The notes beneath the pieces were generated by a model. It saw only the letters and a program-made list of their open reading frames with translations, did no database searches and was not told the DNA's origin. Shown one piece after another: positions 1 to 64,000 of a stretch of 64,000 bases of DNA (positions are counted from its first letter, which is position 1; each line of letters begins with the position of its first letter). Source of the stretch: Erigeron canadensis. Taxonomy: Eukaryota > Streptophyta > Magnoliopsida > Asterales > Asteraceae. The DNA lies in assembly GCF_010389155.1 (NCBI RefSeq), contig NC_057763.1:10726649-10790648 (forward strand), read 5' to 3'. The position numbers were made by a program, and so were the translations under genes.

Positions 1-632
1 TTAAGATTATAAACTAAGCCTGTTTTTATTGCCTAACCTTTATAGTTTAACGGGATTCCTGTTAAGTCACCTAAATAGTTTGGTTTCCTGTCAAGTCCCC
101 AACCTACTTTAACTAGGTCAAACATAAAAACGGTTCAACAATTACAAGCAAATAGTATCACTACATAGGCATGATCACATTATCCAAGCAGATGCATAAC
201 AATCTAGCTACTCATGGCAAAACACATAACACTAACAATCATTAATAGAAAAGAATCCATAGTAACAATTGCTAAATAAATAGTCTTGCAACAAAGTATG
301 CTAGTAACAATAATAAAAGTACTTAAACAATAAAAAGAGAGAAATCAAACTAAAGAGGTGAATAATTGATGATGCCGGATTACTGTTGATCATGCCATGG
401 TAACTTACGCATGCGCCACACCGAACACTCTCCTAGTTGTTGAAGAATCCTCTTAATTATTGAATGCGGCTACTAATAATTAAATTGAGATTGATAATTG
501 ATTGATTGTTGGTGCTTGATCTTCTAGATGATATGGTGGTGTTAAGAGGGTTTAGTTCTAATGGAAATACCCTAAAAATGGCCCCCAAGTTGCCTGGAGG
601 AAACAAGCTACTGCCCTAGGGTTTTAGAGGGG

Positions 633-640
633 TATTTATA
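633..640 (-). promoter_or_regulatory. TATA box of the A LTR
   Basis: The minus strand reads CTATAAATACCCC, the same context as the TATA box of element B at 8695. It marks the U3/R region. The nearest copy of the 13-bp dyad lies 34 bp upstream in the sense of transcription. Confidence 0.7.
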
Positions 641-674
641 GGTTTTTGGATAAAACCTAGCTGAACTGGGTTGA

Positions 675-821
675 CCAGCGGCGCTGGTGGCTGGGCCTGA
701 TGGGCCAGCGGCGCTGGTTTGCACTAGCGGCGCTGGGATGCTTAAGGGAGCGGCGCTGGATTTCTCCAGCGGCGCTAGTAGATGACTGACCAGCGGTGCT
801 GGCTGTTGCCAGCGGCGCTGA
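675..821 (-). repeat. Dyad array CCAGCGCCGCTGG in the A LTR
   Basis: Seven exact or near-exact copies of a 13-bp odd palindrome start at 675, 705, 724, 747, 766, 790 and 809. After the first interval the spacing alternates about 19 and 23-24 bp. Variants include CG to TG changes. The array sits directly upstream of the LTR TATA box. Confidence 0.9.
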
Positions 822-1059
822 TGGCTCCTGCTGCACCTCCTGCGTCTTCGTTCAGCTCCGAATCGCTTCCTTGTGTCTTGTAATCATCATAGGCTTCCCT
901 CCTGAGTTACTTGATGCCATTTACCCTGTCTCGCATCTTCCATGAATCTATATAAACATGCAATTCATTAAGTACCAAAAGTTCCAGAATATTAACTCAT
1001 TTAGACATAGAAATGAAGCCTTTCAATAGGGGTTTTTATCACAATTTGGACGCTCATCA

Positions 1060-1078
1060 TATACCCCCACACTTAAGT
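1060..1078 (-). other. Polypurine tract of element A
   Basis: On the minus strand AAGTGTGGGGGTATA immediately precedes the LTR start TGATGAGCG. The tract of element B just before 34007 is nearly the same, which supports the two elements sharing a replication mode. Confidence 0.75.
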
Positions 1079-2609
1079 CTTTGCTTGTCCCCAAGCAAAT
1101 AGTCCCATAAGATAAAACAATTGATGAGTGGAGAACAGTCATGCAAAGTAAAAAGTAATCTACTATATTGAATTCATTTGAAAGAACAGTCATGCAAAGT
1201 GTTTTGAGAAAGCTTTAGACAAAATCAGTAAGCTATAGCTAGAGGCGAGATAATTGGTCAATTAGAACTAAAAGCTAACTTTATACTTGTGTTAATACCT
1301 CTAAAACAGTTATACATCCATATGTCTTACAGCTTAATCTTACTACTTTCTGCTAACTAGTTAAGCACCTAATTAAGGTTTGTATAGCAATCGGAACTAC
1401 TAGCTACTAGCAAGGCATTTCACATTTCAAGGTTTGTGTACTTGTGAGTCATTACTTAGACACACTCCTACACTACAGTCATGCTCACTAGCTAAATACA
1501 AAAGCAATTACATGATATTATCATCTTTAATAGTTGAGACAGCGGTGACAGGTCGGTGATTCCTCACTAGCATAGTGACATAACTTAACTAAAAGTTCAC
1601 ATCAAGACAGCGGTGACAGGTCGGTGGTTCCCCACGCGCAAAGCGACATAACTTGATGTATATTGATTTTACTCATTAATAGTTCTTTGAACTTTAATTA
1701 ATCTACTGATTGCCTTTTCTTTAAGATACTACATTATTCATGCATAGACATTTATCAGAGATCCCAGATGACTCATACTCCTACTCCACAGGCAACTAGT
1801 TCACATTAAATAGTGTAAGAATTAAGGCGAACCATACATCTAAACTAGTTCCTACACAAGCACGTATAATTAAGTCCAATTAATATACCTATACTAATGA
1901 CTAGATAGCTCTAATTGCTAGGCATATTAAAGTCCGGTTAAGTGTACTATGGCAAACATAATCGCATACAGTTTTAGTCTAAGCTCTAATTCAGTTGGAA
2001 GCATGAACAACCACAAATGTATAGTTAAACTAATAATCCTAACTAACCGTTCATTCTACCAAAGCTAATGTTGCTTAATTATCGTCATCTTTTGCCTTTA
2101 ATTAAGCTTATTTCTCAAAAATGTTTTAAGACACAAGAAAAACTTTAAATTTGCATGAAATAGGTAGTAGAAAACTTTTGAATTATCACACATTTAGACC
2201 AAGGGTTTTTTCTATTCCATCCCCCCACACTTCAATTGTACAACGCCCTCATTGTACTAGACATAGAAAACAAAGGGAAATAGGAAAAACATGTGAAAAG
2301 TAAAAGTAAAAGGATTAACGAAACTTCCCGGGTCTAGAATTGCATGAATTGTTGTTGAAGATGGCATGTGTGGAGCGACTTGAATGATGAAGATCCTAAA
2401 ATACTTGAGTCGGCTCCGTTTGATGGTGATCTATTGATGCTTCTCCATCTTCTTTTCTTTTTGGTATTTTATGATTTTTTTTGGTTTTTTCAGTGATCTC
2501 GATGTGCTAACAGAGGTTTGAGTAGCTCTTGATAAGTGTTAGGTGATTGGGAGGAGTTAGGAATGTGATAACAAGGTTTAAAATGAAGTTTGAACTGCTG
2601 CTGGAGCTT
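1079..2609 (-). other. Non-coding 3' internal region of A
   Basis: AT-rich sequence with no supportable ORF. It holds the paired 51-bp repeats at 1536-1654 and a second polypurine-like run on the minus strand near 2220-2232. Parts resemble the 3' untranslated region of B upstream of its 3' LTR (32940-34000). Confidence 0.6.
1536..1654 (-). repeat. Paired 51-bp conserved repeats (A)
   Basis: Two direct copies lie at 1536-1586 (diverged) and 1604-1654. The second copy is, base for base, the reverse complement of both copies in B (33484-33534 and 33590-33640). On the sense strand the unit contains a perfect GTGG-GGAA-CCAC hairpin with a GNRA-type loop. The function is unknown. Confidence 0.85.
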
Positions 2610-2691
2610 CCAACGGCGCTGGCAAGGTGCCAGCGGCACTGGTGAAAAGCCTGTACATCCAGCGGCGCTTAAGAGGGTCCAGCGGCGCTGG
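2610..2691 (-). repeat. Internal dyad array 1 of A
   Basis: Copies of the 13-bp dyad start at 2610, 2630, 2659 and 2679, giving spacings of 20, 29 and 20 bp. Several are degenerate by single transitions. Confidence 0.85.
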
Positions 2692-3248
2692 TCATCCAGA
2701 ATGAAGAAATATGCTCAAAACCAAAGTTGTAGGTCTCTCTCCCGGTTCCGTGGCCTGGTCACTCGTCGAAAACGGACATCGGATGAAGAAGTTATGGCTG
2801 AGTCTACCATGGCGGGGTCTTAAATGCCCCTACACTTAAAGTGTCGGGCGGTTTACGCGAATAAGGTGAATAGAATGTGAACCTAATCTTGACCATTACC
2901 CAAACCGATTCAATCACCTTCTCAAAATTCCATTTCATTTTTAAGATGTCAAAATCCTTAGTTTTCTTTTCAATACTCATATCAAAAATCCAAACTTTCA
3001 TCCTAACATATACCATTTCAAGAATACACTTATGACACGTGACCTTAAAGTATTGCATGTTAAGGCTTATGTCCATCCATTTTAAAGGGCCGGGAGCTAA
3101 GAGGTCGGGGGCTAGTTTCAAGAATAAACAATAATGCATGTAATTACTACTAGCCCTAAGATTAACCAATTTAATGCATTCAAAACTAGTAAAAGCATAA
3201 AAGGTTAGAAAGCTCCCTGGATAACCCGACTTAATGCTGGTGAACTCC

Positions 3249-3312
3249 CCAGCGGCGCTGGTTATTATCTGGAGGCCATGAGCGGCGCTGGAGGTCTTCC
3301 CAGCGGCGCTGG
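3249..3312 (-). repeat. Internal dyad array 2 of A
   Basis: Three copies start at 3249, 3279 and 3300 (spacings 30 and 21 bp). This matches the alternation seen in element B. Confidence 0.88.
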
Positions 3313-3946
3313 TTGCTGTCTGGGCCAGATTCCGGTTCTTCGATCTTCTTCTTGACTTTTAAGCTTTCAATCTCCGGGACCTGCCAATTATCATTAGGTA
3401 TAAAAGTAAAATCAAGGGAGGGATTAAAAGACTTACCTGAATAAGTGAACATATGATTCACTTTGTCTCGAGTCGGTGGTATTATAGACTCCCCCACACT
3501 TAAAGTGTTGGGTGGTCTACGTTTGAAAGATGAGAAGTCCTTGCATTCGACATGACATATGACCCGATCTGCAACTTGTATATCTACTACGGGTGGTTGT
3601 CGTCCCATGATGAGGTAAAGGAATGGAATCCGCGTCAACAAGAGTGATCTTTTTTTGTTCCGGACGCGGGTGAGAAGGTTTCGATTCTGATTGTGATGCT
3701 ATAATCCTTTCCCATTGATTCTTCAACCTCGAAACGGTTCCCATCTTGACTTCATGAACATTCGTCTTCACCTTTTCTTCAAGTTCCTCGTTTCTTGTTG
3801 GAGTTTCTTCACCCATTAAGTTGTTTCTGGCATCTTCTTTGCTCGATTCAGCCTCAAATAGATCATTTTCACATTTGTAAGAGTGTCGGGCATCCTCGGC
3901 ATTCTATGATTGAGCAAATAATGAGATTTCGTGCGAATCGGAGCTG

Positions 3947-3991
3947 CCAACGGAACTGCCAGAGGCGCTTGAAGTTTCCCAGCGGCGCTGG
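3947..3991 (-). repeat. Internal dyad array 3 of A (degenerate)
   Basis: One clean copy at 3979-3991 is preceded 20 bp earlier by a degenerate copy at 3959 and an uncertain one at 3947. Confidence 0.6.
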
Positions 3992-4409
3992 CCCTTCCGT
4001 ATCAGCGTTTGATTTGTCTATTTCTTCAGTTCCTTCTTCGTTTGGCTCCCGTATGACCTGCACTTCTCCATCTGTAGACGAAACGATTTCCACATCAACA
4101 AGCTTCCTCTTGTTTGGTTCCGGATTTGGTGCTTGATTTGCTTCCATCTGTAGAACTTCTCCATAGTTATTTCACCAACGTCTAGTCGGGGATAAGAATC
4201 ATCTATGTCTAGGAACTCCCTTAAAAACTCTCCGTCGATCATGATGTTGAGGTCTTGATCAACACGCCACCTCTTGCTCGAATCATCATGCTCTTGCTCC
4301 GTCTCGACTACTCAAATGATCGTCCCCTCTTCGGTGCTTGAAATTGCCTCATCTTGATTGGTTTTGCATTCCCTAGCGATTTGGGCTTCATCCGCACCTT
4401 CCAAATGAG

Positions 4410-5090
4410 CTAAAATTGAAGTTTCACGAAAATCTGAGCTGCTACCGGGGCTACCAGCGGCTCTGGAAGTTTCCCAGCGGCGCTGGCCTGGGGGACCAGC
4501 GACGCTGGTTGCTCCAGGACAGTTTCAGAATCTTCGATTTGACTTGTTTCGCCTTGCTCTTGCTCCTTTTTGACCGGGACTGCATTAGTAGTTGAGGAAT
4601 GGTTTTCCACATCAGCAAGATGAATCTTGCTTGTTTCCGGATGTGGTATTCCATCTCCATCTTCGGGGGGTGACTGACAAACCTCATCAGGATGTCGATC
4701 ATCATCATATATGACCGTGCAGCCGAGAAAATCCTTGATTGTTGGGCAACGCTCCTGTGATTGTTCCTTCCCCGCTTGCATATACTCCTCCAAGAAAGTA
4801 TAGGCCTCTATTAATGAATAAAGGGGAAAGTGACGACCACAAGCAATGTCCACCGCCTTCACACTTGGAACCTCTAGTCCTAGATAAAACCACATTGCAG
4901 AATTATATTCAATTATCTCTTTGTCTTCCAAATAATCATCCGGCGGTCCAAGCTCCCAAAATGCGTTAAGCATCTCCTTTATTCTCTTCCAAGCATCTAA
5001 CCATGTTTCATCTTCTTGTTGCCTGAAATCCCTAATCTCCTCCAAATAAGCCACAAACTCATCATCGGATTCACAGTCTTCAAATTCCAT
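4410..5090 (-). CDS. gag-like ORF of non-autonomous element A
   Basis: An open frame of 226 codons starting 80 bp inside the primer binding site, the normal place for gag. The block RQQEDETWLDAWKRIKEML resembles the GEAWKRLKKM block of element B gag, so it is probably the capsid region of an Athila-type gag. The C-terminal third is acidic and serine-rich, and it runs through a dyad array read as SAAG. No CCHC zinc knuckle and no protease follow. The protein would be a nucleocapsid precursor acting in cytoplasmic particles, with enzymes supplied in trans by an autonomous relative such as B (inference). The frame is open, so recent function is possible. Confidence 0.6.
   Translation of the reverse strand: MEFEDCESDDEFVAYLEEIRDFRQQEDETWLDAWKRIKEMLNAFWELGPPDDYLEDKEIIEYNSAMWFYLGLEVPSVKAVDIACGRHFPLYSLIEAYTFLEEYMQAGKEQSQERCPTIKDFLGCTVIYDDDRHPDEVCQSPPEDGDGIPHPETSKIHLADVENHSSTTNAVPVKKEQEQGETSQIEDSETVLEQPASLVPQASAAGKLPEPLVAPVAAQIFVKLQF
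4454..4508 (-). repeat. Dyad array in the gag 3' end of A
   Basis: Copies start at 4454, 4474 and 4496. They lie in the 3' end of the gag-like ORF, the same relative place as the array at 11849-12013 in element B. Confidence 0.85.
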
Positions 5091-5170
5091 GAGTAATGTT
5101 AATCCTGCAATACAGACACTAACTAAGAATAAATTAAACTAATCCTAACCTAACTAAATCTGGCCTAATA

Positions 5171-5189
5171 GTCCCCGGCAGCGGCGCCA
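5171..5189 (-). other. Primer binding site of A (tRNA-Asp type)
   Basis: The minus strand reads TGGCGCCGCTGCCGGGGAC. It is complementary to the 3' end of plant tRNA-Asp apart from one changed base (GCTGCC for GTTGCC). Athila elements typically use this primer. It lies 6 bp from the LTR end at 5196. Confidence 0.85.
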
Positions 5190-5195
5190 AAAACT

Positions 5196-6423
5196 TGATG
5201 AGCGGGAAGTTTAACTTAACTTTCCTAACAAGTTTTAAATTTATATTTTACAAGGTTAACTTCTCTACTACACTCACTCTCAGGCAGTGGACCCGATCGT
5301 TTATAGTATAGCAAATCGGTAAGACCAGGATCGTTCTCAGGGACTATGTCTAAGAATGTAGCTAGGTGTAATTCTAAGATTGGCGGGGTTTGTCACTACT
5401 TAACTAACTAAGACTAACAAAAGCTTTCAACCACCTGGTCTAGCGAGGAAGCACGAAATGAGTTGAAAATGAAAAGCAAAACTATAATAATTAAAGCGAT
5501 ACATCTACTTGGAACTAGTTCACATGCCACATAGATCATCTACCATATTAATTATAATTGTTGAACGACTAATCACGACCAAGCTTTCTATCAAGTCCCC
5601 CGGTCTAAGTGGTCAAGATTCCAGTCAAGTCACCTAACCCTTTAATTAAGCTTCCTGTTAAGTCACCTAATTAAGATTATAAACTAAGCCTGTTTTTATT
5701 GCCTAACCTTTATAGTTTAACGGCATTCCTGTTAAGTCACCCAAGTAGTTTGGTTTCCTGTCAAGTCCCCAACCTACTTTAACCATGTCAAACATAAAAA
5801 CGGTTCAACAATTACAAGCAAATAGTATCACTACATAGGCATGATCACATTATCCAAGCAGATGCATAATAATCTAGCTACTCATGGCAAAACACATAAC
5901 ACTAACAACCATTAATAGAAAAGAATCCATAGTAACAATTGCTAAATAAGTAGTCTTGCACCAAAGTATGCTAGTAACAATAATAAAAGTACTTAAACAA
6001 TAAAAAGAGAGAAATCAAACTAAAGAGGTGAATAATTGATGATGTCGGATTACTGCTGATCACGCCGCGGTGACTTACGCATGCGCCACACCAAACACTC
6101 TCCTAGTTGTTGAAGAATCCTCTTAATTATTGAATGCGGCTGCTAATAATTAAATTGAGATTGATAATTGATTGATTGTTGGTGCTTGATCTTCTTGATG
6201 ATATGGAGGTGTTAAGAGGGTTTAGTTCTGATGGAAATACCATAAAAACGGCCCCCAAGTCGCCTGGAGGAAGCAAGCTACGGCCCTAGGGTTTTAGAGG
6301 GGTATTTATAGGTTTCCGGATAAAACCTAGCTAAACTGGGCTGACCAGCGGTGCTGGTGGGCTCTCAAGCGGCGCTGGTGGCTGGTTTAGTTCGGCCAGC
6401 GGCGCTGGGATGCTTGAGGGAGC
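5196..6423 (-). repeat. 5' LTR of A, part 1, interrupted by element E
   Basis: Begins on the plus strand with TGATGAGCG at 5196 and matches the left LTR closely from about 5672. Dyad copies lie at 6344, about 6366 and 6395. The LTR is broken at 6423 inside a further dyad copy by insertion of E, with target duplication GGAGC at 6419-6423 and 38191-38195. Confidence 0.85.
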
Positions 6424-8231
6424 TGTGACAATCCTCAATTTCCAATTAGGACTACTTACTTATATTTATCTAGGTATCGATCCCTAGAGGTTGTTAAGAG
6501 AATTTACCTTCTAGATATTCAAAGCATAGTGATAATTGTCCTTTAGTACAGTGAAATGCCTTAGAAATAACATAGATGACTAGCTATATTAGAAATGGCA
6601 TAACCAATAACTATAATCATTCAAGCCAATCTCAAGCTACAAATATTAGTTCTAATTGAACTTGACAAAATGCCAATGAACCAAAAATTTTATCTCGAGA
6701 AGTTAAGTTATATAATTAATAAGGTAAGACTCACAAGTTGTGATAACAATCATAAATCTTCACAAAGGACCAACAATTCAAACACCAAACTAATTGATGT
6801 GCATTTGAACATAAAAAATATAATGACCATCTAAATATATTTTTGTAAAATTATGGTGTCCATAAAAGTGCTTGAATAATAATAAATATCTCTATGTAGC
6901 TAAAATGAATACAAGTGGTGAATAATACGTAAATAACCAATTTGAAAGATAAAATGTACATGCATACATACATATACATACGGTTTTATGTATATATAAA
7001 AATGGGAATACATCTTGTACCATAAGGTCCTAATAACTAGTACTTAAATAGTACATGCACCTGACATTCAACATATACATTGAAGTACTTAAAGCAACTA
7101 ACAAAACTAAAATCCACTTTCAAAATTTGAATGAAAATTCTGCACATGTACATATATATTTACAAAACATACAACTACACATTCTTAGTGTACAAGAGTA
7201 GGAGTATAATTTAAGGGCCACACACCCTCCACCCTTACCTCACACTCTCTTTGTCCCATTCTCACACAAAAATTCTGCACATTTCTTTTCTCTCTCTCAC
7301 ACGTGAATATACCCCAGCCCACTCCACTCTTTCACTTCATTTCCCAAAACACAAACACACCCACATGCAACACTTTCTCTCTTGTTTCTCTCTCACTCTC
7401 ATTCTCCAAGAAAAGCTTCATTGTGTTCCTTTCTTCTTCAAAATTTCGAGACATGCATCACAAATTGGAGTTCAAATCTTAACTAATCAACTAAATAATA
7501 AGTGGGTTAGCTAGTAATCATCAAGGTTCAAGCAACAATGGAGGTTTAATCTTTAAGTAAACAACTAAAATAATAAAGGGTTTCAATCTTGGATCATCAA
7601 GGATCATTGAAGCAAGCTTGGGGTTCATCTTGGTGTCACTTTTGGTCACGAAAATTCTGCTCAGAACAGCCCCTCTTCACAGCCCCAAACCTCGAATCAA
7701 AAGGTTGACAACACACTCTCTTTGACTAACAAATCTCATCTTTAATCTTGTTTTTCCAAGAACCGATTTCTATTAAACTTTTCTCCATGTTTTCTTTCAA
7801 TTTCTTCTTCATTTAAACTCAATGAGGGCGAGGTTGATAGATTCTTATCTCACATGTTCATGCATGTAAAGATCTAGAGAAAGGATTCAATGATTCAACA
7901 AGGACAAGACCCAAGAGTTAGTAGTTGAATGATTTGTTATAAAATGGTTAAATGGGTCTCTTTAAAATGATTTTGTACCAAAGAAAAGATGCTTATACTT
8001 CTGGGATTTTTCATAAAAATGATGTTTTGAAAAAGAAGGTTAAAGGTTATAGCTTGATTATGTTCAAAAAGGGTAGATCTTGACATGCATGTACATAAGT
8101 TGTGTTAAATTAGTTGTTAAGAGCTTGGATTGAGATAGATCTTTAAATGATGAGTGATGATCTTGAAATTGATAATAATCTATAAATCTGAAGTTAAGAG
8201 ATACAAATTAAAGTGAAAATCTTGTTAGTGG
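6424..8231 (+). mobile_element. Element E, left part: Tekay-like solo LTR
   Basis: Begins TGTGACAATCCTCAA. The other end (38190) is TTGAGGTGTTACA, giving imperfect TG...CA inverted termini, and a 5-bp target duplication (GGAGC) flanks the whole. Together with 35556-38190 it is about 4.4 kb with no coding sequence, which fits a solo LTR. A CT-rich stretch at 7220-7400 looks like a transcribed leader. Element B entered at AGTGG (8227-8231). Confidence 0.6.
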
Positions 8232-8470
8232 TGATGAGCGATTTATTTGTGACTTTTTCATTACTAAATTGTTTTGATTTCAAGGCATAAATGAATCATT
8301 AATGTAAGCTTTAAGGTACTTAATGGATTTAGGTTTGTTGACAGGTTCGAATTGAGAGATGACTGATCGAGAGAGTAGGAATGAGTGTAGGAGAGTTAAG
8401 GACGAAGTTCAAGACTTGTGAGTACGAAGAATGAGAGTCGAACCATGGAAATGTAGGCGAAATGAAGTGT

Positions 8471-8656
8471 TTAGCGATGCTGGAAATTAAACCAGCGCCG
8501 CTGGAGTCCTTCAGGCACCGGACCAGCGCCACTGGCATGAAAACCAGCGCCGCTCATCCTTCAAGCATACACCAGCGTCGCTGGCACCAAAACCAGCGCC
8601 GCTCGTCCCCTCAGGAAGCAAACCAGCGCCGCCGGCATCAAAACCAGCGCCGCTGG
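8471..8656 (+). repeat. Phased dyad array in the B solo LTR
   Basis: Copies start at 8471 (degenerate), 8492, 8523, 8544, 8572, 8593, 8623 and 8644. Spacings are 21, 31, 21, 28, 21, 30 and 21 bp. The repeated unit is about 51 bp: dyad, a 17-bp spacer often containing TCAGGA, dyad, then an 8-bp A-rich spacer such as CATCAAAA. It ends 38 bp before the TATA box. Confidence 0.92.
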
Positions 8657-8694
8657 AGATAGGTCGGCCAGAATAGGGTTTTTCGTATTTTGCC

Positions 8695-8702
8695 TATAAA
8701 TA
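8695..8702 (+). promoter_or_regulatory. TATA box of the B LTR
   Basis: CTATAAATACCCC, matching the TATA context of the A LTR. The same motif recurs in the 3' LTR at about 34449. Confidence 0.7.
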
Positions 8703-9801
8703 CCCCGTTATAAACCCTAAAAACAAAAGCAGAGCACATAGGTCGAAAGTGACGGCTAGAAATCAAAGAATAGGGTTTCCCAAGGCATTCCATAATAGAT
8801 TTAACATCATCAACACTTGGCAATCCATTCCAGTGATTCTTAATCACCCGGTTCTTCATTCTTTCTTTCTCTCCGTTGATTTCAGATTTCTATGTTATTT
8901 TATTTTATCAGATTGTTCATGGCTACTCAGTCTATGAGTAGCTAATTTACTAGACATTCGTTTGGACGTCATGTAAACATGACTTGATTGTTGATTATGG
9001 TTGATTGTTGAACAGTTTATATGCTAAATCGTCGATCCATATTTATTTGATCCTGCTTGTTATTAGTTTTCATATACAAACTGATTTTAATTGATTTGGT
9101 TGAGTCGACTTGGTACCGAGGCTCTAGGGTCATTTTAATTTGTTTGCGAAACATTGATCGGTCTTTAATCAGTGTAATCAATTGATCTATAACTGGACAC
9201 TTGGTTGGGAATTAATAATTGGGTCAAACGGGTATGATTTTAATTAAGATTAACTAAACCAATTTGGCGAATGGAAACCGGAGCCAAGTGGTGTGGGTAA
9301 TCAGCGTCTTTATACTTTAACAAGAATTTAGACTTACATTAATGATTTCAGTCATAGTAACAGGCTCAATGCTTAATGCTTAATGAATGACCTTAGCAGG
9401 AGTTCATTAAAGTGTTCAACCAGTCGAAAGGCAGTTGAACTAAATTATTCAAGTGAATCTAACGAGAATCTGAATTTGAAAAGAGTCGTTCAACAACTTC
9501 AATCATAATTGCTTTTAAGCGTGTCAATCAAAACCAAACGAATGTCAGTTCTTACATTTATTAATTCTTTCAAATTTATGTGCAATTAGTTAATTAGGAA
9601 AACCCCCAATCACAACTTGTAATTTCATTTCTAAATATTTTAGTTTTCTTAGAATTAAGTTCCCTGAGAACGAACCTGGACTTACCTAGGCTATATTACT
9701 ACTACACAGAGTACACTGCTCTTAGTTGCGTTTTAAGATCGAATAGGTAATCCTTGAATTATAAATTTAAAACTTAGGTAGTTTAATAAAAACGCACATC
9801 A

Positions 9802-10580
9802 AGTGGTAATTTAGAGGCTAACACAAGCAATCAACATCATTGGTGGGATGTATTAACCAATAAACTTTTTGACATAATTAATCTTCTGTCTTGTAAGGAA
9901 TAAACTGAATATGTGAGGGCATTTTCAAGCAAAACTATCAAAATAAAAGTTTTAGACAAATGAGTTAATATTAACCTCCAATTGGAATTACTCAAAAATA
10001 CTGAACCAAACGAAAGAAATGATTTTTCTACTGAAACTGGTCAAAACTGTAATTTGGTATGAATATTTTATAAACTTTAACAATTTTTATCTCCTAATTC
10101 ATAAAGTTTCAGGAGGTCATACTTGGTGGAAAGTAATTTCAATGTGTTGTGAACTTAAAATAAAATCATGGGATTTTTCTAACAATCAGAACATCAAAAA
10201 CTTTTATTAAACTTCTGATGTCGCAAGCAGTGTCCATTCGGGACAGTTTGTGTTTGGATAATTTTTAAGGACACCAAACATTATCTAAAAATTCACCAAA
10301 AATTCACAAAAATACTAGATACATATAAATCTCTATATAAAAATCATGAAGATCCAAATAATTCGTCTTGACCCCAAAATAGCAGCCAACATTTCATAAA
10401 ATGTGAAGTAAAAACAGAAAATTTTGAAAGAAGCTAATCATTAGTGTAATGGGCTAAAAGATGCACTAAGGAGTTAATGGGCTAGCCCGGCCCAACTAAT
10501 GAACCGACAATGAATATAAATCAGTAGGCCTATTTGGCCCCATAACCACTATGATCCATTAATCACATAACCCAATTAAG
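9802..10580 (+). repeat. Duplicated 779-bp segment of E flank
   Basis: Near-identical to 35556-36334 and of exactly equal length, with only scattered single-base differences. It starts with the AGTGG target duplication and ends at the 7-bp AATTAAG shared with the B LTR. It holds no supported gene. Confidence 0.9.
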
Positions 10581-10722
10581 TTCCCTGAGAACGAACCTGG
10601 ACTTACCTAGGCTATATTACTACTAGATAGAGTATACTGCTCTTAGTTGCGTTTTAAGATCGAATAGGTAATCCTTGAATTATAAATTTAAAACTTAGGT
10701 AGTTTAATAAAAACGCACATCA
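10574..10722 (+). repeat. 5' LTR remnant of the main B copy
   Basis: Matches the last ~149 bp of the B LTR (9653-9801), starting at AATTAAG and ending CACATCA. The rest of this LTR is missing because of the duplication junction. Confidence 0.9.
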
Positions 10723-10729
10723 AAGTTTT

Positions 10730-10747
10730 TGGCGCCGTTGCCGGGGA
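10730..10747 (+). other. Primer binding site of B (tRNA-Asp)
   Basis: TGGCGCCGTTGCCGGGGA is complementary to the 3' end of plant tRNA-Asp. It lies 7 bp after the LTR end, as is usual for Athila elements. Confidence 0.92.
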
Positions 10748-10838
10748 ACTTTGAAGAAACTGGGAATATTAGAATAGAGAATTATATGTTAGGTTTTAAG
10801 ACTTTTCCACGAATTTAGAAACCTTAAGAGTAATTAGG

Positions 10839-12076
10839 ATGAGTAACAGTGAAATGGAAGAATCATTGTTAGTAAAACATAGGAAAGTTCCCGAAACTCC
10901 CAATCCACCTATCAAGGTACCTGAAGCGAACATTCCGTTTTCTGCGAAATTGACTCACATCAGCATGGTGCAGAGCTTGGGGTTTGATGGTGAGGTTAAT
11001 CAAGATCCGTATCATCATCTTTCGTGATTTATTGAAGAAATGCAGCTGTTTAACTACGGAACAGGTACTGAAGAAACGGTCAGATTAGGGATGTTTAGGT
11101 ATTCGTTGCAAGGAATGGCGTTAGCATAGTTAGAGGAGCTCGACCCGGACTCGATCAAGGCTTGGGAAGAATTGAAGGAGGCTTTTTGAAATAGGTTTTA
11201 CCTACGAGAGTTGCGAAGAGTGAGAGAGTTGGCAGTGGAAAACTACTCTCAATTAAGTTCAGAATCGATGGGAGAAGCTTGGAAAAGACTTAAGAAAATG
11301 TCAAGGGCTTGCTACGGTCGAGAAAGGAGTAGGGAAGAGCTAGTGCAGTTGTTCTATGGAGGAGGAACGCGAGACACGAGAATGTATTTAGACATTATGA
11401 GCGGAGGATTGCTTGACTACAAAAACCGCAAACAGCAGCTATGCGGCCTTCGACGACATAGCCAAAAGGAATCTAGATAAAGATTGGTTAAAATCAGCCT
11501 TATTAGAAAGAAATGTGAAAAAATTGCAAAAGCAATTCGAAACCTTGAGTAGGGAAGTGAAGGAAACTAAAGAGGAAACACATAGGAAAATTGAGGAGGT
11601 CAAAGGCGAGCTTGGTAAGGTGACAAAAATGGTGGAACTGATTTATGAGAAGCTATCTCCAAAAGTAGAAACGGCAAAGGGAATTACTACTAGGTCAGGA
11701 AAAGCTACGAAATCGCCGAAGAATCCTCTGGAAGCTGAGGAAGAGGATAACGAGGAAGATATAGTAGAGGAGGAGCAACCTGAGACGGTGAAGCAAAGAG
11801 GTAGAGAGAAAAAAGTCGAGGAAGAAGAAGCAGTTACACGTAATTGTCCCAGCGCCGCTGGAAAAAGCCATAGCGCCGCTGGCAGCTCCAGAAAAGCAAC
11901 CAGCGTCGCTGGTGAAACACCAAGCGCCGCTGTGTCTTCAGGAAACTCATCCAGCGCCGCTGGTTCGCTCAGGAATAGATCCAGCGTCGCTGGGATCCCA
12001 CTAGCGTCGCTGGTCACGCCCAGATCAGAAACTAGAACAAAACCGAAGCCTTACAGTCGGACAATCCCGTTTCCAT
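10839..12076 (+). pseudogene. Athila gag of element B, broken
   Basis: Starts with ATG about 90 bp after the primer binding site. The frame is broken early by stops near 11027, 11130 and 11190. One looks like a Trp codon turned to stop. There is also a frameshift near 11425. The capsid-like block GEAWKRLKKM lies near 11268. A Lys/Glu-rich, coiled-coil-like stretch follows (about 11500-11650), then an acidic stretch and the dyad array translated as SAAG repeats. It would form the retroelement particle, but this copy is inactive. A TAG at 12076 separates it from the protease region. Confidence 0.78.
11849..12013 (+). repeat. Dyad array in the 3' end of B gag
   Basis: Copies start at 11849, 11870, 11900, 11921, 11951, 11981 and 12001. 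Spacings are 21, 30, 21, 30, 30 and 20 bp. The first six are in one frame (Ser-Ala-Ala-Gly or Ser-Val-Ala-Gly); the last is in another frame. Spacers again contain TCAGGAA. Confidence 0.92.
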
Positions 12077-12423
12077 AGAAGCTAAGGAGAAATCGAGTGG
12101 AGCAGAAAGCCGAGATTTTCAAGGATGCATTAATCGGGACCAAGGTTACTATACCGTTTACGGAATTGGTAAGGTTGACTCCAGGGTATGCAAGGAACAT
12201 TAAGGACATGTTGAAGGAAGATAGGGTGCCAAGAGATGTACATGGTATTGAAGAAGTGAAAGGAATTCTGGAAAAAGGAGACGAGTTCATCACTCCTAAG
12301 CTGGAGGATCCAGGAAGTTTCATCATACCATGTACATTGGGGAACCAAATCGCTTGCGATTGTCTAGCGGATTTAGGAGCAAGTATCAACTTGATGCCAT
12401 GGTCTATTTATACCAAACGGTAA
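12077..12423 (+). pseudogene. B protease region, truncated
   Basis: The frame contains DPGSFIIPCTLGN and then DLGASINLMPWSIY, the aspartic-protease active-site region typical of Athila pol, where the usual DSG/DTG is DLG. The protease would cleave the polyprotein. Sequence of B stops a few codons after the motif, at the filler junction near 12418. The rest of the protease and most of the reverse transcriptase are absent from the window. Confidence 0.75.
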
Positions 12424-12490
12424 GCTACTGCACCAAACGGTAAGCTTCAAACGGTAAGCTACTGCACCAATGGTAAGCTACGATCCCAAA
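12411..12490. repeat. Filler DNA at a deletion junction between B and C
   Basis: Contains repeated pieces of AAACGGTAAGCTACTGCACC in scrambled partial copies. It joins B protease to the integrase end of C. AAACGG is also at or near both edges. This is the pattern of error-prone, template-switching break repair. Confidence 0.7.
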
Positions 12491-13964
12491 CGGTCCAACT
12501 TATCTTGGAGCTAGTTTTCCCCTCTTAATGAATCTGACTAGGCCCTTCCAAGGCGAAACCTTAAGCATCACTCGATCACCAACCTGAAACTCTAAAGGTT
12601 TCCTTCGGTTGTCTGCATATTTCTTTTGTCTGTCTCTTGCTTTTAGAAGATTCTCCTTGATTTGAGCAACTCTTTCGGTAGTTTCGAGGATGATCTTTGG
12701 ACCTATTGGTTGCATGTCTCCCACTTCGTGCCATGCAAGCGGGGATCGACATTTTCTTCCATACAAGACCTCATAAGGCGGACACCCAATACTTGCATGA
12801 TAACTATTGTTATATGAAAATTATACTAGTGGGAGGTGAGTATCCCAACTTCCTCCAAAGTCTATGACACACGCTCTTAGCATGTCTTCTAGCGTCTAAA
12901 TCGTTCGCTCACTCTGTCCGTCTGACTGCGGATGGTAGGCGGTGCTCATATCGATACGTGTTCCCAAGGCTCGTTGCAACGACTTCCAAAATCCTGAGGT
13001 AAATCGACTATCCCTACCACTAATGATTGGTACAGGGACGCCGTGTTTAGCTACAATCTCTTTAAGATACAGGCGTGCATACTGCTCCATTGAGTAATCT
13101 TCTCGTATGGGTATGAAATGCGCTGACTTAGTCAGTTGATCTACCACCACCCATATAGCGTCTTTACCACTACTTGTTCTTGGTAACTTCGTGACAAAAT
13201 CCATAGTAATCCTTTCCCACTTCCAACTAGGAAGCTCTGGTTGTGTTAACAGTCCTCCTGGCTTCTTATGTTCTGCCTTAACCTTCAAGCACGTTAGACA
13301 CTTGCTCACGTAGACCGCCACATCGTTCTTCATTCCTGGCCACCAAAATAAATCTCGCAAGTCTTGATACATCTTATCTATCCCCGGGTGTATAGAGTAT
13401 CCTGCCTTGTGCGCTTTATCCATTGTCAGTTTCCTTAGTCCTCTAAACAGTAGTATCCACAACCGATCACAAAAGTACAGTCCTCCATCATCTCTTTGAG
13501 TAAACCATTCTATCATACCTCCCAATCCTTCCCTGTCAACATTCTCCTCCTTGTTTGCTTCTACTTGTGCCCCAATTACTCTATCCTTCAGACTGTTGTG
13601 CATAGTAATACTCATGGCTCGAATTCGTCGCGGTTTAACTCTCTCTTTCCTACTCAAAGCATCTGCTACTATGTTTGCCTTCCCGGGATGATATCGAATC
13701 TCACAATTGTAATCGCTAAACAACTCTAACCATCGTCTCTGGCGCATATTAAGGTCTTTCTGGGTGAAGATATGCTGAAGGCTCTTATGATCCGTGTATA
13801 TTACACTCTTCGTCCCATATAGATAGTGTCTCCAACATTTAAGTGCAAAAACGATAGCTCCCAACTCCAAATCGTGTGTCGTGTAATTCTTTTCATGAAT
13901 CTTCAGTTGGCGTAAGGCATACGCAATGACCTTGCCTCGCTGCATCAACACACATCCTAAGACT
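12490..13964 (-). pseudogene. C pol, 3' part: RNase H and integrase, truncated
   Basis: Minus-strand pol of a chromovirus-like (Tekay-type) Ty3/gypsy element. In sense order it has RNase H ([12 protein letters not shown], then [15 protein letters not shown]), an integrase zinc-finger region ([16 protein letters not shown]) and a catalytic core. The core has Asp in MDFVTKLP, Asp in SGRDSRF and Glu in QSDGQSER. The C-terminal fragment runs MYGRKCRSP to RGKLAPR. Stops interrupt it after SERTI (about 12896) and after LAPR. No chromodomain or 3' LTR follows, because the deletion at 12490 removed them. The enzyme would insert the cDNA into chromatin; this copy is dead. Confidence 0.85.
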
Positions 13965-14099
13965 TGACCCGACGCGTCGCAATATACGATAAAATTTCGG
14001 TTCCTTCTGGAAGACTTAAGACCGGTGCATTACATAACTTCTTCTTCAAGATTCTGAAGGCTTCTTCTTGTTTCTCTCCCCAATCGAAACTTCTATCTT

Positions 14100-15400
14100 T
14101 GTGCGTCAACAATTTAAGAGGTTGTGCGATCTTTGAGAAGTTCTCAATGAATCATCGGTAGTAGCCTGCCAATCCGAGAAACTGCCTGATCTCGGTCGGT
14201 GTCTCTGGCCTTCTCCAATTCTCTACTGCTTCTATCTTACTGGGATCAACCTTTATTCCATCCTTGTCAACTACATGACCCAAAAACTTCACCTCTTCTA
14301 ACCAAAATTCACATTTCGAGAACTTCCTATACAACTTCTCAGCCCTCAGAAGTTCTAAAGCTTCTCTCAGATGGACTTCATGCTCTTTCTTAGTCTTCGA
14401 GTAGATGAGAATATCGTCAATGAAAACAATGATGGACTGATCTAAGTAAGGCTTACATACGCGATTCATCAGGTCCATAAAAACAGCAGGCGCATTTGTT
14501 AATCCAAATGGCATCACCAGAAACTCGAAGTGTCCATATCTCGTGCTAAATGCTGTCTTTAGCACATCTTCTTCGCGAACCCTTAACTGATGGTAGCCCG
14601 AACGAAGATCGATCTTTGAGAAATACTTTGCGCCTTGTAACTGATCAAACAAATAATCAATGCGCGGTAGAGGATATCGATTCTTAATGGTTAACTTGTT
14701 GAGCTCACGATAGTCGATGCACATGCGAAAAGATCCGTCTTTCTTTTTAACAAATAATACCGGTGCACCCCATGGTGAAGAACTCGGTCGGATGAAACCC
14801 TTGTCTTGTAGCTCTTGTAATTGTGTAGCGAGTTCTTGCATTTCAGAAGGAGCTAAACGGTATGGTGCCTTTGCTACTGGAGTTGCATCAGATAGGAGAT
14901 CAATTCGAAATTCAACTTGTCGAGACGGAGGCAATCCTTGAACGTTATCAGGAAATACATCGGGAAAATCACGGACTATTGGGATATCGGTTAGTTTGAT
15001 TACTTCGGTTGTCGCGCTCATTAGGTTTCGTTTGTGAGACTCGGGTCGTTCACCTTGGATTTCTAGTACATCTCCCCCACATAAGGGAATTCTAAGGATT
15101 TTTGCACGGCATACAATCGTTGCATCTACCAGGGATAACCAATCCATCCCCACTATTACATCAAAACTACCCATTTCAAATGGGATTAAATCTATATAGT
15201 ATGAATGAGTATCTAGGGTTATCACACATTTAGGCACAACTTGGTCAAGTTTAGAGATTCCACCACTAGCTACCTCTATTTCATAGCAAGCATGGGTACG
15301 AATGGGTTTCACGTTAATAGTTCACACAAAGTTAGTGGAGATAAAGCTGTAGTTGGCACCCGAATCAAATAACACAGTAGCTAGATGATTGTTTAAGAGA
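14100..15400 (-). pseudogene. C pol, 5' part: protease and reverse transcriptase
   Basis: In sense order: protease active site LFDSGANYSFIS near 15345-15380, then a TGA stop near 15335. Next is a 386-codon open stretch (15312-14152) with the reverse transcriptase: [47 protein letters not shown] and the catalytic [12 protein letters not shown], where FIDD replaces YxDD as is common in Ty3/gypsy. It ends at [10 protein letters not shown] with a stop; the next codons, FIENFSKIAQPL, are still recognisable. The frame is broken only by point changes, so decay is moderate. Confidence 0.9.
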
Positions 15401-15444
15401 AATGTACCCGTGACGACGTTTGGATCATTAGCAGCTTCCATAGC

Positions 15445-16084
15445 ATTCAAGGCAAAGACTCATCCCCTGGCCTGCTGGGCTTGGTTAACTCTGGGAGGAT
15501 TAGGTGCTGCAATCTATAGAGGATTTTGATTGGCTGCGGCTGGAGCGGGTCGTCTAACAACTCTTGGGCAAGCATTGCGGTAGTGATCAGTGCTGCTACA
15601 CTCATAACAGGTTCTCTGATTAGCTGGAGGAGTTCTGAGGTTTCTTGGAGCGACATTCAGTGGTACTGCTGGAGCTCTGGCTACCCTGCAATCTCTAGCC
15701 AGATGCCCAAACTTCTGACAATTCTGACAAAATCGACATGGCACTTCTGTTGAATGATGATAAGTATAAGTAGTACACTGGGGAAATTGGCCAACATATG
15801 CCTTCTGCCCTGGCTCAACTGCTACAAACACTTTCCCAACTCTGACTCTCTTATCAGTTCTGAAATCTCTCCTCTTACTAGCTTCACCAAAGTCTCTCTT
15901 CTTCTCCGCAAGCTTTGACAATGTTCCAGCCCTAACCAAGTCGTCAGTCATAGCACTGGCTCTTCGAATAGCTTCTTCAATCAAGAAAGGAGGAATGCCA
16001 GTCATAGTGTTACGAATCTGAGGAATGAGACCATAGATGTATCTCTCAATCAACTTGGACTCAGAAGTCACCAAGTGAGGTACC
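15445..16084 (-). pseudogene. C gag, C-terminal part with two zinc knuckles
   Basis: Continues gag after the D insertion (HLVTSESKLIERYIYGL, the retrotransposon gag family core). It has two CCHC knuckles, CQNCQKFGHLARDC and CYECSSTDHYRNAC, which would bind element RNA. The N-terminal part is at 23721-24515. The two halves join at the GTACC target duplication. Confidence 0.88.
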
Positions 16085-16723
16085 TGTTGATGCACGTTGA
16101 TGTGACAACAGCAGCTTAGATTTGATATGTCATTTAGATTAAGACATTATGTTAGTTTATGTCGTATCTATATATGTAATTGATAGATTATGGACTTTAT
16201 GTTTTGGTAATGATCGATTACATGTTTTGGTGTTATATATATGTGTTATGTATGATGTTTGTTGTGTGATATACAAGTACAAACATAATATGTGTTAGGA
16301 TTCCATAAGATGAAACACTTAGGAATATAACCAAGTATTACATCTAACGAAGATAAGATATATCTTCGTTAGGGGCAAACGAAGATAAACTTCGTTTGGT
16401 ACAAACAAAGATTAACTTCGTTACATGGGCTGGGCAGCTAAGTTCGTAAGAACAAAGCCCAGCAAGCCCAGTTCGACCTGAAACATATATATATGAATGA
16501 ATACCCTAATAATAACACACATTCGACATACACGTACTCCAGACATCTAAGTTCGTTCTATAGCTTATAGAAACGAATATAGCATTATACGGCTGATTAT
16601 TTACTTGATAATTAGCGATATACCCGTTTACTAATCAAACTAGTTATCTCGTGAGGATTCCGCACTCACGACATAATCATAGACGATCTCGAGAGCGATC
16701 TGTAGCTATCAAGGGACTCACAA
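16085..16723 (+). repeat. 5' LTR of element D (Ty1/copia)
   Basis: From TGTTGATGCACG to GGGACTCACA, 639 bp. Duplicated target GTACC lies at 16080-16084 and 23716-23720. It differs from the 3' LTR by a handful of substitutions and one deletion of about 17 bp in the 3' copy, so the insertion is young. It contains two strong dyads (16344-16372 and 16376-16398). Confidence 0.95.
16344..16398. repeat. Two adjacent hairpin dyads in the D LTR
   Basis: CTAACGAAGATA and TATCTTCGTTAG are perfect 12-bp arms with a 5-bp spacer (16344-16372). CAAACGAAG and CTTCGTTTG are perfect 9-bp arms with a 5-bp spacer (16376-16398). Both are kept in the 3' LTR. Confidence 0.88.
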
Positions 16724-16725
16724 GT

Positions 16726-16738
16726 GGTATCAAAGCCA
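16726..16738 (+). other. Primer binding site of D (initiator tRNA-Met)
   Basis: TGGTATCAAAGCC starts 2 bp after the LTR. It differs by one base from the usual TGGTATCAGAGCC. Confidence 0.85.
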
Positions 16739-16799
16739 ATCGATATCTTATCGAAGGTTCGAGATCGTTTGTTTGATTCTTTTCTCTAAAACAACCTCC

Positions 16800-17114
16800 C
16801 GATACCCTAACTGTCGCTAAGTTCGTTTTCTCAAACGAATTTAGCAAACGAACTTAACCTCATCTTCGCTTCACTCTCTTCGGACATATTTTGCTTTACT
16901 TTCGTTAAGTTCCTGCAAACGAATTTAAAGTTAACTTCGTTCAGTCTCACATTACGAATTTAGCCTTATCTTCGCTCAACTCCATCAAACGAAGTTAATC
17001 CTATCTTCGTTTCTTTCCTGTAAACGAAGTTAATCTTATCTTCGTTTCTCTCCTTCAAACGAACTTAACTCTATCTTCGTTCAGTTGTTCAGTTGCAGCA
17101 AACGAATTTAAACA
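16800..17114 (+). repeat. Leader array of AACGAA(G/T)TTAA / TATCTTCGTT motifs
   Basis: The untranslated leader between primer site and gag alternates AACGAAGTTAA-type units with TATCTTCGTT-type units, about a dozen in all. These are complementary, so the RNA can form many alternative hairpins. The same motif makes the LTR dyads. Confidence 0.8.
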
Positions 17115-19859
17115 ATGGCTTCCTCGTCAACAAACACTGTTGTTGCTCAATACCTGAATTCTCTTGTCTATCATGATCATCTCGTTGGACGTACTAATTC
17201 TTCGCCGAAGTTAGTTTCATTGGCTGACTTCTGGGCGTGGAGAGGCCGATTTGAAGATTATATTCAACGAGAAGATTTGAACATGTGGATTATGATCACT
17301 GAAGGATATGAATGGCCAACTCTTACTGTAAATGGTGTTACAACTAATTACAAGGTCGGAGAGTTAAAAGGCGAAGAAAAATCCTTGTATGCTGTTGAAG
17401 TTAAGGCTCTTTCTACTCTTAGGATGTGCATTCCTCAAGAATTAGTGCACCTGTTTCCTAAACAAGAGTACAAGACATCAAAGCAATTGTTCGATGCTAT
17501 TGAAGCTCACTGTGAAGGTGATCCATTATTGAAGCAAAATAGAATTAAGATGCTTAAGAAACAATTTGATTGCTTTAATGGTACCAAGAAGGAACTAGTT
17601 GAGGATCTTATCTTGCAATTTCAACATCTTCTTGCTGAGTTAGCCTATTTTGATCTTAAGTATACTCCTACTGAGATAGTGGATAAATTCTTGGATGGTT
17701 TGCCGAAAGCTTATAAAGAATTTCGTCATGGATTGCAAGAAAGAGCTGATTATGCATCCCTTCGTATAGATGGTGTTATGTCCACATTACGAAATAGAGA
17801 AATGAAGGATAAGGCAAAGGATCTCCAAGACAACTTCACACAAGATCCATCTCTTTATCATGCCACTATGAAAAATCCTACAGCTGATGTTAATGCATTC
17901 TTTTCTGGGGTTGGTACTTCTGGCACGAAAGAGAATTCTAATTGTGTTATGGATGGAGATGATTCTGCTGGTTTGATGGCTTCTGATGTTGGTTTCAAGG
18001 CTCGAAAGACTAATGAGAGTGCAAAGCCAGGAAATCTGACATTTGGTAACATTTCATCTACTTCTGCTGGTTACAAGTCTATGCCCATGGATATGAAATC
18101 TGCTGAGGGAAGGATGAATGTATTTGCCGCAATGTGTGCTGCACAAGAAGCTTTTGTTGCAGGGAGGATCACGGATCAAGCACTCATTGATGAAAATTAT
18201 GATCAAATAGATCCAGATGATGTTGAAGAAATGGATCTGAAATGGAATTTGGCGATGATCACTAGGAGAGTGCAACGGTTTATGCAACGAACAGGTAGAC
18301 AGCTTATTGGGGGTACTCAGGGCTTTGACAAGTCAAAGGTTAAGTGCTATAATTGTGATGGCTTTGGACATTTTGCCAAAGAATGTCAACGACCAAAGAG
18401 AGATGTTAACATTACCCCTACCCGTCAAGATAGAGGTGGTATTTGTCCTTTTAATCCGAATGCTAGTAGAGCTCTCTTGTTGACTGATGATACTACTGGA
18501 AATAGCAATGACAAGGCTATCGTAGCTGCTCAACCTGATGGTTCTTATGTCTGGAATCTTCCACAGGATGAGACTAATAATGCTTATTTGGCCGAAATAG
18601 TTGATGATATGGCTCAAATAGTAGATTCTGTTGAGGATTTCTTGGACACCTCAGTTTACCACAGTGATGAGCATTTGTATGAAAATGCTCAAAGCTCGAA
18701 CTTGGAATATTCTACTCAGGTATATGACACTGATTCTGAGTCTGATGAAGAGGTTGAGGTTGCTGATACGAAAGATTCTAGAGAGGTGAAAGCTGCTGAG
18801 AACAAAGATGATTCTGCTACTGAAAAGGTTGAAAAGACAATTGAAGAGCAGATGAAGGAGTATGAAATTCCAGCAGGCATGAGTGTGGATGACTTTGTCG
18901 CGTACATGGCAGACTGCAAAGAAGCAGATCAACAGGTATCTTACTCTCTTCGTACTATTGTTCATGTTTGCAAAATTGTTAATCGAATGTTTGATGAAAT
19001 TGAACAAAAGAATGAACTAATTAAGCATTTAGAATCTGTTGTTAATGCTGCTCATGAAGAAAGAGATAAGTTGATTAAAAAAGATTTAACTGTCACTGAT
19101 AGAGAAAAATTTTTAAAGGATAGGATTAAATCTTTAGAGTCTGACATTAGTGCTATGAAAGACAAAGTTAAACATGCTGTGGCTGTAGAAAGAGTAGGCG
19201 GTGAAGCTTATGCATTGTTAGCTAAAAAGTGTGCTACTATTGAGAAAGAACTGGCTGATGCTAGAATAGAAATAGTGGAATTACAAGCTAAGGTTGATTC
19301 TGCTAGACATGATGAGCTTTTAATGCTTATGAAAAAATTTGAGGATACTCCATCTAAGAGTTCTGACATTGCTAAGGTTTCTTACAATAGCATGCCTCCT
19401 CCTTTCAACAATAACTATACTCCTATAGAACCTAATATTCCTGAAGTCCTACTTCAACCTGGTGTTGATGTTGGTAAATCGAAAGACTCGACTCCTAAGC
19501 TTACTTTGACTGAGGAGACAACAGAGTCTAAAGGAGTTTCTTCTCAACCTACCAAGGAAGAGAAATTGAAAGGTGTCGTCCTAGATTCGTCCACTTCTTA
19601 TGGTCAGAAAGACAGTATTACTCACTTTACACTTCGTAAGAGTAGTAGGGTCTACACTGAGTTAGAACTTCCATTATCATCTATTGACCCTAGGAGGATT
19701 GATAAAGTCTGGGATGTTGATATTAAGGATATGAAGCGATTAAGTCAGTTGCGTCAAACTCCTTTACCTAAGCAGTCTAGGGATAGTCAATCTGAAGATG
19801 AATTAGTTGTTAATGTCGAAGCAACTAAGGCTTTGAAGCATATCTTAATGCCTGCTTGA
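17115..19859 (+). CDS. D gag (Ty1/copia), large with coiled coil
   Basis: Open frame of 914 codons. The N-terminal half is a copia gag: YKVGELKGEEKSLY near residue 75, ALSTLRMCIPQELVHLF near 98, LLKQNRIKMLKKQFDCF near 137 and a CCHC knuckle CYNCDGFGHFAKEC near 413. The C-terminal half is acidic, then predicted coiled coil (residues about 620-740: EIEQKNELIKHLESVV, KKCATIEKELADARIE). It would form the particle shell and bind RNA. It ends at a TGA, but the same frame stays open into the next ORF, so this is one polyprotein frame interrupted by stops. The start is the first ATG after the leader array. Confidence 0.9.
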   Translation: MASSSTNTVVAQYLNSLVYHDHLVGRTNSSPKLVSLADFWAWRGRFEDYIQREDLNMWIMITEGYEWPTLTVNGVTTNYKVGELKGEEKSLYAVEVKALSTLRMCIPQELVHLFPKQEYKTSKQLFDAIEAHCEGDPLLKQNRIKMLKKQFDCFNGTKKELVEDLILQFQHLLAELAYFDLKYTPTEIVDKFLDGLPKAYKEFRHGLQERADYASLRIDGVMSTLRNREMKDKAKDLQDNFTQDPSLYHATMKNPTADVNAFFSGVGTSGTKENSNCVMDGDDSAGLMASDVGFKARKTNESAKPGNLTFGNISSTSAGYKSMPMDMKSAEGRMNVFAAMCAAQEAFVAGRITDQALIDENYDQIDPDDVEEMDLKWNLAMITRRVQRFMQRTGRQLIGGTQGFDKSKVKCYNCDGFGHFAKECQRPKRDVNITPTRQDRGGICPFNPNASRALLLTDDTTGNSNDKAIVAAQPDGSYVWNLPQDETNNAYLAEIVDDMAQIVDSVEDFLDTSVYHSDEHLYENAQSSNLEYSTQVYDTDSESDEEVEVADTKDSREVKAAENKDDSATEKVEKTIEEQMKEYEIPAGMSVDDFVAYMADCKEADQQVSYSLRTIVHVCKIVNRMFDEIEQKNELIKHLESVVNAAHEERDKLIKKDLTVTDREKFLKDRIKSLESDISAMKDKVKHAVAVERVGGEAYALLAKKCATIEKELADARIEIVELQAKVDSARHDELLMLMKKFEDTPSKSSDIAKVSYNSMPPPFNNNYTPIEPNIPEVLLQPGVDVGKSKDSTPKLTLTEETTESKGVSSQPTKEEKLKGVVLDSSTSYGQKDSITHFTLRKSSRVYTELELPLSSIDPRRIDKVWDVDIKDMKRLSQLRQTPLPKQSRDSQSEDELVVNVEATKALKHILMPA

Positions 19860-19934
19860 AAGAAGTCCCCAAGTAAGTCTAGGATATCACCGACCAAACG
19901 AGACCATGAGGATCCTAGAAAAACAAGTAAAACA

Positions 19935-20498
19935 GTGGACAATAGTGAATCTGTAAGTACCAATAATATGGTAGATACAAAGAAAAAGACTAAGGTCCTC
20001 TCTTGCTTTGCTTGTCATGAAACAGGTCATGTTTACAGTGTATGTCCTAATCGACCTCGGAGATCAGGTTCTCCTTCAAAGGTTTCCACCTCGGAAGGAA
20101 AAAGGGGGTTGGGTAATGATAAACAGGTTCATGAGACTAAAGTTCAATCTTCTTCAAAACCGTTTACTATACCTCAACGACGTGAATCTCCACCAAAAGG
20201 TTCTTCCCCTATGGGACAAAGATTCACTATCCCGAGTGGGAGTTCGAGTCGGTCACAAACATCTCCAAGTCGTAATTCATTTTATAACCGACTTCACTCA
20301 AGTTATAGACCTTCTTTTGGCCCTCATTCCCCAAGACCTTCTCCGACGAAAGGTCAGAAGTCTTCTCCAGTGAGAAGACAAGTTGAGAATCAAGTCTCAC
20401 CCACGGCTTCTAGCAATGGATATTGGACTGAACTGATTCTCAAGGATGAGAAGGGTCGACCCAAACCTATGAAGGTTTGGGTCCCCAATGAAAACTAA
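19935..20498 (+). CDS. D second zinc-knuckle segment, between gag and protease
   Basis: In the same frame as gag and as the protease-integrase ORF; the frame is open across both gaps apart from the stops at 19859 and 20498. It has a second CCHC knuckle, CFACHETGHVYSVC, then a long Ser/Pro/Arg-rich basic stretch. It probably belongs to one gag-pol polyprotein. The ATG at 19935 may not be used. After the stop, TTTTATGTGCAGGG resembles a 3' splice site. Confidence 0.7.
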   Translation: MDNSESVSTNNMVDTKKKTKVLSCFACHETGHVYSVCPNRPRRSGSPSKVSTSEGKRGLGNDKQVHETKVQSSSKPFTIPQRRESPPKGSSPMGQRFTIPSGSSSRSQTSPSRNSFYNRLHSSYRPSFGPHSPRPSPTKGQKSSPVRRQVENQVSPTASSNGYWTELILKDEKGRPKPMKVWVPNEN

Positions 20499-20513
20499 TA
20501 TTTCTCATTTTAT

Positions 20514-22229
20514 GTGCAGGGAGTTCCTAGGAAACCAATTCATTTGTGGTACCTTGATAGTGGATGCTCCAGGCACATGACAGGGGACAAGAAGCTCTTG
20601 TCAAATTATACTGGTATAAATGGGTCGTATGTTAGTTTTGCTGGTTCCAAGGGCGGCAACATCACCGGTCAAGGAGATGTCGTCAATAGACAACTAACTC
20701 TAGAAAGAGTTAACTATGTGGAACAACTTACTCACAATCTAATGAGTGTCTCACAGATCTGTGATAAGGGCAACAATGTTCATTTCACAGAAAAGGAGGC
20801 ATACATCTTGAAGCCGGGTTTTGTTATTCCAGAAGATTGGATCATGCTCAAAGCTCCTAGGAAGAGAGACATCTATGGTTTACTTTTAGGTGTTGATAAT
20901 CCAAAGGAGCCCCTTTGCTTGTTGAGCAAGGTAAATGAGTCTGAATCTCTCCTATGGCATCGTCGAATGGGACATATCAACTTTCGGAAGATGAATGAAC
21001 TTATCAGTCTTGGGTTAGTTGACGGTGTGCCAGTTAAGAAGTTTGGGATGGAAGATAAGTGTGTATCGTGTTTGAAAGGGAAGCAACATAAGAATCCGCA
21101 TAAATCCAAAGTCCTCAACTCTATTTCCAAACCATTCGAATTACTTCATATGGATCTCTTTGGTCCTGTGAACAAAAGAAGCATTGGAGGGATGCCTTAC
21201 TGTTTGGTGATCACTGATGATTATTCGAGGTACTCATGGGTATTTTTTCTGAAGACCAAGGATGAGACTGCCGAACGATTTATGGATTTTGTCAAGCAAG
21301 TTGAAAATGTCCATGGAGTCAAAGATAAGAGAATCAGGAGTGACAATTGTACTGAGTTCAAGAATAATACTATTACTGTATTTTGCTTGACCAAAGGAAT
21401 TCAACATCAGTACAGTGCACCATATGAGCCGCAACAGAATGGAGTGGCTGAACGGAAGAACAGGACTTTAATTGAGACAGCTAGGACGATGCTTGCTGAT
21501 TCAGGGCTTCCTATTACTTTCTGGGGAGAGGCAGTGAATACAGCTTGTCACATTCTGAATCGGGTTTTGACAGTTAAACGATTCAAGAAGACTAGTTATG
21601 AATTGTTGCACAACAAAAAGCCCAATTTACAGAATGTTGAGCCTTTCGGTGTTCCGTGCACTTTTCTTAAAACTCTTCCTCAAGGGAAATTTGAACCTAA
21701 ATCTGAGGAGGGTTTCTTTTTGGGTTATGTTCCAAGTACACCGATTAGGCGTGTGTACAATCAGAAGACTGGCAAAGTAGAGCTTGGTACAAATGTCGTA
21801 ATTGTCAGTCATAAACCTGCTGTACACCTTGGTCCTGCTAATACTTTTGATTATGATGGTGTCTTCACTTCTTTTCGTGGTCCTGTTTCTTTTGCAGGTG
21901 TTCCAATAGTGGAGGATGTCATTACTCTTCATGATCCTCTGGATGGTGGACCGGTTTCTGGTTCTTCTTCTGTTTCCTCACCAATAGTTGAGCCTACTTC
22001 TGAATCTGGAGAATCTAGTGGGACAAAAGTAGCAGATTCTACCTTAGAGCCTGCTCCTATAGTTACTACTGATCCTTTGCATGTCCCTCTACCTGATTCT
22101 CCTTTCTACGATACTGATGACACGGAAGGTGAAACTCAGGAGGAGCCTAAAACTCCAAATTATAAAACTCCAGAGCAACATGTGCAGACGAATTTGGGAG
22201 ACGATCTTTCAGTCGATAAGGTTCCTTAA
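20514..22229 (+). pseudogene. D protease and integrase
   Basis: In order: aspartic protease DSGCSRHMTGDKKLL (near residue 16), GAG-pre-integrase LWHRRMGHINFRKMNEL with zinc finger CVSCLKGKQH, integrase core with Asp in LLHMDLFGPV, Asp in IRSDNCTEFKN (the usual Gly is Cys) and Glu in QQNGVAERKNRTL, then the proline/serine-rich linker. An in-frame TAA at 22229 splits it from the reverse transcriptase; the downstream frame is unchanged. The protease would process the polyprotein and the integrase would insert cDNA in the nucleus. Confidence 0.9.
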
Positions 22230-23060
22230 ACTAGGGTCAACAAGGATCATCCAGTCGAGCAAATCATTGGTGATGCTTCTGCCTCTGTTCGCACGAGGAG
22301 TCAATCTAAGAAATCGTCGTGTATGTTTGCTGAAGTTAAGGATACTGGGGCAATTACTTGGTACTTGTATTACTGCTTTATCTCTCAGGTTGAGCCTAAA
22401 GATGTTGGTATGGCTCTTAAGGAACCGTCGTGGGTTGAGGCGATGCAGGAAGAATTGGCTCAGTTTCGAAAGCTTAAGGTATGGAAGTTAGTTGACTTAC
22501 CTCCGGGTGAATCTCCTTTAACAACGCGTTGGGTTTTTCGTTGTAAACGAGATGACAGAGGTGTAGTCACTCGAAATAAGGCTCGATTGGTGGTTAGAGG
22601 ATTTGAGCAACAAGAAGGTTTTGATTATGATGAGACATTTGCACCTGTAGCTAGACTTGAAGCTATTCGATTATTTCTGGCATATGCTAGTTATAAAGGA
22701 ATTAAGGTATATCAGCTTGATGTAAAGAGTGCCTTCTTGTATGGAGACATTAAAGAAGAAGTGTATGTAGAACAACCTGCCGGGTTTGAGGATCCAGACT
22801 TTCCTAATAAAGTATATCGTCTCGATAAGACTTTATATGGTTTACATCAGGCTCCTCAATCGTGGTATGAAAAATTGTCCACACATTTGAAGGAAAGTGG
22901 TTTCACCAGAGGTTCTATCGACAGCACGTTGTTTATTAAATGGAAAGGGAAGGACTACTTGCTTGTACAGGTTTATGTCGATGACATCATTTTTGGTTCA
23001 TCTGATGACAAAATGTGCAAGGAATTTGAACAGAGCATGAAGGCTAAGTTTGAAGACTAA
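22230..23060 (+). pseudogene. D reverse transcriptase, truncated; RNase H missing
   Basis: The frame continues from the integrase linker. Motifs: RWVFRCKRDDRG, KARLVVRGFEQQEGFDYDETFAPVA (positions 22578-22652), YQLDVKSAFLYGDI, LYGLHQAPQSWYEKL and catalytic VYVDDIIFGSS. It stops at MKAKFED followed by TAA. Only 30 bp separate this from the polypurine tract, so the reverse transcriptase thumb and the whole RNase H domain are deleted. This copy cannot make its own complete enzyme. Confidence 0.92.
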
Positions 23061-23079
23061 GAAATCGAAGGTGCTGCTG

Positions 23080-23092
23080 TCAAGGGGGAGTT
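23080..23092 (+). other. Polypurine tract of D
   Basis: TCAAGGGGGAGTT lies immediately before the 3' LTR. It primes plus-strand DNA. Confidence 0.85.
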
Positions 23093-23715
23093 TGTTGATG
23101 CACGTTGATGTGACAACAGCAACTTAGATTTGATATGTCGTTTAGATTAAGACATTATGTTAGTTTATGTCGTATCTATATATGTAATTGATAGATTATG
23201 GACTTTATGTTTTGGTAATGATCGATTACATGTTTTGGTGTTATATATATGTGTTATGTATGATGTTTGTTGTGTGATATACAAGTACAAACATAATATG
23301 TGTTAGGATTCCATAAGATGAAACACTTAGGAATATAACCAAGTATTACATCTAACGAAGATAAGATATATCTTCGTTAGGGGCAAACGAAGATAAACTT
23401 CGTTTGGTACAAACAAAGATTAACTTCGTTACATGGGCTGGGCAGCTAATTTCGTAAGAACAAAGCCCAGCAAACATATATATATGAATGAATACCCTAA
23501 TAATAACACACACATTCGACATACACGTACTCCAGACATCTAAGTTCGTTCTATAGCTTATAGAAACGAATATAGCATTATACGGCTGATTATTTACTTG
23601 ATAATTAGCGATATACCCGTTTACTAATCAAACTAGTTATCTCGTGTGGATTCCGCACTCACGACATAATCATAGACGATCTCGAGAGCGATCTGTAGCT
23701 ATCGAGGGACTCACA
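23093..23715 (+). repeat. 3' LTR of element D
   Basis: 623 bp, TGTTGATGCACG to GGGACTCACA, followed by target duplication GTACC (23716-23720). It keeps the AACGAAGATA dyads of the 5' LTR. Confidence 0.95.
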
Positions 23716-23720
23716 GTACC

Positions 23721-24515
23721 AATCTAGCTAACTCTTGAAACTTGCTAGTATACTCTGCATGACCAGATCCCACCATGGTGTGGTGCCAAAACTTCTGCTC
23801 AATCTTCTGCATCTCATTCAGTGGACAAAAGCGGTTCTTCATCATCTCTTTAAACTCAATCTTCATCATCTCCACGGGCTCCTAGCAAGGTATTCCACCA
23901 TGACAGTGCATCATCGGTAAATGAACCTCCAGTGAATCTTACCCTCTGATGAGATGGACATTCACTTATGTCCATGACTGCTTCCAATTTCTCCAACCAC
24001 TTCATAAACACGCCTGCCCCTCATCTTCCATTATAATCTGGTGGACCACACTTCTTAAACTTGGTGTAACTGCAACCTTTTCTCTCCACAGCATACTCAT
24101 CATTCCTGGGAAACCTTCCGGGTCCAGGGTCCACATACACACCTTCCCCAACAAACTCCACTTCGGGGTCAATATTAACTGGTTCTTGATTCACTCGTTG
24201 CGGTGCAACTCTTACTGGTTCAGCTTCAACTTCAGGGGCTCTTCGGTTCTGATTCGGAACAGCACCCATTGCAGCAGTCACTTGTTCGATGATAGTAGGC
24301 ATTGAAGCCGCCAACTGTTCAGCAATGATAGTGGCCAAGTCAGGATTCTCAACATGGCCCATGCCATCACCACGGCCACCACGACCTCTACCACGGCCTC
24401 TTCCTTGCTGACCTCCCCGACCACCTCTTGGATTGCCACGACCACCTCCAGGGTTACCACCACCAACACCATTATCTTGAACTTCGACATTCGGGTTTGC
24501 TCTTGTGCGCACCAT
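23721..24515 (-). pseudogene. C gag, N-terminal part
   Basis: Starts MVRTRANPNVEVQDN at 24515. A Gly/Arg-rich low-complexity stretch (GGRGRGRGRGGRGD type) is followed by conserved gag sequence (CGPPDYNG, then FMKWLEKLEAVMDI near 23990). A frame error and stop lie near 24021. The Gly/Arg stretch is encoded by repetitive CCACGACC-type DNA. The rest of gag lies beyond element D, from 16084 downward. Confidence 0.82.
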
Positions 24516-25405
24516 TTTCCTATATTAGGAAAAGACGGGTTCGGCGTTAGAATGAAGGAATAGTCGTTCATGACGTCAATTACGCACTCTCAACACACTC
24601 GTGTTAGTTTTTCTAGAATCCTATACATTTATACTTTCAATATTGCATGTAATTCGAGAAATTTAGCATTATATCTTAAGGTAAGCATTATCATCTGTAT
24701 CAATCATGCAGTATAGAGTAATAGAATATTCCATTCATGAAGGATATTTCGCAAGATGAATAATATAACCATTTCAACTTCAATTTAACTCTTAAACCCG
24801 ATTAATTTTTGATAGCCAAAGTGCGGTCCGGATCTAACACCTACATCCGTTGCACTAGAAGTGTATGTATACAGGGTGTACCAGCGGCTAACCCTCCACA
24901 CCTCTAGTACATCTAATGCAAGGTCGGTTCACGGTACTGATATGCTCTCCAGGTACTGGCAAAGGTATGTATACAGGGTGTACCAGCGGCTAACCCTCCA
25001 CCTGACCAACACCCATTGAGCATCCCAGGATTGCTACCACACTCCAACTATCTTAGGCACGATCCATGTTGCCATCAATTCCATATAAAATATACCACAT
25101 GCGAAAAGTTGATCAGGCTTTTCTGTGATGATATATCGCCATACTTCCTTGCTAACAACACGTCATTTCGCTTAATATAATTACTTACACTTAACACATC
25201 TCATAGTTCGAATACCAATAGCATGAGTACACGTGGCAAGGTAGCATGGTTCTAAGGTCTGCGCATGAATGAGTACAATAGCATGAATATCGCAGATATA
25301 GATAAGATTCATAGAGATTGAATGCACACATAAATCCTATCATGCATGCTACATGCGGTTCCTAAGTTATAGTCTAGGCAAAACCACCTAATTCAATATA
25401 ACCAC
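24516..25405 (-). other. C leader, with a 37-bp direct duplication
   Basis: Untranslated region between the primer binding site and gag. The 37-bp sequences at 24863-24899 and 24965-25001 (GTATGTATACAGGGTGTACC... ending CCCTCCAC) are identical and 102 bp apart. No ORF is supported. Confidence 0.75.
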
Positions 25406-25418
25406 GGCTCTGATACCA
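25406..25418 (-). other. Primer binding site of C (initiator tRNA-Met)
   Basis: The minus strand reads TGGTATCAGAGCC, a perfect complement of the initiator tRNA-Met 3' end. It lies 3 bp from the LTR at 25422. Confidence 0.92.
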
Positions 25419-25815
25419 ATCTGTAACACCCTGACAACGGCGGAAAACTCGGGATGTAAGATAAAGCACATGCGCACATGGATGTTACATAGGAATACTA
25501 AATGAGTGCATAGGATAATCGTAAATAGTCAAATTCATAACCAAGCAAGCATAGTAGTAGTCATCACACACAAGTTCAACAAAAGTAATCAAGTCAAGTA
25601 AGATAGGTTCCCATGCAGGGGAAACGATTAGGCATATTGCCACCAAGTATAAGTAAAAGCATGCAAACTCCAATCCTACTTCCTAGCCACGATTAGCTTG
25701 ATTACCTGAAAGGAATACTTAAACGTGTCAACACAAAGGTTGGTGAGTTCGTCAATAGAATTCAATTGCAAAGTAGTATGTAATGGCTAAAGATCAACTT
25801 ACACATAAGTAAGCG

Positions 25816-26075
25816 AGCACACACAATCCTCAACAGGACCGGCCAAATGTATCAATCGAGCTCACACAATCCTCAATAGGACCGGCTAATAGTATCAATT
25901 AAGCACACACAATCCTCAACAGGACCGGCTAATAGTATAAATCGAGCACACACAATCCTCAACAGGACCGGCTAATAGTATCAATCGAGCACACACAATC
26001 CTCGACAGGACCGGCTAATAGTATCAATCGAGCACACACAATCCTCAATAGGACTGGCTAATAGTATCAAGTAGT
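25816..26075. repeat. 43-bp minisatellite, six units, in the C LTR
   Basis: Six direct copies of a unit built on CACACACAATCCTCAACAGG followed by ACCGGCTAATAGTATCAATC, mostly 43 bp apart. The middle units are the most alike. Confidence 0.9.
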
Positions 26076-26654
26076 CATATAGCCATGGAGTAGTAAAAGC
26101 AGTTACCGCATATGTAAAAGCATAGATAGTACTCCTTTCACCCCAAAATATAAGTATGGAAAAAGGGCTACGAAGACTCACAGTGATCTGCTATAAGCGT
26201 AGTTCTACAAGCACAGAGTATGAGCACAGAGATAAGTAAGATATATCTATTGAATCCAAGTATGTCTTGATGTCAACCTAATCACAAATCGTTGAGCATA
26301 GATGGATACATGTGTTAGTTCTTGTGATTAATTATTTGTTGAGTTGTCTTTGATGAACTGATGATTTGGTCCTTAAAGATCTTTGAACACTTTGACTTCA
26401 AAAAGAATTTGAATGGACTTTGAGTACTTGAGTTGGACTCGTTTTGTACGTCTTTGAACTCACACATATGTAATTATATTGATAATGTGTTAAACATGTC
26501 TTTAATAATGATCTTTAGACTCATGAACTTTGCTTAGTTGTTTATGGAACTTGTACTTTAATGATTAAGTTATAGGAATATGATTGTTTAGTTTTCTAGA
26601 GGTACATGATCGTATTGAGGCACATGAATTGTTACGAATATGGATTTAGATGAA

Positions 26655-27145
26655 CCAAGATCGTTTTAGAGTACGAATTGGGTCAAAATCGTTCTAGGGT
26701 TACTAGCCAAGGTCGTCCTAGGTTTAAGTACAAGATCGTCCCCTTAGCTTGGTTCAAGATCGTCCCTCTGGTTGGTTCAAGATCGTCCCTCTGGTTGGTT
26801 CAAGATCGTCCTAGGGGACTACTCAAGATCGTTTCAAGTATCAACAAGGTTCAAGGTCATTTCAACTGCAAGCTAGGTCAAGATCGTTTTATTATGCAAA
26901 CTCAAGATCGTTTTGGTAGACTTAGCTCAGGATCGTTTTACATTTTGAGAACGAGGACAAGGTCTTTCATGATTCATGAACACAAGTTGAGCGAAACCGA
27001 TCTTAGAAGATCGGCTACCCAGAAGTGTATCTACACAACATCACAACACAATTACTACACGAGATCGAACAAACAACCCACCTACCAAGGGAGCTGACCA
27101 GGACGATCTTGGGGACCAAGATCGTCCCATCAGGATCGTTCTAGG
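26655..27145. repeat. CAAGATCGT array in the C LTR with a perfect 27-bp dyad
   Basis: About sixteen copies of CAAGATCGT(C/T), for example at 26731, 26755, 26778, 26801, 26824, 26879, 26903 and 26928, mostly 23-25 bp apart. At 27101-27127 GGACGATCTTGG and CCAAGATCGTCC form a perfect inverted pair with a 3-bp centre. Confidence 0.88.
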
Positions 27146-27894
27146 GTCCTAGATGGCTGAAACTAAGACTTGATCAATACACAAAGATCTAGATCGATTC
27201 CGGGACTTGTTAGAACATCAAACTAGTACATATATACATAATAGCACATTATGAACAAGTTTCTCTCATTTTCAAAAAAATGGGTTTTGTAGATTTAAGC
27301 ATGTTATGACCCAAATTCATGCATAAAAAGGTTACTAAACACATTTAGACACAAACCTATTAGCTTTTAACACGTTTTGCATATCAAAATTGGACCAAAT
27401 CATCAAGAACATAAACTTGAAAAAGTACACTTTTATTTTGATCAAAAACTCAAAATTTGTTGTTGTTACCTGAAATTTGATGCTAGAAATAGGTTTTGAT
27501 TATCACAAGGAAGCTAAAAGTACAAGAAATTTTGGTTTAACAACCCAAAATCAAGAGATGGATTTTGTGTGTGAAAATGGTGGCTGCAAGTGTGTGTTTT
27601 TAGAGAGAGAGTGAAGAAAGATGGAGAAGATGGGAGAATGAGTTTCTCTCTCTAAGATATTCTATTTTTAGTTTTCCAATATTAAATGAACCTAATAAAT
27701 GTAGGGACTATTTGTGAACATTTTTGGATTAGAACTTTCTTAAATACAATCGTTTACGACATCGAAATCTAGTATTTTATCATAATAAACCATAAACTCG
27801 TCTTATAATTCTGGGATTAAGGTTAAATTGACCTTCAAGAACTTAGATAGAATTTAAGAAACTTATTCACTACATTTTTAAGACGGTTGTTACA

Positions 27895-28461
27895 GAGGTT
27901 AGATGTTTTCTGGGACATGAAGGATTTTACAGAAGATTTATTAAAGATTTCTCGAAAATAGCTAGACCCATGACAAGACTCTTAGAAAAAGAAGTTAGGT
28001 TTGACTTTGATGAAGATTGCGTGAGGGCTTTTAAGAAACTTAAAGCTCACCTAGTAGAATCACCGATTGTAGTATCTCCAGATTACGCACTACCTTTCGA
28101 GATAATGTGTGATGCCAGTGACTATGTTGTAGGAGCAGTTTTAGGGCAGAGAGTAGACAAGCATTTTAGGCCAATTTATTATGCTAGCAAAACCCTAAAT
28201 GAAGCTCAAAGGAATTATACTACTACTGAGAAGGAATTGCTAGCGGTCGTTTTCGCCTTGGACAAATTTAGGAACTACATAGTCATGCAAAAAGTCACAG
28301 TATTTACAGACCATGCGGCAATAAGATACCTTGTTAACAAGAAAGATGCAAAGCCTAGATTGATTAGATGGGTGCTATTACTTCAAGAATTCGACATTGA
28401 GATAAGAGATAAAAAGGGAACAGAAAACTTAGTCGCAGATCACCTCAGTAGGTTAGATTAG
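27895..28461 (+). pseudogene. B reverse transcriptase end and RNase H
   Basis: Resumes B pol after C with the end of the reverse transcriptase ([20 protein letters not shown], close to the usual RSFLGHAGFYRRFI). RNase H follows: [48 protein letters not shown] and [17 protein letters not shown] ends this stretch at 28461 and the frame continues. RNase H would degrade the RNA template. Upstream reverse transcriptase motifs, including the catalytic YxDD box, are missing. Confidence 0.9.
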
Positions 28462-29844
28462 CTATATGGAGAAGGATTGGTGTCCGAAGAAATAAGAGAA
28501 ACATTCCCTGAGGAGAATTTGATGAGAGTAGAGGTCAACGATAAAGAAGACGCACCATGGTTTGCAGATATTGCAAATTATTTAGCTGCATGAGTTTTAC
28601 CGTTGCATTTAGATTATTATCACAGAAAGAAGTTTTTCTCGGATCTTAAGTACTACTTTTGGGAGGAACCATTTCTGTTTAGGATTTGCGCTAATGGGAT
28701 GGTTAGGAGGTGCGTATCTGAAAGCGAAAGTAGAAAAATACTTGATGATTGTCATTCAGGACCGACAGGAGGACATTATGGACCTTCTACTACAGCAAGA
28801 AAGGTTTTCGAAGCAGGGTTCTACTGGCCAGGAATATTCCAAGAAGCGAAAACATTGGTTAATTTGTGTGATGCATGCCAGAGACAAGGATCGATAACGA
28901 AAAGGGACGAGATGCCCCAAAAGAGCATTCAGGTTTGTGATGTATTCGATGTATGGGGAATTGACTTCATAGGACCATTTCCCCCATTTCACAAATATAA
29001 ATATATATTAGTAGCAGTAGATTATGTGTCAAAATGGGCTGAGGCGTAAGCTCTTCCCACAAATGATGCTAAGTCGGTCATAGATTTCCTTAAAAATCTA
29101 TTTAGTAGATTTGGAATGCCAAGAGCTTTAATAAGTGATAGAGGGACTCATTTTGCTAATGCTCAGCTTGAAAAAGTGCTTAAAAGATACGGGGTTAATC
29201 ATAGATTTTCGACTGCATATCATCCACAAACTAGTGGACAAGTAGAAAATACCAATAGGGCACATAAAAGAATTTTAGAAAAAACTGTATCAGATAATCC
29301 GAAAAACTGGGCACTTAGACTAGATGATGCATTATGGGCATTTAGGACAGCGTATAAAACACCCATAGGAACAACCCCTTACAACTTAGTTTATGGTAAA
29401 ACTTGTCATTCACCCCTTGAGATAGAACACAAAGCCTATTGGGCACTTAAGAATCTAGATCTTGATATGTTTGAGGCAGGAGACAGAAGATTGTTACAAT
29501 TACATGAATTAGATGAAACTAGGTGGATGACATATGAGAATTCAAAATTATACAAAGAAAGGACTAAAGCTTGGCATGACAAGAGAATTAAGGCAAAAAG
29601 ATTCAAGGAAGGAGACTTAGTTTTACTTTTCAATTCTAGATTCAATCTAAAATCACCTAAGTTCAAACCGAAATGGTCAGGACCTTACTTAGTTCTTAGA
29701 GTTTATTCTTCAGGATATGTGGAATTGAGAGCCAAAAATGGAGACAGTTTCATAGTCAATGGTCATAGAGTTAAATTATATAATCAAGAAATAGGAGAAA
29801 GACAAGTCGATCCTAGTGACGACTTTACTTTCAAAATGAACTAG
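28462..29844 (+). pseudogene. B integrase, two extra stops
   Basis: Same frame as RNase H, with stops near 28593 and at 29049. Zinc-finger region: [14 protein letters not shown] and [18 protein letters not shown]. Catalytic triad: Asp in [12 protein letters not shown], Asp in ISDRGTHFANAQ, Glu in GQVENTNRAHKRILEKT. C-terminal DNA-binding region: EGDLVLLFNSR and KFKPKWSGPYLVLRVY. The last 242 codons (29116-29844) are uninterrupted. No chromodomain is seen, as expected for Athila. Only three in-frame stops occur across RNase H and integrase. Confidence 0.92.
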
Positions 29845-29991
29845 AAATAGGACAGAATTTAGTTTAGGTACTAACGTAGTATTAGGAGCAGAAAAGTATT
29901 GTATTCTTTGACACATTGCAGGTTGAAGATAAAAGGGGAATCATTTAGCTCGAAAAGAAATTCAGGTAAGTTTAATGCTGCATCGGAGCAA

Positions 29992-30076
29992 CCAGCGCCG
30001 CTGGTCGCCACACCAGCGTCCGCTGGTACCTCACTTGTACAACCAGCGCCGCTTGCATTGAAGCCAGCGCCGCTGG
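29992..30076 (+). repeat. Dyad array just after B integrase
   Basis: Copies start at 29992, 30013, 30043 and 30064, giving spacings of 21, 30 and 21 bp. The second copy carries an extra base (CCAGCGTCCGCTGG). Confidence 0.92.
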
Positions 30077-30079
30077 CAT

Positions 30080-30565
30080 GAAACCTGGAAAATGTATTTA
30101 TAAAAAAAAAAAAAAAGTGTTAACGTGCGCCGGATTTGCTAACGTGCACCGGCCAGATTTTGACCAGTCAAATAAGGGTTTTAACCCTTTTCTCTTTTCC
30201 CTTCTTCCTGAAAAACTAAAAAACAAAATTATCCACCCCCCCCCCTCCTTAGCTCCGATCGGCGGCCACCACCATACCCATCTTTCCATTTTTCATCACT
30301 TTTTATTCCTTGAAATCATGTCCCACGAGGTAATGTATCTTTCCCTTAATCTCTTTTACCGGCATTTTTGATTTTTAATGAATTATTAATAAGTTTTAGG
30401 TTGAAATTAGAATTTAATAATGTAATAGGTATTGGAAACTAAAAAGGGTTAGGATAGGTTAGAATTAGTTAGATTAACAAAACCCCATTGCTAGATTTGC
30501 AAGAATTCAATGGTTTGTTAAGATTATTAATCGAAACCAGTTTTTTTTTAACAAAAATGGAACCA
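30080..30565 (+). other. B internal non-coding stretch
   Basis: Lies between two dyad arrays. It contains homopolymers (A run near 30103, C run near 30236, T run near 30541) and no supported ORF. Confidence 0.5.
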
Positions 30566-30755
30566 CCAGCGGCCGCTCGGCATTTCTCCAGCGCCGCTGG
30601 CTTTAAGTTCGAACACCTCTAGCGCCGCTGCTTAATTTATAAGCGCCGCTGAATCTGGGACTTGACCACCAGCGCCGCTGGTGATAAAATCAGCGTCCGC
30701 TGGCCTTTGAAAATTGCACCACCAGCGCCGCTGGAAAATAACCAGCGGGCCGTTG
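30566..30755 (+). repeat. Dyad array upstream of B ORF3
   Basis: Copies start at 30566, 30588, 30619, 30640, 30669, 30690, 30722 and 30742. Spacings are about 22, 31, 21, 29, 21, 32 and 20 bp. Some copies have a one-base insertion that makes an even palindrome such as CCAGCGGCCGCT. Confidence 0.92.
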
Positions 30756-30889
30756 GAAACCTAATGCCCAGATTTTCTACTTTTCACGTTCTTTTGGTTT
30801 GCATATGCTTTGCAGCATAAAAGGGCTAGAACCAGTTCGGATACTGGAAGTTATAGCTCCGAAGAGACAGAAACAGATTGGAGGCCACA

Positions 30890-32373
30890 TGGATGGGATT
30901 TCACAATCAAATCGGAACATGATTTGAACATATACTTTACTGAAGCCAAAAAGGATAAAGGGTATAGCAAACTGAAAACATAAAGTCATGAATGGTTGCT
31001 ATGGCCAGGTGCGAAAAAGAATGAGAAAATAAGGTTGAATAACAAACTGTTAGGACTGCAAAACAAAGATCTAGCACCACCAAAGAGGTTAGATTGGGAT
31101 GTTTTGGAGAGTTTAGGACTCAAGAAGAAAATCAAGAAATGATGGAAGCAACAGTTGTGGCTCAAGAGGATGACATTAGTTGGCAGATGTGGGTTTTGTT
31201 GTTCAACATTACAGAACATGTTTATAGAGAATGGTGTTTGGAGTTTTTATGTTCACTTTATGTTGAAAACTTTAAAGCAGGGGAACTCAATACCGCACAA
31301 ATCATTCATTTCAGAGCAGGAGGAATTTGGAGGCATTGTACTGTGGCCGATTTTGGCTATTTAATCGGATGTTGGGATTTCAACCATTTGAATGACAGAG
31401 ATTTGGATACATTCATCGATGGAGCATCTACAGTGAACAGCAGTGTGGAAACAATAAATACCTTTTGGAACAAAATCAGTGGAAAGAACAATCTTCAAGG
31501 CAATTCGAGCAAGGCATCGGATATCATTGACCCCACTCATCGTCTCCTGTAGAAGTTAGTTGCCTATAACTTTAGGCATAGATCAATGAATTGGGATAAA
31601 GTCTACAACATGGATGCACAGATCATGAGACTATGGATTGAGGGATCTCCATACGAGTACTGCTTGGCCCCATTTCTACAAGCTCACTATCTTCAGTCCC
31701 ACAGGGATGACAAGATAGTTGGTGGGCATTTTATTTCACAGATTTTTGTCAGGTTGGCACTAGGCAGCACTCGTGAGTTTTGTTCAGAGATGAAGGAGAC
31801 GGAGGTTCTCGATGCTAGGGAGTTGATTAAGTTGCAGATTTTGGACAGACAGAGAAATTTACTTTTCAAGGGAAGTCAAGAAGTGAAGGACATCGTACTC
31901 AGGCAGGCACCTCTACATTTGAGACTGGTCAGAGCAGCAGAAGTCAGGCTGGCAGGGGACCCACTACACAGCTGAGAGAGGATGTTGATGCACTTACAGC
32001 CGAGCTCACTAGGATCAGGTTCCAGCAGCAGCAGGAGCAGCAGTACCAGGGATCTGCTTTAGGTTACCTGATGTACCATACAGACAGATACCAGCCTGTG
32101 CATGAGCGTTTGGTTGATCACTTTTTCCCCAGCACACCTCAGTACTCAGCACCAGCAGTATATCATGTAGAGCAGCCGAGTTATGATCATTACTACCCTG
32201 TGTCACACCAGCAGCAGCAGCATACCACCAGCACCACCACCAGACTAGGGACCATATCTTTCGGCATGAACCCTGTCAGGGGTTTTGATACTTTATTTGC
32301 TAGAGGTGCAGGTACATCTGGAGATACACCTTATTTCACTCAGGAGCCAGATGATGATGCTGGAAATCAGTAG
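30890..32373 (+). pseudogene. B ORF3, ATHILA ORF1-like protein in the env position
   Basis: Coding similarity starts before 31094 in another frame (PKRLDWDVLESLGL near 31080). The main frame, 31094-31975, has one in-frame TAG at 31552. It carries VYREWCLEFLCSLYVENF followed by IHFRAGGIWRHCTVADFGYLIGCWD (31303-31377). This pattern is typical of the ATHILA ORF1 family of plant retrotransposons. After a frameshift a Gln-rich tail follows (32071-32373). Its biochemical role is unknown. It lies 3' of integrase, where retroviruses carry env, but I see no signal peptide or membrane segment. It starts about 340 bp after the last dyad copy of the preceding array. Confidence 0.72.
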
Positions 32374-32443
32374 CTGCAGCACGGGTATATGATGATGATG
32401 TCCCCCAGTTCGACGATGATTCTCAAACATCTGTGGTTAAGTA

Positions 32444-32640
32444 ACATTTAAACAATCTCTCTCTTCTCTCTTATTTGATAATTCTTATAATATGATGATG
32501 AAGGCATGGTTGGTTCCTACCTGCGTGCGGATGAAACATTTTAAACAATATTCTCTCCCTCCCCCTTTTAATAATTCTTGGTCATGATGGTAGATTCCCG
32601 CCTGCGTGCGGATGAGACAATTTTAAATAATCTCTTTCCC
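32444..32640 (+). repeat. Tandem ~80-90-bp units 3' of B ORF3
   Basis: Units starting near 32444, 32536 and 32617 share ACATTTTAAACAATNTTCTCTC and end CCTGCGTGCGGATGA. Confidence 0.7.
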
Positions 32641-33483
32641 CAAACCCTCGTTAATTCTGCAAAAATGTTAGCTTAAGTAGTATGTAGGCTATTGGCACAA
32701 TTATCAGACATTTCGTATGGTTTATGTTTAAATTATTATGATGCTATGTTTTATATTTGTTGCTTTGATATTTGTTTGAGTATGTTTGACAGTGAGAATA
32801 GTCGAGTGAGGAATATATTCAGAGATCTAACGAAGTTCACAGCTTAGAAAACCCGGGAAGTTTTACTTTTCTATTGCTGAGAATTTTTCCTATTCTTTCT
32901 TTTGTAGCGTAGTTTAGGTTTTACAATGAGGGCATTGTAGGTTTTAAGTGTGGGGGGAGATTTGCATAAATTAGGAAAAATTTCAATAACTTTAGCTATG
33001 ATATTAAGATTTTAAAGAGAATTTAGATGGGTCTGGAATTAGTAATTATTATGTAGAAATGATGAGCTTTGTTCTAGATGTCGTTACTAGCTACATCTCT
33101 TGAATCCCTAGCGCTAATTAGGTCTACCCTAAGTGATGAGCAATGTGTTATGCATGATGAACTGGACTTAAAATGAAACGATTGATGATGCGTATTAGAG
33201 GAAGCTTTGGCAATTCATTTGTAATCTTAGATTAAAATAAATAAAACTGCCGTGTTAAGCTAGAACCTTTAAGATTTATGGGAATCCTTTAATCTCAGGA
33301 AATAGACTTGACCTAGCAAGAACTTTTATGCTAGTATGACCCATCTGGGGGACCCATTGGCTACATAAAAATTTAGAATAGTAAGTATCTTTAGATTGCC
33401 GATGTGTTTTAAAAAGGGTGTACGTACCTTAAAATTATCTAGTTATGGTATGAATCAAGAAAATAAAGAACAAAATTGAGGTC

Positions 33484-33640
33484 AAGTTATGTCGCTTTGC
33501 GCGTGGGGAACCACCGACCTGTCACCGCTGTCTTGACTACCTAACTAGATTGGCACTAAAAATAGAACAATATGTACCTTACTTGAGTTAAGTTATGTCG
33601 CTTTGCGCGTGGGGAACCACCGACCTGTCACCGCTGTCTT
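33484..33640 (+). repeat. Paired 51-bp conserved repeats (B)
   Basis: 33484-33534 and 33590-33640 are identical over 51 bp (AAGTTATGTCGC... ending CACCGCTGTCTT) and 106 bp apart. They equal the reverse complement of 1604-1654 in element A, while the sequence around them differs. Confidence 0.93.
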
Positions 33641-33991
33641 AACTCTTAAAGATGTAATTGTCATATGATCATAAATATGTCGAACTAGTTTAAGCTATGG
33701 AATGAGAGTATTTCGAGAAGGGGAAGGCAAAGACACATCAATAATAATCTTTCACTAGGATTACTTATGAGTTGTTAGCATTACTCCGTACTAGTTATCA
33801 ATCATGGTAAATAAGTTAATAATGATTGCGTTAAGACATTTGCATAAGCGATAAAGGTGAGAACGAAATAAGTGTGGGGGAGGAAAAGAGATGTTAGGAT
33901 AGGTAATGTTTCTAGTAACCCTGATTTGCAAATAGCTAATTCCAGACTTTAAGAAATGATTTAGAGCTTGCTTGAGGACAAGCAAGGACTT

Positions 33992-34006
33992 AAGTGTGGG
34001 GGAATA
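33992..34006 (+). other. Polypurine tract of B
   Basis: AAGTGTGGGGGAATA precedes LTR start TGATGAGCG at 34007. Near-copies at about 32947 and 33870 could act as extra priming sites. Confidence 0.8.
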
Positions 34007-35555
34007 TGATGAGCGATTTATTTGTGACTTTTTCATTACTAAATTGTTTTGATTTCGAGGCATAAATGAATCATTAATGTAAGCTTTAAGGTACTTAATG
34101 GATTTAGGTTTGTTGACAAGTTCGAATTGAGAGATGACTGATCGAGAGAGTAGGAATGAGTGTAGGAGAGTTAAGGACGAAGTTCAAGACTTGTGAGTAC
34201 GAAGAATGAGAGTCGAACCATGGAAATGTAGGCGAAATGAAGTGTTCAGCGACGCTGGAAATTAAACCAGCGCCGCTGGAGTCCTTCAGGCACCGGACCA
34301 GCGCCGCTCATCCTTCAGGCATACACTAGCGTTGCTGGCACCAAAACCAGCGCCGCTCGTCCCCTCAGGAAGCAGACCAACGCCGCCGGCATCAAAACCA
34401 GCGCCGCTGGAGATAGGTCGGCCAGAATAGGGTTTTTCGTATTTTGCCTATAAATACCCCGTTATAAACCCTAAAAACAAAAGCAGAGCACATAGGTCGA
34501 AAGTGACGGCTAGAAATCAAAGAATAGGGTTTCCCAAGGCATTCCATAACAGATTTAACATCATCAACACTTGGCAATCCATTCCAGTGATTCTTAATCA
34601 CCCGGTTCTTCATTCTTTCTTTCTCTCCGTTGATTTCAGATTTCTATGTTATTTTATTTTATCAGATTGTTCATGGCTACTCAGTCTATGAGTAGCTAAT
34701 TTACTAGACATTCGTTTGGACGTGATGTAAACATGACTTGATTGTTGATTATGGTTGATTGTTGAACAGTTTATATGCTAAATCGTCGATCCATATATAT
34801 TTGATCTTGCTTGTTATTAATTTTCATATACAAACTGATTTTAATTGATTTGGTTGAGTCGACTTGGTACCGAGGCTCTAGGGTCATTTTAATTTGTTTG
34901 TGAAACATTGATCGATCTTTAATCAGTGTAATCAATTGATCTATAACTGGATACTTGGTTGGGAATTAATAATTGGTTCAAACGGGTATGATTTTAATTA
35001 AGATTAACTAAACCAATTTGGCGAACGGAAACCGAAGCCAAGTGGTGTGGGTAATTAGCGTGTTTATACTTTAACAAGAATTTAGACTTACATTAAAGAT
35101 TTCAGTCATAGTAACAGGCTCAATACTTAATGCTTAATGAATGACCTTAGCAGGAGTTCATTAAAGTGTTCAACCAGTCGAAAGGCAGTTGAACTAAATT
35201 ATTCAAGTGAATCTAACGAGAATCTGAATTTGAAAAGAGTCGTTCAACAACTTCAATCATAATTGCTTTTAAGCGTGTCAATCAAAACCAAACGAATGTC
35301 AGTTCTTACATTTATTAATTCTTTCAAATTTATGTGCAATTAGTTAATTAGGAAAACCCCCAATCACAACTTGTAATTTCATTTCTAAATATTTTAGTTT
35401 TCTTAGAATTAAGTTCCCTGAGAACGAACCTGGACTTACATAGGCTATATTACTACTAGACAGAGTACACTGCTCTTAGTTGCGTTTTAAGATCGAATAG
35501 GTAATCCTTGAATTATAAATTTAAAACTTAGGTAGTTTAATAAAAACGCACATCA
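34007..35555 (+). repeat. 3' LTR of the main B copy
   Basis: 1549 bp, TGATGAGCG to CACATCA, followed by target duplication AGTGG (35556-35560). It is exactly 21 bp shorter than the solo LTR at 8232. The dyad array (starts 34246, 34267, 34298, 34326, 34347, 34377, 34398) lacks one 21-bp interval. TATA box near 34449. Confidence 0.93.
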
Positions 35556-38190
35556 AGTGGTAATTTAGAGGCTAACACAAGCAATCAACATCATTGGTGG
35601 GATGTATTAACCAATAAACTTTTTGACATAATTAATCTTCTGTCTTGTAAGGAATAAACTGAATATGTGAGGGCATTTTCAAGCAAAACTATCAAAATAA
35701 AAGTTGTAGACAAATGAGTTAATATTAACCTCCAATTGGAATTACTCAAAAATACTGAACCAAACGAAAGAAATGATTTTTCTACTGAAACTGGTCAAAA
35801 CTGTAATTTGGTATGAATATTTTATAAACTTTAACAATTTTTATCTCCTAATCCATAAAGTTTCAGGAGGTCATACTTGGTGGAAAGTAATTTCAATGTG
35901 TTGTGAACTTAAAATAAAATCATGGGATTTTTCTAACAATCAGAACATCAAAAACTTTTATTAAACTTCTGATGTCGCAAGCAGTGTCCATTCGGGACAG
36001 TTTGTGTTTGGATAATTTTTAAGGACACCAAACATTATCTAAAAATTCACCAAAAATTCACAAAAATACTAGATACATATAAATCTCTATATAAAAATCA
36101 TAAAGATCCAAATAATTCGTCTTGACCCCAAAATAGCAGCCAACATTTCATAAAATGTGAAGTAAAATCAGAAAATTTTGAAAGAAGCTAATCATTAGTG
36201 TAATGGGCTAAAAGATGCACTAAGGAGTTAATGGGCTAGCCCGGCCCAACTAATGAACCGACAATGAATATAAATCAGTAGGCCCACTTGGCCCCATAAC
36301 CACTATGATCCATTAATCACATAACCCAATTAAGGTTAAGCCCAATAACTAAATTAAGCCCTCACTTAAAAACCCATCACATTTTGGCCCAATTGATAAT
36401 GGCCCATAACATTTAAACGAATTTCATGAGATAAGTGTAATCAAAATAAAACAAAGATAATTAAGTGAGATAGGCATAAGTAATTATGTTAACCAAGCTA
36501 TATATTGATATCACAAATGCTAATTCGCGCTAAAATCGGTTACACAACAAATGATGAATAAGGATAACATAACTTAATATGGCATTTCTATATGATAACC
36601 TGATATATCAAGTGAAACCACAAATGAAGCCAAGTTACCGAAAATCTAACAACTTATAACTACGCATGTAATGAAAGTAACCTTTCTCACCATAAATCTC
36701 TACAACCAAAACGATGCGAATGTTAGAAATATACTTGGATCCCACAATTTATAGCAACATAATGAAAGTGGCATTTCTAGGTAATGGCTTAAGATATGAA
36801 CTTATGTATATTAGTCCTCTCGTAGGGATAGTCTTGGCTTTGAAATGTGGACGAGGATCATGATGGAATATATGATCAAGGAAGCAATAGATGGGAAGTA
36901 CCCATTTTGGATAAAGAGATATAATGCTCAGCATATCAAGGTGAGTCATAGACCCCTTTTAAACTACTTTATGTGTTTAACTATAGGGGTGAAAAGCATG
37001 ATATATAAATGAAATTGCTTATATATATATAAAAAATGATTTTTGATAATATGATTATGAAATGAAATTGTTTCGTATGTTCAATGTGATAAATGTTTTA
37101 TGATGAGCTTGAGTTCTGTCAACCCGTTTTCTTTCGGTACACTACTATTTACTCCGAAAGTGGAGGCCTGTAGTTAGAGAGTTGCGCAACTAGGTTTCGT
37201 CCACCCACCCATAAGTGTAACGGTGGAAGGTTGGTTGCCTTTGTGACGACCCTCACTTCCAGTCCGACCACAGTGGTGCTCTAGCTACCTTAATTTAAAT
37301 GGTCGTCTCCATGGCAAGACCCTATTATTATTAATACGGCACTTGATTGACAACTTGTTCTATGAAATGAATTATATATATTGTTGGACTCGATAAAATG
37401 GTAGTAGTATTGGCTCAAGCATTTACTCATCAAATTATGCCTTTGGCTAAATGGGAAATTTATGTTATTCATGGATGGATATTATGTTTTGAACATATGG
37501 TTTGGGTATTCGACCCTATATGGAATTTTGAAAGTTGTTGAAATTGGTAACATTGAAATATTCATAACCGAATAATTTTGGGTATGATATACGATAAATT
37601 GATTGATATATTTTCTCTCATAATGATAAATGAGAACTTTATAAGTTACCATGGATTTTTTTTTTCAAGTCTTGAAATGACATTATAGTATTAGGAAAGC
37701 TTGATGGTTTGATATGAGAAATTTGTCGGACTTATGGTTTGGAAATTTCAAAATGTAACAATAATATACTTTCTAAGTGTTAAAATGGGCATGTACCAAG
37801 ATTTATATAAAAACCTATGCACTCACCAACTACGTTTTCGTAGTTGACACTTTTTCTTCATGCTTTTCAGGAAATAAGCTTAAGCATTGAGGATTTATAT
37901 GCTTCATGATCATTTGCATTGCACTTTGGAGTCAAAAATCAAACCTTGTGATAGGCAATGGAATCCGCCTTGATCATTGTATTTTACTATTTCATGTGCT
38001 TGATATTTGTTTCGTGAACTTAATATTCAAGTACGGTGGATGCATTTGTACTTGAAAATTGGTTCACATGCTTGTACATTTGTAAATTCTTTTATCAAAT
38101 AAACCTATAGTGAATGTTATTTATAATCCTTTGTTTTGAATACTCGACTTTCTGTACATCTCATCGTTCCGCCTTAGTTGAGGTGTTACA
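35556..38190 (+). mobile_element. Element E, right part
   Basis: Second half of the E solo LTR. The first 779 bp are the parent copy of 9802-10580. Near the end, CAACTACG-TTTT-CGTAGTTG forms a perfect hairpin (37827-37846), followed by ACACTTTTT and TTTTCAGG, an arrangement shared with the LTRs of C and F. It ends GAGGTGTTACA at 38190, followed by GGAGC. No gene is supported. Confidence 0.65.
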
Positions 38191-39402
38191 GGAGCGGCGC
38201 TGGATTTCTCCAACGGCGAGGAAGCACGAAATGATTTGAAAATGAAAAGCAAAACTATAATAATTAAAACGATACATCAACTTGGAACTAGTTCACATGC
38301 CACATAGATCATCTACCATATTACTTATAATTGTTGAACGACTAATCACGACCAAGCTTCCTATCAAGTCCCCCGGTCTAAGTGGTCAAGATTCCTGTCA
38401 AGTCACCTAACCCTTTAATTAAGCTTCCTGTTAAGTCACCTAATTAAGATTATAAACTAAGCCTGTTTTTATTGCCTAACCTTTATAGTTTAACGGGATT
38501 CCTGTTAAGTCACCCAAGCAGTTTGGTTTCCTTTCAAGTCCCCAACCTACTTTACCTAGGTCAAACATACAAACGGTTCAACAATTACAAGCAAATAGTA
38601 TCACTACATAGGCATGATCACATTATCCAAGCAGATGCATAACAATCTAGCTACTCATGGCAAAACACATAACACTAACAATCATTAATAGAAAAGAATC
38701 CATAGTAACAATTGCTAGATAAATAGTCTTGCAACAAAGTATGCTAGTAACAATAATAAAAGTACTTAAACAATAAAAAGAGAGAAATCAAACTAAAGAG
38801 GTGAATAATTGATGATGTCGGATTACTGCTGATCACGCCGCGGTGACTTACGCATGTGCCACACCGAATACTCTCCTAGTTGTTGAGGGTTTAGTTGATT
38901 ACTGATAATTGATTGATTGTTGGTGCTTGATCTTCTAGACGATATGGAGGTGGTAAGAGGGTTTAGTTCCGATGGAAATACCCTAAAAACGACCCCCAAG
39001 TCGCCTGGAGGAAGCAAGCTACGACCCTAGGGTTTTAGAGGGGTATTTATAGGTTTTCGGATAAAACCTAGATGAACTGGGCTAACCAGCGGCGTTGGGA
39101 TGCTTGAGGGAGCGGCGCTGGATTTCTCCAGCGACGCTAGTAGATGACTGGCCAGCGGCGCTGGTGGCTCCTGCTGCACCTCCCGCGTCTTCGTTCAGCT
39201 CTGAATCGCTTCCTTGTGTCTTGTAATCATCATAGTCTTTCCTCCTGAGTTACTTGATGCCATTTACCCTCTCTCGCATCTTCTGTGAACCTATATAAAC
39301 ATGCAATTCATTAAGTACCAAAAGTTCCAGAATATTAACTCATTTAGACATATAAATGAAATCTTTCAATAGGGGTTTTTATCACAATTTGGACGCTCAT
39401 CA
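38191..39402 (-). repeat. 5' LTR of A, part 2, with a rejoined LTR copy
   Basis: 38191-38219 continues the LTR interrupted at 6423. At GCGAG (38215-38219) the sequence jumps back to the LTR position equivalent to 5443 and runs to the terminus CGCTCATCA at 39402. It has a short internal deletion near 38886 and a shortened dyad array (39087-39165). It is therefore a recombinant or partly duplicated LTR. The flank after 39402 is unrelated sequence. Confidence 0.8.
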
Positions 39403-40268
39403 ATCACCAACTATATATATACTCAAAAATGAAAACAAATTATTAAATAAAGAAAAAAAAACTCACCGTAAACTTCATCAAGGAACTCATGTCTGGCTAC
39501 ATTTCCTCGAAGAAACCACGTAGTTGAATCAAGAGTTGTTTGTGATTTTTCTGGATTTTGAATCCAAAGTTGTTTGGGATTTGTCTTCATCATAAATTTT
39601 AAAGATTTTTCTGCTCATGTATGTGTGTGTATATATTGGGGATGTAAATTGCGATTGAAAAAAAATTAGGTTAAGAAATTTGGGAGAAAAGGGGATTACA
39701 AAGGGGTGGGTTTTTTGTTTGTTGTTGCAATTCTGGTCCAAACGCATTAAAGGGACAAATCTACCCCTCACGTGACACGCACGTGCGTCGAATAACGGAG
39801 ACATATGGACGGAAAGTTAAAAATGGACCAGAATTGCAAAACTTTTCCACTTGTGGCACCCGAATTGCCACTTTGCAAATGTTTGGACCAATATTGCAAA
39901 TGGTGTGATAACACAGGGACCAAAAATGCAATTCGTTCTATATTGGTAGATAATGTTGTGCAAACTAAATAATAAATTTGGTAACAATATAAGTATTTTG
40001 ATCTAAAGGGTTGTAATTAAAAGTTGAAATTCATTCAAGAGTTCTTATTTGTTTAGAAATGAATTTAGAACATTGCTATATATATATATTGGTAGATATA
40101 TTGAAGAAGTATATAGTTAGAACTTCATACTTTGAAACTATATTAAACAAAGTGTGTGGAAGGTGTATGATTTAAATACTATAACTTTGAGATAAAGAAA
40201 TGTGAACAACTGAAATTATTAAATGAAAGGAGTATTGCACGTTTGTTGAATTTTAGTTACAAAACACA
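39403..40268. other. Intergenic sequence right of nest 1
   Basis: No supported gene. It holds an inverted pair GCAATTCTGGTCCA (39727) and TGGACCAGAATTGC (39824), plus related pieces of GGACCANNATTGCAAA up to 39935. This is probably an old repeat. Confidence 0.5.
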
Positions 40269-40277
40269 TATATTCTT

Positions 40278-41379
40278 GGGATAATGACCTGTGAGTGTAG
40301 CTAACTAAGCCAAAATGTATGTAATGTAACCAATGTAACGAAAAACGTATTTGTGTCTATGTAATGCATGTAACCGACTAATCTATAGGTTACCGGTCAC
40401 CAATTTTTTTCTTTTTATTTTTATAATAAAAACCCTCAAATTTTCTTTTCATCTTCCATCTAATTTTTTTTTTTTAAAAAAATTAGCAGATCTCACAAGA
40501 TCCATCTACCCAAATCAAAATCAAAACCCAACATATCTAATCTCCATTATATATCACAAATCCATCCAGTCAAAATATATACTCACACAATCTAATCGAA
40601 TATATACATATCATACTAAAGAATGATATATATATATATACCAAATCGATCAACACACAAGACCACCGCCATGGTATAATGGTGGCTGGAGGTTATCAAG
40701 ACCAACACCACTGCCACTCACTCTTGGTTGGAGATCTCATTGTTTTGTTAACATTTTTGTTTTCCGGTGAGCTCCTTAGCGGCGGTACGACTTCAAGTCT
40801 CGTTCTCCGACAAGTTTTACGGTTTATAAATTGTGTTCAATTGGTGATATAGTGGGATATATGTATGTGGATCTGGGAAAACAAAGTATAACATGATTAC
40901 ATGAAAGATAATAATATAGATTGGAAGTGGGATTAAAACTTTCTTTCGATCAGGCCTACATCACAAATTGCTTCATTTATGTATTTTTCAAGAATCTTCA
41001 AATGCTTAATGAAAGGAAAACCTAAGTTCCCAACTACGAATCTGTAAGATATATATATATATATGTATCTATTGAAAGAAGATGGGATTGGATCTTTAAG
41101 ATATATGTATATGTATGTATTGAAAGAGGATGGAATTGAAGATTCAATTCGTAGTTCGCTCCCTATAATGATTTTTGATCTTTTGTTAAATGGGATAAGG
41201 AATTTATGAGTTGTTTGGAGTATTAATTTACATTGTGACCGGCAACTGGTATGTTAGCCGGTTACATGCATTAGATAGACATAAATACGTTTTTCGTTGC
41301 ATTGCATAAACGGCTTTAAAGATAGTTACATTACATAGACATTTTCGCTTAATTACCTACACTTACAGGTCATTAACCC
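40278..41379. mobile_element. Mutator-like MITE, 1.1 kb
   Basis: Imperfect terminal inverted repeats of about 110-120 bp begin GGGATAATGACCTGTGAG on the left and, as reverse complement, GGGTTAATGACCTGTAAG on the right. A perfect 9-bp target duplication TATATTCTT lies at 40269-40277 and 41380-41388. Long inverted repeats plus a 9-bp duplication define Mutator-like elements. No transposase is encoded. The GC-richer centre (40660-40810) could be captured host sequence. It sits about 0.8 kb upstream of the HQT start. Confidence 0.85.
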
Positions 41380-41388
41380 TATATTCTT

Positions 41389-42033
41389 AGACTACTCGTA
41401 TTAAAGTTTATCATGTAACAAATAGAATAAAGGAATAATATTTGCAAGGAGGGTTGTGTTGTGGCTACTAAGATGCATATTCATCTTTCGATGATTGTGT
41501 GGAAAAATGAGATTGGATGACAATTGTTTAGTTTTCTTTGGATATAAAATGTTTCTTAAAAACAAATAAAAATGTTATTGTTAAGAGTAAAAGGTTATTC
41601 GTGTAAAAAAATAAATTTACAATGACACCAATAAAATTTAGGGGGAAAGTATGAAAGATAAAAATGACTTTATTTTGATTGGTCCACAACTTAACAAATC
41701 AATTTGTAACTTTATGTTTATAATTTGTTTGTTTGTTTAGTATTTCTTAGCCTCCTAGTTAAACCTTTTATAGAAAACGATACACATCATTAATTTGCAA
41801 TTTATGATTTGGCATGCTACATCATACGTAACCAAAACCAGTGTAATGATCAATATATACTCTTTCTAAAACTTTAGTTAAACTTAACTTCATCAACAAT
41901 ATATCAAGCACTAAATTGTAACTCACCCTTTAAAAAAAATTGTAAACTAGATTACTAAATTCATCTATTGAAAATTATATTATTGGCTGGCCTATATATA
42001 CATAATACACAGTTGTCATCTCCTGAAAACCAC
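41389..42033 (+). other. HQT upstream region
   Basis: AT-rich intergenic DNA between the MITE and the proximal promoter. No ORF or repeat with clear boundaries is seen. Confidence 0.5.
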
Positions 42034-42040
42034 ACCTACC
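42034..42040 (+). promoter_or_regulatory. AC element (ACCTACC) of the HQT promoter
   Basis: ACCTACC is the R2R3-MYB binding site common in phenylpropanoid gene promoters. It lies 12 bp upstream of the TATA box. A second copy is in the probable 5' leader at 42173-42179. Confidence 0.65.
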
Positions 42041-42052
42041 ACTTCATATCAA

Positions 42053-42060
42053 TATAAATA
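42053..42060 (+). promoter_or_regulatory. TATA box of HQT
   Basis: TATAAATA, 141 bp upstream of the start codon. This is consistent with a leader of roughly 110 bp. Confidence 0.65.
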
Positions 42061-42200
42061 AACACACCCAAAAGCACATACATCTGTGTGTGTTAACTTC
42101 AACATCTACTTTTAAAAAAAAAAACTTCAACATCTTCTCTAATTAATTCTTTAGTCTTTTTCACGAAAACCAACCTACCAATAACAATTCACCACATAAT

Positions 42201-46360
<4,160 letters not shown>

Positions 46361-47451
46361 GGATTTTTTTGGGTTTGTTGTATTCATTTCTTTGTAATGC
46401 GCTTCTGGTGTATCCATGATTTTTGGCTTTCAAGAAAATTGATGTGGGGATATTGCCATTAAAGTTTATCTTCTTGAAAAAAATTGAAATATGGTCCATA
46501 GAAGTGGAACATATTAATTCTTTTGAAATATGAATTTTGCTGGAAACTTTCTGCCACGATTCGACAATGGAAGGTTTATCATACGTTGTCTCAACCGGGT
46601 CTGCGCTAGAGAGTTCCCTCGAAGTAGAAATGCCTATTTCAAATATCTGATGGGGGAAAACTCCTACTAATCTGCCTGGAGGCATGACGATTAATAGTGG
46701 TAAACCCTGCCCCTAAGACTTGAACCTGGATATACTATAGCCAAGTTCTCATAAAAAGGAACTTAATTTCTATATACTTCCCAAGACTTGAACACAAAAC
46801 CTTATGCAAGGGGATAAGGGATGGTCTTTCAAATAATGAACTAAAGCTCAAGGACGGACCATATTACTTAACAGCTCATAAACTAAGTCAACCAAAACTC
46901 CAAAAGATTTTTTCACGTGTTTTATTTATTTTAGACAGCACATTTAAGATTTTTTTTTTTTTTTTGAAAGGTAACATTTAAGATCTTCTAACCTAACCAT
47001 TTGATACTAAATCCAACTAGAACAAAATTATATCTGTTTTTTTTTTTTTTTTTCTTTGGCAGAAAGTTGTATTAACAATGACTATATGCAAGTTGCAATG
47101 TAGTACATTCACGATAAGAAAAGAAATGTACATCTTAATCACCTCCGAATCTTGACTGCGGATGAAAAAATTTGGATTAAAAAACCTGAAAGTTCACAAA
47201 AAAAATCCTTATACTACCGTTCTTCACTCTATCTCGTTTTTTACATTCACCCCATTTCCCAAACAAGTTCTGACTCGCATTTTAATTACCTCAAAACTAT
47301 TAACACTGTTGAACTAGACGGATGACCATTCGTGATAATATCATATTGATTATGAAACATAAATAACATTTTACAGCCGAACCTCTATAAATTGTTACTT
47401 GGTAATTAATAACCTCGATAAAACTAATAATTTGTCCGGTCCCAACTAGCG
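46361..47451. other. HQT 3' flank with SINE-like pieces
   Basis: On the minus strand GGTTCAAGTCTTAGG (near 46723) and GTTCAAGTCTTGG (near 46785) resemble polymerase III B boxes, so tRNA-derived SINE fragments are likely between about 46560 and 46830. A T run of 17 is at 47037-47054. No gene. Confidence 0.4.
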
Positions 47452-47760
47452 CATTACAAGAAAAATGCCATTTAGAGACATACTTAGCGACTTAATTAGC
47501 GACATATTTGAAGCTAGTGACTTGCATAACGATGTCAAGTGAGAAGTTTCTAGAAAAAAGTCACAGATTTTTGCGTCATTAATATGTAAGACGCTAAAAT
47601 TAGCGACAATAATAACGTTATCTACGTCGTGTCGCTAACTTTTTTATAGCGACATGACTACTATGACAGTAATGTTGACGCTAATCTCAAACAAGTCGCT
47701 AGACATGACGCTATATGTGACACTAATTATAGCAAAAAAAATTCTGTTCCATTTCATTTG
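47452..47760. mobile_element. Possible CACTA-type terminus with AGCGAC subterminal repeats
   Basis: CATTACAAGAAAAATG is one base from the usual CACTACAAGAAAA end. It is followed by many TTAGCGAC / GTCGCTAA units in both orientations. No matching right end was found. Confidence 0.4.
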
Positions 47761-48533
47761 TCGTTATATATGCCATTGATTATATTAAAACCAACATTTT
47801 TTGAGCTAAATAAATAATAACTATACAAATAAATAATCTAATATTTGAAATGAAACATATTCATAAATCCTTATAAAACATATTAAAATTATATTTTAGG
47901 TAATTTAAGCACATTTTTCAATATTCCCATATTGCATCTAATTCATACATTATCTATAATTTTATATCTCTAAACAGAATCAGACAAACATTCGACCAAG
48001 ATCTAACACACAATCACTTCTTTCTTTCTTTCCTATTTACACACACGCATATCAATTCCCCCCACTGTTTTGTATTATCATCACCAAACCGCCACAACAC
48101 GCGAGCACCAACCCTCGTATTATATTAACTAAATATTCCATTTAATATCAAAGTAACTTCTACAACAAACTAAATTATTTAAGTTTAAACCAAAGATATC
48201 GGCTCCTAGCTTGAACATGACCTTTTCGGCTTTCATGAGCAATTGTATACTAAAAAAATAAGAAAATAACACTTTATTAATGACAAATTACCCAGCATAT
48301 GGAATCTTGTAGAGGAACCTTGCATCTGTTTAAAAAACCATAGACTTTTCAAAAAAAAAAACAAAAACTGAACATAATCCTTCCCTATCTTATTAATTCA
48401 TGATTTCAATAAGTCAAAATCTAGTATAAATGATACAACCAATATAAAGAATGATGCATGACAACCACAACCACCAATACTAGACAGTCTAAAAGGAAGG
48501 TGATGATATTATAAAACCCCGTGACTAAAATAT
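47761..48533. other. AT-rich intergenic stretch
   Basis: Nothing supportable seen. Confidence 0.5.
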
Positions 48534-48647
48534 TATACAACCAGTTTTATTTTTTTCAATTGCTTCTTTCCTGTTGATGCTGGCAAATTCTTTACATTCT
48601 CTCCAGAAAGTTCCTCGTCTCCTCTCCCACCAGCTACTATTGTTACC
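48534..48647 (-). pseudogene. Possible terminal exon, unrecognised
   Basis: On the minus strand an acceptor-like GCATTAG is followed by an open stretch VTIVAGGRGDEELSGENV ending KKIKLVV and a stop. It has coding-like composition, but I do not recognise the family. It may belong with the Tudor-SN fragment 400 bp upstream on the same strand. Confidence 0.25.
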
Positions 48648-49029
48648 TAATGCCTACATACATGATACTGGACTTCAGATTTTAGAATTATACTCTAAAT
48701 AAATAAGATGGGAGCAACAAGAGCATGCAGTAGGTTTACCTGCAATCATCTTAACTTTAAAGAAAAATCCTTTGCATTAAAGTTCTTTATAAACAAGCAG
48801 ACGCTACCAAGAACAACCTCGATTTGGTTTTCTGAACTCTAATATATCGGATACTTGGCATGTAACTGCAAAATATATTTACAAAACATAGTCGTTTAAC
48901 ATCATTGGTTGCTATTCATTTGGACATTGTGTCAAAAACTTGATTCATTTAGCATAAGTACCTAATTTTCGAAATAACACCTAGTAAATCGATCAAATGA
49001 TCTGGATGAAAAACTCACTGAAAACCAAC

Positions 49030-49185
49030 ACTCTGAAGAAGGCGGCCATAGCTTTCAAGATGTTAGACAGGTTAACTCTCTTTTTTGAGGCTGGGCTGCC
49101 AAATGGTAAGACAATCATCCGCAACGATGATGCAGTCCCCACTAACAACTTAAGTTACCTGTCCAGTGAAGGTGTTTGGAGACTG
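49030..49185 (-). pseudogene. Tudor-SN (TSN) nuclease-domain exon fragment
   Basis: The minus strand reads FTGQVT, stop, VVSGDCIIVADD, then after a one-base shift PFGSPASKKRVNLSNI. Plant Tudor-SN has closely similar sequence at the start of a staphylococcal-nuclease-like repeat (VVEVVSGDCIIVADD, then YGSP and RRVNLSSI). The stop, the frameshift and the lack of neighbouring domains show a decayed fragment. It was probably carried here by a transposon or left by a gene duplication. Confidence 0.6.
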
Positions 49186-49565
49186 TCGTTGGCTTCACAG
49201 CTCAAGTTAAAGCAACACATACCATTCCTTATAATATGAGACTGGACAGGTAACCGCCTGTCGTTAGGCCGGTTCTTAGGCCACTCCTTATAGGAGCTAC
49301 TTTTTCCCTACTTCTTACCCATTTTTTCCACTATTCATCAGTTTTTTCTCTCCCAAAAACACCCCCTCCTTATAACCCTACTTCTTCCCCAGTTTTTCAC
49401 TATTTATTCACTATTTTATTATTTCATTTTTTTTTACACAAAATTAAAAAAAAACACATTTTATTAATAATTAAACCCACATTACATTACTTAAAATAAA
49501 AGACAATACAATAATAAAAAAAGACAATACCGGAAAAAAACATAAAATACATAATAATTAATCGA

Positions 49566-50018
49566 TTACTCTTCATCGTCATCATCTTTGATTGACATTT
49601 TTCTTAATCCACGGTAAGCCATTTCATTGGCCCACCACTTGTCGTGTTCTGGGCATTTCACTTCCCACGTTGATTTCTCTTCTCCACAGTTGTCGTGGTA
49701 CGATTCAGCCCAAGTGTATTGGTCGGTCAACGTGTGACCGGCCTTAAAAACATTGTCGATCACCCTCTTCACTATTTTGCTCTCATCCTGCAGAAAATAA
49801 GAATATGTCTCTTCGTGTTTCGAGACCCTGCGGCCTGGTGCTTCTATTTCCTGAACGTGTTGGTCGCATTGGTGTCTCTTCTTCCGTAGGAAACCCAGAA
49901 CCCCAGAGAGTTTATTTTGAAGGAGGGTGTCCTCATTGATATCGACCATGATTCGTGTTTTCATCTCAGCTTTGGTGAGACGAGGTCGGTGAACGTTTTT
50001 TGATATTGATGAAGTCAT
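49566..50018 (-). CDS. Unrecognised small ORF of G, minus side of a divergent pair
   Basis: About 150 codons starting MTSSISKNVHRPRLTKAEMK at 50018, downstream of a minus-strand TATA box at 50093-50100. It is highly charged, with an acidic end DDDDEE, and has a Cys and His at KKRHQCDQHVQEIE. No family is recognised. Its layout (MTSS start, then L..KK..C..Q...I) resembles the divergent plus-strand ORF, so the two may be paralogues. It is intact. Confidence 0.5.
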   Translation of the reverse strand: MTSSISKNVHRPRLTKAEMKTRIMVDINEDTLLQNKLSGVLGFLRKKRHQCDQHVQEIEAPGRRVSKHEETYSYFLQDESKIVKRVIDNVFKAGHTLTDQYTWAESYHDNCGEEKSTWEVKCPEHDKWWANEMAYRGLRKMSIKDDDDEE

Positions 50019-50092
50019 TTGGAATATTGAGTGAGTTAGCAGATGAAACAAGTTTTTTGAACGGTGATGAAACTGGTAAATGCTTTGGGTTG

Positions 50093-50275
50093 GTATTTAT
50101 AGAGTAACATTGTAGAAGGCCGTTAAGGGACTGTAAATGTAAATTTTTTTTGAATTTTTGGCCGTTTGAGGGACTATAATTGTAAATATTTTGAAGTGAA
50201 CGTTGGAGGGACTGTAATTGTAAATATTTTGAATTTTGAACGTTGGAGGAGCGTTTTTGACTTCAGCTATAAATA
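50093..50275. promoter_or_regulatory. Divergent two-TATA promoter with ~40-bp tandem units
   Basis: TATAAATA on the minus strand (50093-50100) and on the plus strand (50268-50275) face outward. Between them are about 3.5 tandem units beginning CGTT(A/T/G) at 50121, 50163, 50201 and 50241, each with GGGACTGTAATTGTAAAT. Both flanking ORFs start about 55-80 bp downstream of their TATA box. Confidence 0.65.
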
Positions 50276-50328
50276 CTGCCTCCTTACCAGATATTTCATT
50301 TCAAAACTCAAACTTTTATATATCTGCA

Positions 50329-50661
50329 ATGACTTCTTCATCAAATGCCCCTTACCGAAAATGTTCAATGACTGTCGATCAAGTAAATGAAAGTATCATG
50401 GCTGATATCCTCGACCACTAAATGTTCAAAGACCAACTTGTTGAAATTGGTTTAAAACTTCAAGCGAAAAAGAAATGGTGTCAAGAACAAATCAATTATA
50501 TACAAACGGGGCATTGTACTGAGCTTGAATGTCAATACTTTACTTATTTGCAGGGGAAGTTTGTCAAGATTCAAGAAGTTGTGGAAGAAACTGCTTGTGC
50601 GGTCATCACCTTGAATGAGTTCATTAACTTTGTCAAACCAGTTTATGCCCAGAAGAAATAA
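50329..50661 (+). pseudogene. Unrecognised small ORF of G, plus side, one in-frame stop
   Basis: Starts MTSSSNAPYRKCSMTVDQV. A TAA at 50419-50421 interrupts the frame, which then stays open to 50661 (about 110 codons in all). The second part, LVEIGLKLQAKKKWCQEQIN, is likely helical. No known domain is recognised. It is possibly a paralogue of the minus-strand ORF across the shared promoter. Confidence 0.45.
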
Positions 50662-50885
50662 GTAGGCTCTTTTAATGTTATGTTGTATGTTTTTCTTTAT
50701 TAAGTTTTTAATGTTATTAAAATTATGAATAAACTTATTTTATTAAGGTAGACTTATTTTATTAAAATACTTAAGAACATTACAATAGTAAAAGACAACA
50801 CACAATTCAAACTGCTAAAACACACTTAAAATAAACTAAAGCACACACAATTAAACTAAAAAGTCTACTTTATAATCCAGAACAA

Positions 50886-51147
50886 CTAAAAAGGAACAAA
50901 GATAAACTGCCTGAAGCAGTGCTCGTATCTGAATCCCCTCCCATGCTTCTCCCGATATATTTGATGCACCGTTGCATAATATTGCACATCCTCTCTGTTG
51001 CCTGCTTGTGCAATCAATCGCGTCCAAATTGCCTCAAATTGTTTACATTCCTTCCGCATCTTGGTCCAGTGCAGCAGTGACCTTGCAGTTGAGCCTAGCT
51101 TTGTGGTCCTCCATTGGTCTCCACATTGAAAATTTAGTAACTTCATC
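50886..51147 (-). pseudogene. Myb/SANT-like protein of G, 3' part
   Basis: After a frameshift near the F insertion it reads LLHWTKMRKECKQFEAIW, then NREDVQYYATVHQIYREKHG and FRYEHCFR. This follows the pattern of Harbinger-associated Myb/SANT-like proteins: a WxK helix, a K.F..I motif, then an aromatic-His-Cys motif near the end. Such proteins help bring the transposase to the element ends. The 5' part is at 60214-60333, separated by F. Confidence 0.6.
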
Positions 51148-54100
51148 TGTAACATCCTAAATCTTTTTCTTATATATGTTGATTTTGCCGTTAGTCAAAC
51201 TTAGCTTTTCATCCAGTCGTTATATGTGTTTAATGTGCTTAGTTAATATGTCGCGTATTCAGGGTGTGACATAAAATTAAGTGTGATTAATATGTGTGTC
51301 AATTGAGTAGAGTGTGTGGTTGTTACTTAAAGATGAAGTTAAAATATTCTCTAGTCTCGTTAACTTGTCACTCATCGTTTTTTTTGTACATGACAATTCT
51401 TAATTTTAGTTTGACTATATATATATATATATATATGACCAATATTTCGTTATCCATCTAAGTAAACTAAAAGAATAATCGGGTTAATGTTAACAATTAA
51501 TTAGAATAATTACTAAGTTGGTCCATTAGTATACCTATTTTGTAGTCAATTTTATATGGCCTGTTAGTCGACCTAATCCATATTCGTTGGCCCAAATTGT
51601 AGATAAAACCCTTGTTGTCATATCTCTTGGCCCAAATATTTATAAATACCCTCCCTAGACGATTCATTGTATTCGAAAAACAAATCTAAAAACCCTAAAC
51701 GAAACGTAAGAAACTCTGTGCAGAAGGAGAGGCGGTAAAGTGGTGACTTTGCGCTTGCGTTTGGTTAAATTGATTCGGTTTTTATAGCAAGGTAACACTC
51801 AGTTGTCATTAGTGTACATTCATAAGAATCGTTTGGTACGTAGGGATTGATCCTTAGTTTCGCGTGTCATTGATATGATTACACTATATCGATTTGTAAA
51901 CTCGTCTAGTTTTCTTGCATGAATACAGTCGTTGTTCTCTTTTTAGTCACCGCAGAATTGTTAAGAGTATTTTCAGAGAATTAGTAGCAAATCTATGCTA
52001 TAAAAGTTTGTATAACCCGAGTAAAGAGTTTGTAATGACGTACTGGATTCACTTTGAGTTTCAGATGTGTGTTTTAAATATTAATTTAGTCTAAGTCAAC
52101 TAGGCAAGAAATATGGGTCTTGCGTTAGGTTAAGTCTAGTCACAACGTTGAGGATTACGACTTGACTTGTTAGGCGACATGGTTATATATGAGTATTATT
52201 TATCGTTTTTAATCTCAAGAATGCGAAGTAATTAATTAAAGATCAGACTAAAATTATCTACGAGCAGTAGTTACACGAGTAGCTTGCTTCAATTCGACAT
52301 AATTTTTATGAGAAGTCGAGTGTTCATGTAAGCTTACAAGTACTAGACTCGGCACTTTGCTCATTCTGTAAAGTGGCGAACTCGTTGCTGAATCATGTGG
52401 CGAAAAAAGAAAAAAACATATACTATAGAATAACTAGATAGTAGCATGACATGTTAATTTATAGCCATGGCAAGGCCACACGTACATACATGCCATCACC
52501 ATCTAGAGAATATTTAGCTCTTTCACCTTGAAGTGTAAATACGTAGTTTAATTGATCATTAATCGTTTTATTAACATCACATCCTAAGTATGACTACAAC
52601 TTGTTTTGAAATTACTTGGTCAAAGTGCTGTTCGAAATATGGCCAATATGCATTAGTTGAAAACTTCTTACATGCCAAGATATTATGCTGTTAGTTAGAG
52701 ATGATAATTAATGTGGATGAGAATATAAATAATTAAAAGTGATTAATAATATGGAAACTCGAAGTTGATCAGTAGGGGGATTATTGCCAAGACATTAGAT
52801 GTAAATTGTATATGTGTATATATTTGTAGGAAACTTTGTTTGACGAGGAGTAAAGGCGTAACTCGAAGATAAGGTAAGATAACTTACTTTTAACACCTGG
52901 GGACATAACAAAAATTAGTTTTATTGATTACTCCCTACTTTATGAAGTTAACGATCTCATGCTTATATTGGGTATGGGTTGTATGTGGGAGGTTTATTGG
53001 GACATTGTTTATGCATGCTTTAGTCGATACGAGCTTATTGTTGTAATGTTGTTTAATGTAGCTTGTGATTGAGTTGCTTTAGTAGATACGAGATTATTTG
53101 TGACTTGTACACATAGTACACTAGACTTGACTAAGTTGCCATGTCACTTGCACGTTAAGGGCCCTAATGTTGATATGTGAAAATTAGTAGCAATTTTAAA
53201 GGAGAATATAATAAAGTAGCTAATGAAAATAAGTAGCATTGCGTAGCATTCTTTATGTGCAAAGTCTCGAGTACTGAGTAGCAAGTGTTAAGCTTAACCC
53301 ACATTTGGTCTCGTGGATCATTTGTGTTAAGTAGCCCATCCGGGGGCGACGTATACTGTTCCCGGTGGGGTCAATCTTTTAAGTAGCTGAGTAATTCTGT
53401 TGGGTGTGATTGGCCTTTATAGTAGTTTGCGGATTACTCGTGGATTGGTTATGCCTTTCCATAACGACGCCGATGGACCCCCGAAAGGTTTACCATTCAT
53501 GTCGGGTGTGAGGTTCCCTGTGAGGTCTTATGACCGCCTGCACACAAAACCTTTATTGTTGATGGCATAACCTAAGTAGTTAAGTAGTTAAAGAGTTGAG
53601 TAGCTTAGTAAAGAAGCTAAAGTAGTATTTGAGGATTGCTAGGCACATTGTAGGATTTGATTATCCTATTTCAGTAGTATTTTTTGATATGTGTAATTGT
53701 ACCTATATATTTGCATGAGACACTTTTATTGAAATGATTTTAATTGGCAATCTTTTTGTTGTACTAACCTGTTATCTTACTCAGCTTTAAAAGCTGACAC
53801 TTGTTTTGTGGAAAATGTGTTGTGCCCTCAGGTTAGGCATTGATTGATTATTTGATGGCTTGATTGAGAGTGGGGTAGCTAATAAATGGAGTTAGTGGAT
53901 GATGGCTTTAGTTACCCTTAGTTTTCTTATTTTAGTAGATTCATTATTTAGCCGTTTGACATTTAATATGTAGATTGTGAATTTCATGAGAATTAATGTG
54001 ATGATACTTTGTCGGTAACACCTTTATGAGAAAATTATGATGTTTTAAGATTCCGTTAGGGATCATTTAGGATTTTTTAAAAGTCGCTTCCATATTTTAT

Positions 54101-54166
54101 TAACGGAGTTTGATTTATTATTTAATATTTTTGGAAATTCACATTTTTGTAAAGCAAGGTGTTACA
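51148..54166 (+). repeat. 5' LTR of element F
   Basis: 3019 bp, TGTAACATCC to GGTGTTACA. Target duplication TCATC lies at 51143-51147 and 60209-60213. TATA box near 51641 (TTTATAAATACCC). Near its end TCAGCTT-TAA-AAGCTGA (53781-53797) is a hairpin followed by CACTTGTTTT and CTCAGG, an arrangement shared with E and C. Confidence 0.92.
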
Positions 54167-54169
54167 AGA

Positions 54170-54182
54170 TGGTATCAAAGCC
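54170..54182 (+). other. Primer binding site of F (initiator tRNA-Met)
   Basis: TGGTATCAAAGCC, 3 bp after the LTR. Confidence 0.85.
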
Positions 54183-54431
54183 GTAGTTTAAGTGAACCGT
54201 GGGCCATAGGTGTAGGTCATGGACTTAAACTAGTAGTGTTTGTTGCGCATTTGAATTTAGGTAGTTGTGCCTTAGCCATAAGGAGCTTGCTTTTAGGACA
54301 GTTTGGGATTAGTGTGCGAGTAGAACTAAGGCTTTTGTGTATCTGTGACTATATGCATATTTATGTAGTGTAACCTTAGTCTCCTTTCTATATTCATCGT
54401 TAAATTCAGTCGTGTGTGATTTTATAGAAGT

Positions 54432-55790
54432 ATGGTGACTACACGGAACCAGACTAGCCGAAATGATGGTAATGGAGAGGGTGTTACTAACCCGAATAAC
54501 AATGTGGTTGCTGGTCCTACTCCAGCTGAGTTGGTTGAATTGTTACGATCTGTTAATAATGAACTGACCCGAACCAGACAAGAGTTGCAAGAAGTGAGGG
54601 CTGAAAGGGATTTTTTGTTTAACCAACCTGAAAGGTCGGTAGAGAGTTACCCTCGTCGAAACTGCCAATATGAAGAGCCATCTCCTACTCGCAGCGGTAC
54701 AGGTATTACTCCTTCGGTTCATTCTATTCACCGATGGGATGACAGGGTTCATAATGATAGCGATGGTATGGATGGTGATGTTGAGGTTAATAGAAGATGT
54801 AGGGTTGTTGGTGACAATGCCAGACATCGGGATGATGACTATGATGGCGGTGATAGGCGTGGGGAATTTAAATTCAAGAGTTTCAAGGACTGTGGACCTG
54901 CTAGCTTTACTGGAAGTACTGGTCCCATTGCTAGTATGAGATGGATCCGACAGATAGAGATGACTTTCGGGGCGAGTGGCTGCCCTGAAAATAAGAAAGT
55001 TGTGTTTGCTGCTAAAATGTTAGACAATGATGCACTTGATTGGTGGGATACTCGTATTCAGCCACGAGGCTCTCGTTTTATTGCTAGCTTGACTTGGGAG
55101 TCATTTGTGGAGTTGTTTAAGAAGGAGTTTTGTACCGATTGGGAAACGCAAGCTATGGAGTCGGAGTTTATTGCTTTGAAAAAGAGCGATAAAACCATTG
55201 CTGATTATTCTCGGAGTTTTGTAGAAAAGCTTCGTTTTTGTAAGCACCTGTGTCCTAGTGATATATCACAGGTGAATAGGTATGTTTCAGGTCTTCCTGC
55301 TGATTATCGTCCGATAGTTAGGATGCAAAAGACTCTTAGAGACGCGATTGAGATGGCTAAATCCATTGAGCATGATATGAAGCCTCATGATAGGAGAGAT
55401 ACTTCTTTAGGTAATAAGAAGAAATATGATGGGTCTTCCGGTTCTGGTTCATCTAAAAAGTTTAAGGATGGGTCCTCTAATGGTTATGACAATAAGCAGT
55501 CCGGGACTTGGTGTGATCGTTGCAAGTCTAAGCATTCTGGGTCATGTACCGTTCAAACTACTCGTTGTGGAAATTGTACCGAGTTGGGTCACTTCTCTAA
55601 AGATTGCACAAAAGAAGCTCGTTGCCATCAGTGTAAGCGGACTGGACATGTGAAGGCAAATTGCCCACAGTTGAAGAATGATGAGAAGAAAGATGATCGT
55701 CCCAAAACTAAAGCTCGTGCCTTTAACATGCTTGCTTATGAAGCTGAGGCGAAGGACAAGGTAACTAACAATACTGTTCTTATTACTTGA
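54432..55790 (+). CDS. Intact gag of element F (terminal-repeat retrotransposon with GAG)
   Basis: 452 codons, no stop. In order: MVTTRNQ start; a coiled coil at residues 33-60 (LVELLRSVNNELTRTRQEL); the retrotransposon gag family core (SMRWIRQIEMTFGASGCPEN, AKMLDNDALDWWDTR, ESEFIALKKSDKTIADYSR, VNRYVSGLPADYRP); then a Cys-rich end with CGNCTELGHFSKDC and CHQCKRTGHVKANC knuckles. It would assemble particles in the cytoplasm and bind element RNA. Protease, reverse transcriptase and integrase are absent: about 410 bp of non-coding DNA follow before the 3' LTR. F must borrow enzymes. Confidence 0.9.
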   Translation: MVTTRNQTSRNDGNGEGVTNPNNNVVAGPTPAELVELLRSVNNELTRTRQELQEVRAERDFLFNQPERSVESYPRRNCQYEEPSPTRSGTGITPSVHSIHRWDDRVHNDSDGMDGDVEVNRRCRVVGDNARHRDDDYDGGDRRGEFKFKSFKDCGPASFTGSTGPIASMRWIRQIEMTFGASGCPENKKVVFAAKMLDNDALDWWDTRIQPRGSRFIASLTWESFVELFKKEFCTDWETQAMESEFIALKKSDKTIADYSRSFVEKLRFCKHLCPSDISQVNRYVSGLPADYRPIVRMQKTLRDAIEMAKSIEHDMKPHDRRDTSLGNKKKYDGSSGSGSSKKFKDGSSNGYDNKQSGTWCDRCKSKHSGSCTVQTTRCGNCTELGHFSKDCTKEARCHQCKRTGHVKANCPQLKNDEKKDDRPKTKARAFNMLAYEAEAKDKVTNNTVLIT

Positions 55791-56201
55791 TGATAATTAC
55801 TTTATTTCGTGTGAGCCGAATGCAGTAGCTTTTGATTTATTATTATTCTTATTTACTTTATAGAGTGATGTACCTACTAGTATTTATTTATCAACTTGGG
55901 AAGAAATTGTCGATAGTAGTAATTTGTTTTATTGCGAGATGTAAACGAGTTTAGGATGGTAGTGGTCTATGATTTTGATGATGTTAATAAATGCACTGAG
56001 GGTGATGGACATAATTTAGAGCGGGTAGTGTAAGAATAGGAATGGCAGAAATGAAATAAAGTTGATGCTTACCCACGCAAGGGGTTTTGGATCATGGTGC
56101 GAGTATGTCGTGAGAATTGGAGATCGATATGGGAGGTTATGGCTCTCGTTTCGTTGCTTGCTGCTGATTCCGGGGACAGAATCTTTTAATGAGGAGAGAA
56201 T
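55791..56201 (+). other. F internal 3' non-coding region and polypurine tract
   Basis: No pol remnant is seen. GAGGAGAGAAT directly precedes the 3' LTR and is the polypurine tract. Confidence 0.7.
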
Positions 56202-59200
56202 TGTAACATCCTAAATCTTTTTCTTATATATGTTGATTTTGCCGTTAGTCAAAACTTAGCTTTTCATCCGGTCGTTATATGTGTTTAATGTGCTTAGTTA
56301 ATATGTCGCGTATTCAGGGTGTGACATAAAATTAAGTGTGATTAATACGTGTGTCAATTGAGTAGAGTGTGTGGTTGTTAGTTAAAGATGAAGTTAAAAT
56401 ATTCTCTAGTCTCGTTAACCTGTCACTCATCTTTTTTTTTTTGTACATGACAATTCTTAATTTTAGTTTGACTATATATATATATATGACCAATATTTCG
56501 TTATCCATCTAAGTAAGCTAAAAGAATAATCGGGTTAATGTTAACAATTAATTAGAATAATTACTAAGTTGGTCCATTTGTATACCTATTTTGTAGTGAA
56601 TTTTATATGGCCTGTTAGTCGACCTATTCCATATTCGTTGGCCCAAATTGTAGATAAAACCCTTGTTGTCATATCTCTTGGCCCAAATATTTATAAATAC
56701 CCTCCGTAGACAATTCATTGTATTTGGAAAACAAATCTAAAAACCCTAAACGAAACGTAAGAAACTCTGTGCAGAAGGAGAGGTGGTAAAGTGGTGACTT
56801 TGCGCTTGCGTTTGGTTAAATTGATTCGGTTTTTATAGCAAGGTAACACTCAGTTGTCATTAGTGTACATTCATAAGAATCGTTTGGTACGTAGGGATTG
56901 TTCCTTAGTTTTGCGTGTCATTGATATGATTACACTATATCGATTTGTAAACGCGTCTAGTTTTCTTGCATGAATACAGTCGTTGTTCTCTTTTCAGTCA
57001 CCGCAGAATTGTTAAGAGTATTTTAAGAGAATTAGTAGCAAAGCTATGCTATAAAAGTTTGTATAACCCGAGTAAAGAGTTTGTAATGACGTACTGGATT
57101 CACTTTGAGTTTCAGATTTGTGTTTTAAATATTAATTTAGTCTAAGTCAACTAGGCAAGAAATATGGGTCTTGCGTTAGGTTAAGTCTAGTCACAACGTT
57201 GAGGATTACGACTTGACTTGTTAGGCGACATGGTTATATATGAGTATTATTTAACGTTTTTAATCTCATGCATGCGAAGTAATTAATTAAAGATCGGACT
57301 AAAGTTATCTACGAGCAGTAGTTACACGAGTAGCTTGCTTCAATTCGACATAATTTTTATGAGAAGTCGAGTGTTCATGTAAGCTTACAAGTACTAGACT
57401 CGGCACTTTGCTCATTCTGTAAAGTGGCAAACTCGATGAATAATGTGGCGGAAAAAGAAAAAAACATATACTATAGAATAACTAGATAGTAGCATGACAT
57501 GTTAATTTATGGCCATGGCAAGGCCACACGTACATACAGGCCATCACCATCTAGAGAATATTTAGCTCTTTCACCTTGAAGTGTAAATACGTAGTGTTAG
57601 GTCCAGTTTAAGCTAAACTGGAGCTCTCCAGTGACATCTGGAGAGCATGAAGAATTGTCCGAAATATTAGAAGTCCAGTTGCATTGTACAGGTTTAGCAA
57701 CTGATGACTTCCTCCAGTTGAGATCAGAAGACTAGAATCTGAAGACCTTCCAGTTGAAGTCAAAGACAACAAATGGAAGATAGAGATTGGCAATGGCAGC
57801 GAAGCCCAGTTGACAATCTACCAGATCAATCAACTAGAGAATCCTCCAGTGTAAATGCTCTTACAAAGCTTTACACTGATTACGAGGAGGACCTTTTTAC
57901 TCTACATCTTTTTAACCGGACAATGATATTGTCTTTGGATAAAGATACAAAGATGTAGAGGGGTTGAATAAAGTAACCTTTTGTCTTACTTTATTTAACA
58001 CACACAAAGGATTATTTAAACAATACTTTTGTGTGCTGTCAACCATATTTGTACATCGAAGTTGAGATCCCCATGCTTAATCTTCGACTATAAATAGAGG
58101 TCCTTGCACAAGCTGTTTTAACAACTTTGCAAATACATATATTCTGCAATATTGGTGAACTTGTGCAATATTCTCTCAATCGCAAAAAGAAACATTTCAC
58201 AACTCTAAGTGTTTCGATTGTTTAGGAGAATTTCCAAGTTTAGATCAATTGTAATTCATGGGTTGTTAGGATATTTACATTCTTGTATTATCTTGGTTCC
58301 GCAACAACCTTGTATTTTATTTAAACAAGTAATAAATAAAATACACTTGAAAATTACATATTGTCTCACCAGTTTATATACTCGTCATTTATATTATTGC
58401 ATGTATTAATATTCTGTCACTTTAATACTTAATTCCAGTTAACCTGGTACACGATCAATCTAAACTGGTCACGTCCAGATTAATTGATCGTGTTGCAAAG
58501 TTCACTCACCATCGACATAGAGGTGTCTTCAGCACCCATCTAATAATAGTTGGGACTAAAAAGTAGTTTAATTGATCATTAATCGTTTTATTAACATCAC
58601 ATCCTAAGTATGACTACAACTTGTTTTGAAATTACTTGGTCAAAGTGCTGTTCGAAATATGGCCAATATGCATTAGTTGAAAACTTCTTACATGCCAAGA
58701 TATTATGCTGTTAGTTAGAGATGATAATTAATGTGGATGAGCAAATAAATAATTAAAAGTGATTAATAATGTGGAAACTCGAAGTCGATCAGTAGGGGGA
58801 TTATTGTAGAGATGCATTGCTATTTATGAAGTGATGTAAATTGTATATGTGTATATATTTGTAGGAAACTTTGTTTGACGAGGAGTAAAGGCGTAACTCG
58901 AAGATAAGGTAAGATAACTTACTTTTAACACCTGGGGACATAACAAAAATTAGTTTTATTGATTACTCCCTACTTTATGAAGTTAACGATCTCATGCTTA
59001 TATTGGGTATGGGTTGTATGTGGGAGGTTTATTGGGACATTGTTTATGCATGCTTTAGTAGATACGAGCTTATTGTTGTAATGTTGTTTAATGTAGCTTG
59101 TGATTGAGTTGCTTTAGTAGATACGAGATTATTTGTGACTTGTACACATAGTACACTAGACTTGACTAAGTTGCCATGTCACTTGCACGTTAAGGGCCCT

Positions 59201-60208
59201 AATGTTGATATGTGAAAATTAGTAGCAATTTTAAAGGAGAATATAATAAAGTAGCTAATGAAAATAAGTAGCATTGCGTAGCATTCTTTATGTGCAAAGT
59301 CTCAAGCACTGAGTAGCAAGTGTTAAGCTTAACCAACATTTGGTCTCGTGGATCATTTGTGTTAAGTAGCCCATCCGGGGGCGACGTATACTGTTCCCGG
59401 TAAGGTCAATCTTTTAAGTAGCTGAGTAATTCTGTTGGGTGTGATTGGCCTTTATAGTAGTTTGCGGATTACTCGTGGATTGGTTATGCCTTTCCATAAC
59501 GACGCCGATAGACCCCCGAAAGGTTTACCCATCATGTCGGGTGTGAGGTTCCCTGTGAGGTTTTATGACCGCCTGCACACAAAACCTTTATTGTTGATCT
59601 TAAATGGCATAACCTAAGTAGTTAAGTAGTTAAAGAGTTGAGTAGCTTAGTAAAGAAGCTAAAGTAGTATTTGAGGATTGCTAGGCACATTGTAGGATTT
59701 GATTATCCTATTTCAGTAGTATTTATTGATATGTGTAATTGTGCCTATATATTTGCATGAGACACTTTTATTGAAATGATTTTAATTGGCAATCTTTTTG
59801 TTGTACTAACCTGTTATCTTACTCAGCTTTAAAAGCTGACACTTGTTTTGTTGAAAATGTGTTGTGCCCTCAGGTTAGGCATTGATTGATCATTTGATGG
59901 CTTGATTGAGAGTAGGGTAGCTAATAAATGGAGCTAGTGGATGATGGCTTTAGTTACCCTTAGTTTTCTTATTTTAGTAGACTCATTATTTAGCCGTTTG
60001 GAATTTAATATGTAGATTGTGAATTTCATGAGAATTACTGTGATAATACTTTGTCAGTAACATCTTTATGAGAAAATTATGATGTTTTAAAATTACGTTA
60101 GGGATCATTTGGGATTTTTTAAAAGTCGCTTCCGTATTTTATTAACGGAGTTTGATTTATTATTTAATATTTTTGGAAATTCACATTTTTGTAAAGCAAG
60201 GTGTTACA
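56202..60208 (+). repeat. 3' LTR of element F, interrupted by H
   Basis: TGTAACATCC to GGTGTTACA, followed by TCATC. Without the 968-bp H insertion it is about 3.04 kb. It matches the 5' LTR closely, apart from point changes and a replaced stretch near 58800-58835. Confidence 0.92.
57595..58562 (+). mobile_element. Element H, copia-like solo LTR within the F LTR
   Basis: Absent from the F 5' LTR at the matching site (ACGTAGTTTAATT near 52540). Begins TGTTAGGTCC and ends near GGGACTAAAAA, flanked by GTAG on both sides. It contains a TATA box (58089, CTATAAATAGAGG) and leader-like sequence. It carries dyads CCAGTTTA-AGC-TAAACTGG (57603-57621) and GCTCTCCA-8 bp-TGGAGAGC (57623-57646) and many CCAGTT motifs. 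The LTR assignment is inferred. Confidence 0.55.
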
Positions 60209-60213
60209 TCATC

Positions 60214-60333
60214 CCAAAAGGAGATGTCGGGATTGCTCATTTCACACCTACCCGTAACAGGGTCCGGTCTCCTCGTCACCCAACATCTCGACAAACAAAG
60301 ATCTTTTGCTTTAGTCCACACACTTCTAGACAT
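60214..60333 (-). pseudogene. Myb/SANT-like protein of G, 5' part
   Basis: Starts MSRSVWTKAKDLCLSRCWVT at 60333. It resembles the first helix of Harbinger Myb-like proteins (W T xx E/A ... L x R C W V). It runs into the F insertion site and continues at 51147. Confidence 0.55.
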
Positions 60334-60987
60334 TGTGAATGTAATGGTTTATGAAAAATGGTTTATGGAATAGTTTGATAAAGATAAAATGGTTTGGAAG
60401 TGATATGAAGTTGAAATGGTAGTGTGGAAGGAGTATAAATAGAAAATGAAAATAAAAAATAAAAAATTAGTGGCCTACTAGCCGTTGTATTTAAAAAAAG
60501 GTTTTTGAATTTTTTTTAATGGTTCAAACGGCCACTTCGGGCCCCACTCTCCTCACGCTGCACATCTAAACTCGGAAGAAACCAAACAGACGCCATGGAA
60601 GACGTCCCCGTGCTAATAGCGTCTACCGGTGGTGGTGCGTCGGACGCCGGTAGACATACCTATAAGCACCAGCCTTATAATAGTCCTATATATGGCTGCG
60701 TCTTCAACTCCTAAGACGACCGACGTTGTTGATATAGAGCGTCTAAGAGGCTGCGTGCCACCATCCAGTCCTCCCGTGGACTCTACAAGACGCTTCAATG
60801 TGGGGCCAAAAGCTTGTTTTCTTCCTATTTTCAAATGCAATAGAGAGAGAAAATGTAAAATGGTGGAACCAAGTTCTGAAGAAGCTTGCCTTTATAGGAA
60901 GGGAGAGTCCTAAGGAGAGTCGTGAGGAGAGTCATGCTGACGTGGCAGTGAAAAAACTAAAATACTCTCTCCTTATAAGAACCGGCC
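60334..60987. other. Right end of G
   Basis: No supported gene. It contains TATAAATA at about 60435 and a cluster of GACG / CGTC motifs (60590-60790), then the terminal inverted repeat. Confidence 0.5.
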
Positions 60988-61380
60988 TTAAAGCAACACA
61001 CAAGGACTGCAAAGAAACAGATAATCATAGAACAATATCAGCAAAAATCGAAATCTATGATATGATTTTATATGCCTTTATAGTCTTGTCTTGTCACAGT
61101 GAATAAAGAGAGATAAAGGGGAACACTCGGTGCCTGATGACTATCAACGATTGTGATGTCTTCAAAAAATCAAATGCTTTGACGACGTCTCAAAGCTTTT
61201 TAAATATGCCTACATGCATGCTACATTTTGTAGTATATTTTAGTTGTTTAAAGCTTTTTATTTGTATTTTAAAAAAACACAATTAAAACACATTGTGTTA
61301 AATTCAGATCACAGTGTGTTTTCTGTTTTATAGTTTTTACAGAAATTTTAGTTTTTAAATAAACATTTCATAGTACTATA

Positions 61381-61864
61381 GGGTAAAATTATTTTGAGAA
61401 CTTTTTTTTGCGAGAATCTTTGAAAACTTTTCAAATCAAGCCCAACCAATGCTTGTTCTTTACATGAAAATTGTTGTTTGATTGTCTTCTGAATAACTTA
61501 TGTGTAATTTTGAAGATTATAATTGTGTGGAGCATGAATTATCATCCGTTATACAATTATGTGGAGATTTGGATTCTTGATCACATGTGCACGAATATTG
61601 CTATGATCACATGTATGCAAGTCGATCACATGTAATCATAGCAATATTCGTACACATGTGATCAAGAATTCAAATTTCCACATATTTGTATAACAGATGA
61701 TAATCCATGCCTCCATACAATTATAAACTTCAAAATTAAACATAAGTTATTCAGATTACAATCAAAAAACAATTTTCATGTAAAGAATAATCATCGGTTG
61801 GGCTTGATTTGAAAAGTTCTCAAAGGTTCTCACAAAAAAAAGGGTTCTCAAAATAACTTTTCAC
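61381..61864. mobile_element. Fold-back MITE
   Basis: A nearly complete imperfect palindrome of about 480 bp centred near 61615. The arms share AATTATTTTGAGAAC, GATCACATGTGCACGAATATTG and others. ACTATA flanks both ends. The same terminal sequence recurs at 63945-63995. Confidence 0.8.
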
Positions 61865-62580
61865 TATATATATATATATACATAATACCCCTATATAAAG
61901 AGAATAGATTAAGACATTAAGTAAAAAAATTTTCTCCAAAATACCTTCACCTTATCTTTAAAGTTTCAAACTTACCCTTCTATATCTATATCTATACTCT
62001 ATATCCCTTATAATACAAACTACAAATTTATTTTTAAAATTTTAAGCAATTTTTTCAATATCCCAAATCAATCTAATACCTATCTATATCTATATCTATA
62101 CTATATTATAAAGAAAAATCTACTTTTGATTTTCAAATTAAAATTTCAATACAATTTTTAAGTTATAACAATGTAAACATTATAATGCATGATGTACCAT
62201 TAATTATATCTTGAAATATATTCACATTTAATTCTCCATCACAAAACAAAATCTTTTTTCTTTATTGATCGTGAATTATATTATTATTTTTAATTGATTA
62301 AGAACTAGGTTTGCTTAGGTTAGGAAGTGAAAATGTTGTTTAGTTGGCTTGTCTAGTAGAACTGTGGAAGAGAAAAAAAAATAGTAATTCTTCTAATGAA
62401 TTATTTGGTTGAGGCGAGGATGAGAAAACAACAGTCAATTCAACTATACAACCATTCTAAATTGATACATTGTACTTAACTAAAGTCAATTATGTTATTA
62501 GTTTCTTCATAAAATGTTCCATTTGATTCTAAAACAGCCTAAGACAGTCAAAACCTAGAGCAACCTAGATTGTATAAATT
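61865..62580. other. AT-rich stretch with TATCTA microsatellites
   Basis: (TATCTA)n-like runs lie near 61980-62000 and 62080-62105. Nothing else is supported. Confidence 0.5.
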
Positions 62581-62584
62581 TTCT

Positions 62585-62920
62585 CACCATATATTATTGA
62601 TTTTTTTTTACGGATAGGACTATATTTTCCGCCATTGGTGTAACTAGGAACTTCTCCCAATATATTTGTAAAATGAGGAAGTCTGGTGTTGTAGACACCG
62701 AACTTGTCCACGTACATTGAAGTCCGGTATTGTAGACACCGAACTTGGTCTAGGTGGCACTCAGAAAGCATGTGCGGTTTGATGCCAATTGAGGTAGTTT
62801 TTGTCCACATGGGCAAGTTCGGTGTCTACAACACCGGGCTTCCTAGTTTTACAAAAATATTGAGTCTTGTTCCTAGTTACACCAATTGAGGTAGTTTTGT
62901 CCCATCCGTACAAATTTTTC
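62585..62920. mobile_element. Fold-back element with TGTAGACACCGAACTT repeats
   Basis: Inverted arms (62585-62712 and 62812-62920) share TTGGTGTAACTAGGAAC and GGTGTTGTAGACACCGAACT. A third copy of TGTAGACACCGAACTT lies in the loop at 62732-62747. No coding is supported; the short ORFs here are translations of the hairpin. Confidence 0.75.
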
Positions 62921-63350
62921 TATATTATTAGATAAAATAAAATAATTCTTAAACCAAGTTTCTTGTATATCAAAATATAATGACTATCAAATGTCTTCAC
63001 TTTGAAAAATCATTTGGTTACCAAAATTTGAGAGTAGAAGGATGATGAGAATTCAAAATTAGATCAATCGTACGTTAGATAGTTATTTGTTATTCCTATT
63101 CCTATCATTAAAAAAAAAAATTCGAATTCAAAAGACAAATTTCTCTTGCCAAACATCATATTGTTTCATCCATCTAGTTTCGATGAAACACATACACACT
63201 ACTTAAAATATTGAAAGACGAAGACGGTGCGGTGGATGGTTATGGTTGGACACGACGGTGATGGTTATGCTTGGCGGCGTCTGTGTCGGAAAGTTTCCAA
63301 AAACTGCCCTATAAGGAGACAGCGGTGTAGTAGCCGGGAAATGTGGATGC
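62921..63350. other. Intergenic stretch
   Basis: No supported gene or bounded repeat. Confidence 0.5.
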
Positions 63351-63362
63351 CTTTGTATTACA

Positions 63363-63850
63363 TTTTTTAAGGATGCATGATGCATCCAACTATAAATAAT
63401 ATATATCTTTTACAATTTCTATTGCATCCTGAGATTTTTGTTCATGTTTTGGTGTTGGTGCATCTAAGCTACTTAAACTAAGTACTATTGTTCATTTGTG
63501 AGTTCAGTATAATGTGTTCTTTTTCTATTTTTTCTGGATGCACTAATTTATATCGGCATTTTCATTATATTTTTATGGATGCATTATGCATCCAATTATG
63601 AATAATATATAATTTTTTTAACTTACTTTTACATCATAAGATTTTTTTTTCATGTTATGGCGGTTGTGCATCTAAGAACGGTTGTTCGTTTGTGATTGTA
63701 TTGTGAATTCCTTTTTTTTAGATGCACAAATTTGTCACAGAGTATTATTATTTCCCCTTCTGGATATGGATGCAATGATATTTGTGCATCCATAAAAACT
63801 AAAATGGGTTCTTTATATGCACAACTTCAGAATATGGATGCAATAATATC
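63363..63850. repeat. Tandem ~220-bp repeat with GGATGCATNATGCATCC palindromes
   Basis: GGATGCATGATGCATCC (63371) and GGATGCATTATGCATCC (63582) start two similar units with ACTATAAATAATATAT-type sequence. Further GATGCA and TGCATC copies extend to about 63845. The window ends in a MITE-like terminus related to 61381-61864. Confidence 0.7.
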
Positions 63851-64000
63851 TGCGTTTTTGTTTACGACAGTTACATTCAATATTAGTAATAAAAGGAAAA
63901 AAAATCTCCATGTAAAAACTAAAATTCCTATTTTATCCTTTGTTCTCACCGTTCTTATTTTAAACTTGTTCTCACCGGAAAGTTACCCTATATATATATA

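Follow-up and report, generated by a model that had tools for sequence, protein, structure and literature searches.

Arrays of the window and the elements that carry them

The window analysed here is a stretch of 64,000 nucleotides of Erigeron canadensis DNA, and the reported array lies in it in the U3 of an Athila-type LTR, upstream of a core promoter (Table 1). Dyads of the 13-mer CCAGCGCCGCTGG (class I) follow one another at steps of 21, 31, 21, 28, 21, 30 and 21 bp, exactly as an earlier note on this DNA had given them. Its wording that the dyad is repeated eight times was loose, as two copies are exact, five carry one or two mismatches and one carries four. The dyads start at 8471 (4 mismatches), 8492 (0), 8523 (1), 8544 (2), 8572 (1), 8593 (1), 8623 (1) and 8644 (0). 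The unit of about 51 bp claimed for 8471–8656 was also obtained with Tandem Repeats Finder (51 bp).

The Athila-type assignment made in the same note agrees with the order of the frames (RNase H before integrase), with a primer binding site (PBS) core at 10731..10742 that we take to be of the tRNA-Asp type, and with an LTR of the TG...CA form having AGTGG on both sides. Of the 120 integrase matches listed, the one of highest identity is to an Erigeron canadensis protein (90% identity, 92% query coverage). No reverse transcriptase frame was found in the window copy of this element. The Pfam family ATHILA (PF03078) matched none of the pieces scanned. Searching the genome for this family also gave nothing, and is uninformative because the control genomes gave no match either. 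Scanning the window for tRNA genes and Rfam families gave no match. In the stretch 8227–10742, three things follow the LTR of solo look: flank DNA that shares 99.2% identity over 778 bp with the DNA to the right of the 3' LTR (at 35556), the final 150 bp of an LTR, and the PBS, in this order. Judged from its sequence, this part of the window appears to be a rearranged or duplicated insertion site.

We observed 96 matches to the 13-mer in the window (≤2 mismatches, both strands; many sites counted on both strands, as the 13-mer is near-palindromic), compared with 0.10 expected from dinucleotide shuffles. The matches form 12 arrays, on both strands and some inside open frames. The array had been presented as a feature of one Athila LTR, which was not borne out, given the 11 further arrays in the window and ∼2,700 matches per strand in the genome. 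The minus-strand arrays between 675 and 6408 belong to a second element, in which 1–751 matches 5671–6423 at 93%. Two of the window arrays sit between the integrase and the post-pol ORF. The post-pol ORF pieces examined had no Pfam match above the cut-off. For the related post-pol ORF at locus L098, no homologue was scored and no Pfam match was found.

Table 1. Positions of class I arrays and accompanying features in the window
Feature	Position	Strand
Class I array, likely LTR of minus-strand element	675..821	-
Class I array between two LTR-like matches of minus-strand element	2610..2691	-
Internal class I array, minus-strand element	3249..3312	-
Two internal class I dyads, minus-strand element	3959..3991	-
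Class I array inside open frame 4410-5138, dyads in two reading frames	4454..4508	-
PBS core GGCGCCGCTGCC of minus-strand element, of the same kind as at 10731	5177..5188	-
Class I array, other likely LTR of minus-strand element	6345..6408	-
LTR (TGATGAG...CATCA), AGTGG on both sides, solo-LTR look	8232..9801	+
Reported array, eight class I dyads, U3 of Athila-type LTR	8471..8656	+
Core promoter TATAAATA (TATA at 8695), 38 bp 3' of last dyad	8695..8702	+
Primer binding site core GGCGCCGTTGCC	10731..10742	+
Class I array inside open frame 11401-12078, steps 21, 30, 21, 30, 30, 20	11849..12013	+
RNase H and integrase frames of array-bearing element	27847..29841	+
Class I array directly 3' of integrase frame, 5' of post-pol ORF pieces	29992..30076	+
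Class I array 5' of post-pol ORF pieces 31043-32373	30588..30734	+
Post-pol ORF piece, 28% identity over 131 aa to ORF beside class IV arrays (L098)	31043..31549	+
3' LTR of the same family, then AGTGG; 97.0% identity to 8232-9801	34007..35555	+
Class I array in 3' LTR	34246..34410	+
Class I array in related LTR-like stretch 38216-39402	39086..39164	-

The window also contains a nested copia element with LTR-like repeats at 16085–16722 and 23093–23715 (96.25% identical), gypsy-type pol frames on the minus strand at 12899–16146 and a 43-bp tandem repeat in six copies at 25814–26070 (92% matches). Two frames within 42147–46357 match Pfam Transferase at profile positions 1–138 and 137–428, and probably belong to a single acyltransferase gene that an intron or inserted DNA interrupts. 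The stretches 51148–54166 and 56202–60208 are 96.5–96.9% identical and flank a gag frame (54420–55787), which together are probably another LTR element.

Spacing, placement and conservation of the class I dyads

Allowing at most one mismatch, we counted 2709 matches to the 13-mer on the forward and 2752 on the reverse strand of the 426-Mb genome (exact sites counted on both strands), compared with 16 and 15 for the reversed pattern. The 13-mer is ∼170–180 times commoner than this control, a result that covers part of the refuting check proposed in the earlier note.

For the steps, we took the surroundings of the first matches listed (20 stretches of 10 kb and 39 short ones), all on contig C1, so that the sample spans two contigs with the window included. 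Dyads were called with ≤3 mismatches (centre free), arrays had to contain at least one dyad with ≤1 mismatch, and dyads ≤60 bp apart were joined. The resulting sample holds 86 arrays, 426 dyads and 340 steps, of which 217 are 17–24 bp long, 96 are 28–32 bp, 13 are 40–43 bp and 14 are 49–56 bp; none falls at 25–27 or 33–39 bp. The steps of 40–43 and 49–56 bp would fit sums across a decayed dyad. Peaks at 20/21 and 30/31 bp, of the kind whose absence would have refuted the earlier note, were present at the sampled loci, and the same peaks appeared in 71 steps from 20 loci outside pattern discovery. Short and long steps alternate irregularly within arrays.

Of the 340 steps, 81% deviate by at most 1.5 bp from a multiple of 10.3. 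The share is the same for periods of 10.0–10.5, and drops to 49% at 9.5 and 32% at 11.0. Two step lengths resolve a period poorly, however: R reaches 0.78 at 10.3, but periods of 9.0 and 12.0 still give 0.64. For spacers less than 50% alike (n = 67), R was 0.72 at 10.2–10.5 bp.

A TATA-like box was found within 90 bp downstream in 40 of the 85 arrays with enough downstream sequence, and 38 of these 40 end 30–38 bp 5' of the box; the arrays are mutually related and the counts are therefore not independent. On the upstream side, a TATA-like box was found in 2 of 86 arrays; the figure for random 90-mers is 12.5%. The other 45 arrays include internal ones, located in or beside gag- and protease-like frames or after the integrase. 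Dyads inside frames occupy all three reading frames.

Among 244 distinct class I copies, the 13 motif positions hold 0.65–1.9 bits, which is partly by construction as the copies were picked by their likeness to the 13-mer. A3 and T11 are almost invariant. Spacer positions within 12 bp hold ≤0.3 bits (244 distinct copies, 50 arrays), and this non-conservation is independent of the picking bias. The A-rich 8-bp spacer described earlier is a property of the reported LTR. The CpG positions of the dyad show C-to-T and G-to-A changes, which are expected of methylated DNA. The centre base is C in 203 copies, T in 21, G in 13 and A in 7, and this kept C is more asymmetry than a pure dyad needs. Within an element, the short motif is dense and mostly in one orientation, as in VANC-type targets. 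The two halves did not covary within class I (244 distinct copies), so arm-to-arm correction is unsupported at short range.

We also compared 65 pairs of nearest arrays. Substitutions per column were 0.109 in dyads, 0.177 in spacers and 0.118 in flanks, and small gaps per column were 0.0087 in dyads versus 0.049 in spacers. The dyads are thus held, though picking by 13-mer likeness lowers their divergence figure. Small gaps per substitution amounted to 0.080 in dyads, 0.276 in spacers and 0.214 in flanks. Spacer lengths therefore have no special protection from small indels, which weakens the case for phasing, although misaligned units may inflate the spacer gaps. As spacer indels per substitution are at least as frequent as those of the flanks, the phasing may be inherited rather than selected. 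Whole-unit gaps of 19–21 bp were common between nearest arrays.

Palindrome classes sharing a core

The dyad of the reported array appears to be one of about nine palindrome classes (our grouping of the sequences), eight of them with the core GCG-N-CGC and with different, mostly complementary arms. Class II (CCACTGCGCCGCAGTGG) arrays were found at the sampled loci. Class III (ATGTGCCACAT) arrays, with the core GTGCCAC, were found at one locus and its LTR partner. Further classes with the common core came from the first 100 listed GCGCCGC sites: RTTGCGCCGCAAY, GGTGCGCCGCACC, TRTGCGCCGCAYA, ATCGCGCCGCGAT and ACATGCGCCGCATGT, plus the CTAG/CTCGCGCCGC forms. GCGCCGC with flanks occurs 5229+5496 times, compared with 628+663 for the reversed pattern; this 8-fold excess is a lower bound because the reversed control itself contains class VII dyads. 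Seventy-seven of the first 100 listed GCGCCGC sites lie within 150 bp of another, while random placement gives a mean of ∼1.

Arm pairing was measured on the 94 distinct sites among these 100, which are related rather than independent and come from a list with no C at −5. Complementary bases were found at ±4, 5, 6, 7 and 8 in 76, 48, 57, 38 and 44 of the 94 sites, compared with 44.4, 22.9, 23.6, 24.3 and 25.3 expected from shuffled arms. None of 5000 shuffles reached the observed pairing at ±4, 5, 6 and 8, and 7 of 5000 did so at ±7. All four pair types are present at ±6. At ±9 and ±10 the 94 unsorted sites gave no clear pairing excess. Perfect 13-bp palindromes make up 28 of the 94, the arms being mostly, not always, complementary. 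Another set of 31 sites overlaps the 94 and adds no independent support.

In the other classes (lists excluding only steps >60 bp), the share of steps deviating by ≤1.5 bp from a multiple of 10.3 was 26/55 for class II, 7/7 for III, 4/10 for IV, 1/1 for V, 14/16 for VI, 0/1 for VII, 7/7 for VIII and 3/3 for IX, which together make 62/100 against a chance level of ∼29%. Class II fits periods of 9.5 or 10 as well (25 and 28 of 55). Helical phasing, as claimed for the reported array, fits the two- and three-turn spacing of class I and several other classes, but not classes II and IV. Paired sites are common across classes; strict phasing is not general.

Related elements differ in class. At L011, the LTR with class III follows RNase H and integrase frames that include an SH3_Tf2-1 domain, which is found in chromoviruses. 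L097, the LTR partner of L011, shares 97% identity with it along the 1.25 kb that precede the array and 88% along 114 bp at the array's end, and has fewer dyads. L096 is 84% identical to L011 over 3.5 kb; its class II array, in the neighbouring L074, is about as far beyond the integrase as the class III array of L011. The post-array alignment of these two elements has 60 of 92 columns identical and a score of 53, compared with ≤33 in 300 shuffles. Two related elements of chromovirus type thus hold different classes at the same LTR place.

Upstream of the TATA boxes in L010 and L020, the class II dyad has C as its sense-strand centre, and in L074 it has G. L010 and L020 share 73.5% identity with each other over 1134 bp, but their likeness to L074, L009 and L028 is confined to the arrays. 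A duplex site permits a flip of this kind, which a fixed RNA loop would forbid.

At L068 (C1:83200–84600) and L069, read by eye, class IV and V arrays stand before a likely start codon and recur in the apparent first intron of a post-pol gene, at L068 behind a PPT-like GTGGGG stretch. The class II 17-mer had one match each in nine stretches of viral contigs, and these were set aside.

Possible binders, rival explanations and known systems

The motif, its spacing, the TATA position, the shared core, the covarying arms and the class difference at one LTR place were observed directly. On balance, we lean to reading the dyads as paired sites for dimeric DNA-binding proteins, the U3 arrays being activating; protein binding, activation and the host origin of the binder are what we infer from the sequences. 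A dimer-bound dyad was already proposed in the earlier note and is still the best reading, with its helical part limited to certain classes. Each dyad would be bound by a dimeric protein, the GCG-N-CGC core being the common contact and the arms setting class specificity. The arrays would place pairs of sites ∼18–24 or 29–32 bp apart. Those in LTRs, directly 5' of the TATA box, would most likely act as a U3 upstream activating array; further copies stand 5' of the post-pol ORF as well as close to gag/protease frames. A shared core with covarying arms would imply several related binders, or one family changing with its sites.

The best named candidates for the binder, not established as such, are the LOB-domain (LBD/AS2) factors. 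AS2/LBD binds GCGGCG/CGCCGC in vitro (PMC7582388), LBD dimers discriminate palindromes (PMC10118128) and LBD binding to two sites at a set distance is described (PMC12461856). GCGGCG accounts for six of the core's seven letters here, and dimers with two sites at a set distance would likewise be shared. The 6-mer leaves the arms of the dyads unexplained. It is kept in 243 of 426 class I dyads, with one extra copy in 4245 spacer bases; class III is without it. The 6-mer itself is not enriched in the genome (CGCCGCG with flanks 612+613 versus GCGCCGC 5229+5496).

A wider possibility, which we regard as doubtful, is that one genome holds diversified, matched pairs of protein and dyad, in which a family of dimeric DNA-binding proteins keeps the common GCG-N-CGC contact and diverges in arm specificity. 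Several retrotransposon lineages would exploit or encode these proteins, and the dyads would be swapped wholesale and symmetrically as silencing is escaped. If true, the matched pairs would be the LTR-retrotransposon counterpart of the VANC/VANDAL arms race.

In the Arabidopsis VANDAL elements, the element-encoded protein VANC has been demonstrated to bind the non-palindromic motif YAGTATTAY (PMC5735166); its target arrays are dense tandem repeats in non-coding parts, with the motif in one orientation, and the motif changes rapidly between related elements (PMC5735166, PMC10398659). A VANC-like anti-silencing protein, encoded by the elements, could bind the arrays here and strip methylation, with the arms diverging as siRNAs are escaped. 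We consider this unlikely, even though the arrays are dense tandem repeats of a short motif in U3 and internal regions, mostly in one orientation per element, and their classes differ between related elements as VANDAL targets do. The VANDAL elements are DNA transposons and their motif lacks the palindrome. In the post-pol ORF pieces examined here, no element-encoded DNA-binding protein was recognized (no Pfam match above the cut-off). Moreover, the same class II dyad occurs in elements that are alike at the arrays only, which fits a shared host factor better than an element-encoded binder.

The palindromes might instead act as RNA, the transcript hairpins feeding or resisting small-RNA silencing or serving packaging. 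The fold of 8471–8656 is stable (z = −4.70 versus shuffles), and the arms covary between classes like stems. In maize, Sirevirus palindrome clusters, which are likewise an LTR cis-region of palindromes, attract small RNAs (Bousios 2016 as cited in PMC10760457); they differ in sequence (CACCGGACNNNGTCCGGTG), and the small-RNA link is known there. However, palindromic input folds well regardless, the halves do not covary within class I and the loop orientation of class II flips between two kinds of element. The two- and three-turn spacing and the tight placement before the TATA box also argue against a role as RNA, which we judge quite improbable.

A neutral minisatellite, in which an old unit with two spacer lengths was spread by unequal exchange and template switching and its symmetry and phasing were inherited, would account for the irregular step order, the common 19–21 bp whole-unit gaps and the indel tolerance of the spacers, but is very unlikely, as the TATA distance is near-constant, different classes keep complementary arms and the dyads, although CpG-rich, diverge less than the spacers (a figure lowered by picking on 13-mer likeness).

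Returning to dimer-bound paired sites, the closest known design is that of the Sireviruses (Ty1/copia). Their palindromic repeats (RMs) are many copies of short palindromes clustered 5' of the LTR TATA box and, where ENV is present, also in the linker 5' of ENV; the core is CGG-CCG, with Tnd-1 as one exception, and the arms are element-specific (PMC2829016). Section 9 of that paper gives no spacing pattern for them. The earlier statement that no such plant design had been described was therefore too strong, as Sirevirus LTRs hold palindromic repeats both 5' of the TATA box and 5' of an internal gene (PMC2829016). The arrays here are alike in their clustering 5' of the TATA box and in a shared core with varying arms. 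They differ in the core (GCG-N-CGC), in the host elements, those classified here being Ty3/gypsy (RNase H then integrase, or with SH3_Tf2-1 in addition), and in the presence of about nine classes in one genome. The arrays at 29992–30734 precede the post-pol ORF pieces at 31043, a putative ORF, and may be compared with the ENV-linked Sirevirus RMs. By this analogy, the best reading is that the classified arrays would function like Sirevirus RMs without being members, as they belong to another superfamily and have another core; the arrays would be the Ty3/gypsy counterpart of the Sirevirus palindromic LTR repeats. The exact 13-mer was not found in the open-licence papers searched, and the titles and abstract beginnings among the matches listed there mention no Athila palindrome array.

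These results suggest that Sireviruses are not alone in having palindromic LTR arrays. The sites are directly readable from the sequence, in about nine classes within one genome, eight of them with one core, together with a related element pair that differs in class at the same place. The classes are ready probes for a binder search by yeast one-hybrid or DAP-seq, and for tests of symmetry, core and spacing. They bear on two open questions, namely how the promoter of a retrotransposon stays active in the face of silencing, and how changes in a cis-site are matched by changes in its binder.
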